Source: a virus
Reading direction: 5' to 3' (one strand)
Virus record (IMG/VR): IMGVR_UViG_3300018049_001840
Location: 1-41,518 of that record
Length of the DNA: 41,518 nt
Positions 1 to 41,518 of this stretch are shown here, piece by piece; the stretch's first letter is position 1; each line of letters begins with the position of its first letter. The notes under the pieces were generated by a model. The model made no database searches. It was not told the DNA's origin and worked only from the letters and a program-made list of their open reading frames with translations. A program made the translations under genes and the position numbers.

Positions 1-16
1 AGACGAGGAGGCATCT

Positions 17-526
17 ATGATCTTACAGTTTCTTGAAAAATTAGGACGTAAAAGAGTTATTACAGACAGAGACGGAAAGGTACCTTACCTTATCCGTTAT
101 TATCTGTTTTTAAAAGAACGCAAGAACTTTCCTTTTAATATTACACTACACAAAGTTCTTGTAAGTGACGAACCTACACTACATGATCATCCATGGGGTT
201 ATGCTACACTTATTTTAAAAGGCGGTTACTGGGAACACATTCCGTTAATTAATCACACAACCGGTGGTGTTGTAGGTAGTACTAAAGTATGGCGAGGTCC
301 TGGTCATTTTAGAATTCGAGGACCAAAAGATTTACATTGGCTGGAGTTAGCAAAAGATGAAAACGGTAATGAAATACCTTGTTGGAGTTTATTCTTCATG
401 GGCAAAAAGAAACAAGAATGGGGCTTTATGCCTTGGCACAACGGTAACACGATTGAAGAACGTGGTTATAAGTGGGTCCACAACGAGGAGTATCTCGCAA
501 GAGGCGCCAAAGTGGACAATTCATGA
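17..526 (+). CDS. cupin-fold protein, phage accessory
   Basis: A 169-residue protein with a cupin-like metal-site signature. The first motif is LHDHPWGYATLILKGGYWE (HxH followed by a Gly-rich strand and a Glu) at about residues 56-74, and a second His lies in GPKDLHWLEL near residue 107. Cupins are small beta-barrels used as isomerases, dioxygenases or sugar/ligand-binding proteins; which applies here cannot be told. The ATG start is supported by a strong GAGGAGG at 5-11. It is the first complete gene in the window. The reading frame ends shortly before the phosphoribosyltransferase gene, and the next 60 bp look coding in the +1 frame, so the C-terminus may be longer than annotated. Confidence 0.7.
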   Translation: MILQFLEKLGRKRVITDRDGKVPYLIRYYLFLKERKNFPFNITLHKVLVSDEPTLHDHPWGYATLILKGGYWEHIPLINHTTGGVVGSTKVWRGPGHFRIRGPKDLHWLELAKDENGNEIPCWSLFFMGKKKQEWGFMPWHNGNTIEERGYKWVHNEEYLARGAKVDNS

Positions 527-590
527 TTATTACGACTATCTTGTCGGTGAAGTAGATGAGAAAGGCGTACCAATTGGAGACAAAAAGTGA
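483..590 (+). other. coding-like segment in +1 frame, no normal start
   Basis: The +1 frame relative to the cupin gene is open and protein-like up to a TGA at 588-590, reading WTIHDYYDYLVGEVDEKGV and ending in PIGDKK. There is no ATG, GTG or TTG in this frame between 483 and the stop. Its TGA overlaps the GTG start of the next gene in a GTGA arrangement, which is how translationally coupled genes in this arm are joined. It could be a cupin C-terminal extension reached by a +1 shift or lost through a one-base sequence error, or a micro-ORF with an ATT/ATC start. The longer frame from 357 overlaps the cupin gene and is not credible as a separate gene. Confidence 0.4.
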
Positions 591-1126
591 ATATTAAAAA
601 GAAATATTATAGTTGGCAAGATGTAGAACGTATGTGCGTTAGCATTGTAAATCAAATGTATAAAGACAATTGGCGTCCTGATTACATTGTAGGCATTACA
701 CGTGGCGGCAATGTTCCTGCTACTATTATTTCAAATATGACTGGCATTCGTTGTGAAGCACTTAAGGTAGCACTACGTGATGACACAAGCCATTTAGAAA
801 GCAATGCCTGGATGAGTGAAGATGCTTTTGGTTATGATGACGGTAAGATCGCAACTGGCGGCCCTACTGCTAAAAAAATTCTTATTGTAGACGATATCAA
901 CGATACTGGTTCTACGTTTAACTGGATCAAACAAGATTGGCAAGCAAGTTGCTTACCTAATGATCCTAAATGGGATAAAGTATGGGGTAATAATGTTCGG
1001 TTCGCAGTACTAACGGAAAACCTAAGCAGTGAGTTTGACGGTGTGTCATACTCTTGTGATGAAGTAAACAAGGCAGAAGAGGATGTATGGTTGGTTTATC
1101 CTTGGGAAACCGTAGGAGAATATTAA
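587..1126 (+). CDS. purine-type phosphoribosyltransferase
   Basis: A 179-residue type I PRTase. The PRPP-binding motif ILIVDDINDTGST is at residues 98-110, preceded by the beta1 loop GITRGG (36-41). The C-terminal VWLVYPWE resembles the hood end of xanthine/hypoxanthine PRTases, so transfer of ribose-5-phosphate from PRPP to a purine base is the likeliest reaction, but the base is not certain. The GTG start at 587 has GGAGA six bases upstream and overlaps the preceding TGA. It belongs to the rightward nucleotide/stress gene run, followed one base later by glutathione peroxidase. Purine salvage would fit nucleotide supply during phage replication (inference). Confidence 0.85.
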   Translation: MNIKKKYYSWQDVERMCVSIVNQMYKDNWRPDYIVGITRGGNVPATIISNMTGIRCEALKVALRDDTSHLESNAWMSEDAFGYDDGKIATGGPTAKKILIVDDINDTGSTFNWIKQDWQASCLPNDPKWDKVWGNNVRFAVLTENLSSEFDGVSYSCDEVNKAEEDVWLVYPWETVGEY

Positions 1127-1127
1127 T

Positions 1128-1610
1128 ATGAGTTTAGAAGAATTTAAAAAAGAAACAGATCAACCAACTACGGTTGTAGATTATAATGGAACTCTTTTTT
1201 CTGATTATGATTATAATGTTGCTTTAGTTGTGAATACAGCAAGTGAATGTGGTTTTACAAAACAGTATAAACAATTACAAGAGCTATACGAAAAATATAA
1301 AGATTTAGGATTAGTTGTTATAGCACAACCTTCAAATCAGTTTGGTGCGCAAGAACCAGGAACAGACGATCAAATTAAACAATTTTGTTCTAGTAACTTT
1401 GGTGTTACATTTCCTATTTTGCCTAAGGCAGATGTAAAAGGAGAGAACGCTACACAGGAATTTAAAGAACTTTTTAATACTACTGGACAAAAACCGAAAT
1501 GGAATTTTCACAAATATCTTATTTGTAAAAAGAATAATTCAATACATAGTATGAGTCATTTTACAAATATTGATGAAAAATTTCATGAAATTATAGAACA
1601 AAATTTATGA
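1128..1610 (+). CDS. glutathione peroxidase, Cys type
   Basis: A 160-residue glutathione peroxidase fold. The peroxidatic motif NTASECGFT places Cys41. PSNQFGAQEPG supplies Gln71, and KWNFHKYL supplies Trp125/Asn126, completing the Cys-Gln-Trp-Asn tetrad. Family members usually read PCNQFG; here the Cys is Ser69. Cys87 in QFCSSNFGVTFP aligns with the resolving Cys of thioredoxin-dependent GPx enzymes, so reduction by thioredoxin or glutaredoxin rather than glutathione is likely (family-based inference). It would reduce hydrogen or lipid peroxides in the infected cell. The ATG has AGGAG nine bases upstream. It ends in an ATGA overlap with a 51-aa ORF. Peroxide defence is an auxiliary metabolic function for a phage. 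Confidence 0.9.
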   Translation: MSLEEFKKETDQPTTVVDYNGTLFSDYDYNVALVVNTASECGFTKQYKQLQELYEKYKDLGLVVIAQPSNQFGAQEPGTDDQIKQFCSSNFGVTFPILPKADVKGENATQEFKELFNTTGQKPKWNFHKYLICKKNNSIHSMSHFTNIDEKFHEIIEQNL

Positions 1611-1762
1611 TAACTGAACAAGAAGTAAGAGCTGAATACAGACAAATGAGGAAAAATGATCCGGCGTTTGCTGAATGTTGGCCAGATACCGATAGACAGT
1701 TTTACGAATGGTGTTCACAGTATTTAGATTACCAACACATAAAGGCTAAAGACGATGCGTGA
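1607..1762 (+). CDS. small unknown protein, 51 aa
   Basis: A short ORF starting MITEQEVRAEYRQMRKND and ending HIKAKDDA. Its ATG overlaps the stop of the glutathione peroxidase gene (ATGA at 1607-1610), and its own end overlaps the start of the DNA glycosylase gene at 1755. It fills a gap that would otherwise be 144 bp in an arm with almost no intergenic space, which is the main argument that it is real. The peptide is acidic and aromatic-rich (AECWPDTDRQFYEWCSQYL), probably helical. No family is recognised. Confidence 0.65.
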   Translation: MITEQEVRAEYRQMRKNDPAFAECWPDTDRQFYEWCSQYLDYQHIKAKDDA

Positions 1763-2147
1763 TGATTTAATGGTACAACAACAAGTAGACAACGTATGGC
1801 AACATATGGTTGGTGTTATTTGCCTTAACTTAACTAATCGTAAACAAGTTAAAGCAGTGCTACCTAAGTTCTTTGCTAAGTGGCCTACACACTCAAGTTT
1901 ACTACACGCAACACGTTCAGAGATTGAAGAAGTAATTGCTCCTCTCGGTATGCGACACGTTCGAGCAGAAAGACTATATCGAATGAGCGAACAGTTTAAA
2001 GATTGGGATGGTAAAGATGCTACACAACTATACGGTATTGGTAAGTACGGTTCTGACAGTTATAGACTTTTTTATAAAAATGAAATACCTGAGAACGTAG
2101 GCGACCACGAACTTAAACGTTATATAAAGGAAGAATTACATGTCTAA
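1755..2147 (+). CDS. HhH-GPD DNA glycosylase, MBD4/EndoIII-like
   Basis: A 130-residue minimal HhH-GPD domain. The helix-hairpin-helix is LYGIGKYGSDSYRLF at residues 92-106, and Asp117 in VGDHELKRY occupies the catalytic Asp position. The segment IAPLGMRHVRAERLYRMS and the ending GDHELKRY closely resemble the glycosylase domain of MBD4, a T/U:G mismatch glycosylase, more than classic Nth. No Cys cluster for an iron-sulfur centre follows, unlike Nth/MutY. The likely job is base excision of uracil or thymine from mispairs, or of another damaged or modified base. It is shorter than cellular homologues, which usually exceed 200 residues. It overlaps both neighbours. Confidence 0.8.
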   Translation: MRDDLMVQQQVDNVWQHMVGVICLNLTNRKQVKAVLPKFFAKWPTHSSLLHATRSEIEEVIAPLGMRHVRAERLYRMSEQFKDWDGKDATQLYGIGKYGSDSYRLFYKNEIPENVGDHELKRYIKEELHV

Positions 2148-2391
2148 TAATATGATTGATCAAATGGTTACCGTACACTGTACAGACAATGACAAAGAAA
2201 CTAACGGATATATCATAAACGTTAACCTTGAAAAGTCGTTAGACGTAAGTATGAATACAGTGAAAGTACATTTCATTTATGAAGCAAAACACAAACACTA
2301 TGTTGGAAGAATGGCAGGTTACGAGTTTACAGTTAAAGCAAGTGACTTACCAGATGATCCTACAATTAGACCTTTTAGGAGATCACGCTAA
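2140..2391 (+). CDS. unknown small protein, 83 aa
   Basis: An 83-residue protein of unknown function, beginning MSNNMIDQMVTVHCTDNDKE and ending in a basic RPFRRSR tail. It looks like a small beta-rich domain (alternating hydrophobics in VNLEKSLDV and VKVHFIYEA). It overlaps the glycosylase gene by 8 bp with AAGGAAG upstream of the ATG, and its stop overlaps the start of the HIT gene (TAATG). This tight coupling places it in the same transcript as the DNA glycosylase and HIT hydrolase. No motif supports a specific role. Confidence 0.75.
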   Translation: MSNNMIDQMVTVHCTDNDKETNGYIINVNLEKSLDVSMNTVKVHFIYEAKHKHYVGRMAGYEFTVKASDLPDDPTIRPFRRSR

Positions 2392-2759
2392 TGGATTTTA
2401 AAGATGTTCCTTGGAAAGAAGTAGTAATTGATACTAGAGACTTTGTAGTATTCAAAGACGGATTTCCTGTAACAGAAGGACATTTATTATTCGTTCCTAA
2501 AATTGAGGACTGGGACAGTCTTGCTAAATGTTATAAAGCCGCGTATGCCTGGGGCTACGATTGGGTACAAAAAGGTATTTGTGATTCTTATAACATTGGA
2601 CAAAATGTAGGGGAAGAAGCAGGCCAAACTGTTATGTGGCCGCATGTACATCTTATACCAAGACGTAAAGGTGACATGGAAGATCCACGTGGCGGGGTAC
2701 GTCATGTAATACCAGAAAAAGGCAACTATAGAAAAGGAGATAGTAATGGCACTAGGTAG
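2391..2759 (+). CDS. HIT-family hydrolase
   Basis: A 122-residue histidine-triad protein. GHLLFVPK at residues 30-37, NIGQNVGEEAGQTV at 68-81 and HVHLIPRRKGD followed by DPRGGVRHVIPEK are family hallmarks. The triad itself reads WPHVHLIPRR: Trp83 takes the place of the first His, while His85 (the nucleophile position) and His87 remain. Cellular HIT enzymes hydrolyse nucleoside phosphoramidates, AMP-lysine or dinucleoside polyphosphates such as Ap4A; the phage substrate is unknown. It lies between two small unknowns, starting on the TAATG overlap at 2389-2393. Confidence 0.85.
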   Translation: MDFKDVPWKEVVIDTRDFVVFKDGFPVTEGHLLFVPKIEDWDSLAKCYKAAYAWGYDWVQKGICDSYNIGQNVGEEAGQTVMWPHVHLIPRRKGDMEDPRGGVRHVIPEKGNYRKGDSNGTR

Positions 2760-2964
2760 AGAATACAATCGTGAAAACATGATTGAAGCAATTAAACAAC
2801 ACGCAAAAGGACACATTGCCAAACACGCAATGAATGTTGAAGTGTATCTTAAGAATGCCTCAGGTGTAGGCGAACATCCTGATATACTAGAAGCAATTGA
2901 AAAAGAACTAAACATCATTGCTGAATATCACGATCAAATTGAAGTATTAGAGAAATATTTCTAA
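2746..2964 (+). CDS. small helical phage protein, 72 aa
   Basis: A 72-residue, probably all-helical protein: NRENMIEAIKQHAKGHIAKH followed by a long acidic amphipathic helix ending IEVLEKYF. It resembles small conserved proteins carried by T4-like marine phages, recognised by eye only. The ATG at 2746 has a perfect AAGGAG at 2734-2739 and overlaps the end of the HIT gene by 14 bp. The function is unknown. It ends one base before the first SGNH-like gene. Confidence 0.75.
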   Translation: MALGREYNRENMIEAIKQHAKGHIAKHAMNVEVYLKNASGVGEHPDILEAIEKELNIIAEYHDQIEVLEKYF

Positions 2965-2965
2965 T

Positions 2966-3790
2966 ATGGCAACTACGGTTTTTTTAGGTGATAGTCATAC
3001 ATGCGGGTATGATTCAATTCTAGGCAAAGTTGGTCCTGGAAGTTATTCTATTTGGAATGACAACAATTATGCCGAATTGTATGGCTTAGCCCATAATAAA
3101 AAAACTGCTATATATGCTGTTCCTGGTTCGTGTAATAGAGTATATCCGGACTGGTTAAAAAGCATGTTTGATCGTTATCCAGATGTAGACGAAGTCTTTG
3201 TTTTGCTTTCATCATGGAATAGATTTATGCTAGCCGGAAATAAAATGTTGTCACCGGAAGTTTTGCCAGTTGATCATTTTACAACCAAAGTTCAAGAAAA
3301 ACACAATGGACTTGTTGACATCTATCAAGATCAATTATTCAACGGAGATCGGTTTCAGCTTTATAATAAGCCACATCAAGGAGATTTTCAAAATATTCCT
3401 AGTGTAGGATTTGATAAAGATAATGCTCTAGTTGATCCAGATATAAGAAAAGATAATTTTATGAAAGTAAAATTATTCTTTGATTTAAACACACACTTAG
3501 AACAAAGAGACTTTTTTAAAGACATATATACAATGGATAGAATGTGTGCTGATAGAGCTTGTTCTTTATTCTTTTTTAATATGACTGATAGGATGAAGTT
3601 TCCTGAATCTTTTGAATTTTATGGAAAATTAAAAACAACAGTAGTAGCACCTATGACTGTTGAGTCTTATTTTAAAAAGAAGATGATTGATCATACAAAA
3701 TACTATACAAATGATAATGAACACTATAACCATACATATCACAGTTTAATTGCCGAGGATTATTTAGAATGGCTAAAGAACGACTGTTAA
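2966..3790 (+). CDS. SGNH-hydrolase-like protein 1
   Basis: A 274-residue protein beginning MATTVFLGDSHTCGYD, where GDSHT at residues 8-12 matches block I of SGNH/GDSL hydrolases with Ser10 as nucleophile. VFVLLSSWNRFM near residues 77-88 could be the block III region, and a His-rich EHYNHTYHS near the C-terminus (about 251-260) could supply the catalytic His. SGNH enzymes are esterases, lipases or polysaccharide O-(de)acetylases; the substrate here is unknown. No signal peptide is visible. The last 22 bp overlap the next SGNH-like gene. The catalytic triad is inferred, not proven. Confidence 0.65.
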   Translation: MATTVFLGDSHTCGYDSILGKVGPGSYSIWNDNNYAELYGLAHNKKTAIYAVPGSCNRVYPDWLKSMFDRYPDVDEVFVLLSSWNRFMLAGNKMLSPEVLPVDHFTTKVQEKHNGLVDIYQDQLFNGDRFQLYNKPHQGDFQNIPSVGFDKDNALVDPDIRKDNFMKVKLFFDLNTHLEQRDFFKDIYTMDRMCADRACSLFFFNMTDRMKFPESFEFYGKLKTTVVAPMTVESYFKKKMIDHTKYYTNDNEHYNHTYHSLIAEDYLEWLKNDC

Positions 3791-4389
3791 TTGTTGGAGA
3801 TAGTTTTGCTACACCATATCCTAACGACAGCAGTATTGGCTGGCCGTTGTTAGCTCGCGAACACTATAAAGTAACCAATTTAGCACAAGCAGGTGTTAGC
3901 GAATATAAAATTTTTAAACAATTAAAAAGCGTTTCTAATATAGGTCAATACGATTTTGTTGTTGTAGCACATACTAGTCCGTACAGAGTACATACTCGTA
4001 ATAGCATTCATAATACAGAATTACACAAAGATTGCGATTTATTGATGTCCGATGTAGAAGCAAAGACATTCACATTAGACCCGGCAATAAGATCAGCTAA
4101 AGGTTACTTTAAATATCATTTTGATCCAGATTACTATCAAGACGTTTATAATTTAATTAGAAAAGAAATTAATAATTTAACAAGATATGTTTCTACATTA
4201 CATATTGATCATTTTGATATGGCATTGCCATATGCTAAAGAAAAATATCGCCTTGACTTATCAAGTATGTGGCCTTATTATAAAGGTAGCATTAACCACT
4301 ACACAGAAGAAGGAAATCAAATTGTGTTTGCTAGAATTCAAGAAAGATTAAAGGATATAGAATGTGGAAATATTGGTGTAAAGCCATAG
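3769..4389 (+). CDS. SGNH-hydrolase-like protein 2
   Basis: A 206-residue protein with block I RLLIVGDSFATPYP (Ser12 nucleophile), block II NLAQAGVSEYKIF (the Gly) and a block V-like INHYTEEGNQIVF with His177. It is a second, more typical SGNH-fold protein directly downstream of and overlapping the first. The ATG at 3769 has GAGGA about nine bases upstream. The two proteins are too different for a recent duplication. Adjacent SGNH genes suggest a shared target such as O-acetylated surface glycans (inference). It overlaps the start of the 52-aa membrane peptide. Confidence 0.7.
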   Translation: MAKERLLIVGDSFATPYPNDSSIGWPLLAREHYKVTNLAQAGVSEYKIFKQLKSVSNIGQYDFVVVAHTSPYRVHTRNSIHNTELHKDCDLLMSDVEAKTFTLDPAIRSAKGYFKYHFDPDYYQDVYNLIRKEINNLTRYVSTLHIDHFDMALPYAKEKYRLDLSSMWPYYKGSINHYTEEGNQIVFARIQERLKDIECGNIGVKP

Positions 4390-4520
4390 GAAGTAAAGCA
4401 TACGACGATGACAGAAAAGCAGATAATGTTGCGATTATACGCTCTGTGTGGATTCTACTACACATTATTACTTGCCTTTTTATTATTATAGGCAACGGAA
4501 GAACATTAGGGATTTGGTAA
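4362..4520 (+). CDS. small single-span membrane protein, 52 aa
   Basis: A 52-residue ORF beginning MWKYWCKAIGSKAYDDD, followed by a hydrophobic span VWILLHIITCLFIIIG (about residues 29-44) and a short GRTLGIW tail. The Trp/Cys-rich N-terminus and single transmembrane segment resemble a small protein seen in T4-like marine phages. AAAGGA lies six bases before the ATG. It overlaps the end of the second SGNH-like gene by 28 bp and stops one base before the next start. The function is unknown; inner-membrane location is inferred. A reverse-strand ORF over the same bases is a shadow. Confidence 0.75.
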   Translation: MWKYWCKAIGSKAYDDDRKADNVAIIRSVWILLHIITCLFIIIGNGRTLGIW

Positions 4521-4521
4521 A

Positions 4522-4725
4522 ATGACAGATTATCCAAAAAAGACTGGCGAAAATAGTTGGACTATACAAGTTCAAGAAAATAATAAAACAAAAGAACTTT
4601 TTATAGAACTTCCACCCGATGCTCTAGCACAAGTAGGATGGGATATTGGTGATGATTTAATTTGGGAAGATCTTGGAAATGGATCTTGGTCAATAGCCAA
4701 AAAAGAACTTGACAAAAACAAATAA
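4522..4725 (+). CDS. AbrB/SpoVT-like small protein
   Basis: A 67-residue protein with FIELPPDALAQVGWDIGDDL and a following WEDLGNGSWSIAK. The pattern of a proline-containing strand, then LxxxGWxxGDxL, resembles the swapped-hairpin AbrB/MazE DNA-binding fold, so a small transcription factor or orphan antitoxin-like regulator is possible. No toxin gene adjoins it. The start directly follows the upstream TAA. The 3' end of this gene carries the -35 element of the promoter that serves queE. The assignment rests on the pattern only. Confidence 0.6.
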   Translation: MTDYPKKTGENSWTIQVQENNKTKELFIELPPDALAQVGWDIGDDLIWEDLGNGSWSIAKKELDKNK

Positions 4726-4737
4726 GAAAGGTATAAT
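4709..4737 (+). promoter_or_regulatory. perfect sigma70 consensus promoter before queE
   Basis: TTGACA at 4709-4714 and TATAAT at 4732-4737 are separated by exactly 17 bp, both consensus. The predicted transcription start is A4744, one base before the queE ATG at 4745, so the transcript would be essentially leaderless. The -35 hexamer lies in the last codons of the upstream AbrB-like gene. In T4-like phages, strong sigma70 promoters drive early genes. Confidence 0.8.
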
Positions 4738-4744
4738 ATATATA

Positions 4745-5659
4745 ATGACAATAGCAACTGATAAGAAATACTACTTCAGCGAAATCTTTCACAGTATTCA
4801 AGGTGAAGGACATTATACAGGTGTACCTACTGCTTGGATACGTTTCTTTTTGTGTAATCTACAGTGTAATGGTTTTGGACAGATTGATCCTACAAATCCA
4901 GATACTTATGAATTACCATTTGAAGATTATGATACAAGTCAAGTAAGTCGTGTTGAAGACTTACCTGTTTGGGAGAAAGGTTGCGATAGTTCTTACACAT
5001 GGAGTAAGAAGTTTAAACATTTGATGGGTCAAAAGACTGCTGTCGAACTAGCACATCAAATTATTGATACTATTAAAACAGATTCAAATCCAGAAGGTTT
5101 GTTTTTACATCCTGTGACAGGACAAAGACAGCACTTCTGTGTAACAGGTGGTGAGCCTTTGATGAAGCATGGACAAGAAGCATTCATTGGTATTATGCGT
5201 GAATTTAAACGTATGAATAATATGCCAGCCAGTGTTACATTTGAAACTAATGGAACACAAGCACTAACACAAGAATTTAAAGACTATTGGAATAAAGAAG
5301 CAGATGATGAAATTGAATTGTTCTTTAGTGTATCGCCTAAACTATGGAGTGTAGCAGGTGAAAAGGCAAAGAAAGCAATCAAGCCCGAAACAGTAGAAGA
5401 ATATTTTTGGTTGTCTGATAGAGGACAACTTAAATTTGTTGTAGGAAGTGAACAAGCTCAATGGGATGAGATGGAAGATGTTATCTCACAATTTAAAGCA
5501 CAAGGGGTTGATTATCCTGTTTGGGTAATGCCTGTTGGTGCTAGAGAAGAAGAACAAACAGAGACAGCAGGTGCTGTTGCTAAGATGGCATTCGAACGTG
5601 GATACAACGTAGCCGCAAGGGTACACGTATACCTGTTTGGTAATGCTATCGGAACATAA
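4745..5659 (+). CDS. queE: 7-carboxy-7-deazaguanine synthase, phage type
   Basis: A 304-residue radical SAM enzyme that would convert 6-carboxytetrahydropterin to CDG in 7-deazaguanine (preQ0) synthesis. The N-terminus FSEIFHSIQGEGHYTGVPTA is the QueE signature, and FCVTGGEPLM is the SAM-binding GGEP region. The cluster Cys residues read FLCNLQC (Cys37, Cys41), then a 38-residue insertion before GCDS (Cys80), which replaces the usual compact Cx3Cx2C. The ATG at 4745 is preferred over the in-frame TTG at 4709 because that TTG lies in the promoter and upstream gene. Only a weak AAGAAAGG (4724-4731) precedes it. No QueC, QueD, FolE or DNA transglycosylase gene is in the window. Confidence 0.85.
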   Translation: MTIATDKKYYFSEIFHSIQGEGHYTGVPTAWIRFFLCNLQCNGFGQIDPTNPDTYELPFEDYDTSQVSRVEDLPVWEKGCDSSYTWSKKFKHLMGQKTAVELAHQIIDTIKTDSNPEGLFLHPVTGQRQHFCVTGGEPLMKHGQEAFIGIMREFKRMNNMPASVTFETNGTQALTQEFKDYWNKEADDEIELFFSVSPKLWSVAGEKAKKAIKPETVEEYFWLSDRGQLKFVVGSEQAQWDEMEDVISQFKAQGVDYPVWVMPVGAREEEQTETAGAVAKMAFERGYNVAARVHVYLFGNAIGT

Positions 5660-5668
5660 GGATAAGTT

Positions 5669-6052
5669 ATGGATTTTATTAAAAAAATGTTTAAAAAAGA
5701 AGAGACTAAAAAAGGTAATAAGTCTCCGCAAGATGAACATCGCGAACTGTTAGAGAAGCAAAAGAAAGTAGCAACTAAAAAGAAAGAACCATGGGTTGCT
5801 GTACTTGATACACAAGTAAATCCAGAAAATATTAAAAATGGATTCTTTGAGCTTGACTGGAACGAGTATTTTGTGTTAAAATTAAGACAAGAAGGTTATG
5901 GATATGACGGTGATCCAGAAGAAGAAATCGTCGATCGTTGGTTTAAAGATCTTGCTCGTAATATTTTAGAAGAACAAGGACAAGATACAAAAGCTGACGC
6001 AGGGTTTATTAACGTAACAAAAATTGATAAGGGTAAGTCAGAAGTATCATGA
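5669..6052 (+). CDS. conserved phage protein, unknown
   Basis: A 127-residue protein. A very basic Lys/Glu-rich N-terminus (FIKKMFKKEETKKGNKSP) leads to a compact domain EPWVAVLDTQVNPENIKNG, then FELDWNEYFVLKLRQEGY and a C-terminal DRWFKDLARNILEEQ. This layout matches a conserved unknown of T4-like cyanophages, recognised by eye only. The ATG has TAAGGAT upstream, 9 bp after queE, and its stop overlaps the exonuclease start (ATGA). No enzymatic motif is seen. Confidence 0.75.
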   Translation: MDFIKKMFKKEETKKGNKSPQDEHRELLEKQKKVATKKKEPWVAVLDTQVNPENIKNGFFELDWNEYFVLKLRQEGYGYDGDPEEEIVDRWFKDLARNILEEQGQDTKADAGFINVTKIDKGKSEVS

Positions 6053-7038
6053 GCACATATATTCTAGTAGACACAGCAAATACATTTTTTCGTGCTAGGC
6101 ATGTAGTTAGAGGCGATGCTGATATTAAGATTGGCATGGCATTCCATATTACACTTAATAGTATTAGAAAAGCATGGAAAGACTTTAATGGCGATCATGT
6201 TGTGTTTTGTCTAGAAGGACGCAGTTGGCGTAAAGATCATTATGAGCCTTACAAGGCTAATAGAGCTGTAGCACGTGCCGCACTTACTGAACGAGAACAA
6301 GAAGAAGATAAACTATTTTGGGAATCTTTCGATACATTCAAAGACTTTGTAAATGAAAAAACAAACTGTAGTGTTTTACAGAATTCACAATTAGAAGCAG
6401 ACGATCTAATTGCTGGATGGATTCAAAGTCATCCTAATGATAATCACGTTGTTATTAGTACAGACAGTGACTTTGAACAATTAATAGCACCTAACGTGAA
6501 ACAGTATAACGGTGTAAGCGAAACTACTATCACACATGAAGGATATTTTGATGCGAAAGGACAACCAGTCAAAGACAAAAAAACAGGAGAGCCTAAAAAA
6601 GCGCCAGACCCAGAATGGCTACTCTTCCAAAAGTGTATGCGAGGAGACACAAGTGACAACGTTTTCTCAGCTTATCCGGGAGTTAGAACGAAGGGATCAA
6701 AAAACAAAGTCGGACTGTTAGAAGCATTTGAAGATCGTAACAGTAAAGGCTTTAACTGGAATAATCTTATGCTACAACGCTGGACTGATCATAACGGTAA
6801 AGAACATCGTGTACTAGAAGATTACGAACGTAACAAAGAATTAATCGATCTTACAGCACAGCCTGACGAAATTAAACAAATTATGGCAACTACTATTTCA
6901 GAAACTATTGAAGAAAATAAAAACATTAGTCAAGTAGGTATTAGACTTATGAAGTTTTGTAATCTTTTTGATCTTCAAAAAATTGCTGATCAAGCACAAA
7001 GTTATGCTGAACCATTAAATGCGAGGTACCCACAATGA
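6049..7038 (+). CDS. 5'-3' exonuclease, T4 RNase H-like FEN/PIN
   Basis: A 329-residue FEN/PIN-domain nuclease. Metal-binding acidic residues fall in YILVDTAN (Asp8), LEADDLIA (Glu116, Asp118, Asp119), STDSDFEQL (Asp139, Asp141) and MRGDTSDNV (Asp200, Asp203), and the helix-hairpin-helix region follows. This is the pattern of T4 RNase H and the Pol I 5'-nuclease, which remove RNA primers and flaps during lagging-strand synthesis. The length is close to T4 RNase H (305 aa). It starts in an ATGA overlap with the upstream gene and ends in one with the next. It is the only clear replication enzyme in the window. Confidence 0.9.
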   Translation: MSTYILVDTANTFFRARHVVRGDADIKIGMAFHITLNSIRKAWKDFNGDHVVFCLEGRSWRKDHYEPYKANRAVARAALTEREQEEDKLFWESFDTFKDFVNEKTNCSVLQNSQLEADDLIAGWIQSHPNDNHVVISTDSDFEQLIAPNVKQYNGVSETTITHEGYFDAKGQPVKDKKTGEPKKAPDPEWLLFQKCMRGDTSDNVFSAYPGVRTKGSKNKVGLLEAFEDRNSKGFNWNNLMLQRWTDHNGKEHRVLEDYERNKELIDLTAQPDEIKQIMATTISETIEENKNISQVGIRLMKFCNLFDLQKIADQAQSYAEPLNARYPQ

Positions 7039-7508
7039 CAATTTTAACTGCCAAGCCAATTATTGAAAATAAATTTTGGATTGTTGAACAAGATGGTGAA
7101 AAATTTGCTACTCTACGCAAAGATGAAACACGATTCGTATTAAGTAACGAAAACGGTGTTCAATTTTTTCCAAATAGGAAAAGTGTATTACAACAATTCG
7201 GTAAAGACTTTTTTGTTGTAAAAATTAAAAAAGAAGCAGACAATGCTTTGCCTAATGAAGTACATAGTTTTCCTACAAGTACTAAACCACATAATAGTAT
7301 GTACGATATAAAAAAGAAATTACCTTTGTTTACAAAAAGCAAAGATTCAAAAAGTTTATATTGTGCTGGTTACTATACTATTCGTTTTGATAAAGGTTGG
7401 GTTAAAAGTTTTTGCCCTAAACTTATTACATTACAAAGATATGATTTCAAAGGTCCATTTAAAACTGAAATGGAAATGAGATCTATGCTTTCAAAGGTTT
7501 CAAAATGA
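7035..7508 (+). CDS. conserved phage protein, unknown
   Basis: A 157-residue protein with the distinctive segments EVHSFPTSTKPHNSMYDIKK, LPLFTKSKDSKSLYCAGYY and SFCPKLITLQRYDFKGPFKT. These resemble a conserved unknown of T4-like marine phages, recognised by eye. The GAGG at 7022-7025 precedes the ATG, and ATGA overlaps occur at both ends, so it is co-translated with the exonuclease and the 80-aa protein. Two Cys residues (in LYCAGY and SFCPKL) are present but no metal motif is evident. A replication-related role is possible from position only. Confidence 0.75.
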   Translation: MTILTAKPIIENKFWIVEQDGEKFATLRKDETRFVLSNENGVQFFPNRKSVLQQFGKDFFVVKIKKEADNALPNEVHSFPTSTKPHNSMYDIKKKLPLFTKSKDSKSLYCAGYYTIRFDKGWVKSFCPKLITLQRYDFKGPFKTEMEMRSMLSKVSK

Positions 7509-7747
7509 GTAACTTACCAGATAGAGTTCCTAGCATTGAAAAACTAGTACAACGTATTAGAACTGCTGAAAAAGCCAATCAAAAAGAAATTAAAATCACA
7601 CTTCAAGAAGGAAAAGAACTAGCATACGATTTGGCTCTAATTTCTTCTAAATTATCACAAACTATAAGCGAAATAAGCACTAAAATAAACAATCTATCAG
7701 TAGCAGAACAATCTATTGATGTCAAGATGGACGGCGGGGAGTTTTAA
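7505..7747 (+). CDS. small coiled-coil-like phage protein, 80 aa
   Basis: An 80-residue, largely helical protein: PSIEKLVQRIRTAEKANQKE, then a Ser/Thr/Ile-rich heptad-like stretch LISSKLSQTISEISTKINNL, ending KMDGGEF. It is probably an oligomeric coiled coil. Its ATG overlaps the stop of the upstream gene (ATGA). It is the last gene of the run that begins before queE: a 41-bp gap with a late-type promoter follows. No function can be assigned. Confidence 0.7.
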   Translation: MSNLPDRVPSIEKLVQRIRTAEKANQKEIKITLQEGKELAYDLALISSKLSQTISEISTKINNLSVAEQSIDVKMDGGEF

Positions 7748-7750
7748 TAA

Positions 7751-7758
7751 GATAAATA
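7751..7758 (+). promoter_or_regulatory. late-type promoter GATAAATA
   Basis: GATAAATA fits the NATAAATA late motif of T4-like marine phages (T4: TATAAATA). It lies in the 41-bp gap before the gene at 7789. With the octamer at -13 to -6, the start would be near 7764, giving a 25-nt leader that includes AAAAGGA at 7774-7780. Confidence 0.6.
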
Positions 7759-7788
7759 TATGCGTAGTTAATTAAAAGGATTACGTAT

Positions 7789-8085
7789 ATGAGTAGACCA
7801 AAGCCAAAAGTCTTGTTAGAGTTTGCTAACAAAGACACATATAAAGTAGAACAGATTCTAGAAGCAGAAGCAATCTGGGCGGTGTTTTACGACGGTTCTC
7901 CTTTCAATTTAAAGAGCGGCAGTCTTGTTACAAGCTACCCTGGACCAAAGTATAAGAAAGTAAGTTTTTCAAATCCAGGTCATGCGCATAATTTGGCTAG
8001 AAAATTGAATAGAATGTTTAAAACAGAAAGTTTCGAAGTTGTAAAATTAACAAAAGGTGAAGTACTAAAAGGTGATGATCAGTAA
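7789..8085 (+). CDS. conserved phage protein, unknown
   Basis: A 98-residue protein beginning MSRPKPKVLLEFANKDTYKV, with EAEAIWAVFYDGSPFNLKSG and PGPKYKKVSFSNPGHAHNLA. It resembles a conserved unknown of T4-like cyanophages and pelagiphages, recognised by eye. AAAAGGA lies nine bases upstream of the ATG. It is the first gene behind the late-type promoter at 7751, so late expression is inferred. It overlaps the next gene by 14 bp. The basic, aromatic surface could suit nucleic-acid or partner binding, but nothing shows this directly. Confidence 0.8.
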   Translation: MSRPKPKVLLEFANKDTYKVEQILEAEAIWAVFYDGSPFNLKSGSLVTSYPGPKYKKVSFSNPGHAHNLARKLNRMFKTESFEVVKLTKGEVLKGDDQ

Positions 8086-8464
8086 AGATGATTACACAGC
8101 AAAATTTTTACAAGCCGCAGATATAACTCCAACAGAATCATTGATAAAAGAAAAAATTACAGAATGGTGGTATAATATCAGGGCTAAAGATTCGGGTGGA
8201 TTAAGATTAACCGAAAAAGGACTTGACTTTGTTACTAATGATGCTAAACTAAAATCATACCAAGTGAAATTTCCAGGAAAGTTTACTATAACCCCACAAA
8301 TTTTAATTTGGTTAGATAAATTTATCGAATCACCATATTACATAACCAAAAAGGATATTACAGTTTTTTCCGAAAGAGCCGCATTTGAACTATACTTGTT
8401 CAGCGGTGATGTTAAAAAGTTTGGATATACAAGAGCATTACGACAACGCATGATCCAGGATTAA
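8072..8464 (+). CDS. conserved phage protein, unknown
   Basis: A 130-residue protein starting MMISKDDYTAKFLQAADITP; the second Met at 8075 is an equally good start because both follow AAAGGTG. It contains ITEWWYNIRAKDSGGLRLTE and FSERAAFELYLFSGDVKKFG, a mixed alpha/beta pattern. The position and style match conserved unknowns of T4-like marine phages. It is co-transcribed with the 98-aa gene it overlaps. There is no catalytic signature. Confidence 0.75.
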   Translation: MMISKDDYTAKFLQAADITPTESLIKEKITEWWYNIRAKDSGGLRLTEKGLDFVTNDAKLKSYQVKFPGKFTITPQILIWLDKFIESPYYITKKDITVFSERAAFELYLFSGDVKKFGYTRALRQRMIQD

Positions 8465-8499
8465 CGGATTATAAACTGCTATTATTTAAATACAACACT

Positions 8500-8757
8500 A
8501 TGTTAGACATTTCACCATTAAGTATTTTGAAAAAGCGTAAACTAAAATGGGCGCCACCTCATTTTCATATGTTTACACTTGGATCTAATGAATGGTTGTG
8601 GGATAACTCACTCGAAGATTGGATCGAATATAAACTTAAAGGAAGATATTGTTTAATTCATAAAGAAGAATCAACAGGCACTAGAACCGCTGTTGGTTTT
8701 GAAGATGAAAAAGAGTTAACGTATTTTACGTTAGCCTGTCCATATACAAGGAGATAA
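8500..8757 (+). CDS. small phage protein, unknown
   Basis: An 85-residue protein with KLKWAPPHFHMFTLGSNEWL and a Cys in the final ACPYTRR. Trp-, His- and aromatic-rich stretches suggest a compact beta-fold. Unlike its neighbours it has no Shine-Dalgarno sequence before the ATG at 8500; the upstream bases are AT-rich (TATAAACT at 8470 and TTTAAATA at 8485). It ends two bases before the next start. The function is unknown. Confidence 0.7.
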   Translation: MLDISPLSILKKRKLKWAPPHFHMFTLGSNEWLWDNSLEDWIEYKLKGRYCLIHKEESTGTRTAVGFEDEKELTYFTLACPYTRR

Positions 8758-8759
8758 AA

Positions 8760-9044
8760 ATGACAGAAGAAACTAAAAATGTAGAGTCCGGACAAACTGC
8801 TGAAGCACCAGCTCCTGCCGAACTTACAATTAACGACTTGAATGCTATTAAAACTATTATTGATGTAGCATCAACTCGCGGTGCTTTTAGAGCAAACGAA
8901 CTAGAAGCAGTAGGTAAGGTGTTTAATAAATTGAATTCTTTCTTAGAATCAGTTACACCTAAGCAACCAGAGGGTGAAAATGCGCAACAACCTGCGCAAA
9001 CAGAACCAAAAACAGAACAACCTGCGCAACAACCTGCGCAATAA
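8760..9044 (+). CDS. conserved phage protein with PAQ-rich tail
   Basis: A 94-residue protein in three parts: an acidic low-complexity N-terminus, a conserved-looking helical core LTINDLNAIKTIIDVASTRG AFRANELEAVGKVFNKLNSF at about residues 22-61, and a Pro/Ala/Gln-rich tail made of repeated PAQ and EQPAQQ units. The core resembles a small protein present in many T4-like marine phages. AAGGAG precedes the ATG. The DNA of the tail is repetitive (cctgcgcaa units, 8989-9041), so its length may vary between relatives. Function unknown. Confidence 0.75.
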   Translation: MTEETKNVESGQTAEAPAPAELTINDLNAIKTIIDVASTRGAFRANELEAVGKVFNKLNSFLESVTPKQPEGENAQQPAQTEPKTEQPAQQPAQ

Positions 9045-9054
9045 GGAGAAAGTT

Positions 9055-9675
9055 ATGGCTTTAAAACATACAGGTAAAATGAAAAACAACAATGCGAAAG
9101 TACTAGTCGCATATCGTACGCTACCTGGAGAATCAGATAACGCTCTTGTTGTTGATGTTGCTCGTTTAACTGATGCGCAACACGACGAAATTATGAAAGT
9201 TGTTGAAAGCAACCAAGCACAAACAGCAAATGAACTTGCTGATGTACTTTCAAGACGCTATTTTCCAGACGGTAGACAAATGCTTATGGCACTACATACC
9301 GACGGTAGATTGAAAAAAGTAGGAACAACTGAAGTTATTATGACTCCTACTAATTCAGATACTGTTGTATTGTCTGAACTAAATCAAATGATTGCTGAAC
9401 AGAAAGGAATTACAGTTGATCAATTAGCAGTTACTGAAACAGAAGAAACTGTTGCTACTGCTAAAGAAATGCCAACTGCTACTGCTGAACCAGCACCAAC
9501 TGAAGTGAAGCAAGACCTAAATCAACCTTTGACTGACGAAGATCTAGCAAGATCATATCGCTCTCAAGCAGATAGATTGAGCAAAGAAGCGGCTCAGTTA
9601 AGACGTCAAGCAGAAGAACTTGTACCAACAAAGAAAAAGACTGCTAAAAAATCAGAAGTTGATGTAAGTGTCTAA
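9055..9675 (+). CDS. conserved phage protein, unknown
   Basis: A 206-residue protein. It begins MALKHTGKMKNNNAKVLVAY and continues with RTLPGESDNALVVDVARL, RRYFPDGRQMLMALHTDGRL and VIMTPTNSDTVVLSELNQMI, followed by a Thr/Glu/Pro-rich linker and a C-terminal Lys/Arg-rich helix. It resembles a conserved T4-like cyanophage/pelagiphage protein of unknown role. The ATG at 9055 is chosen over an upstream in-frame ATG (8974) because it has AAGGAG at 9043-9048 and the upstream extension merely reads the neighbouring repeat out of frame. Confidence 0.8.
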   Translation: MALKHTGKMKNNNAKVLVAYRTLPGESDNALVVDVARLTDAQHDEIMKVVESNQAQTANELADVLSRRYFPDGRQMLMALHTDGRLKKVGTTEVIMTPTNSDTVVLSELNQMIAEQKGITVDQLAVTETEETVATAKEMPTATAEPAPTEVKQDLNQPLTDEDLARSYRSQADRLSKEAAQLRRQAEELVPTKKKTAKKSEVDVSV

Positions 9676-9985
9676 AAGAAAACCTTACCGCCCGCCAGAA
9701 GATTTTATTAAACACTGGCCGGAAGTTTTCGAACACATTTATATGAATAGTATGCCGTTAAGGTATATTCACGGTGTTGAAATTAAGTTCGGTGATGGTC
9801 GTATATGGGAGGTTGACATAACTGAGCAACTACCGTTTTCTAGTGAACAAGAGGTAATTGCTAAGTTAACGTCAGCCTTAAAAGAAATATCAACCGAAGT
9901 AAAATCAATCAATTTCAACATCGACGTACAGAAATTAAAAAAAGATATAGAAGATCAAACAAAAAATATAATGAGGGACGAATGA
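9668..9985 (+). CDS. conserved phage protein, unknown
   Basis: A 105-residue protein from a GTG start (9668), which overlaps the upstream gene by 8 bp; no strong Shine-Dalgarno sequence is seen. It has KPYRPPEDFIKHWPEVFEHI, then IKFGDGRIWEVDITEQL, and a coiled-coil-like C-terminus with periodic hydrophobics (VKSINFNIDVQKLKKDIEDQ). It resembles a small T4-like marine phage protein. Its stop overlaps the thyX ATG (ATGA at 9982-9985), so the two are translationally coupled. Confidence 0.7.
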   Translation: MSKRKPYRPPEDFIKHWPEVFEHIYMNSMPLRYIHGVEIKFGDGRIWEVDITEQLPFSSEQEVIAKLTSALKEISTEVKSINFNIDVQKLKKDIEDQTKNIMRDE

Positions 9986-10653
9986 CACAAGTAAAATTAA
10001 TTTCGTATTCAACAGCACCAGAAGAGGGACTTGATGATTGTCAAGAACTTATTGCTTTTTGTGCTAGGGTTTCTAATCCAAGCAACCAAATGAATAAAGA
10101 AACAAGCGAAAAACTAATTAAGTACTTGATTAAACACGCACACTGGTCTCCATTAGAAATGGTTAGTGCTTGTTTAGAAATTAATACTACACGTGATATA
10201 GCACATCAAATTGTGCGACATCGTAGTTTCAGCTTCCAAGAGTTCAGCCAACGCTATGCTGATCCAGCAGAGTTCGGCAACCAGTTTGTTTTGCGTGAAG
10301 CAAGACTACAAGATACCAAAAATAGACAAAATTCAATTGAACTAGGTATTACACAACAAGATATGAATCTAATCAACGATTGGGAATCACAGCAACAAAA
10401 AGTGATTGATGCCGCTAAAGAAGCATATGAATGGGCTATAGAAAATGGTATTGCTAAAGAACAAGCTCGTGCTGTACTACCAGAAGGTTGTACTAAGACA
10501 CGGTTGTACATGAACGGTACTTTACGCAGTTGGATTCACTATATTGAATTACGTGGAGCAAACGGAACACAAAAAGAACACATGGAAATTGCCCATGCTT
10601 GTGCTGAAGTTATTTCTAAGATTTTTCCGCTGGCAAAGGAATTGAGTGGCTAA
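9982..10653 (+). CDS. thyX: FAD-dependent thymidylate synthase
   Basis: A 223-residue ThyX that makes dTMP from dUMP with FAD, NADPH and methylene-tetrahydrofolate. The diagnostic RHRx7S motif reads RHRSFSFQEFS at residues 79-89. HWSPLEMVSACLEI (54-67) and the C-terminal ARAVLPEGCTKTRLYMNGTL also match the family. The length is normal for ThyX. GAGGG precedes the ATG. It is the last rightward gene: its final 38 bp overlap the tail of the opposing radical SAM gene, and a terminator-like hairpin follows 27 bp after the stop. ThyX is common in marine phages and fits nucleotide production. Confidence 0.95.
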   Translation: MTQVKLISYSTAPEEGLDDCQELIAFCARVSNPSNQMNKETSEKLIKYLIKHAHWSPLEMVSACLEINTTRDIAHQIVRHRSFSFQEFSQRYADPAEFGNQFVLREARLQDTKNRQNSIELGITQQDMNLINDWESQQQKVIDAAKEAYEWAIENGIAKEQARAVLPEGCTKTRLYMNGTLRSWIHYIELRGANGTQKEHMEIAHACAEVISKIFPLAKELSG

Positions 10654-12025
10654 TACATTTATTGTAAAATTCTGTCAACTCGGGGAACGTTTTTAAAAAA
10701 TTCGTTCCTCGTCTTTTATCATGCTCATCAACAAACTTCCAAAAATCGACCCTATTTTCTAATAAACGATCTCCTGTAAATCGATTACTTTCAACCCATT
10801 TTATAACACGTTCCCATTTAGTTACATCAGTATCACTAAAGTAATTAAAGTTCCAATTTTTGGTATTTTCCTTCATAAAATCTAAACAATCGTACATAAC
10901 ATCCAAATGTTCATCATCCAAAATTTGTAAACTTAAATGTTCGGGCTCTAGCAAGTAAGGAGTGTCTATTGTAAAGCGATTATGCGTTAAGGTGTTATAC
11001 TTACGCTTCCACTCTAATATCCGCGCTAGTAGACCCTTAAAACGGTGCACAGACATGAAATTTACGGTGATCATGAGTCCACATTGTGCGTTAGGAACAG
11101 CATTCATAAACGTATCAACGTTCTTCTCCCATAAATCCAAATTCATTCCATTTCTTATATATTCTGCTTGTTCTCCCCAGGTATCAATACTAGTAAACAG
11201 TTGTACTCTATCTATTTTTTTATGCTGTGTTAATACAGTAACTTTGTTTATAAACTTATTAAGATTTCTTTGGGGAACACACATATTGGTGTTTACGCTA
11301 AATTCTAATTTTGGATTAGGATTCTTTTCCATATAATCCATTACTTTGAATACATTACTGCTTAATAATGGTTCGCCGCCTGTTACACGCAAAGTGTGTA
11401 GTTGAGGATATATCTCTGGAAACCATTTCCAAAATGCTTCAATATAAGGATTATCTTTTTCTTTATAAATCCATTGTTCACGATTTTTATTATTAGCATG
11501 ATATTGTCTTTTATTACGCTCTTGTAATAATGGATAATCTCCAAATTTATTAAATTCGTTTTCCCAGGCACTGCTAATACTAGGAGTACAATAACTACAT
11601 TTCATTTGGCATTCATTACCAAAATTGACTTCGAGATACTTTGGCGCTACGTCGGCATCCCATGGCATTGATTTAATTTTATCTATTGTGCCTTTTTCTA
11701 TTTCCTCAAACTCAGCACTACGAAAATGCCTATCACTTAACGAACCTGAATCTTCTAGTGCCCAGCAATAACTACATTCAGGCGGTCTCTCATCATTTAA
11801 CATCATTTTACGTTGTTCTTTTTTGTATTTGCTGTTATGTAATGCGCTAGGATTTTCTTTTAGTTCTTCTAAACTAACTTTGTGCATGCTTGGATGATAG
11901 CAACTATGATTGTCACCTGTATGTAAATGTATACTTACATGGTTCCATTTAGCCGTACAGAAACCCTTTCCAATTTTGGAACATATTTTCTTATATTTTT
12001 TATTTGGATCAGGTTTCCAAAACAT
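10616..12025 (-). CDS. twitch-type radical SAM protein
   Basis: A 469-residue radical SAM enzyme. The cluster motif Cx3Cx2C is NECQMKCSYC (Cys139, 143, 146), and RVTGGEPLL (about 213-221) contacts SAM. Extra N-terminal Cys residues (CYHP, Cys42; CSYC, Cys84 and 87) suggest an auxiliary cluster or metal site, as in the twitch/SPASM group. Such enzymes modify peptides, sugars or cofactors; the substrate is unknown. The ATG at 12025 has GAGGA in TTGAGGAAACTAAAA upstream; the longer start at 12040 is a TTG that overlaps this site. It is the last gene of the leftward glycosyltransferase cassette. Confidence 0.85.
   Translation of the reverse strand: MFWKPDPNKKYKKICSKIGKGFCTAKWNHVSIHLHTGDNHSCYHPSMHKVSLEELKENPSALHNSKYKKEQRKMMLNDERPPECSYCWALEDSGSLSDRHFRSAEFEEIEKGTIDKIKSMPWDADVAPKYLEVNFGNECQMKCSYCTPSISSAWENEFNKFGDYPLLQERNKRQYHANNKNREQWIYKEKDNPYIEAFWKWFPEIYPQLHTLRVTGGEPLLSSNVFKVMDYMEKNPNPKLEFSVNTNMCVPQRNLNKFINKVTVLTQHKKIDRVQLFTSIDTWGEQAEYIRNGMNLDLWEKNVDTFMNAVPNAQCGLMITVNFMSVHRFKGLLARILEWKRKYNTLTHNRFTIDTPYLLEPEHLSLQILDDEHLDVMYDCLDFMKENTKNWNFNYFSDTDVTKWERVIKWVESNRFTGDRLLENRVDFWKFVDEHDKRRGTNFLKTFPELTEFYNKCISHSIPLPAEKS
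10681..10717 (+). terminator. hairpin terminator after thyX
   Basis: CGGGGAACG (10681-10689) pairs with CGTTCCTCG (10703-10711) as a 9-bp stem with one G-U pair and a 13-nt A/T loop, followed by TCTTTT. It starts 28 bp after the thyX stop and lies inside the 3' end of the opposing radical SAM gene. The U-run is short, so termination may be partial. Confidence 0.5.
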
Positions 12026-12680
12026 TTTTAGTTTCCTCAAACTTTTCTTTTAGCCAACTAAAGTTGTTTATCTGTTGTAGATCTTTATTCTTAAATCCGT
12101 ATTCTCTACCAGCGATTGCCCCTAGTTTAGCATATTCAGCATTTTCAACATTATTAAATTTTTCACACCAAACGGTTAATCTATATTCGTCGTCTTTTGT
12201 ATTTCTCAGTTTAACTGTTCCGCTTGATAATTTAGTACATTCTCTAAAAGCAGTACGCCAAGTATGAAAAGGAGTACTGTTAAATCTGTGTATATTTGTA
12301 ACATAATTTACAGGAACAATATCAAAAGCAGTGGTCATGTCGACAGCATTATTATTTTTAAACAATCTACGATCAAACACTTTAATTCCGCCATGTCCGT
12401 ATACTAAATCATTTATAGGGTTTACTGCTCTAAAAACAAAAACTTTTGATTCGTCTGTTAGTTCATTTAAAAAAGTTGTATAAGAAAAGTTTTCTAACAA
12501 TTCACAATCAGCATCAAGAACAATAAATCTATTAGTTAAACTTTGTTCAGCACAATGTTTATGACTGTCATGTATTCCTTTACCAGATACAATCTTTTTT
12601 AAAGTTGGCAACTTTTCTTTTGCTTTTGAAAAGTTTTTATCAGCAAAAGGATCGTCGTATACTAAGAACCACTTGTCCAT
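12009..12680 (-). CDS. GT-A-like glycosyltransferase, family A copy 1
   Basis: A 223-residue protein with a GT-A nucleotide-sugar-binding pattern: strand FIVLDADCEL with DxD at Asp56/Asp58, then LVYGHGGIKVF (compare GNGGLKVW in its neighbour) and TWRTAFRECTKL. It is a shorter paralogue of the adjacent 302-aa protein: both share the N-terminal YDxPxAxxN pattern, the DxD strand, the GGxKV loop and the WRxxFRE motif. AAGGA precedes the ATG. It overlaps the radical SAM gene by 17 bp. It probably transfers a sugar from a nucleotide donor (family inference); donor and acceptor are unknown. Confidence 0.6.
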   Translation of the reverse strand: MDKWFLVYDDPFADKNFSKAKEKLPTLKKIVSGKGIHDSHKHCAEQSLTNRFIVLDADCELLENFSYTTFLNELTDESKVFVFRAVNPINDLVYGHGGIKVFDRRLFKNNNAVDMTTAFDIVPVNYVTNIHRFNSTPFHTWRTAFRECTKLSSGTVKLRNTKDDEYRLTVWCEKFNNVENAEYAKLGAIAGREYGFKNKDLQQINNFSWLKEKFEETKNVLET

Positions 12681-13570
12681 ATCTGATCCTTGTTATAATA
12701 AGATTTTCCTAAGTCAATTGCCTCTTGATATAAATCAACCATATGAAGACTTTGTTCTTCGTCAAAATATGCCCAATGAAAACCAAGTTTTTCTCTCAAT
12801 TCATTTCCTAACTTTTTGATTTTAAAAACAACATCGTGGCTTTCCATACCTTTAACTTCTTTGTTGTAAATTTTATCTAGTTCGCTAAAATCTCGCACAT
12901 TAATATAATTCCAATCGCTGTACGACATCAATGCTCCCATTCTAGCACCAAGAATAGAAAAAACTCCGTTTTCCACATGACTTCCAACTGAACACCATAT
13001 CCTTAATCTGTGTAAGTTATGCCAGTATACATCTTGTCTTATTTTATCAATTGGTGGTAAAACACCGCGCACTGTTAGCATTTTAACACCCTCTCGAAAA
13101 CCTGCTCTCCATGCTTGTTGTGGCGTTTTGTTAATCACAGTAGTACTAAACGATTCAGGAAAATTTTGATATCCTTTTTCCCAACAAAAGTCAACTTGTG
13201 CTCTATCGTCTACAGCGGCTTCATGTGTTTTCATATGTTTTACAAAATTTGTATTCCAAACTTTTAATCCACCGTTGCCGTAAATTAATCCATTAATATT
13301 ATTTTTTCCGCACCAACTATAACAAGTAATTTCCGGTATTTCATTAATTTCTATTTTAAGAAATACAGGATCTATTTCATTATCACCATCAACACTAACA
13401 AACCAATCTGTTTCGGCTTGTCTTGCGGCTTCTTTATGTGCATTATCACTACCTTTTACTCCGTGAATACGTTTTGCCCAAGGAACCATATTTTTCAACT
13501 TTGCCCAATTTTCTTCGGCATTAGGTTCGTCATAACTAATAAAAATAATATCAATATCTTCTATCTTCAT
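12662..13570 (-). CDS. GT-A-like glycosyltransferase, family A copy 2
   Basis: A 302-residue paralogue of the downstream 223-aa protein. The N-terminus IIFISYDEPNAEENWAKL leads to WFVSVDGDNEID (DxD at Asp61/Asp63), LIYGNGGLKVWN and AWRAGFREGVKML. The family A pair share these four blocks in the same order. This copy carries an additional C-terminal region of about 70 residues ending KDQIWTSGS. The start overlaps the stop of the upstream gene (ATGA), and its stop overlaps the start of copy 1. Tandem duplication followed by divergence is the simplest reading. A role as sugar transferase is inferred. Confidence 0.6.
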   Translation of the reverse strand: MKIEDIDIIFISYDEPNAEENWAKLKNMVPWAKRIHGVKGSDNAHKEAARQAETDWFVSVDGDNEIDPVFLKIEINEIPEITCYSWCGKNNINGLIYGNGGLKVWNTNFVKHMKTHEAAVDDRAQVDFCWEKGYQNFPESFSTTVINKTPQQAWRAGFREGVKMLTVRGVLPPIDKIRQDVYWHNLHRLRIWCSVGSHVENGVFSILGARMGALMSYSDWNYINVRDFSELDKIYNKEVKGMESHDVVFKIKKLGNELREKLGFHWAYFDEEQSLHMVDLYQEAIDLGKSYYNKDQIWTSGS

Positions 13571-14094
13571 AATATTGTGTATCCTGCGCTAGAATAGATT
13601 TTCTTATAATACAGTGAAAAATTTCCACTAAAAATATCTCTATAATCTATTTGATCAACTTCAAATACATTTGACTTATTTGTTTCACACTCAAAGTTTT
13701 GATATAAAAAATTAATATTCTTTTTTCTTGTCATCATTATATCAAACTTTCTATCTTGATCATGTTTGCCCTCAATTAGAATATGTGGCTTAGAGTTAAT
13801 AGTTTTAATAGTAATGGCTAAATCTGTATTATTTTGATTATAATTTATTTCTACTAATTTATTTAAAAATACATCTTCGTCTTTTACAGACGGATATAAA
13901 TCAATTAATAAAAACTCTTTACTATCTATATCAACTTTAAATTTTTTAACACTGTATTTTCCTATGGTTATATCATCAAATATACTCGATAGATCATCAG
14001 GAACAATAGCAGAATTTAATTGATTGTTCTCATGGGACATTACTTTTGTATATTCCCATATATTACCACTATCGTCATAAAAAATTTTATACAT
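13567..14094 (-). CDS. unknown protein in glycosyltransferase cassette
   Basis: A 175-residue protein with no family recognised. It begins MYKIFYDDSGNIWEYTKV and contains regular beta-type alternation (YSVKKFKVDIDSKEFLLIDL, TDLAITIKTINSKPHILIEG), ending SAGYTIL. It is coupled by overlap to the genes on both sides, so it is expressed with the glycosyltransferases. Its composition is very A/T- and Asn/Lys/Ile-rich, like the rest of this cassette. It may be an acceptor, an adaptor or a structural protein; the sequence does not decide. Confidence 0.65.
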   Translation of the reverse strand: MYKIFYDDSGNIWEYTKVMSHENNQLNSAIVPDDLSSIFDDITIGKYSVKKFKVDIDSKEFLLIDLYPSVKDEDVFLNKLVEINYNQNNTDLAITIKTINSKPHILIEGKHDQDRKFDIMMTRKKNINFLYQNFECETNKSNVFEVDQIDYRDIFSGNFSLYYKKIYSSAGYTIL

Positions 14095-14917
14095 CTTTTA
14101 TACCTTCTAAGAACAAACCTTTATAAACAGCCTGTATAACATCGAGCGGAAAGTCTTTCTCCGAATAATGAATTATATCGTTCTGAGCAAAATTTCCTAT
14201 AGTAATATTAGCTCTGTCATCTATATAGTAACCTAGATCTTGACTAATAGATGTGATACCTACATCTTGTAATTCAGACTTTAAATGTACAAACCTTGGA
14301 AATGGAATATCTAAGTAATCAATTCCTAAAATATTAGATGCTATACTAAATGCTTCATCTGTTCCTATCTCAGGGGGATACTTTTTACTCATATATAAAT
14401 TACGAAACTTTTCTTTATTTTCAGTAATTAACTGTACTAAATTAAAAAATTTTTGTGTTGTACCAGATTCTTTATTGAAATATGTAAAACCGCTATACAA
14501 TATAGGCAAATCATTTTCAATATATCCAGGACGGCATTTTAAACTTGTTAATTTAGTTCCGTTATATTTTAAAACTTTATTAGTAACAAATAATCCATTT
14601 GTTTTTGTAACAAAAAAATCAATCCAATGACTAATGTCCCTAGTAAATATCATATCAACATCTAAACAAACTGTATGTTTATATGGTGTCTGTAGATTCA
14701 TATAATTTCTCTGATCCCATCCTTTAAAATCATCATTAACAATGATCTTATCAAAAACAAAACTACTATCTAAGTTTCTTCTGTCTGTTATTAAACAAAC
14801 GGTATCATATCCTTTAGGTTGGGTCTTTTTAATACTTGTTGCTAAAACATAGGCCATTCTATGATAAATGTTTTTTGTGTCATTATTAACAATTAAAAGG
14901 TAACCAAAATCTTTCAT
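14087..14917 (-). CDS. GT8-like glycosyltransferase, family B copy 1
   Basis: A 276-residue protein with a GT-A fold signature. GYLLIVNNDTKNIYHRMAYV and the following TSIKK form the nucleotide-binding start, TVCLDVDMIFTRD carries the DxD (Asp86/Asp88), and ILYSGFTYFNK and GTDEAFSIASNILGI follow. This layout resembles GT8-type retaining transferases. It pairs with the next upstream gene as a divergent paralogue: both have LITD/LVTD, DVDxI and a DxAFxIA motif in the same order. AAGG precedes the ATG at 14094 of the downstream gene, to which it is coupled. Confidence 0.65.
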   Translation of the reverse strand: MKDFGYLLIVNNDTKNIYHRMAYVLATSIKKTQPKGYDTVCLITDRRNLDSSFVFDKIIVNDDFKGWDQRNYMNLQTPYKHTVCLDVDMIFTRDISHWIDFFVTKTNGLFVTNKVLKYNGTKLTSLKCRPGYIENDLPILYSGFTYFNKESGTTQKFFNLVQLITENKEKFRNLYMSKKYPPEIGTDEAFSIASNILGIDYLDIPFPRFVHLKSELQDVGITSISQDLGYYIDDRANITIGNFAQNDIIHYSEKDFPLDVIQAVYKGLFLEGIKDV

Positions 14918-15678
14918 GATAGTTCCTTTTCAAAATCTAATATTGTCTTTTTATTAAAAAAATGAAGATCAACATTTTTAAAAACCATAGGTTGGTGATT
15001 AACTAAACAGACAAAACGCTCTCCGTCAGTATGTAATATTTCATCTGTAGTTAGTTCAAGAAAATTTATTTTAGGTAGAGAATCAGAACTGTTTAAACCT
15101 TTAACTATATGTTCAGCTATTGTAAACGCATAATCATTTCTATAGTTTGATGCTTTAAATTTATATAACTCTCTATAAAAGTTATAATTTTCTTTTATTA
15201 GTTTTGCTTGATTAAAAATAGTTTCAGCAACATAATCCTTTTTAAAATATAATGTTGTTGCCCATTTCATACTCATTCCAAGCATGGGTATTTCGTCAGT
15301 TTCATAATTGTGTAGATTATAAACTCCTTCTCCCATCAAAAAACTTTCTGTATTATTAAAATATTGATTAAGTGTATCGCTGTTTACAATGTAATCAACA
15401 TCAATTACAATAGTTTCATCGTAAGGCGAAAGTCTAAAACTATCTAATCTAGAAATATTATAAAACGGTTGTATAACACTATCGATATTTCTCTTATTAC
15501 TCTTATCAATATCAACAGTAATTACATTATCAAATTCTGGAAAATCAACAGGAGAGTCAGTTACAAGAGTAACACTTTTATGTAATATTTTTTTGATTCT
15601 TTTAGCACATATACGTGCTAATTTAACATAATCAATTACGCCATTGTTATGAGCAAACAATAAAAATCCTTGAGTCAT
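14914..15678 (-). CDS. GT8-like glycosyltransferase, family B copy 2
   Basis: A 254-residue protein related to family B copy 1: GFLLFAHNNGVIDYVKLARI, SVTLVTDSPVDFPEFDNVI, TIVIDVDYIVNSD (DxD at Asp93/Asp95) and RNDYAFTIAEHIV. The C-terminus ILHTDGERFVCLVNH and NVDLHFFNK may form the acceptor side. GGAGA lies just upstream of the ATG, which overlaps the stop of the 120-aa gene (TAATG). No membrane segment or signal peptide is seen, so it should act in the cytoplasm. The donor sugar is unknown. Confidence 0.65.
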   Translation of the reverse strand: MTQGFLLFAHNNGVIDYVKLARICAKRIKKILHKSVTLVTDSPVDFPEFDNVITVDIDKSNKRNIDSVIQPFYNISRLDSFRLSPYDETIVIDVDYIVNSDTLNQYFNNTESFLMGEGVYNLHNYETDEIPMLGMSMKWATTLYFKKDYVAETIFNQAKLIKENYNFYRELYKFKASNYRNDYAFTIAEHIVKGLNSSDSLPKINFLELTTDEILHTDGERFVCLVNHQPMVFKNVDLHFFNKKTILDFEKELS

Positions 15679-16040
15679 TATATCTCCAAATCAAGATATC
15701 TGGCTGTACTTTTCTTTAATAATTCAAGTTCTTTAATATCATTATAATAAATGTCTATAGCAGTAAAGTATTTGTCTTGTATAGCATTATTAAAATCCTT
15801 TACACTTTTTATAAGTATTGGATTTTCGTTAGAATCAATAATAACAGTATCAGAACCTTTACCTTGTTGAAGTAGATAATTTACATATACTAGCAGATCA
15901 GTATCGACTTTAAATAAACCGCCTTCATAACCCAAAATAGAATTGGATTGGAATCTTTCTTTTGCTCGAAGTTTTTGAGAATTTAAAGTTCTTAACTTAT
16001 CTGAAGTTTCGATGATTCTTTGGATAGATTCTTTATTCAT
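15678..16040 (-). CDS. small conserved phage protein, 120 aa
   Basis: A 120-residue protein beginning MNKESIQRIIETSDKLRTLN, followed by SQKLRAKERFQSN, then LFKVDTDLLVYVNYLLQQGK and TVIIDSNENPILIKSVKDFN. It has a helical front and a small alpha/beta domain, and it resembles proteins seen beside structural genes in T4-like marine phages (by eye). AAAGG precedes the ATG. It heads the leftward cassette of glycosyltransferases after a 68-bp gap in which no convincing promoter or terminator was found, so readthrough from the structural block is possible. Confidence 0.7.
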   Translation of the reverse strand: MNKESIQRIIETSDKLRTLNSQKLRAKERFQSNSILGYEGGLFKVDTDLLVYVNYLLQQGKGSDTVIIDSNENPILIKSVKDFNNAIQDKYFTAIDIYYNDIKELELLKKSTARYLDLEI

Positions 16041-16108
16041 ACCATACCTTTAACATATACTATTAGTTATGCTAAAAATATGCTACTATAATGATTATTG
16101 GTTCTAGA
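16041..16108. other. 68-bp intergenic gap, no clear signal
   Basis: An AT-rich gap between the 417-aa structural gene and the 120-aa gene. It holds the AAAGG ribosome site of the latter. A 4-bp TGGT/ACCA inverted repeat around the upstream stop is too weak to call a terminator, and no NATAAATA octamer is present. Confidence 0.5.
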
Positions 16109-17362
16109 TTACCAGGAGTTAAGGATAGATATTGTATAGTTAACTGGTGTAGATGCTAATGTTACAGCACCAGTTGTATGTTGGAATGTTAATTCAAAAT
16201 TTCTATCAATATCAACGCGGCGAGCATAAGCGTTTGTACTTGAAGTGTCTGTTAGTGTTATTTTAAATACTAGATTTTTTTGATTTACTGTTTGTTTCAT
16301 CTCAACAACAACACTATGATCATCGTAAGCAGACCCGTAACCATTAATCGAAGTACCTTGAGCACTGAAAATCGTAGCATAAACACCTAAAGCATCAAAT
16401 GCTCCAATTGTAGAAATTTGTCTAGGATCACTTGCTAGACCCATTGCTGTTTTGCCTCTGGCTCCGACCCATAACGGAAATACTGATTGTAATAGATCTC
16501 GCCAGTGTCTATTCAAGTTTTGAACATTATCGTTATTTGCGTTACCTACGACCGATGACGCAAGATTTAACATGTCAAGTTTAAGAAGTCCACCAGTGTT
16601 AAAGAACTGTACAAAATCATAACCGTCTGTACCAGACCATGTAATACTAAATTCTAAATCTGTGATTCCATTCCAATCGTTTGTATTAACAACGTTTGAA
16701 GGTAGCGTGGGTGAAATTAATGTGTTTTCTAAATTAATAAATTTGTAATTATCAACTGCTGTTGCCACAGTATAAAAAGGCTCATATACGCTGTGATAAA
16801 TGATGTCGCCTTTTACAGGTGTTGAAATGTTTGTTGCTTCTCCGCCAGGTAAAAAGTTTCCAGGTCCTGGAGGAGCACCTGTAATATGCTGTACTACTTT
16901 TGCCATATCAACTCTTAAATTTTCAAATTGATTGGCGCTAATCATAAACTGAACAGCGTCAGCAGTATCATTGATAGCCCAAGGTGTATAACCAAATGTA
17001 TTAAAGTCGACGATTATTCTTGTAGAATCTAAAACTGTTTGAACTGTAGCAAAGTTATTGGCAATAGGTTCATTGCCCCAGCTATTACTGAAATTATTAA
17101 AGTAAATTACTTCACCAACAATTAAATGATGATCGTTAGCAAAATTAATCTGTGCTTGTGCTTCTGAACTAATTTGTACAATATTTCTAGTAAAAGGATA
17201 AGGCTTACTTTGTAGCTCAGATTCTGGAAGTCCATAGCCTGTACCTTCAACATATACACCAGGAGAACCAGCAAATTCTTGTAATGGTCCTAGCTGGGCA
17301 TACACAACGCTTTGCATTGCGTCCCAGTCTGAATAAAGTATAGGGTCAAATTGTGCGGCCAT
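16109..17362 (-). CDS. virion structural protein, 417 aa
   Basis: A 417-residue protein beginning MAAQFDPILYSDWDAMQSVV, with GEVIYFNNFSNSWG, VKGDIIYHSVYEPF and a C-terminal beta-rich part (VVVEMKQTVNQKNLVFKITL, NFELTFQHTTGAVTLASTPV). The composition (Asn, Thr, Ser, Gly; few charges) and the position at the end of the fibre block point to a tail or fibre component. No enzyme motif is seen. GAGGA precedes the ATG, and its own late promoter lies 24 bp upstream, so it can be expressed separately from the fibres. Confidence 0.75.
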   Translation of the reverse strand: MAAQFDPILYSDWDAMQSVVYAQLGPLQEFAGSPGVYVEGTGYGLPESELQSKPYPFTRNIVQISSEAQAQINFANDHHLIVGEVIYFNNFSNSWGNEPIANNFATVQTVLDSTRIIVDFNTFGYTPWAINDTADAVQFMISANQFENLRVDMAKVVQHITGAPPGPGNFLPGGEATNISTPVKGDIIYHSVYEPFYTVATAVDNYKFINLENTLISPTLPSNVVNTNDWNGITDLEFSITWSGTDGYDFVQFFNTGGLLKLDMLNLASSVVGNANNDNVQNLNRHWRDLLQSVFPLWVGARGKTAMGLASDPRQISTIGAFDALGVYATIFSAQGTSINGYGSAYDDHSVVVEMKQTVNQKNLVFKITLTDTSSTNAYARRVDIDRNFELTFQHTTGAVTLASTPVNYTISILNSW

Positions 17363-17385
17363 TTAAATTCCTCGTTATATGCGTA

Positions 17386-17393
17386 TATTTATA
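17386..17393 (-). promoter_or_regulatory. late promoter TATAAATA
   Basis: On the - strand this reads TATAAATA, the exact T4 late octamer. The predicted start is near 17380, giving an 18-nt leader to the ATG at 17362 that contains GAGGA. Bases 3-5 of the octamer are the TAA stop of the 601-aa fibre gene. Confidence 0.75.
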
Positions 17394-19194
17394 CTTTGAG
17401 AACACACTCAACTAATTTTTCATTTTCGTTTGAATCACTTTCCAACGCCACACCTACCATTTGATAATGTAAAAGCACCGATGAATATTTGGCAACACCG
17501 TTACCGGCAACATATAATGGTTGTCCTTTGGTTACTGGTCCAATGACTCTAACAGGAACACGTCCTTTTAAACCAATTGCTTGGCCATCAATATCACTAT
17601 TCATTAAGTAAGCAGGCTCTGCTGATATAACACCAATTGGAAAACCAGTTTCGATACATGAAACTGCTTCACTATCTCCTGTTCCAACCATCATTACAGT
17701 TCCGATTGGATAATCTTCATCAGTTGTATATTTTTCTGCTAAGTCGGCGTACTGAGCAGATGTAGCAGTACCATTAAAATATCTAGCATCTACATCTCCG
17801 CCGCCACTACGTAATACAATAGTGTCAGGTGTTTTATTGACATCCAATATTTTACCGTTAACGCTTTGTGTATCTGTTGATTGGCCATCAAACAAGTCAG
17901 CAGTAATTGTTCCTGCTGAACTTCTAATTGGAATAGTAGCAAAACCTGGAGTATGTGTCTCACTTGGGTTTAAATTAATTACTTTGTTTGCGGTAACCGC
18001 TTCAGCGGCAAGTCCGTCTAGTGATCCAACAAACTGTCCTGTGAATTTTTGTGCTGTAAACTCTCTGGTTGCTTGATCGAAAATTTTAATTGTAGTAGTT
18101 GGGCTTGTTTGAGCATAAAGATCTCCGGTAACATCACCAATTACATCTCCATGTACATTACCTACAAGTTCACCTTTTAGATTTTCTGACCAAATATTTT
18201 TAAATTTGCGTGACTCGAGTCCAAGATTAACTACTCCAGTTGCTCCTGGATAGATAGTATTAAAACTATCTGTGTCTGTAGTAAATGCCTGTTCTCTACT
18301 AAATGTTAAAAAGTCAAGTTTATCAGTTGGTTGACTAGGATTACTTGAACTAATAGTAATTTTACCATTAACTTGATTTTCAAGTGCTGGGTTTTGATCA
18401 CTATTAATATAAATTTTAAGTGCTTTAACTGGATTACCAACTGTAAAACCAACATCAGCAAATGATTGTTCTGTTGTAAAGCCTTCAGTTCCGTCTGTTC
18501 TAACAAAACGTGTTTGATCTAGTCCTCCAAGTTTTTCTGCGTTACTTGCTGTACCAAAAAATCTAAAACCAGCACTATCACTAATACCAGTTGTACCGTT
18601 AACGCTGTTTAGTGTAATACCTTTTTTAACTTGACGTCCTGTTTCACTAAAACCTGCTAGTGTATTATCACTGCTAAGTGTAAAATCGTCATCATTACTA
18701 AACACAGCAGTAGTAATTCCGCCAACAACAGCACGTAGAATAACATGAGAAGTATTATTTGTATCTTTTACTACTTCTGTAACAATTTGTGAAGTACCAA
18801 AACCTGGAGCACTTTGTGGTCCAATTAAAACAAAGTTAGAACCATTCCAAGCACTCAACTGATTTGTTTGGCTATCAAACCAAAGATCACCTTGTGATAG
18901 TCCAACCGGTGGACTAGCTCCTATTTCAGCTCCACTTGCTGTTCTAAATCGCTGTCCATCATAAAATTTAAGTTTTAAACTATCTGTATCAAACCAAACT
19001 TGACCTTGAATTGGTTTTTCTGGTTGTACACTATTAGAAAAACTTTCAAGTAGGTGTAAAAAGTTTTCATTTTGTACTTCACCATAGCCGCTATAGTTCC
19101 TTCCAACTAATTTAATATCAGTTGTAGTGTCAATAGTACCGTCTGCTACGCTTACTAAAAATGTTCCGTTGTATTTGTCTACTTGATATGCCAT
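17389..19194 (-). CDS. tail fibre-like protein with YADLAEKY C-terminal domain
   Basis: A 601-residue member of the five-paralogue fibre family. The shared N-terminal block LVGRNYSGYGEVQNENFLHL is at residues 29-48, followed by two hairpin units (GQVWFDTDSLKLKFYDGQRF and GDLWFDSQTNQLSAWNGSNF) and LIGP. The middle has Gly-Asp repeats (GNVHGDVIGDVTGDLYA) typical of fibre shafts. The C-terminal domain starts YADLAEKYTTDEDYPIGTVM and ends in a small beta-domain (KGRVPVRVIGPVTKGQPLYV), a type found at the end of many marine phage structural proteins. It is probably the distal part of a tail fibre (inference). Confidence 0.8.
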   Translation of the reverse strand: MAYQVDKYNGTFLVSVADGTIDTTTDIKLVGRNYSGYGEVQNENFLHLLESFSNSVQPEKPIQGQVWFDTDSLKLKFYDGQRFRTASGAEIGASPPVGLSQGDLWFDSQTNQLSAWNGSNFVLIGPQSAPGFGTSQIVTEVVKDTNNTSHVILRAVVGGITTAVFSNDDDFTLSSDNTLAGFSETGRQVKKGITLNSVNGTTGISDSAGFRFFGTASNAEKLGGLDQTRFVRTDGTEGFTTEQSFADVGFTVGNPVKALKIYINSDQNPALENQVNGKITISSSNPSQPTDKLDFLTFSREQAFTTDTDSFNTIYPGATGVVNLGLESRKFKNIWSENLKGELVGNVHGDVIGDVTGDLYAQTSPTTTIKIFDQATREFTAQKFTGQFVGSLDGLAAEAVTANKVINLNPSETHTPGFATIPIRSSAGTITADLFDGQSTDTQSVNGKILDVNKTPDTIVLRSGGGDVDARYFNGTATSAQYADLAEKYTTDEDYPIGTVMMVGTGDSEAVSCIETGFPIGVISAEPAYLMNSDIDGQAIGLKGRVPVRVIGPVTKGQPLYVAGNGVAKYSSVLLHYQMVGVALESDSNENEKLVECVLKV

Positions 19195-19213
19195 GTTTTT
19201 CCCGCTCTATACG

Positions 19214-19221
19214 TATTTATT
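19214..19221 (-). promoter_or_regulatory. late promoter AATAAATA
   Basis: On the - strand this reads AATAAATA, matching NATAAATA. The predicted start near 19208 leaves a 14-nt leader before the 601-aa fibre ATG at 19194. The octamer contains the TAA stop (19217-19219) of the 156-aa gene. Confidence 0.7.
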
Positions 19222-19687
19222 CAAACGTCTTTACCGCTTCAGCTTGTGCTTTATCATCATCTACTGATACAAATGTATAAGCATCGCTGTTTGTTGAGTA
19301 CGCTGTGATTTTTTCATCTAAATTAGCTTTTGCAGCATCAATAAATGCTTTCATTGCTGTAAATTCATCAGTGTTAGGCACATCAGATGCGTCTAACATT
19401 TCAATAATAATATTCAACTGCTTATGAATTGGGTATTCTTCGAGTATTTTTACATTAGTATTATATTTTAAAGTTGCTTCATTAACTAATGGTTTCTCTG
19501 TTCTGCTTTGAATCGTTCCTGTGTCGTAATCTCCATGCCAATAATCTCCATTATCGGAATCCATTTCAACTACTTTAATATTAAACTTTTCTAAGTCAAC
19601 GTAAGAAGTGTCTTGATCATTTTCCATCATGGCAACAAGAACACCATTAGACTTCATAAAGATTAATTTTTTAGTTTCTATTGCCAT
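19217..19687 (-). CDS. fibre-assembly chaperone-like protein, 156 aa
   Basis: A 156-residue acidic protein. The N-terminus LIFMKSNGVLVAMMENDQDT resembles the start of small proteins that accompany fibres, and EEYPIHKQLNIIIEML is reminiscent of the EYPSIxEQLD motif of tail-fibre assembly proteins. The rest is helical and Asp/Ala-rich. It sits directly upstream of the 601-aa fibre, where such chaperones are often found. GGGGAG precedes the ATG. It lacks any catalytic motif. The chaperone call rests on position and a weak motif; a minor structural role is the alternative. Confidence 0.5.
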   Translation of the reverse strand: MAIETKKLIFMKSNGVLVAMMENDQDTSYVDLEKFNIKVVEMDSDNGDYWHGDYDTGTIQSRTEKPLVNEATLKYNTNVKILEEYPIHKQLNIIIEMLDASDVPNTDEFTAMKAFIDAAKANLDEKITAYSTNSDAYTFVSVDDDKAQAEAVKTFE

Positions 19688-19688
19688 A

Positions 19689-20180
19689 TTATGCTCCCCA
19701 TGCCAGTACTAAACTATACTTTGGCTTTTCATCTTGTCCTATTTCTGTTACTTCATGTTCTAAATCTATAGGCATATCAACAACAGCACCAGGTATTTCT
19801 TCAACTAAATGACCATCGCCATTATTATCATACCATTTAAAGTGAGGTTTATCACTTTGTAAGAATACTAATTTAAATTTCCAATAACTTCCGATTGAGT
19901 CTTTATGTCGTGGCAAGTAGTCGCCTGGATCATATCTATTAAGTGTAACACTTTCAACAAATGTTTTGTCTTCAGGAATTGTTTTCCAAATTGCGTCCAT
20001 TAATTCATCTGGCATGTGTGTATGAAACATACTTTTCATATTACTTACACCATACTTTGTTTTGAATTCAAAAGCGTCTCCATCTGATCTCATTGAAAAT
20101 TTGTCTGAATACTTTTCAGCAAGTTCAACTATTTCAGTTGGATTTGAACAATAATTTTCTATAAGATTAACCTGAGACAT
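19689..20180 (-). CDS. 2-oxoglutarate/Fe(II) oxygenase-like protein
   Basis: A 163-residue double-stranded beta-helix oxygenase candidate. The iron-binding HxD is in YLPRHKDSIGSYWKF (His92, Asp94), and the distal His is His142 in LEHEVTEIG. The position that binds 2-oxoglutarate, usually Arg in RxS, is Lys154 in PKYSLVLAW. The substrate is unknown; hydroxylation of a protein side chain or of a small molecule is possible. It lies inside the fibre block, overlapping the 594-aa fibre gene by 14 bp and sitting one base before the 156-aa gene, which suggests co-expression with fibres. Confidence 0.65.
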   Translation of the reverse strand: MSQVNLIENYCSNPTEIVELAEKYSDKFSMRSDGDAFEFKTKYGVSNMKSMFHTHMPDELMDAIWKTIPEDKTFVESVTLNRYDPGDYLPRHKDSIGSYWKFKLVFLQSDKPHFKWYDNNGDGHLVEEIPGAVVDMPIDLEHEVTEIGQDEKPKYSLVLAWGA

Positions 20181-21951
20181 ATATCCAACTATTCCCCGCT
20201 TGATTAACTTCGTAAATTAAATTATTATTTCTAGTAGGATTGTTTACAGTTGTTGTAACAGTTACACTACTAACAAAAGTTCTACCAATCCAACTACTAT
20301 ATCCTAAAGTACCTATTGATGAAACATTTTGACTTGTACTTGCTACATGCGCTCTTGTTCCAACTTCGAAATTACTTACTGGAGCAAGAGTATTAAGCAA
20401 TGATGCTACTGATCCGTTACCCGATCCTGTTTCACTTAATCCTCTGGTATCTAAACTTAAGAAAATTGTTCTACTTCTAATTGCTGTATTAACATACTGT
20501 ACAGTTGCCGCATGATCATTCAATGTAGGCTGTGCTGTGATTGTTAAATTTCCAACCATAGTATCGCCAGACTTAGAAACTTTAGTACTATCAACAACAG
20601 TTATATTTTGACTTCCGTCAAAAACAACTCCATTTATTTGTGCTGTACCTGCTAATCTTGAAGCAGTATCTGCGTTACCGTTAAATGTACCGTACCAATC
20701 TTTTGTATTACCATTGTAAGCAATACTATCATCAGTTGCGAAAATATCTCCCTTAAAGTCACCAACTACTCTATTAACGACTGTAAGTGTATCTGAATTT
20801 ATATTTGTTATTGTAGCATTAGTACCAGTAAATGTTTTTGTACTTGCTTCGTAAACATAGTTGTTAGCACTATCTAAAATATTACCTTTTAGATCGCCGA
20901 TTAATGTACCATTTAATTCATCAGTTAACTTGTTGGCCAATGTTAGTCCGCTATCGCTAACTACATTACCATTTAGTGTTGCGTCAACTGAATCAGCATA
21001 TATTTCTCTAGAATGTATTTCTCTATATTTTTTTCCACTCGAACCAATATTATATCTTTCTGTTGTTCCAGGTAAAAATCCTACATTTGAAAATACAGCA
21101 ACATCGTCGTCTGTGGTTCCTGTTTTAATTCTAACTCTTAGTGTGTTACCTAAACTGTTTTCGATTACTGCTTCGTCGCCATTATCAATAGCAATTCTCA
21201 AATCGCCATCTGTTCCAACAGTTAAACCAGCATCGTCATAAGTTGAACCACCTGGTGCTCTAAGAACAAAATTACTAATATCTAATCCAGTAAATCTTTT
21301 TGTATCTCCAGCAGTACCCCAAAAACGATGATCACCTGTGGTAACGCCGTCTGTACCTGTATTAACTAATGTAATACCTTTTTTAATGTTTGTAAATCCT
21401 GGAATACTTTCGATAGTACCGATTATAAAATCATCATCCGAAATTATACCAACTACTGTGTTATCAATTACAAGTTTTACAATAGCATGAGCAATGTTAC
21501 TATCATCTCTAATTAGCGTCGAAGTTAGTTTGGTTTCATCAAAACCTTCTGCTCTTTCTGGACCAATAAGTTCAAAGTCTGTTCCATTCCAAACACTAAT
21601 TTGTCCAGAAGCATTATCATACCAAAGATTACCTAAATCTTTACTTTGTAATCCAGTAGGTGGAGTTGAACTCGAATCAAGGATAGATAAACTACGCCAT
21701 TGATTATCGCTACTTCTAAACTTAATTTTATTATTTAGATCATCATACCATAACTGTCCAGGAATGCTTTTGCGAGGTTGTGTATCTCCTCTAAAACTTT
21801 CAAGTAGGTGTAAGAAGTTTTCGTTTAGAATTTCGCCATATCCAGCATAATTTTTACCTACAAATCTTAAATCAGTTGCTGATGTTTCAACTGTTTGATC
21901 AGGTACTGTTGTTTGTAGTACACCGTTGTATCTGTTTACGTTATATGGCAT
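20167..21951 (-). CDS. tail fibre-like protein, 594 aa
   Basis: A fibre-family paralogue. The N-terminal block is FVGKNYAGYGEILNENFLHL at residues 30-49, followed by GQLWYDDLNNKIKF and GNLWYDNASGQISVWNGTDF units with LIGP. The shaft contains LNGTLIGDLKGNI and WYGTFNGNADTASRLAGTAQ, then INGVVFDGSQNITV and NLTITAQPTLNDHAATVQYV, all common in long- and short-tail-fibre shafts. The tip region starts RSRTIFLSLDTRG and is related to that of the 667-aa paralogue. It is downstream of the 118-aa chaperone-like gene; no late promoter of its own was found. Confidence 0.8.
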   Translation of the reverse strand: MPYNVNRYNGVLQTTVPDQTVETSATDLRFVGKNYAGYGEILNENFLHLLESFRGDTQPRKSIPGQLWYDDLNNKIKFRSSDNQWRSLSILDSSSTPPTGLQSKDLGNLWYDNASGQISVWNGTDFELIGPERAEGFDETKLTSTLIRDDSNIAHAIVKLVIDNTVVGIISDDDFIIGTIESIPGFTNIKKGITLVNTGTDGVTTGDHRFWGTAGDTKRFTGLDISNFVLRAPGGSTYDDAGLTVGTDGDLRIAIDNGDEAVIENSLGNTLRVRIKTGTTDDDVAVFSNVGFLPGTTERYNIGSSGKKYREIHSREIYADSVDATLNGNVVSDSGLTLANKLTDELNGTLIGDLKGNILDSANNYVYEASTKTFTGTNATITNINSDTLTVVNRVVGDFKGDIFATDDSIAYNGNTKDWYGTFNGNADTASRLAGTAQINGVVFDGSQNITVVDSTKVSKSGDTMVGNLTITAQPTLNDHAATVQYVNTAIRSRTIFLSLDTRGLSETGSGNGSVASLLNTLAPVSNFEVGTRAHVASTSQNVSSIGTLGYSSWIGRTFVSSVTVTTTVNNPTRNNNLIYEVNQAGNSWIYVSG

Positions 21952-21962
21952 CCTTCGCTCCG

Positions 21963-22319
21963 TTACCTAATTGCCCTAGCGGCATTTTCTCTTTCTTGTT
22001 CTAATGCTAGATATTCATCTTCAGTCAAACTGGTTTCAATACCTAGTGCTTTTTCTCTTGTATGTCTAAGTACCTTCCAATCAGTACTTGATAAAAATTC
22101 TTTATGTTCGATATTTGCTTTAGCATCTGCTTCTTCTTGTAGCTCAGACGCAGGTCTCAAAATAACTGATTTGGTAGCAACATCAAAGTAATATTTTCCG
22201 CCTTCAATAAGATCCATTTTTTCTTGTGTGATTTCAACCACTTCAATACTGCTAGGCACATTTGGCCTGTAATTTAATATTGATGTTACTTCACTATTTT
22301 CTAAACAAACGTAATGCAT
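21963..22319 (-). CDS. fibre-assembly chaperone-like protein, 118 aa
   Basis: A 118-residue protein beginning MHYVCLENSEVTSILNYRPN. A short beta N-terminus is followed by a helical C-terminus with EFLSSTDWKVLRHTREKALG and SLTEDEYLALEQERENAARA. The SSTDWxxxR...L...Y...R arrangement matches the tail assembly chaperone (APC-type) domain carried next to fibre genes in many phages. GGAG precedes the ATG, and the 540-aa fibre gene lies one base upstream. It probably helps one of the flanking fibres fold or trimerise (inference). Confidence 0.65.
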   Translation of the reverse strand: MHYVCLENSEVTSILNYRPNVPSSIEVVEITQEKMDLIEGGKYYFDVATKSVILRPASELQEEADAKANIEHKEFLSSTDWKVLRHTREKALGIETSLTEDEYLALEQERENAARAIR

Positions 22320-22320
22320 G

Positions 22321-23943
22321 TTAACTCCAAATTGCCAACCAGTTTGCGGCTGGGGTGCTTCTCTGTTCTGTGTTCTGTACGTAAACTCTAATTCTATCTC
22401 CTAGATTAGACCAAATACATCTTAAACTATCGTTACCATCAACTCCGCCAGCATAATGAATTATAGCAATACTAGGTATAAATGCTATTAGATTTGCCAT
22501 TGTCTTGCCTGACGGTGGAAACACATCAAAATTATTTCTACTGCTATTGAAACTTCCTACTTGATTTGTAAAACCACTTGTGCTATACTGTGTATTACCA
22601 TAGGTAATTGTATAAGCAGGAGGAAGTTGAGCTAGTACGCTTTGTTCAGTTGCTAAATCTCTAGCATCTACATATTGTTTTGTTGCGGCTTGTAAACTTT
22701 GTGTAGGATCTTGATGTAACATTAAAGTTCCACTTAATGTTCCTCCACTAAGCGGTAACTTAGTTAAATCTTGAATTGTAATTGGACCACTGCCGTCAAA
22801 TGGTACATTATTAATTGTAGTAGGAGCAGTTAATTTATTTGCTGTACTTGCGTTACCATTAAATGTTCCGTTAAATGTTTTTGTAACTTCATCGTAAGCA
22901 ACACTAGTATCAGTGTTCTGTATACTACCTACCAATGTACCTGTTACATTACCTGTAACAAAACCTGTTACATTACCCGAAACATTACCTGTTACATTAC
23001 CAACTACTGGTCCTGTGTGCGTTCCTGTTACATTACCTGTTACATTACCAACTACTGGACCATTATGTGTTCCTGTACTATTACCATTTAAATCTGCTGT
23101 AACTGTATTGGCTCTAAAATTCCCTGCGCTATCTCTAGCAACAACAGTATCGCTTACATCATTTGACGTAGCATTTACTTGCCAAGTAGTTTGATTAGAT
23201 CCATCAAAACTATTTCCTGTTAAGAAATTTCCAGCAATTATTTGATTTGTTGTGTTTGCTGTTACAGTAATATTAGCGGAACCGTCAAATGCCACGCCGT
23301 TAATATTTCTTGGTGTTGCTAATACATCGGCACTATCTGCGTTACCATGTAAAATACCATTAATATATGTTGCTGAATTTAAATTAATACCGGCATCTAA
23401 AGTTGTAAATCCTGGAATGTTGTTAACTGTAAACGGACTATCTGCTATAATAGCAACAGTAGCACCATTAACAGTTACTCTAATTACAGGATGATCAGTT
23501 CCTTGATCGTCAGTTATAGAACGGCTTAAATTTCTTGTTACTCCAGCAAACCCTTGTACATCTTCTGGACCAACAAATGAGAACTGATTACCATCATATA
23601 CATGAAAGTTTTTGTTAGTATCATCAAACCATGTATCTCCTTTTGATGGACTTGTTGGAACCGTTGACGAAACTTCTGTTCCACCAACCAACAACCAATT
23701 AGTACCGCTGTATACTTTAATTCTATCAACATTAGCATCATACCAAAGTTGTCCTTTTATTGACTTCGGCGGTGCGCCAACGCCAGCAAAATTTTCAAGC
23801 ATCCAAAGGAAATTTTCGTTTTGAATTTCACCATATCCAGCAAAATTTTTACCAACAAGACCTATACTTGTTGTTGAGTCTAAAGTACCATCTTGTAGTA
23901 CTACTAATTGATCTCCGTTAAATTTGTTTATCTGGTATGGCAT
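22321..23943 (-). CDS. tail fibre-like protein with GNVTG repeats, 540 aa
   Basis: A fibre-family paralogue with the N-terminal block LVGKNFAGYGEIQNENFLWM and the two W-(Y/F)-D hairpin units (GQLWYDANVDRIKVYSGTNW; GDTWFDDTNKNFHVYDGNQF). The shaft includes a GNVTG-type repeat zone with an exact 16-residue period (GTHTGPVVGNVTGNVS). Downstream are FNGNASTANKLTAPTTINNV, LSGGTLSGTLMLHQDPTQSL and AATKQYVDA, a classic fibre segment. The tip (VLAQLPPAYTITYGNTQYST onward) is unique to this copy. No enzymatic domain is seen. It is a likely host-contact fibre. Confidence 0.8.
   Translation of the reverse strand: MPYQINKFNGDQLVVLQDGTLDSTTSIGLVGKNFAGYGEIQNENFLWMLENFAGVGAPPKSIKGQLWYDANVDRIKVYSGTNWLLVGGTEVSSTVPTSPSKGDTWFDDTNKNFHVYDGNQFSFVGPEDVQGFAGVTRNLSRSITDDQGTDHPVIRVTVNGATVAIIADSPFTVNNIPGFTTLDAGINLNSATYINGILHGNADSADVLATPRNINGVAFDGSANITVTANTTNQIIAGNFLTGNSFDGSNQTTWQVNATSNDVSDTVVARDSAGNFRANTVTADLNGNSTGTHNGPVVGNVTGNVTGTHTGPVVGNVTGNVSGNVTGFVTGNVTGTLVGSIQNTDTSVAYDEVTKTFNGTFNGNASTANKLTAPTTINNVPFDGSGPITIQDLTKLPLSGGTLSGTLMLHQDPTQSLQAATKQYVDARDLATEQSVLAQLPPAYTITYGNTQYSTSGFTNQVGSFNSSRNNFDVFPPSGKTMANLIAFIPSIAIIHYAGGVDGNDSLRCIWSNLGDRIRVYVQNTEQRSTPAANWLAIWS
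22930..23085 (-). repeat. in-gene repeat coding GNVTG units
   Basis: Within the 540-aa fibre gene, cctgttacattacc-type units recur many times. The clearest copies run from about 22991 and from about 23039, a 48-bp (16-residue) period. The units translate as GNVTG and PVVGNVTGNV, fitting a repeated fibre-shaft motif able to change length by recombination. Confidence 0.8.
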
Positions 23944-23975
23944 GTTTTTTCTTCCATTATATCATATTTACCGTA

Positions 23976-25979
23976 TTATGGCCTTATAAAGTTTACTAGT
24001 CCTGTTAAAGGATCAGTTGGATTAGTTTGATCTTCAACTAATCCACCACTAGGAGCAACTACCCAAGCAGTTTTTCCTGTGTTTAATTCATATGTTGTTA
24101 TACCTCTAATAGGATACAATCTTGGAGGTCTTTTAGCACCGATTGTATCAGCATCTACTTCTCTAATAACACCAAAAGTTCCAGTAGGTCCGCTTGGTGT
24201 TTCGCTACCTTCAACGTCATAAAGTGCAGTAGTTGTTAGTGTAGGTGTTACTGAATCGATATTACTTAACACATATCTAATAGTGCTAATCCTAATTGTA
24301 GTGCCAGCTTCATATTCTGCTGGAGGACAAATTCTTAAAAGTTCAGTAGCAATTTCATTTGCTGTCATTGGGTTTTCTTCGTTTGGATAATAACCTGTAA
24401 TATCCATTGTTAACGGAATAGATCTTTTTCTTACATAATTTGTTACATAGGCTTTGTTTGTTACTTCTGATCTTTCAGTTGAACTTAAATTATCATATGC
24501 TTCTGCTGTTTGATTAATATTAGTTTGATTAGTTGTTGTTACACCTGTAATTTTAGGTGAAGTTCCTACCAATACTAAATTTCCTCTAGGTTCAATTTTT
24601 ATATCTGTTGGATTAGCAGGATCTCCGTCGGAGTAAGGCACAGTAACACCGTTGTTTGATATAACATTATCATTAATAGTAATGTTATCAGCATTAAGAT
24701 TAATTTGCGGTCCAAAAGATGTTAGTCCCGGAGCACTAGTTACTGCCGCGGCTAATTCAACTCCAGCACCTGTATCATATAAAACATTAGAGCCATTAAT
24801 TTGGTAACCTTTTGTAGATGGAACATTGATATTTTCTGAGAAGTTCCAAGTGTCAGTGGCATTGTTCCATATAATAGTATGGTCTGTATTTCCCTTTAGT
24901 GATATGCCGCCGCCGTCTGCTAGTAAATCAGTTGGTGATCCGCTACTTGGTACTGCTAGTTCAATAAGTTTGTCTTCAACTTGTACATTCTGTGATTGAA
25001 TTTCTAACACACTACCTGCTACAGTAAAGTCTCCTTGTACAACTAAATCGCCGCCAATTTCAACTAAACTGTTTGGTACTCCATCATTAATTTTAACTGT
25101 GTTCTTTCCAGCTTCTGTTTGATCATTAGGAGTAAGACTAATAAATTCTACGTTTCCTCCGTTCTTTCTTCCTCGGAATGTAATTTTTTGATTGTTGGTT
25201 GTGTTTAATAAAAATAAGTCGCCAGCGCCTTCTGAACCTAGTTGTCCATTAGTTGCTTCTCCAAATCTTAAACCACCAGCAGTTTGTATTGTAACTGTTT
25301 CAGTAAATACATTTGCCTGATTTTTCTTAGCAAAAATATCAGCACTTAAACCACCTAGTGCTTCTGCGTTAGAAGCAATTCCTAAAAATTTATGTGTTTG
25401 TTTAATTGGATTATAACCAATTCTAACTGTACTTTGATCAAAGTTTGGAATAGCAATACGTGGTGAAAATTCTTGTTTACTGTAAAATCCAACTCTATCT
25501 CCGCCAACATAAACTGTAGAGATAGTTCTTGTATTTCCGTTTGAATCTTCAATGTCTTCTACTACAACACCGCTTACACCTTGTGAAATTTTATAATCAG
25601 GTCCAATTAGATAATCTGCTGTTCCATCAAAAAAGTATAATTGTCTATTTACAATATTAAACCAAAAATCACCTGAACTAATATCTAAAGGTCTTTCAGA
25701 TGCTAGTGCTGATGTTCCAACTGCTTTCCATTCAGTTCCTGAATAAACTTTAATTCTATTTTCTGTTACGTCAAACCAAAGTTGACCTGTTAGTGGAGCA
25801 TTTGGCTGAGAATCACCGGCAAAATTCTCAAGCATTTTAACAAGGTTTTCGTTGATATATTCACCATATCCACTAAAGTTTTTTCCAACCAGTGTAATAT
25901 CAGTTGATGCTTGATCTATTTGTCCGTCGGATACTGTTGCTATTGCTGTTCCGTCTGTTCTGTTAATTGTATATGCCAT
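23976..25979 (-). CDS. tail fibre-like protein, 667 aa
   Basis: A fibre-family paralogue: N-terminal block LVGKNFSGYGEYINENLVKM, hairpin unit GQLWFDVTENRIKVYSGTEW, then GDFWFNIVNRQLYFFDGTAD. The middle contains VVQGDFTVAGSVLEIQSQNV and LIELAVPSSGSPTDLLADGG, a beta-helical segment common in marine phage structural proteins. The C-terminal part starts RKRSIPLTMDITGYYPNEEN, related to the tip of the 594-aa paralogue, and ends VVAPSGGLVEDQTNPT. The ATG at 25979 has weak upstream pairing. It lies between the collar fibre and the repeat-bearing fibre. Confidence 0.8.
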   Translation of the reverse strand: MAYTINRTDGTAIATVSDGQIDQASTDITLVGKNFSGYGEYINENLVKMLENFAGDSQPNAPLTGQLWFDVTENRIKVYSGTEWKAVGTSALASERPLDISSGDFWFNIVNRQLYFFDGTADYLIGPDYKISQGVSGVVVEDIEDSNGNTRTISTVYVGGDRVGFYSKQEFSPRIAIPNFDQSTVRIGYNPIKQTHKFLGIASNAEALGGLSADIFAKKNQANVFTETVTIQTAGGLRFGEATNGQLGSEGAGDLFLLNTTNNQKITFRGRKNGGNVEFISLTPNDQTEAGKNTVKINDGVPNSLVEIGGDLVVQGDFTVAGSVLEIQSQNVQVEDKLIELAVPSSGSPTDLLADGGGISLKGNTDHTIIWNNATDTWNFSENINVPSTKGYQINGSNVLYDTGAGVELAAAVTSAPGLTSFGPQINLNADNITINDNVISNNGVTVPYSDGDPANPTDIKIEPRGNLVLVGTSPKITGVTTTNQTNINQTAEAYDNLSSTERSEVTNKAYVTNYVRKRSIPLTMDITGYYPNEENPMTANEIATELLRICPPAEYEAGTTIRISTIRYVLSNIDSVTPTLTTTALYDVEGSETPSGPTGTFGVIREVDADTIGAKRPPRLYPIRGITTYELNTGKTAWVVAPSGGLVEDQTNPTDPLTGLVNFIRP

Positions 25980-25994
25980 TTATACTTTGCTCCG

Positions 25995-28190
25995 TTATAC
26001 TAGTGGAAGTCCACTTCTAATAATATAGTTCAATGTAATATAAGGGTTCATTACACCAAATGGTCTTCCTACTAATGAATCTGCCTGTCCAGGTGTTCGT
26101 TTATTTTCGTTAGCAATTCTAACTAAACCACTAGACGCCATTTTTTGGCCTCCGTTAGTAACTGTTCCTGATTTAATTCTTGTATTTGATACGCCAGTAC
26201 CACCAATTTGTGTTGTTGGGGCAAAATCATTTGGTGCTGTTGAAACTTCGTTTATAGCATAGAATTGAGATCCACTAACTGTATTAGTACCAGTGCGACC
26301 TTTCATATCGTGATCGTGATCTGGAATATTAAACTGTTCAATTACATAAGCATCATCGCCGCTATAAGCACCTAATAAACTTGCTTCAGCTTGATCAACT
26401 CTTGCTGTTGTTAAATCTTGAATAGCATCGTACTGTCCAGTTGGATGAGGAATTTTTGCTCCGCTATTCATATTTTGTTTACCTAGTGGAAAACGTCCTC
26501 TTAAATCTGGAACTCTAAAGGATGGTTGAATTGTACTATCAATAGTTGACTGTAAACTTCCTTTACTAGCAACATCATTATAAGTGTCACCAATTACACT
26601 GTATAAATCTCTAAATCTATACTGTTCGTATTCTGTTCCATCACAAAGTAGATATCCCTCTGGAACATCTGTTTCTGCTCCAGCATAAGGAAATATTGAT
26701 CCAATTGGAACACTAGCATCACCTAAAAATACTTCACGTGTTGCTTTTCTTAATCCCGCTGTTCTGCTGTAAAATAAAATCTCATCATTTAAACTAACAC
26801 TACCTGAACTTGGTTTAGTTGAAATAATGTCCGATGTAAGTTCTGTTTGAAATGTTTTGTTTAGGTTTCCTGTACCATTGAATGATACAACGTTTGATGA
26901 TACATCACCTTCTAGTTTAAAATTTGTTGCGGATTTTAATGATGTTGCTGAGTTAGAGTTACCATCAATGTCACCGCTTAGTGTTCCTTCAACTGTGTTA
27001 GCAATAACTTTGTTAGCATAAATTGTACTGTACTTGTTATTTGCTTCGCCGATTGTTTCTGAACTTGTTAATGGTCTAATAGATTTAGTAACAAGTGCTC
27101 CAGAATTCATTGTTAGATCGCCACCTACATTGATGTCCTTTCCAACACTAAGACCACCTTCTGTTCTAATACTACCGTTTTGTAAATTTGTACTTTGTGT
27201 TTCTGAAGTTACAATAAGATCGCCTGTAGATTTAACAGTACCTACTATGTCTAAAGTTTCACTTGGATTAAGATTATTAATACCTATTTTAGTTTCAATA
27301 ACTCTTAGTACTGTAGACGGAACACCAAAAGATCCTGTTCTACTTGATTGTAAATCAATACTTGCTCCAGGTGTACTATTATAAACAACAGCGTTTGCGT
27401 TTTGTACACGCAAGTTCATATTACCGTTAGTACCTACAAATAATCCAGCATCGTCTCTAACATTAAGTTGTTTTTGAATTGTACCAATAACATCTGTTCT
27501 AATAAAACTTGTCGACGGAATAACATCTGTTCCTACAACTAATCCATCTGCGGCTGAAGCCGTTCCAATTAATTTTGGTGTTACTGCTTCCTCAGAAATA
27601 TCAGTTCTTGTTGTAATATTAATACCTGCTTCAATACTATTGAAACCTTGAATAACAACTTTAGGTGTAAAACTGTCTTTTGAAATAATAGTAACTGGAA
27701 TATCTTGAGAGTAAAATATAATAACTGTTCTTGAAACGTTATCAATATCAAATAAGTTTTCTACTAACGGTCCAGACTTGGTACCTTCACTAAACTGTGG
27801 ACCGACAAGTACCCATGTTACACCAGACCATAGATATAATTGCTGTGTTGATGTGTTGACCCATAAGTCACCAATTGCCGCGCCTTGCGGCTCATCAACG
27901 CCTGTTCTAATATTAGAAGTAGTTTTCCAACTAATTCCATCAAATACAAAAAGTTTATTTTCTAGGCTATTAAACCATAACTGACCAATTACTGCTTGAG
28001 AATCACTAGGTGCTACATCACTAGCAAAATTTTCTAGTAGATGTAAAAAGTTTTCAGCAATAATCTTACCATAACCTGTTTGATTTCTGCCAGGTATAGT
28101 TACACTTGTATCGACATTTGATGTATTATCAAATACTTCTAAAGGTTCTGGATGGAGTGTATCATCTGTAAAAAAAACTTTATACGACAT
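25995..28190 (-). CDS. short tail fibre-like protein with tail-collar tip, 731 aa
   Basis: The longest fibre-family paralogue. The N-terminal block is divergent but recognisable (IPGRNQTGYGKIIAENFLHL), with hairpin units GQLWFNSLENKLFVFDGISW and GDLWVNTSTQQLYLWSGVTW. A beta-helical shaft with SETLDIVGTVKSTGDLIV follows. The C-terminal domain is a phage tail collar: VPIGSIFPYAGAETDVPEGY, LLCDGTEY, FRVPDLRGRFPLG and the ending MNPYITLNYIIRSG. In T4 gp12 this domain forms the receptor-binding short fibre, so host adsorption is the likely role. It follows the 209-aa gene by two bases, downstream of the late promoter at 28855. Confidence 0.85.
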   Translation of the reverse strand: MSYKVFFTDDTLHPEPLEVFDNTSNVDTSVTIPGRNQTGYGKIIAENFLHLLENFASDVAPSDSQAVIGQLWFNSLENKLFVFDGISWKTTSNIRTGVDEPQGAAIGDLWVNTSTQQLYLWSGVTWVLVGPQFSEGTKSGPLVENLFDIDNVSRTVIIFYSQDIPVTIISKDSFTPKVVIQGFNSIEAGINITTRTDISEEAVTPKLIGTASAADGLVVGTDVIPSTSFIRTDVIGTIQKQLNVRDDAGLFVGTNGNMNLRVQNANAVVYNSTPGASIDLQSSRTGSFGVPSTVLRVIETKIGINNLNPSETLDIVGTVKSTGDLIVTSETQSTNLQNGSIRTEGGLSVGKDINVGGDLTMNSGALVTKSIRPLTSSETIGEANNKYSTIYANKVIANTVEGTLSGDIDGNSNSATSLKSATNFKLEGDVSSNVVSFNGTGNLNKTFQTELTSDIISTKPSSGSVSLNDEILFYSRTAGLRKATREVFLGDASVPIGSIFPYAGAETDVPEGYLLCDGTEYEQYRFRDLYSVIGDTYNDVASKGSLQSTIDSTIQPSFRVPDLRGRFPLGKQNMNSGAKIPHPTGQYDAIQDLTTARVDQAEASLLGAYSGDDAYVIEQFNIPDHDHDMKGRTGTNTVSGSQFYAINEVSTAPNDFAPTTQIGGTGVSNTRIKSGTVTNGGQKMASSGLVRIANENKRTPGQADSLVGRPFGVMNPYITLNYIIRSGLPLV

Positions 28191-28192
28191 TA

Positions 28193-28822
28193 TTATACCT
28201 CAGTAAATCCAGTTAGACTCTGTATTCTAACTGTGTAATCAATTTGTATCAATCTGTTCAATGATTTTTGAACAGGGTGAAATACAACATGTGTTAACAA
28301 CTTTCCTGTTGATGCTTTTAAACCAAGTTCATCGAATACATATTCACCATCCATATCTACTGAATTATCAAATGCTTCTTGGCCTTCTGGCTCACCATAA
28401 TCTAACAAACAACTAACAACAACATCACTATATGTTGCTCCAGTTACATGACGGACTTCCATTTTATTTCTAGTGTTGTCTGTATTAGTGGCAGAATTTT
28501 GATCGACAACCTTAGTATATGTTTGATTGTACAAACTACTGTCTGTACCGTTTGTATTTGGTGTGAGATATGTAATAAGCCCTGTTGGATCAACAACCGT
28601 TCCTCCATTACCAAAGCTCATTTCTGATATCCAACCAACTCCTTGGTTTGATAAACTTTGTGCCATTGCTACACTGATGTTTTCATAGTGAATAGCATTA
28701 CGTTTATCAACGTAAACTTCTTTAGTTTCAGGGTCAAAAATCTTAATATGCCCTTCAATATGAAACCCACTTTGTTCGTCAGGTTTCTTATTATCTGTTT
28801 GATTTTGTGTGTTTTCTGCCAT
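28193..28822 (-). CDS. virion structural protein, 209 aa
   Basis: A 209-residue protein starting MAENTQNQTDNKKPDEQSGF, then HIEGHIKIFDPETKEVYVDK, AMAQSLSNQGVGWISEMSFG and a C-terminal VVFHPVQKSLNRLIQIDYTV. It looks like a beta-rich baseplate or fibre-attachment protein of marine T4-like phages (by eye). The start at 28822 is preferred over 28852: the late promoter at 28855-28862 would begin transcription near 28849, inside the 28852 ATG. GAAGAGACGGAT gives a ribosome site before 28822. It is translated just ahead of the collar-bearing fibre. Confidence 0.75.
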   Translation of the reverse strand: MAENTQNQTDNKKPDEQSGFHIEGHIKIFDPETKEVYVDKRNAIHYENISVAMAQSLSNQGVGWISEMSFGNGGTVVDPTGLITYLTPNTNGTDSSLYNQTYTKVVDQNSATNTDNTRNKMEVRHVTGATYSDVVVSCLLDYGEPEGQEAFDNSVDMDGEYVFDELGLKASTGKLLTHVVFHPVQKSLNRLIQIDYTVRIQSLTGFTEV

Positions 28823-28854
28823 ATCCGTCTCTTCGAGTTTGTTATCTCTCATTG

Positions 28855-28862
28855 TATTTATT
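28855..28862 (-). promoter_or_regulatory. late promoter AATAAATA
   Basis: On the - strand this reads AATAAATA (NATAAATA consensus). The start is expected near 28849, with a 27-nt leader before the ATG at 28822. The octamer contains the TAA stop (28858-28860) of the giant gene. It should drive the 209-aa gene and the fibres downstream. Confidence 0.75.
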
Positions 28863-31800
28863 CAGGTAATTCTGTGCTACTATTTTGTAAGAATCTAGCT
28901 ACTGGTGATGTTGCTTCACTTAATGAAACTCCATTAGATACAGTAGTATCTCCTCTATCGTGCCAAGTTCTACCTGTTCTCCTAATTATTGTAATGCGTG
29001 TTCCTGGATCTACAGGATCAGTAAGCCTTACATATTCATTTATGCCATCTACGCTAAATTCAGCATCGTACTGAACATCGCCGTCTGGACTATATGCCGC
29101 TTTTGTAGCATCATATAATTTAAATGCGTCTTTCCTTAATCTACGTCCGCCAACAAACACTTCAATATTATCACAACGTCCGTACCCATCTGGGATACTT
29201 GTATTAGTAACATCAAAATCAGCACCTTTAACTGGAACATAGTCTAAAGGTCCAACTAGTAAACTTGAACCATCCGATACAAAATCAACCTTATCCTGTT
29301 CATCATTATACGGAATTTGTTCAGTATAACTTGTATCAATAACTATTGTGCCTTTTTCGTGTACTGTTCTAATACTTGTACCATATACACCTCGTCTAAT
29401 ATTCTGTAATTCATTTCCTGACTTAGTTAGATACTGTATTTTTTCGCCATTTATTGTTACAATTCCAGGTTGACCTGTTGCCGGAACTGGTAACTTAGAA
29501 GCATCTGTTAACTTGACAACAGTATCATAATAGTTTAAATTTTCAGCAAGTTCAACATTTATCAATTGATATCTATGATAACTGTTTCTGTTTAATACAT
29601 CTCTAGAAATTTCATAACTAATAGGATTATTGTAAATTTTATTACTATATGTTAACGTTTCAATAATATCAGTTTCTAAAGTGCTATTTTTTAGATAAAC
29701 TGCGTTATTTGCGCCGCCTACATAAAAATCAATATTTGGTGTTAGTCTAACACCGTTTTTATAAACCCAAACATTAGAAATATTATTAATACTTCTTTGT
29801 AATTTATAACTGTTTTGATTTCCAGTATAAACATCTCTTACAATATCAACTTCAGTGTATCTAGTAAACCATGTTACATCAATATAGTCGCCTGCTTGAA
29901 TTACATAAAGTGGCGAAAATACAATATTTCCATTTACTATTTCATAGTTGGAATCTTTTAAGTTTTCAACTTGTACAATATCACCTTTGTTAGCATCAAC
30001 AATTAATGTTATAGAATTATTAGCACCATCAAAATTATAATCTAATGCGTCACGTAGAGGTTCACCATTTAAGAAAACCTTTATCTGTGTTGGAACTATT
30101 GTACCCGATCCAATTACAGGATCATCGTTGAGATTAATAGTATCATTATCCTGATATACATAATAAGTGCTATCAACCGATCTTAGTAGAGAGCCGTTAT
30201 ATTCTACAATAATATTTGAATCATCTCTAGAACCTAAAGTTTCAAAGAATTGGATTGGATATGTTTTAGTACCCGGTGTTAAAGTAATTCTTTCTTCGTT
30301 TATTCTTACAATACTTTCTGCTTGGCCGCTTTCTTCCGAAAGTACAACAATTTGAATTAATGAATTTGTCTTAGGTGGTTTACCAAATTCTACAAGAGTA
30401 TTGTCTGTTTGGTTAACTACACCATTACTATTAACAAATCCAACATTAGTTGCTACACCATCAATGGTAGCAAACACTTTTCCTGTAGATTCAAACGGAG
30501 CACCTGTTAAGAAGTAACGTGTTTGTCCATCTCCGTTATATTCTCTAACATCAAGCAACTCAACGCCACCTACTCCTAGTGAAAATACTTCAATTATATC
30601 TGTATTGTTTGGAGCAGTAATAAATCTAATTTGATTATTATTATAATCAATAGTGTAATCTACATCAATTTCTTGTTTTGTTTTATTAACAAAAACTAGC
30701 AAGTTAGAATTTTCAAGGATATGTTGATCAATCTTATAAACAGTTTCTGTACCGTCAGCAGTATAAATTCTAGAAAGTACAGACGGTGCTCCAAATCTAT
30801 CTGTATGGAATACTCTAATGCTTAAACTTTCTAGTACCTGTCCTGGAACATTTTCTTCTGGTGCTGGAACTTGTTCCGGACTAATAAACTTCTCACCGTC
30901 AATAACAATTTCTTCAGGCAAAATACCTGTTGCTGTTGAATAAGGAGTAGCACCTAAAAGTGTTCCACCGCTTACTTCGGCATCTAGATAGTTTGCTGAT
31001 TGTATATCAAGAGATCCGTCACTTTCAACAGGACGGAAAATTAAAACGTCTCCGTCGTTGACATAAATTCCTTCATCCGGAATAGGAATTGTAATTACGT
31101 TTGTGCTTCCATCACCAACAAACGATGTCATAATAGCATCATCGTTGGTTTGGTTTGACGTACCGTAATTTGGATCGTCTAATCTTGTTGTTTTTGTTTC
31201 ACCTTTACGTCTAATATAGATATTGTAAATTTTTCCTGACTCAGGAACTTCAGGTAATACAAATTCATGGGTACTATCATCTGCGGCAATGTAAAAATCT
31301 TTACTGTTGCTTTCAGCAGTATCCCAACCTTCTGTAAACCACGGTAAAGCGTCCCATCCTGCGCCAACATCAAATGTAGCACCTTGAACAATTACACCGC
31401 CATAATCCATACCAGTAACTAACTGTGAATAATCTGTAGTAATTTCACTGCCATCATCTGGAATAGTTTTATCAATACCAAGCATTCCGTCAGTTGGTTT
31501 ATAGTATTTGTCAATTCTGTTTAAACTATCTAGTATTTCATCATTCTTTTCATACTTAATAGTAATGACTGAACCGTCTGGTGCGGCTGTTAACAGTGTT
31601 AATCTTCCTTTTAATACTGTTATGTCATTAATAACTTTAGTATAAAGTGTAATATTGTAATCACTAACAAACTGTTGTTGTGAATCAACAAAAACTGTGA
31701 TAGCACTCTTGTCAAGTGTGCTAGGATATTTAAGATCAAACGTTGTTAGTCTACCAGTTCCTGTAAATGTTTCAGTTTCAATAAACCTTTCGTTAGAACT

Positions 31801-34800
31801 ATATGATTTAAATGTTGGTGTTTTACTATATCTATCAAATTTAATTGTATTATGGAACAATCTTGCCTTGCTGTTTCCTATTCTAGCAACAGCTTTAGCA
31901 CTAAACTGTGTTTGCGTTCCAACACCGCCAACAATTTCAACAGTAGGAACACTAGTATAGCCACTTCCAAAGTCTGTTAAAACAATTTTAGTAACTTTTC
32001 TATTAGAAATATATGCTTTTGCTTTTGCGCCTGTTCCGCCGCCGCCTGAAATAATAACTTGAGGGACACTTGAATATGTGCTACCTTGATCTGTAAGTAT
32101 AATATCTGTTACTTCAAATTTGTAATTGTTAAACCATTCGTTCCATGGTTTCAAATCAATTTGAGTATCACCAAGTTTTACAGGGTTAATAGTATTAGTA
32201 TCAATATTGTAATATGGAGGTAGATCAAAATCTGATACATTTGAATTTGTATCTTCTATATTTTGATATCTACTTGTAAAGTTTCTAATTTTAGTTCTGT
32301 ACGGTTTTACTTCTTCAATATATGCTTGATATGCCGCTAGATTATCGCTACGGAAGTTAAGTTTTTGTTTTAAGTAACCAACATTATGAATAGCGTTCAA
32401 GAAACTTGTCTTAAATGCCCAGTCAACATATAATTGTTCACTGAATACATAATGTATATTAACAAAAAACAATTTATTCCAATAACCGTCTAACTCATCA
32501 ATAAACACATTATACTTCATAGCGTTTAGAATGTTTCTAAACTCTTTAGCCGCACTAGTATCATATCTATTGCTGTCATATGTTTGTGTTTTGTCATAAC
32601 CAACAGATTCAGTTTCGGTATTGTAAAACTTATTAATAATTCTAAGGGTTCCGTTTTCTCTACCAACAAGATTAAATTTTCCTTTAATCTTTGGATCTTT
32701 ATCAGTACGTTGAAGTACTGCCCAACCACCTGAACCAAAATCATCAAGTCTTAATAATTCGCCTTCATCTAGTGTTACTTCATTTTCTGCGTATAAACCA
32801 GGCAATGTTTCTTTGATTCTACTATCTTCCGAAAAGCCTTCTGACCACCAATCAATAGTTTCCCAATATTTTGTAGTATCAAATTCTTGTGTAGCCACTC
32901 TTGAGAATTGTTGCTCTCTAACACTCCAAGCATAGATGCTCCAAAAGCCGTCTACAGTACTATCAGATTGTACTAGCACACTATAAGGTCTAACAATAGC
33001 ATTCGCTGTTAAATATTTCTTACCGTTATTAGTAACTGTTACACTTGTAATTCTACCAAAACTATCAATTGTTGCTTCAGCTGTGGCTCCTTCACCTGTA
33101 CCTGTAATGGTAATTAATGGAGCTCTTCTATATCCGAAGCCTGGATCATCAATTTCAATGGTATTAACATGACCGTTGATAACATTTACTGAAAGTTTAG
33201 CATCTTTAATAGTTGATGTTGTTTGGAATCTTAATTCAGCTTCTGTATTAATTTTTACATCGTAAAGATTTTTAACTTCACTAGGTTCTTTATCAATCAT
33301 GTTTAAGAATTCATAATCGATTTCATCTGCTAGTGGTAATGTATATAATGCTTCGTTAATAAAATCTATTGTTTGTTCAACTGCTTTATTTCTATTAACA
33401 AATATGGTTTGTCTCGGACGACTTGCTGTACCATATTTGTTTTTGTCTGATAAATTAGGATCAGGAATTTGATTTCCAAGAATATCACTTCCTACAAGAC
33501 TGTCAATCCACTTTCTTTCAAGATCATTATTTGGATCTTGTTTACTTTCTTCTGTAGCAAGAACATATTCGTTATGAATTAGATTAACGTCTTGACTATT
33601 TTTATAGAACTGTATGTTAACACTAAATTCATCGTAATCTAATAAGCTCTTGAGGTTGCTTATTGTAAGTTTGTCGTTGTCTACAATGTAAGCAAAAGGA
33701 ACACCAGCATTTTCTGGATTCGAAATATAATCAGAAACTTGACTTGCGGCTAGTGTTTTAGGACTATTAATTTCAATATCTTGTTTATCCTTAACCCAGA
33801 AATAAAAACGTGTCTCTGAAATATTTCCGCTAATTGGATCAACCTTTTCTTTTATACTAAAAACACTATCGTCTGGATGTAACGGAGTTCCTGTAATTGT
33901 TGGATCATCTGAATTTGTTAAACTAGCATATTGACTTGGTCTTAGTGTTGATTCGACCCATTGATAAACATCAATTGAACTACCTTGTGCTGTACTATTC
34001 CAATTTCCGTTCCTAAATACTACATCAGATTGTTCATAAACAAGATATTTTACTTTTGATGTATCCCACCAAATTTTTCCGACCTGCTTATCTGTCCAAT
34101 GTTGTGATTCATCTTTAGTTGTTAATTCTTCATTATTAGATTCTGTATAAACAGCAGGATCAAATGGTGTTTTAAAATCAATATTTTGTTCTACAATACC
34201 AAGTATCTTTCCTTTATAAGAATCAACAACATCTATGTCAGCAATTTTTGTATAAGTTTCTTTTTCATATGCCGCAAGATTTCTAATTTTAGAAACATCA
34301 ACTTGATTAGTTTGATTTCTAATAACAGTCCATGGTTGAATACCTTCTTGTTTTTCGTACTTTTGTATTCTACCAATAACTACTTCGCTGAATGCTGGAT
34401 CTGCTGATAGATATTTTGGAGAACCTACGATAATAGTATTGTTACTTGTAGCAATTGAACGGCCAAAATCTTCATTAAAACTTAAATCATCTTCAAAAAT
34501 TTCACCGAGAACCCACTTACCACCGTATTCGTTAAACACAAATACCTTACCTGTTGTTCCTAATGGATCAGCAAAGCCGGTTATTTCTCTATCAAACTTA
34601 GTTTGATCAGTATCAAATGTAGTTGTTTCAAATGTTTGAGCACCTTCTGCTGAAACTGCTAAAGTTTTGCCATCAGGAGAAACACTTATATTCGATCCAA
34701 ATCTTTCATCAAAGTCATTTGTGTTTGATTGAATTTTTTGATTTAGTACAAATTTATTCTGACTCCAGTTGAATACAAAAACCGATCCTTGATCTCTTTC

Positions 34801-37800
34801 ATTTTTGTCTTCGTTTGGAGCGCCAACAAATAATGTATTCCCGTCCGCTGATAATGTTACTTTGTATCCAAACACATCACCAGGATTTAAACTTGAAACG
34901 TCATTCTTGTTAATTTGTTGAACAAATTCATAAACTTTGTTAGCATTTTTCTTGTATACAAATACTACGCCTGTTCTTGGCATTCCTGTATTTTGTACAA
35001 CAACCCATTTATTATCTACTTCAGGAGCATCATCAATGCTTGTTAAACTCGAATCACTATCAAGTTCATAGTATTTGTTATTTCTTCTTACAACATCGCC
35101 TTGGACATAGGTTTCAGTTGCTCTCCATACACCTCTATAACTTTCAAAATTAGATGTATCAGCATAAGGAGCACTAGATACTAATACGTTTCCGTCATCT
35201 GTCATTGATATACTGGATCCGAACTTATCTCCAATATCAATATTTTCAACTTGCTCGTCAGCTGTTCCTTGTTCAAATGACGATCCGTCATCAACATAAG
35301 CATAAACATTAGGAACAATATCTCTGTTAACAGTATTTGTTTCGTCCCAGGAATCACTAATATCTGGAGTTGTTACTCCATCAGCTGTAAAGAATTCATT
35401 TGCTTTATAATAACCGCTACCATACCAAACAATACTTCCGCTAACATAACTTCTATTGATATCAAATAATCCTACAAAAGAAGTATCTTGTAGCAATGTC
35501 CATTTATATCCGTTGTATGTGTAAAGATAAACTTTACCTCTGTCATCGCGGCTACCTGGAGCAGAAACTGCCATGTAGTAACTTTCGTCAACAGCACCAA
35601 TACTAGTTCCAAGTATTTTAATTTGGTCTCCGATAACGTATCCAGAGCCTGCTACACTAATTGTAGTGTTATATGCTCCATCTTTTCTTTCAACGTTAAA
35701 GATTGCGCCGGTTCCTGGATTTGATACATCTTCCGGACTAACGTCTAAGAATGTTCCTGATCCACTAGCAGGAGTTCCTGTAAATTCAATACCTATTGCC
35801 GCTGTTCCTGTATAAGAGAAGAATTGAATTTCACCTTCTCTTTTAGTTGGGAAAGGTCCTACTTGTCCGTCGTCAGTAACTTGATTTACTCTAATTGTAA
35901 TATCATTTTCAGGTGATAAACCGCCTACTGTATTTCCAGGGATTACTATAACAGTTCCTGTAGTATACGTAATTAAATTTCCGCTGTTGTCTTTTTCGTC
36001 CCAATCGACCCAGTTACCTGTTCCAAAATTAGGATCGTTAGTATCATCTATATATCTTACATTAAATGGGAATCCAGAAACTCTTTCCCAAAACTCAGGT
36101 GATCTATCAGGAAATATAGTTTCGTAAGAACTATAAGCAGTTGCATCTGTGCCAGGTGTGACATTTGTTACTGTTTTTAATACATTCCAATATTGAGAAC
36201 TATTAGCAGGAAACTTAACTACATCACCTTCATAATATGTTGATGTACTATTCCATACACCTTTATCAATATTTGTATCTTTGATACAAGCATAGAAGAA
36301 ATTATTGAATCTTACAATACTTCTTTGCTTATATCCATTACCTGGTTGTACTTTTACTGCTCCGTCCTGTCTAAGTCTTACATTATAAACATCTTTGTTT
36401 TTAGTAACAGTAAACAATGCTGTTTCAGATACTGGAGTACTAACAATTCCTGTAATATTATTAAATGTATCAGCACCTAAAATTGAACCATTTTCGTCAA
36501 CGGCTTTAACAACAATTACAATATCGTTATTAGATGTACCTGATGCTGGTTGCCCGCCTACTCTAGTTCCTTGAATGTATAATCTATCTCCAACAGTGTA
36601 TCCTGATCCTCCAGTTCTTACACTAACATCATATGTTGGTATACCTGTTGATCTTGTAATATCAAATGTAGCATTAATACCAGAACTACTAACATCAATG
36701 CCGCTAACATTTTCAAATAGAGCATCATTTAAACCACTTGTTCCGTCTGACTTAACAGAAATAATTCCACCAACAGCATCAATTTCATTTACAGTTAGTG
36801 TTACATCGCCGCTGGTTCCTTCAATACCTTCTAGTTTTCCTATTGAAACAGAAGCGCCAAAATTTTCACCATGTGCTTGTCTTGGACTTACTAAACTATT
36901 TCGTAATATCCATTGGCCGTTTGAATACTCATAAATGTCAACACCACCTTGTCTAGAATATCCTTTATTTGCTAAAAATAATTCTCCTCCAAGTGGGTTT
37001 GCTTGTGGTAATTCAACTGGTTTCCAATCTTCGCTTGAAAGATCAATACTACTTCCATCACCAAATACTCTTACTTTTGCTTCATATAATTTTCCAGCAT
37101 ACAATACAGTATCACCTGGTTCGTAGTTAGCATCTGGATCAAATTTTTCTTGATAGTTGCTTGGAATATAACTTGCTTTTGGTGATCCAACAACTAACCA
37201 ACGCCCATCTTTACTTGCTGTAAGTACTTCAGCATACGCACCTAAGTAAGCAGATTGTAATCCGCTTTTTGGCGTAAGAATTTGTAAAGGTATTAAACCT
37301 GATTCTCCGTCTGAATAAACAACTACAGCTGAGTCTCTAATGACGTCGCCAGTGGTGACCGGCGCACCGGGGTTACCTACAATAGTTTGATTTAATTCAG
37401 GAACAAACGACACAGCACTACCAGTTCCGGTTGGAAAAGCAATACCGTATTCTGAAATTTGTGTTACTTTATATTGTTTGTTTCTTTCTACTACTTCCCA
37501 ATTTCCGTTATCTTCATTTTTATCAATAAAAACTTTAGAACCGACTGGTAGTTTAGCAAAACCTTTGTTTACTAGTTCTTCGTAAGATGCTACTCGTACA
37601 CTTTCAAAATAACTTATAAAAGAAAATGAGCTTTCGTCAACTTCTGGTTCTTCTCTAAATCCTGTAATAGCAATTATAATATCTGTAAGTGTTACGCCAG
37701 CAATTTGGAAAAATCCGTTTAGTCCCTGGACCCCAGTTATTCCAACAATTTGTCCTACTTTAAAGTCATGTACTCTATTACATTTTAAAACCAATCTATC

Positions 37801-40800
37801 AACATCTGGTGCTTCAACATCATATATTGAAACGTTACTAATAACATATCTATAAACATTCCACGATCCTGGCTCAAATGTTGTCCAGACGTTGTCACCA
37901 TGTTTAAAATTATCAAACGGAACAGTATTATCTAAAAGTTCGGTTAATTCATTTCTTATAAACTGTACATCACTTGAAAATATGTAACCTGCTGAATTAA
38001 CAGGAACCTCAAACCTTTTGGTAGGGAATTTAAAACTTGTATTTGCTAATTGATAATCATTATCATTTAATAAAATATAGTTTTGAAAATCGACTACACT
38101 AAATTCGCTACCATTTAATAAAACTGGTTGCGGATTTAATTTAAAGTCACTTACTTTTAAATCAAACTCAACTTCGTTAATTTGATCTGTGCCGCCAATT
38201 GAACCTAATCTAAATGCCCATTCTTCGTCTAGCACTATTTTATCATCGTCAATTTCGCTGACTTTATCAAAAACTTTTTTAATTGCGTTATTGGAGCCTT
38301 TTTCTCTACTAAAGCCTTGATACAACTTAAATTGTGATACTGTATCTTCAGCAATTTCCTGTAGATATTCTCTAGGTTGAAAACCTACTGTATGTCTTGC
38401 TAGTTCTTTTTGCTTTGAATCTATTCCTTCAATGCTGGTTTCGTAATAATCTTCAATTTGACTTATTCTATAATCAAAGTTTGGAACCAAACCTGACTCA
38501 GGAAGGTTATCTAATAGATCCCAATATGATCTATCAAATTTGTCTGTACCCTTTTGAAACTTTTTACTTACATAATAAAATTCTTTAAATTGTACAATGT
38601 CACCAATTTTGTAATCTGTAAATTTTTTCCAAGAGCTAATGTTTACTCTATCAAATATAAATCCTGGAGAAGTATAGTTACCATCCCAATCGACGGTTCT
38701 AAATCCTTTGCTCTTAATTCTTTCTTGTCTATAACCAGGTCCTTTATCAAAAAGAACATCATTAAAAACAGTCTTGTCATCAAAAATAGTAACGTGTTCT
38801 TTTTGTATATAATTAATTTCAGCAAAATATATTCCTTGAGTATTATCCTGCGGAGAAATTAGTAATTCATTAATTCCTCTATATACATCAATATCAGTAG
38901 CATCTATTTTTGTGCCGTCAGCTTTTAAAATATTATAATCATAAAAACTATCAAGAATGTTGTCTGCTACAGAACCAATATTTTGGAATCGCAATAAAGT
39001 TGCTCCAGGACTTACTGAAAGTATACTTCCTACTGCCCAGTTATGTGTAGTCCAGAAAAGAAACTCTTTGACTGATGTTTCCCAATTTTGTACAACACCA
39101 AGTTCTTCATTATATTGATCAAAAACCATCCCTTGGGAATTAAGGAAAGCTCCATAACCTAATAAGAAATCAACAACTTCTTGTATATTTCCAAATACAT
39201 GATCATAATTTAAAGTAAGAGTATCGACTTCATTGAACTTTGTTCTCTTGATTGCTCTTGCTCCGCCGGTAATTGGAACATTGTCTATTGCTGTCCAAAA
39301 ATTAGCTTCAAATATTTCTCCAGACGTATGTGCTTGTATTGCTCTAAAAAATTGATTTTGATTTCTTACTAACGTTCCTTTTGAATAAAAAGATTCAGCA
39401 CTCCAATCAACAAAGCCTTCACTTACACCGCCGACATCTAATACAGGATCATTTTGCTGAGCAAAGAAACTAAAGTAATTAAAAATCGAATTTAATTGAT
39501 CGTAACCGCTTACTTTATAGCCGCCAGCAACTCTTTCAATTAACACACCGCTGTATCTTGTTGTAAACTGAGGAGAACTAGAATTAAAGAATATTTCATA
39601 GTTTTCTGTTGGAACAAAAATACCAGTTTGTGTACTTTGAGGATTTTTACTATCTAAAAGATATTGCTGTTGAGCTTTATCAACAAACCCTTTCATTCTT
39701 GTGCTTAATTGAATGTCTAAGTTTTCGTACAAATCAATTATATCTTGTTTTGTTTTAGCGTTTGATTTTAGATAGTTTACAACAAAGCAAACCAATCCAT
39801 CTGATCTAGAAGTAGAATTTACAGCCCTGATAATATCATCATTTGTTAAAAAAGTATTTGTAGTTTTACTAACAAGTTGTCCTACATTGTTTTTCTTAAA
39901 AATATTTCTATCTAGGTTTAAACTAATAGTTTCGAAAGGTCTCAACAAACATGCCGCAATTATTTGAGCATAAGGATAAACACTGCTACGTCTCCACGCA
40001 TGTTCAACCGGAGATATATCTCCAAATGAAAAGTCTGCTGTATAATCAGTTGAATAATCAATAATACTGTCTGATTCTAAAGGAGTTAATAAATTACCAT
40101 CTTTATCAACAGGCAAAAATTCTAATAATCTCGGACGAATATATCTTTTATGGGTTCCTGCTCTTTCGCCATGTCTAATAATGCCGTCTCTAAGATCTTC
40201 CCACAATAATAAATTATTTGAAGTATATGGTGCTTGACCATACTCATCTTCCCACCAACTTGGTTTTTCTGTAAAACCTAACATCTCCCAAGGCGCGGTA
40301 TGAGGAGTTTGGGTATCATAAAGATATTGATAAATGCCTCTCCAGTGTGCGGGCATTTTTTGTTCTCTTAAAATATCTAAATTTTGATTATATGTCCAAG
40401 TAAATTGATTTTCAGGATCATGATAAGCATTTTCATAGATATCAATATTTTTTACTAGAGGCCATCTCAAAAACTCTAGCTCTAAGATATCATCTACTTG
40501 CTTTTTAGTAAATGTTCCTGTGTTTTCGTATCCGCCAAATAAACTGTCAATATCTAAAATTTCAGGATTATATTTTTGTTTAATATTATTATAAATTCTT
40601 TTTTCAAACTCTAGTACTAACTCATCTCTAAAATCATCATAAGCAACAGTTAAACTACCATCGTGTCCTCTGATTAATTTTTGAGGTTTAGCAAACGTAT
40701 TGTCAACAAAAATTCTTGGAACCCAAGATTTTGTTAATCCTAAACTTGTTGGTGTTTCAGGAATAAATGTAAATGACGTTGAATAAAATTCTTTAATTTC

Positions 40801-41518
40801 TAACAGTTCGCCTTCATTTAAATCTCTAGTAATTCTAACAAAACTAAACTCGCTGTCAAAAACATAATCTACACCGTGTACTAATTGTACATTATCTATA
40901 TAAAGGTATACTGCTTTAGTCGACGCTGTTTCTAAATCAAACTTTTCAGTTAGAGAAAATGTTTTAATTCCAGTATCTTCGACAGTATACTTTGTCGTTT
41001 TATTTGCTCCGCTACCAATCATATCACTATTAGAATATGGATTAGTTTCAGGCTTTACTCCGCTAATTTTAGAAATTATTGTATCTAAGAAAGAAACTAC
41101 ATTCTCTCCGTCAAATGGCAATGTTATTGATAATTTTAAGATATTACTTTTATAATTTTCATATTCTCTTGCTGCATATCTTAATGACTTAACAATATTA
41201 ATATTTTTATCACACAATAACGGTAACGAAGTTGCCGCAACAGAAATATATTTTAAGAATCGCTGTCCTCTATGTTGATAACCTGCTAGATCTCTAAGAT
41301 TGCTTTCACCTGGAAACTTCCCTGAAAACTCATCAGTGTAATCGACCATTGATCTTAAATGATCAGTTGCTTGTCCTAGTGTAAAAGAATTAAGTTCTTG
41401 ATTTAAGGGATTTCTTTCTAGATTTTTAGGAAATTCATAAAATCCTAAATTAGGTTCATCATCCGAAAATACTTTAAGAGTTACAGTATCCCCTGCTGAA
41501 AAATCTATAGTATCAAAA
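28858..41518 (-). CDS. giant virion structural protein, 5'-partial at right edge
   Basis: At least 4,219 codons. The Met at 41349 is not the start: the frame stays open for 56 more codons to the window edge. Positions here count from that Met. W-YxxGDxV-YY segments resembling carbohydrate-binding module 5/12 recur near residues 650, 905, 1400, 1700, 1960 and 2075 (e.g. YEPGDTVLYAGKLYEAKV). FG-GAP-like propeller blades lie at about 1380-2320 (FGYKVTLSADGNTLFVGAPN, FGSNISVSPDGKTLAVSAEG). GSGY-type glycine strands include GSGYTVGDRLYIQGT. The C-terminal part has GIVTINGEKIQYLTKSGNEL. This is the makeup of giant tail or fibre proteins of marine myophages; sugar binding is inferred. Confidence 0.85.
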   Translation of the reverse strand, partial: FDTIDFSAGDTVTLKVFSDDEPNLGFYEFPKNLERNPLNQELNSFTLGQATDHLRSMVDYTDEFSGKFPGESNLRDLAGYQHRGQRFLKYISVAATSLPLLCDKNINIVKSLRYAAREYENYKSNILKLSITLPFDGENVVSFLDTIISKISGVKPETNPYSNSDMIGSGANKTTKYTVEDTGIKTFSLTEKFDLETASTKAVYLYIDNVQLVHGVDYVFDSEFSFVRITRDLNEGELLEIKEFYSTSFTFIPETPTSLGLTKSWVPRIFVDNTFAKPQKLIRGHDGSLTVAYDDFRDELVLEFEKRIYNNIKQKYNPEILDIDSLFGGYENTGTFTKKQVDDILELEFLRWPLVKNIDIYENAYHDPENQFTWTYNQNLDILREQKMPAHWRGIYQYLYDTQTPHTAPWEMLGFTEKPSWWEDEYGQAPYTSNNLLLWEDLRDGIIRHGERAGTHKRYIRPRLLEFLPVDKDGNLLTPLESDSIIDYSTDYTADFSFGDISPVEHAWRRSSVYPYAQIIAACLLRPFETISLNLDRNIFKKNNVGQLVSKTTNTFLTNDDIIRAVNSTSRSDGLVCFVVNYLKSNAKTKQDIIDLYENLDIQLSTRMKGFVDKAQQQYLLDSKNPQSTQTGIFVPTENYEIFFNSSSPQFTTRYSGVLIERVAGGYKVSGYDQLNSIFNYFSFFAQQNDPVLDVGGVSEGFVDWSAESFYSKGTLVRNQNQFFRAIQAHTSGEIFEANFWTAIDNVPITGGARAIKRTKFNEVDTLTLNYDHVFGNIQEVVDFLLGYGAFLNSQGMVFDQYNEELGVVQNWETSVKEFLFWTTHNWAVGSILSVSPGATLLRFQNIGSVADNILDSFYDYNILKADGTKIDATDIDVYRGINELLISPQDNTQGIYFAEINYIQKEHVTIFDDKTVFNDVLFDKGPGYRQERIKSKGFRTVDWDGNYTSPGFIFDRVNISSWKKFTDYKIGDIVQFKEFYYVSKKFQKGTDKFDRSYWDLLDNLPESGLVPNFDYRISQIEDYYETSIEGIDSKQKELARHTVGFQPREYLQEIAEDTVSQFKLYQGFSREKGSNNAIKKVFDKVSEIDDDKIVLDEEWAFRLGSIGGTDQINEVEFDLKVSDFKLNPQPVLLNGSEFSVVDFQNYILLNDNDYQLANTSFKFPTKRFEVPVNSAGYIFSSDVQFIRNELTELLDNTVPFDNFKHGDNVWTTFEPGSWNVYRYVISNVSIYDVEAPDVDRLVLKCNRVHDFKVGQIVGITGVQGLNGFFQIAGVTLTDIIIAITGFREEPEVDESSFSFISYFESVRVASYEELVNKGFAKLPVGSKVFIDKNEDNGNWEVVERNKQYKVTQISEYGIAFPTGTGSAVSFVPELNQTIVGNPGAPVTTGDVIRDSAVVVYSDGESGLIPLQILTPKSGLQSAYLGAYAEVLTASKDGRWLVVGSPKASYIPSNYQEKFDPDANYEPGDTVLYAGKLYEAKVRVFGDGSSIDLSSEDWKPVELPQANPLGGELFLANKGYSRQGGVDIYEYSNGQWILRNSLVSPRQAHGENFGASVSIGKLEGIEGTSGDVTLTVNEIDAVGGIISVKSDGTSGLNDALFENVSGIDVSSSGINATFDITRSTGIPTYDVSVRTGGSGYTVGDRLYIQGTRVGGQPASGTSNNDIVIVVKAVDENGSILGADTFNNITGIVSTPVSETALFTVTKNKDVYNVRLRQDGAVKVQPGNGYKQRSIVRFNNFFYACIKDTNIDKGVWNSTSTYYEGDVVKFPANSSQYWNVLKTVTNVTPGTDATAYSSYETIFPDRSPEFWERVSGFPFNVRYIDDTNDPNFGTGNWVDWDEKDNSGNLITYTTGTVIVIPGNTVGGLSPENDITIRVNQVTDDGQVGPFPTKREGEIQFFSYTGTAAIGIEFTGTPASGSGTFLDVSPEDVSNPGTGAIFNVERKDGAYNTTISVAGSGYVIGDQIKILGTSIGAVDESYYMAVSAPGSRDDRGKVYLYTYNGYKWTLLQDTSFVGLFDINRSYVSGSIVWYGSGYYKANEFFTADGVTTPDISDSWDETNTVNRDIVPNVYAYVDDGSSFEQGTADEQVENIDIGDKFGSSISMTDDGNVLVSSAPYADTSNFESYRGVWRATETYVQGDVVRRNNKYYELDSDSSLTSIDDAPEVDNKWVVVQNTGMPRTGVVFVYKKNANKVYEFVQQINKNDVSSLNPGDVFGYKVTLSADGNTLFVGAPNEDKNERDQGSVFVFNWSQNKFVLNQKIQSNTNDFDERFGSNISVSPDGKTLAVSAEGAQTFETTTFDTDQTKFDREITGFADPLGTTGKVFVFNEYGGKWVLGEIFEDDLSFNEDFGRSIATSNNTIIVGSPKYLSADPAFSEVVIGRIQKYEKQEGIQPWTVIRNQTNQVDVSKIRNLAAYEKETYTKIADIDVVDSYKGKILGIVEQNIDFKTPFDPAVYTESNNEELTTKDESQHWTDKQVGKIWWDTSKVKYLVYEQSDVVFRNGNWNSTAQGSSIDVYQWVESTLRPSQYASLTNSDDPTITGTPLHPDDSVFSIKEKVDPISGNISETRFYFWVKDKQDIEINSPKTLAASQVSDYISNPENAGVPFAYIVDNDKLTISNLKSLLDYDEFSVNIQFYKNSQDVNLIHNEYVLATEESKQDPNNDLERKWIDSLVGSDILGNQIPDPNLSDKNKYGTASRPRQTIFVNRNKAVEQTIDFINEALYTLPLADEIDYEFLNMIDKEPSEVKNLYDVKINTEAELRFQTTSTIKDAKLSVNVINGHVNTIEIDDPGFGYRRAPLITITGTGEGATAEATIDSFGRITSVTVTNNGKKYLTANAIVRPYSVLVQSDSTVDGFWSIYAWSVREQQFSRVATQEFDTTKYWETIDWWSEGFSEDSRIKETLPGLYAENEVTLDEGELLRLDDFGSGGWAVLQRTDKDPKIKGKFNLVGRENGTLRIINKFYNTETESVGYDKTQTYDSNRYDTSAAKEFRNILNAMKYNVFIDELDGYWNKLFFVNIHYVFSEQLYVDWAFKTSFLNAIHNVGYLKQKLNFRSDNLAAYQAYIEEVKPYRTKIRNFTSRYQNIEDTNSNVSDFDLPPYYNIDTNTINPVKLGDTQIDLKPWNEWFNNYKFEVTDIILTDQGSTYSSVPQVIISGGGGTGAKAKAYISNRKVTKIVLTDFGSGYTSVPTVEIVGGVGTQTQFSAKAVARIGNSKARLFHNTIKFDRYSKTPTFKSYSSNERFIETETFTGTGRLTTFDLKYPSTLDKSAITVFVDSQQQFVSDYNITLYTKVINDITVLKGRLTLLTAAPDGSVITIKYEKNDEILDSLNRIDKYYKPTDGMLGIDKTIPDDGSEITTDYSQLVTGMDYGGVIVQGATFDVGAGWDALPWFTEGWDTAESNSKDFYIAADDSTHEFVLPEVPESGKIYNIYIRRKGETKTTRLDDPNYGTSNQTNDDAIMTSFVGDGSTNVITIPIPDEGIYVNDGDVLIFRPVESDGSLDIQSANYLDAEVSGGTLLGATPYSTATGILPEEIVIDGEKFISPEQVPAPEENVPGQVLESLSIRVFHTDRFGAPSVLSRIYTADGTETVYKIDQHILENSNLLVFVNKTKQEIDVDYTIDYNNNQIRFITAPNNTDIIEVFSLGVGGVELLDVREYNGDGQTRYFLTGAPFESTGKVFATIDGVATNVGFVNSNGVVNQTDNTLVEFGKPPKTNSLIQIVVLSEESGQAESIVRINEERITLTPGTKTYPIQFFETLGSRDDSNIIVEYNGSLLRSVDSTYYVYQDNDTINLNDDPVIGSGTIVPTQIKVFLNGEPLRDALDYNFDGANNSITLIVDANKGDIVQVENLKDSNYEIVNGNIVFSPLYVIQAGDYIDVTWFTRYTEVDIVRDVYTGNQNSYKLQRSINNISNVWVYKNGVRLTPNIDFYVGGANNAVYLKNSTLETDIIETLTYSNKIYNNPISYEISRDVLNRNSYHRYQLINVELAENLNYYDTVVKLTDASKLPVPATGQPGIVTINGEKIQYLTKSGNELQNIRRGVYGTSIRTVHEKGTIVIDTSYTEQIPYNDEQDKVDFVSDGSSLLVGPLDYVPVKGADFDVTNTSIPDGYGRCDNIEVFVGGRRLRKDAFKLYDATKAAYSPDGDVQYDAEFSVDGINEYVRLTDPVDPGTRITIIRRTGRTWHDRGDTTVSNGVSLSEATSPVARFLQNSSTELPE

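Follow-up and report, generated by a model that had tools for sequence, protein, structure and literature searches.

A conserved operon of glycosyltransferases and a radical SAM enzyme next to tail-fibre genes in uncultured phages

We identified a block of seven overlapping genes on the minus strand, between positions 16040 and 10616 of the window (the whole 41,518-nt stretch analysed, IMG/VR record IMGVR_UViG_3300018049_001840), which encodes, in this order, P120, GA1, GA2, U175, GB1, GB2 and rSAM (Table 1). We favour the reading, at a probability of roughly 0.5, that these genes make up an operon which is expressed late and whose products assemble a short core glycan, the likeliest carrier being a virion protein of the tail-fibre region. 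A first-pass annotation of this DNA had described a chain of six genes joined nearly throughout by start/stop overlaps (its own list held seven). The ORFs were recovered at its coordinates and every one of the six junctions overlaps (by 1, 4, 8, 4, 19 and 32 nt, in gene order), but the block has seven members. The listed TTG start of rSAM is probably wrong and the downstream ATG, which relatives also use, is likelier; the overlap between GB2 and rSAM would therefore be 17 nt, not 32. At its 3' end rSAM overlaps thyX convergently.

Table 1. Features of the gene block and of the region upstream of it (window coordinates)
Feature	Position	Strand	Description
F601	17389..19194	-	tail-fibre-type protein; phrog_19602 tail fiber, 2.5e-13
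TATAAATA	17386..17393	-	late-promoter-like element, T4-type, ahead of V417
V417	16109..17362	-	large protein directly upstream of the block; candidate virion protein, candidate acceptor
P120	15678..16040	-	operon gene 1; small protein of 120 aa, no recognised fold
GA1	14914..15678	-	GT8-like glycosyltransferase paralogue; D93-x-D95, H239...K243; profile homology, without its own structure model
GA2	14087..14917	-	GT8-fold glycosyltransferase; D86-V-D88, H250-Y-S-E-K254 (HxGxxK-type); structure model
U175	13567..14094	-	fast-evolving, 175 aa, between the two glycosyltransferase pairs
GB1	12662..13570	-	GT-A fold glycosyltransferase, unnamed family; D61-G-D63-N64; structure model
GB2	12009..12680	-	shorter GB1 paralogue; D56-A-D58
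rSAM	10616..12025	-	radical SAM enzyme of NF033640 with an N-terminal twitch; ATG at 12025 as likely start, TTG at 12040 as listed

The arrangement is not due to chance, as neighbouring pairs hold across 186 viral loci: P120 and GA1 are adjacent in 155 of 155 cases, GA1 and GA2 in 177 of 177, GA2 and U175 in 179 of 182, U175 and GB1 in 177 of 178, GB1 and GB2 in 177 of 179, and GB2 and rSAM in 159 of 165, so that gene order is retained in 96-100% of adjacent pairs. Relatives of these proteins are encoded on at least 570-599 IMG/VR contigs (at least 599 for GB1), some of them 150-364 kb long, and each glycosyltransferase pair occurs once per large contig (the weaker GA1 was left unscored in G006; the large-contig searches rest on IMG/VR records, which may be incomplete). 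From an unrelated neighbour gene we scanned 46 contigs that extend for 5 kb or more on the relevant side: 35 have the core, nine carry it further along the same contig and two end first, leaving no exception. Putative exceptions, in which the neighbour gene lacked the core within 10 kb, were explained by a long tailoring island or by the end of the contig. The pathway had been proposed to be a dedicated one, to be doubted if its genes occurred apart in related phages; the set stays together, and adjacency, single-copy pairs and the anchored scan all indicate co-inheritance. The carrier phages are uncultured, and many are large and aquatic. No match was found by tblastn with GB1, GA2, GB2, GA1 or P120 (from the window or from relatives) among INPHARED phages, and the best INPHARED match of rSAM is at 24% identity, to Vibrio phages K566/K567.

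GA1 and GA2 resemble GT8 enzymes such as glycogenin, XXYLT1, LARGE1 and GlyE in fold, DxD motif and distal His-x3-Lys motif, but share only ~10-15% identity with the structural matches and have no match at E<=0.001 in Pfam, PHROG or NCBIfam. The AF2 model of GA2 (pLDDT 92.3) was compared with PDB by Foldseek: all of the 50 matches listed are glycosyltransferases, nearly all of GT8, including XXYLT1 (E 1.2e-7), LARGE1, glycogenin and GlyE, and the top ones (prob 1.00, TM ~0.5) show the GT8-type GT-A topology. GA1 is paralogous to GA2 (hhalign against the GA2 profile, 99.3%), in agreement with the pair of GT8-like paralogues first proposed. D86, D88, H250 and K254 of GA2 and D93, D95, H239 and K243 of GA1 are 100% conserved (111 relatives for GA1); the canonical glycine of the HxGxxK-type motif is replaced, and the metal/substrate-type His and Lys are retained. 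Since sequence-family models do not match these proteins, we call them GT8-fold enzymes rather than GT8 members.

The second pair shows no relationship to the first by profile comparison. As modelled (AF2, pLDDT 90.3), GB1, which has no match in Pfam, PHROGs or NCBIfam, is a GT-A glycosyltransferase: nearly all Foldseek matches in PDB are GT-A/GT2 enzymes, although the structural likeness is weak (best E 6.8e-4, TM ~0.3). GB2 is its paralogue (hhalign E 1.6e-43), so that GB1 by model and GB2 by homology combine a GT-A fold, of weak similarity, with a DxD motif. The GT2 family models do not match either protein, apart from a sub-threshold hit of Glyco_tranf_2_3 to one distant GB2 (E 0.033). D58 of GB2 is 98% conserved among relatives, and both Asp residues of the DxD are invariant in an 18-sequence alignment; in many relatives GB2 carries an N-terminal extension. 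Thus both modelled proteins, GA2 and GB1, proved to be GT-A folds, as the first-pass annotation had expected of two GT8-like and two further GT-A-like paralogues; the DVD/DVD and DGD/DAD motifs, the CxxxCxxC and the N-terminal Cys of rSAM that it had pointed out are present and 98-100% kept in ~100-119 non-identical relatives. Sequence-profile searches of PDB sequences gave no significant match for GA2 or GB1; GmaR, at E 0.12, is a hint below significance. GB1 and GB2 represent a GT-A family without an entry in any of the three family libraries searched.

The last gene had been annotated as a twitch-type radical SAM enzyme with extra N-terminal Cys, and its product matches NCBIfam NF033640 (twitch domain-containing radical SAM protein) over the full length (profile positions 2-398 of 398; E 1.1e-98, 330.9 bits against a cut-off of 170). 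It shares with this family an N-terminal four-Cys region and CxxxCxxC: C144, C148 and C151 are 100% conserved, and the Cys residues of the N-terminal auxiliary cluster (C28, C47, C89 and C92) 99% conserved, in 100 relatives. What sets rSAM apart within the NF033640 comparison is its tie to a glycosyltransferase operon, once as a fusion with GB2 (808 aa, locus L184). The operon gives an uncharacterised radical SAM family a defined genetic partner, and the substrate of the enzyme becomes directly testable.

Position and predicted regulation favour the virion as target. In 107 of 115 loci, a homologue of F601 lies upstream of P120 at a distance of three genes at most; V417 has no family match in Pfam or PHROG searches. 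The predicted T4-type late-promoter motif is strongly enriched before P120, F601 and V417: TAAATA is found 15-50 nt before P120 in 73% of distinct upstream sequences (65 out of 89) and before 70 of 139 F601 homologues, as against only eight of 722 internal operon genes. In the window, TATAAATA occurs in a single copy (7.5 expected) whose TAAATA core starts 29 nt ahead of the V417 start, and ATAAATA lies ~25 nt ahead of F601. The lineage of the window has no motif directly before P120 and would depend on the copy at V417, which probably serves the whole block there. A sigma-70 promoter scan of the block was uninformative (50 promoter-like sites, 37 in shuffles), as was a terminator scan (three terminator-like sites, 2.4 in shuffles); the only promoter signal of use was the TATAAATA-type motif. 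Of the targets first suggested (virion fibres, host surface glycans or a peptide), position and the late-promoter-like motif favour the virion, and the peptide is unsupported.

We infer the following pathway. The pairs GA1/GA2 and GB1/GB2 would attach sugars successively to a virion protein, drawing on host NDP-sugars, to give a short core glycan; rSAM would use radical chemistry to alter either a sugar or the acceptor, probably near the GB2 step; and P120 and U175 would be non-catalytic parts (acceptor, adaptor or chaperone). In relatives, the core is followed by an island of tailoring genes whose content varies (additional rSAM copies, epimerases, the UDP-glucose-dehydrogenase type, 2OG oxygenases and GDSL hydrolases), which would decorate the constant core differently in each strain. 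The block was first described as having no sugar-nucleotide genes. This holds for the 41.5-kb fragment, but many relatives do have a gene for an epimerase or a UDP-sugar dehydrogenase, either next to the module or in another place. The NTP_transferase family is absent from eight large relatives, which supports the earlier proposal of host-made donors. No sugar-nucleotide pyrophosphorylase was found, which counts against a firm assignment of the donor.

An alternative that we consider unlikely, yet a serious one, is that the operon remodels the host surface (O-antigen or capsule), with lipid- or LPS-linked acceptors, to block superinfection or to keep progeny from re-adsorbing. LPS synthesis commonly involves GT8 enzymes, the downstream island resembles a sugar-decoration island, Bdellovibrionia contigs carry a GB1-GB2-rSAM trio without the other operon genes, and lone GB1 homologues of Rhodobacterales adjoin a GT-1 type enzyme. 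The host-recognition region of pelagimyophages likewise combines tail fibres with GT8 and radical SAM cassettes, and the authors proposed that its fibre-adjacent glycosyltransferases modify the host O-antigen (PMC7029224); adjacency to tail fibres, being shared with these phages, therefore counts against a sure virion target. That region is described as wholly hypervariable (PMC7029224), whereas a constant seven-gene core precedes the variable island here. Relatives that are long enough, divergent as they are in sequence, all carry the fixed core in a single copy, which resembles a need of the virion more than an optional surface change. The late-promoter-like motif is common to operon and fibre genes, and the module holds no recognisable flippase, polymerase or initiating phosphoglycosyltransferase.

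A RiPP-like pathway, in which rSAM and the glycosyltransferases modify P120 or U175 for release or injection, is improbable. In its favour, peptide maturation is a frequent role of twitch/SPASM radical SAM enzymes, rSAM gives weak matches to RiPP maturase models, and the peptide S-glycosyltransferases SunS and ThuS are among the weak structural matches of GB1. Against it, neither a peptide resembling a precursor nor a leader, protease or transporter was recognised in the block, P120 and U175 lack conserved Cys (at the 85% and 75% level, respectively), and the extra rSAM copies of large relatives cluster regionally with nucleotide-sugar epimerases. T4 and TET-associated glycosyltransferases modify phage DNA, but the T4 glucosyltransferases have the GT-B fold, against the GT8 fold of GA2. 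DNA glycosylation as a restriction shield, with rSAM helping to make a modified base, is the least probable reading: it is often what phage glycosyltransferases do, was raised by the authors on moraphages too (PMC12619734), and thyX adjoins the block, but the late-type motif, the position by the fibre genes and a strand opposite to the DNA-metabolism genes speak against it, as do the absence of TET/JBP from all eight large relatives (a search without a positive control) and a Thymidylat_synt/hydroxymethylase-type gene in just one of the eight.

Virion glycosylation has a functional precedent in tailed phages of unrelated hosts: Freeman et al., as cited in PMC12619734, reportedly found in 2023 that mycobacteriophage virion proteins carry glycans. 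To our knowledge, no radical SAM enzyme or comparable fixed operon accompanies that system. Our literature search for the combination of jumbo phage, radical SAM and glycosyltransferase set found no description of it, of its rSAM or of its regulation. The moraphages are large, mostly freshwater/aquatic jumbo phages that encode a sigma factor and structural proteins of T4 type, and their core genome is reported to include four putative glycosyltransferase orthogroups (PMC12619734). This number equals that of GA1, GA2, GB1 and GB2, and one might guess from the description that they are the same; the available part of that description shows no radical SAM partner, and no operon, gene order, promoter or island of tailoring genes (PMC12619734). 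The system had been put forward as undescribed, a label that fits the operon and its regulation but not the idea, as glycosyltransferases in a large-phage core genome were already reported (PMC12619734). The radical SAM enzyme belongs to a named NCBIfam family.

More tentatively, the favoured virion reading could extend to an operon universal in a large group of aquatic jumbo phages, whose constant core (two glycosyltransferase pairs, one from a GT-A family not modelled before, and a radical SAM enzyme) makes a common, possibly radical-modified tail glycan that a strain-specific island decorates; this would mirror, in phages, the way in which bacterial surface glycans pair a constant core with a variable antigen. 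Should the virion be the target, many abundant uncultured aquatic jumbo phages would bear a glycan with effects on adsorption, recognition and persistence, and the combination of constant core and variable island predicts virion glycotypes that differ between strains.

No Pfam or NCBIfam model matches P120 above its cut-off, and GG.F, D69 and P74 of this protein are invariant in 92 relatives. U175 has the lowest mean pairwise identity (0.32) among the seven operon proteins; S160 is 94% and Y162 79% conserved, and beyond this conservation nothing supports a glycogenin-like Tyr/Ser acceptor. In one locus (L187), the U175 domain is the C-terminal part of a longer protein (444 aa), which also has a weak CBM5/12-like region.

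IMG/VR virus record IMGVR_UViG_3300018049_001840 (41,518 bases) holds what looks like a set of four glycosyltransferases and one radical SAM enzyme, encoded by overlapping genes: P120 (a 120-aa protein), the glycosyltransferase-type pair GA1 and GA2, U175 (175 aa), a second such pair, GB1 and GB2, and rSAM (the radical SAM enzyme). The first-pass annotation had described a block of six genes; the run is present, but the genes it named, like the ORF calls, number seven. The listed rSAM start is a TTG 15 nt upstream of an ATG, which is probably the true start as relatives use it. rSAM and thyX overlap tail to tail, and V417 (no family match) and F601 (tail-fibre type) lie upstream of the block, transcribed in the same direction. 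GC content is 26-30% over GA1-GA2-U175 and 31-37% elsewhere.

Features of the window, with positions and strands
Feature	Position	Strand	Remark
Xanthine-phosphoribosyltransferase-like gene	587-1126	plus	9.2e-12, below cut-off
Glutathione-peroxidase-like gene	1128-1610	plus	1.8e-33, below cut-off
QueE-like radical SAM gene	4709-5659	plus	phrog_2076, E 1.5e-54
Neighbour gene used as search anchor	8974-9675		unrelated to the module
P120-GA1-GA2-U175-GB1-GB2-rSAM	16040 to 10616	minus	seven overlapping genes
rSAM, probable start	12025	minus	ATG
Low-GC stretch	13501-16500		GA1-GA2-U175
V417	16109-17362	minus
F601	17389-19194	minus	tail-fibre type
Five large fibre/virion-like proteins	17389-28190	minus	601, 594, 540, 667 and 731 aa
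163-aa protein	19689-20180	minus	between two fibre genes
4163-aa open reading frame	28858-41349	minus	record end

Among the seven genes, rSAM alone was recognised by Pfam, PHROGs and NCBIfam (NF033640 at 1.1e-98; Pfam Radical_SAM at 1.7e-8). Structures were predicted for GA2 (pLDDT 92.3, from 39 aligned sequences) and GB1 (pLDDT 90.3, 43 sequences) and compared with the PDB by Foldseek. For GA2 the matches listed are glycosyltransferases, nearly all GT8 (including xyloside xylosyltransferase 1, LARGE1, glycogenin and GlyE). For GB1 they are GT-A enzymes nearly throughout, most of them GT2-type (RmlT, chondroitin polymerase, SunS/ThuS, WrtF); probabilities reach 1.00, but the E-values are modest (6.8e-4 at best) and the TM scores low. 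Profile comparison makes GA1 a paralogue of GA2 (99.3%) and GB2 a paralogue of GB1 (E 1.6e-43), and we infer the same folds for them, respectively. Conservation across 111-115 relatives reaches 100% at the DxD residues of GA1, GA2 and GB1 and at the distal His/Lys of GA1/GA2. D58 of GB2 is conserved at 98%, with neither D varying in an 18-sequence alignment, and all seven Cys of rSAM at 99-100%. It is from the models, the paralogy and these residues that the set takes its likely identity. GB1/GB2 form a GT-A family absent from the libraries searched.

Scans of IMG/VR confirmed at least 599 relatives by GB1 alignment and at least 570 by GA2 alignment. In 186 viral loci the adjacencies are P120-GA1 155/155, GA1-GA2 177/177, GA2-U175 179/182, U175-GB1 177/178, GB1-GB2 177/179 and GB2-rSAM 159/165; these counts are partly non-independent, as some loci overlap within a single contig. 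Ends of neighbouring core genes overlap nearly always, and the order is kept down to ~30% identity of GA1. Retrieval by GB1 or GA2 favours loci that carry these genes, so a second search was anchored on the unrelated neighbour gene. In 46 contigs the sequence on the module side runs to at least 5 kb; the glycosyltransferase core was seen directly in 35 of these and further along the same contig in nine, and two end first. No sufficiently long contig lacked it. Each glycosyltransferase pair is single-copy in eight contigs of 128-364 kb (the weaker GA1 was unscored in one). In one locus (L184) GB2 and rSAM are fused in one 808-aa frame, a single case in which assembly error is possible in principle.

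In 107 of 115 loci, P120 has an F601-type fibre gene no more than three genes upstream. TAAATA, the core of the T4-type late promoter, is found 15-50 nt ahead of P120 in 65 of 89 distinct upstream sequences, ahead of F601 in 70/139 and of V417 in 7/23; for the internal genes (GA1 to rSAM) the figure is only 8/722, and for thyX 0/21. In the window lineage P120 itself has no TAAATA-type motif directly upstream; TATAAATA, a mark of late genes known from T4, occurs once in the window (7.5 copies expected), just ahead of V417. PHROG 14394/15511 N-termini are common to four of the five large fibre/virion-like proteins, the 594-aa one being similar by eye, and their sequences suggest a set of paralogous fibres. 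The 163-aa protein has no Pfam match; by eye it carries an HxD...H pattern like that of 2OG-Fe(II) oxygenases.

Most likely, the operon would be active late in infection and assemble a core glycan on a virion protein near the fibres. The GT8-fold pair (GA1, GA2) and the GB pair would act in series, rSAM would alter a sugar or the acceptor, and P120 and U175 may serve as acceptor, adaptor or chaperone. U175 evolves faster than the other six (mean pairwise identity 0.32), and in one relative (L187) it makes up the C-terminal end of a longer protein, part of which weakly resembles CBM5/12 (E 0.0093, below cut-off). The main rival is modification of the host surface, the published reading of GT8 genes in pelagimyophages (PMC7029224); glycosylation of DNA or a RiPP pathway is a poorer fit.

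In relatives a variable island follows the core on the same strand, and its products would decorate the core glycan. The island is empty in the window lineage, where rSAM abuts thyX, and its size in relatives runs from zero up to about eight genes or more. Besides genes without an assigned function it can hold between one and four extra rSAMs, NAD-epimerases, 2OG-Fe(II) oxygenases, GDSL-type hydrolases and a UDP-sugar dehydrogenase. NF033640 is matched 1-14 times in each of eight large relatives; six of them have epimerases and none has an NTP_transferase, so activated sugars are presumably made by the host and then altered.

The GB1-GB2-rSAM trio is found without GA1, GA2, P120 and U175 in three Bdellovibrionia MAG contigs (L188, L191, where it adjoins MoxR/DUF58-type genes, and L196), and with one gene inserted in a fourth (L208). 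Lone GB1 relatives occur in Rhodobacterales (e.g. Ruegeria, L204, with a GT-1 type enzyme alongside). These cases suggest that the GB-rSAM part is able to function by itself, and they offer non-phage test systems. Several other MAG matches have all of the core; these are probably contigs of phages that were binned with bacteria. Peptidase_C14 (caspase-domain) genes lie close to the Rhodobacterales GB1 homologue (around 10000) in L203 and L204. GB2 is N-terminally extended in many relatives (345-767 aa in total; L028:8869-10236, L033:3407-5434 and others), and the added part looks like degenerate GB-domain repeats.

The available text on the moraphage core genome lists four putative glycosyltransferases (PMC12619734), which may be the same genes as GA1, GA2, GB1 and GB2; unlike the operon here, they appear in that text without a radical SAM partner, operon, promoter or island. 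Our literature search found no paper on those four features. We place the operon with known phage glycosylation cassettes; the GB family inside it is missing from the libraries searched.

Elsewhere in the window, the QueE-like gene is distinct from the rSAM of the operon and may point to 7-deazaguanine metabolism in the phage.
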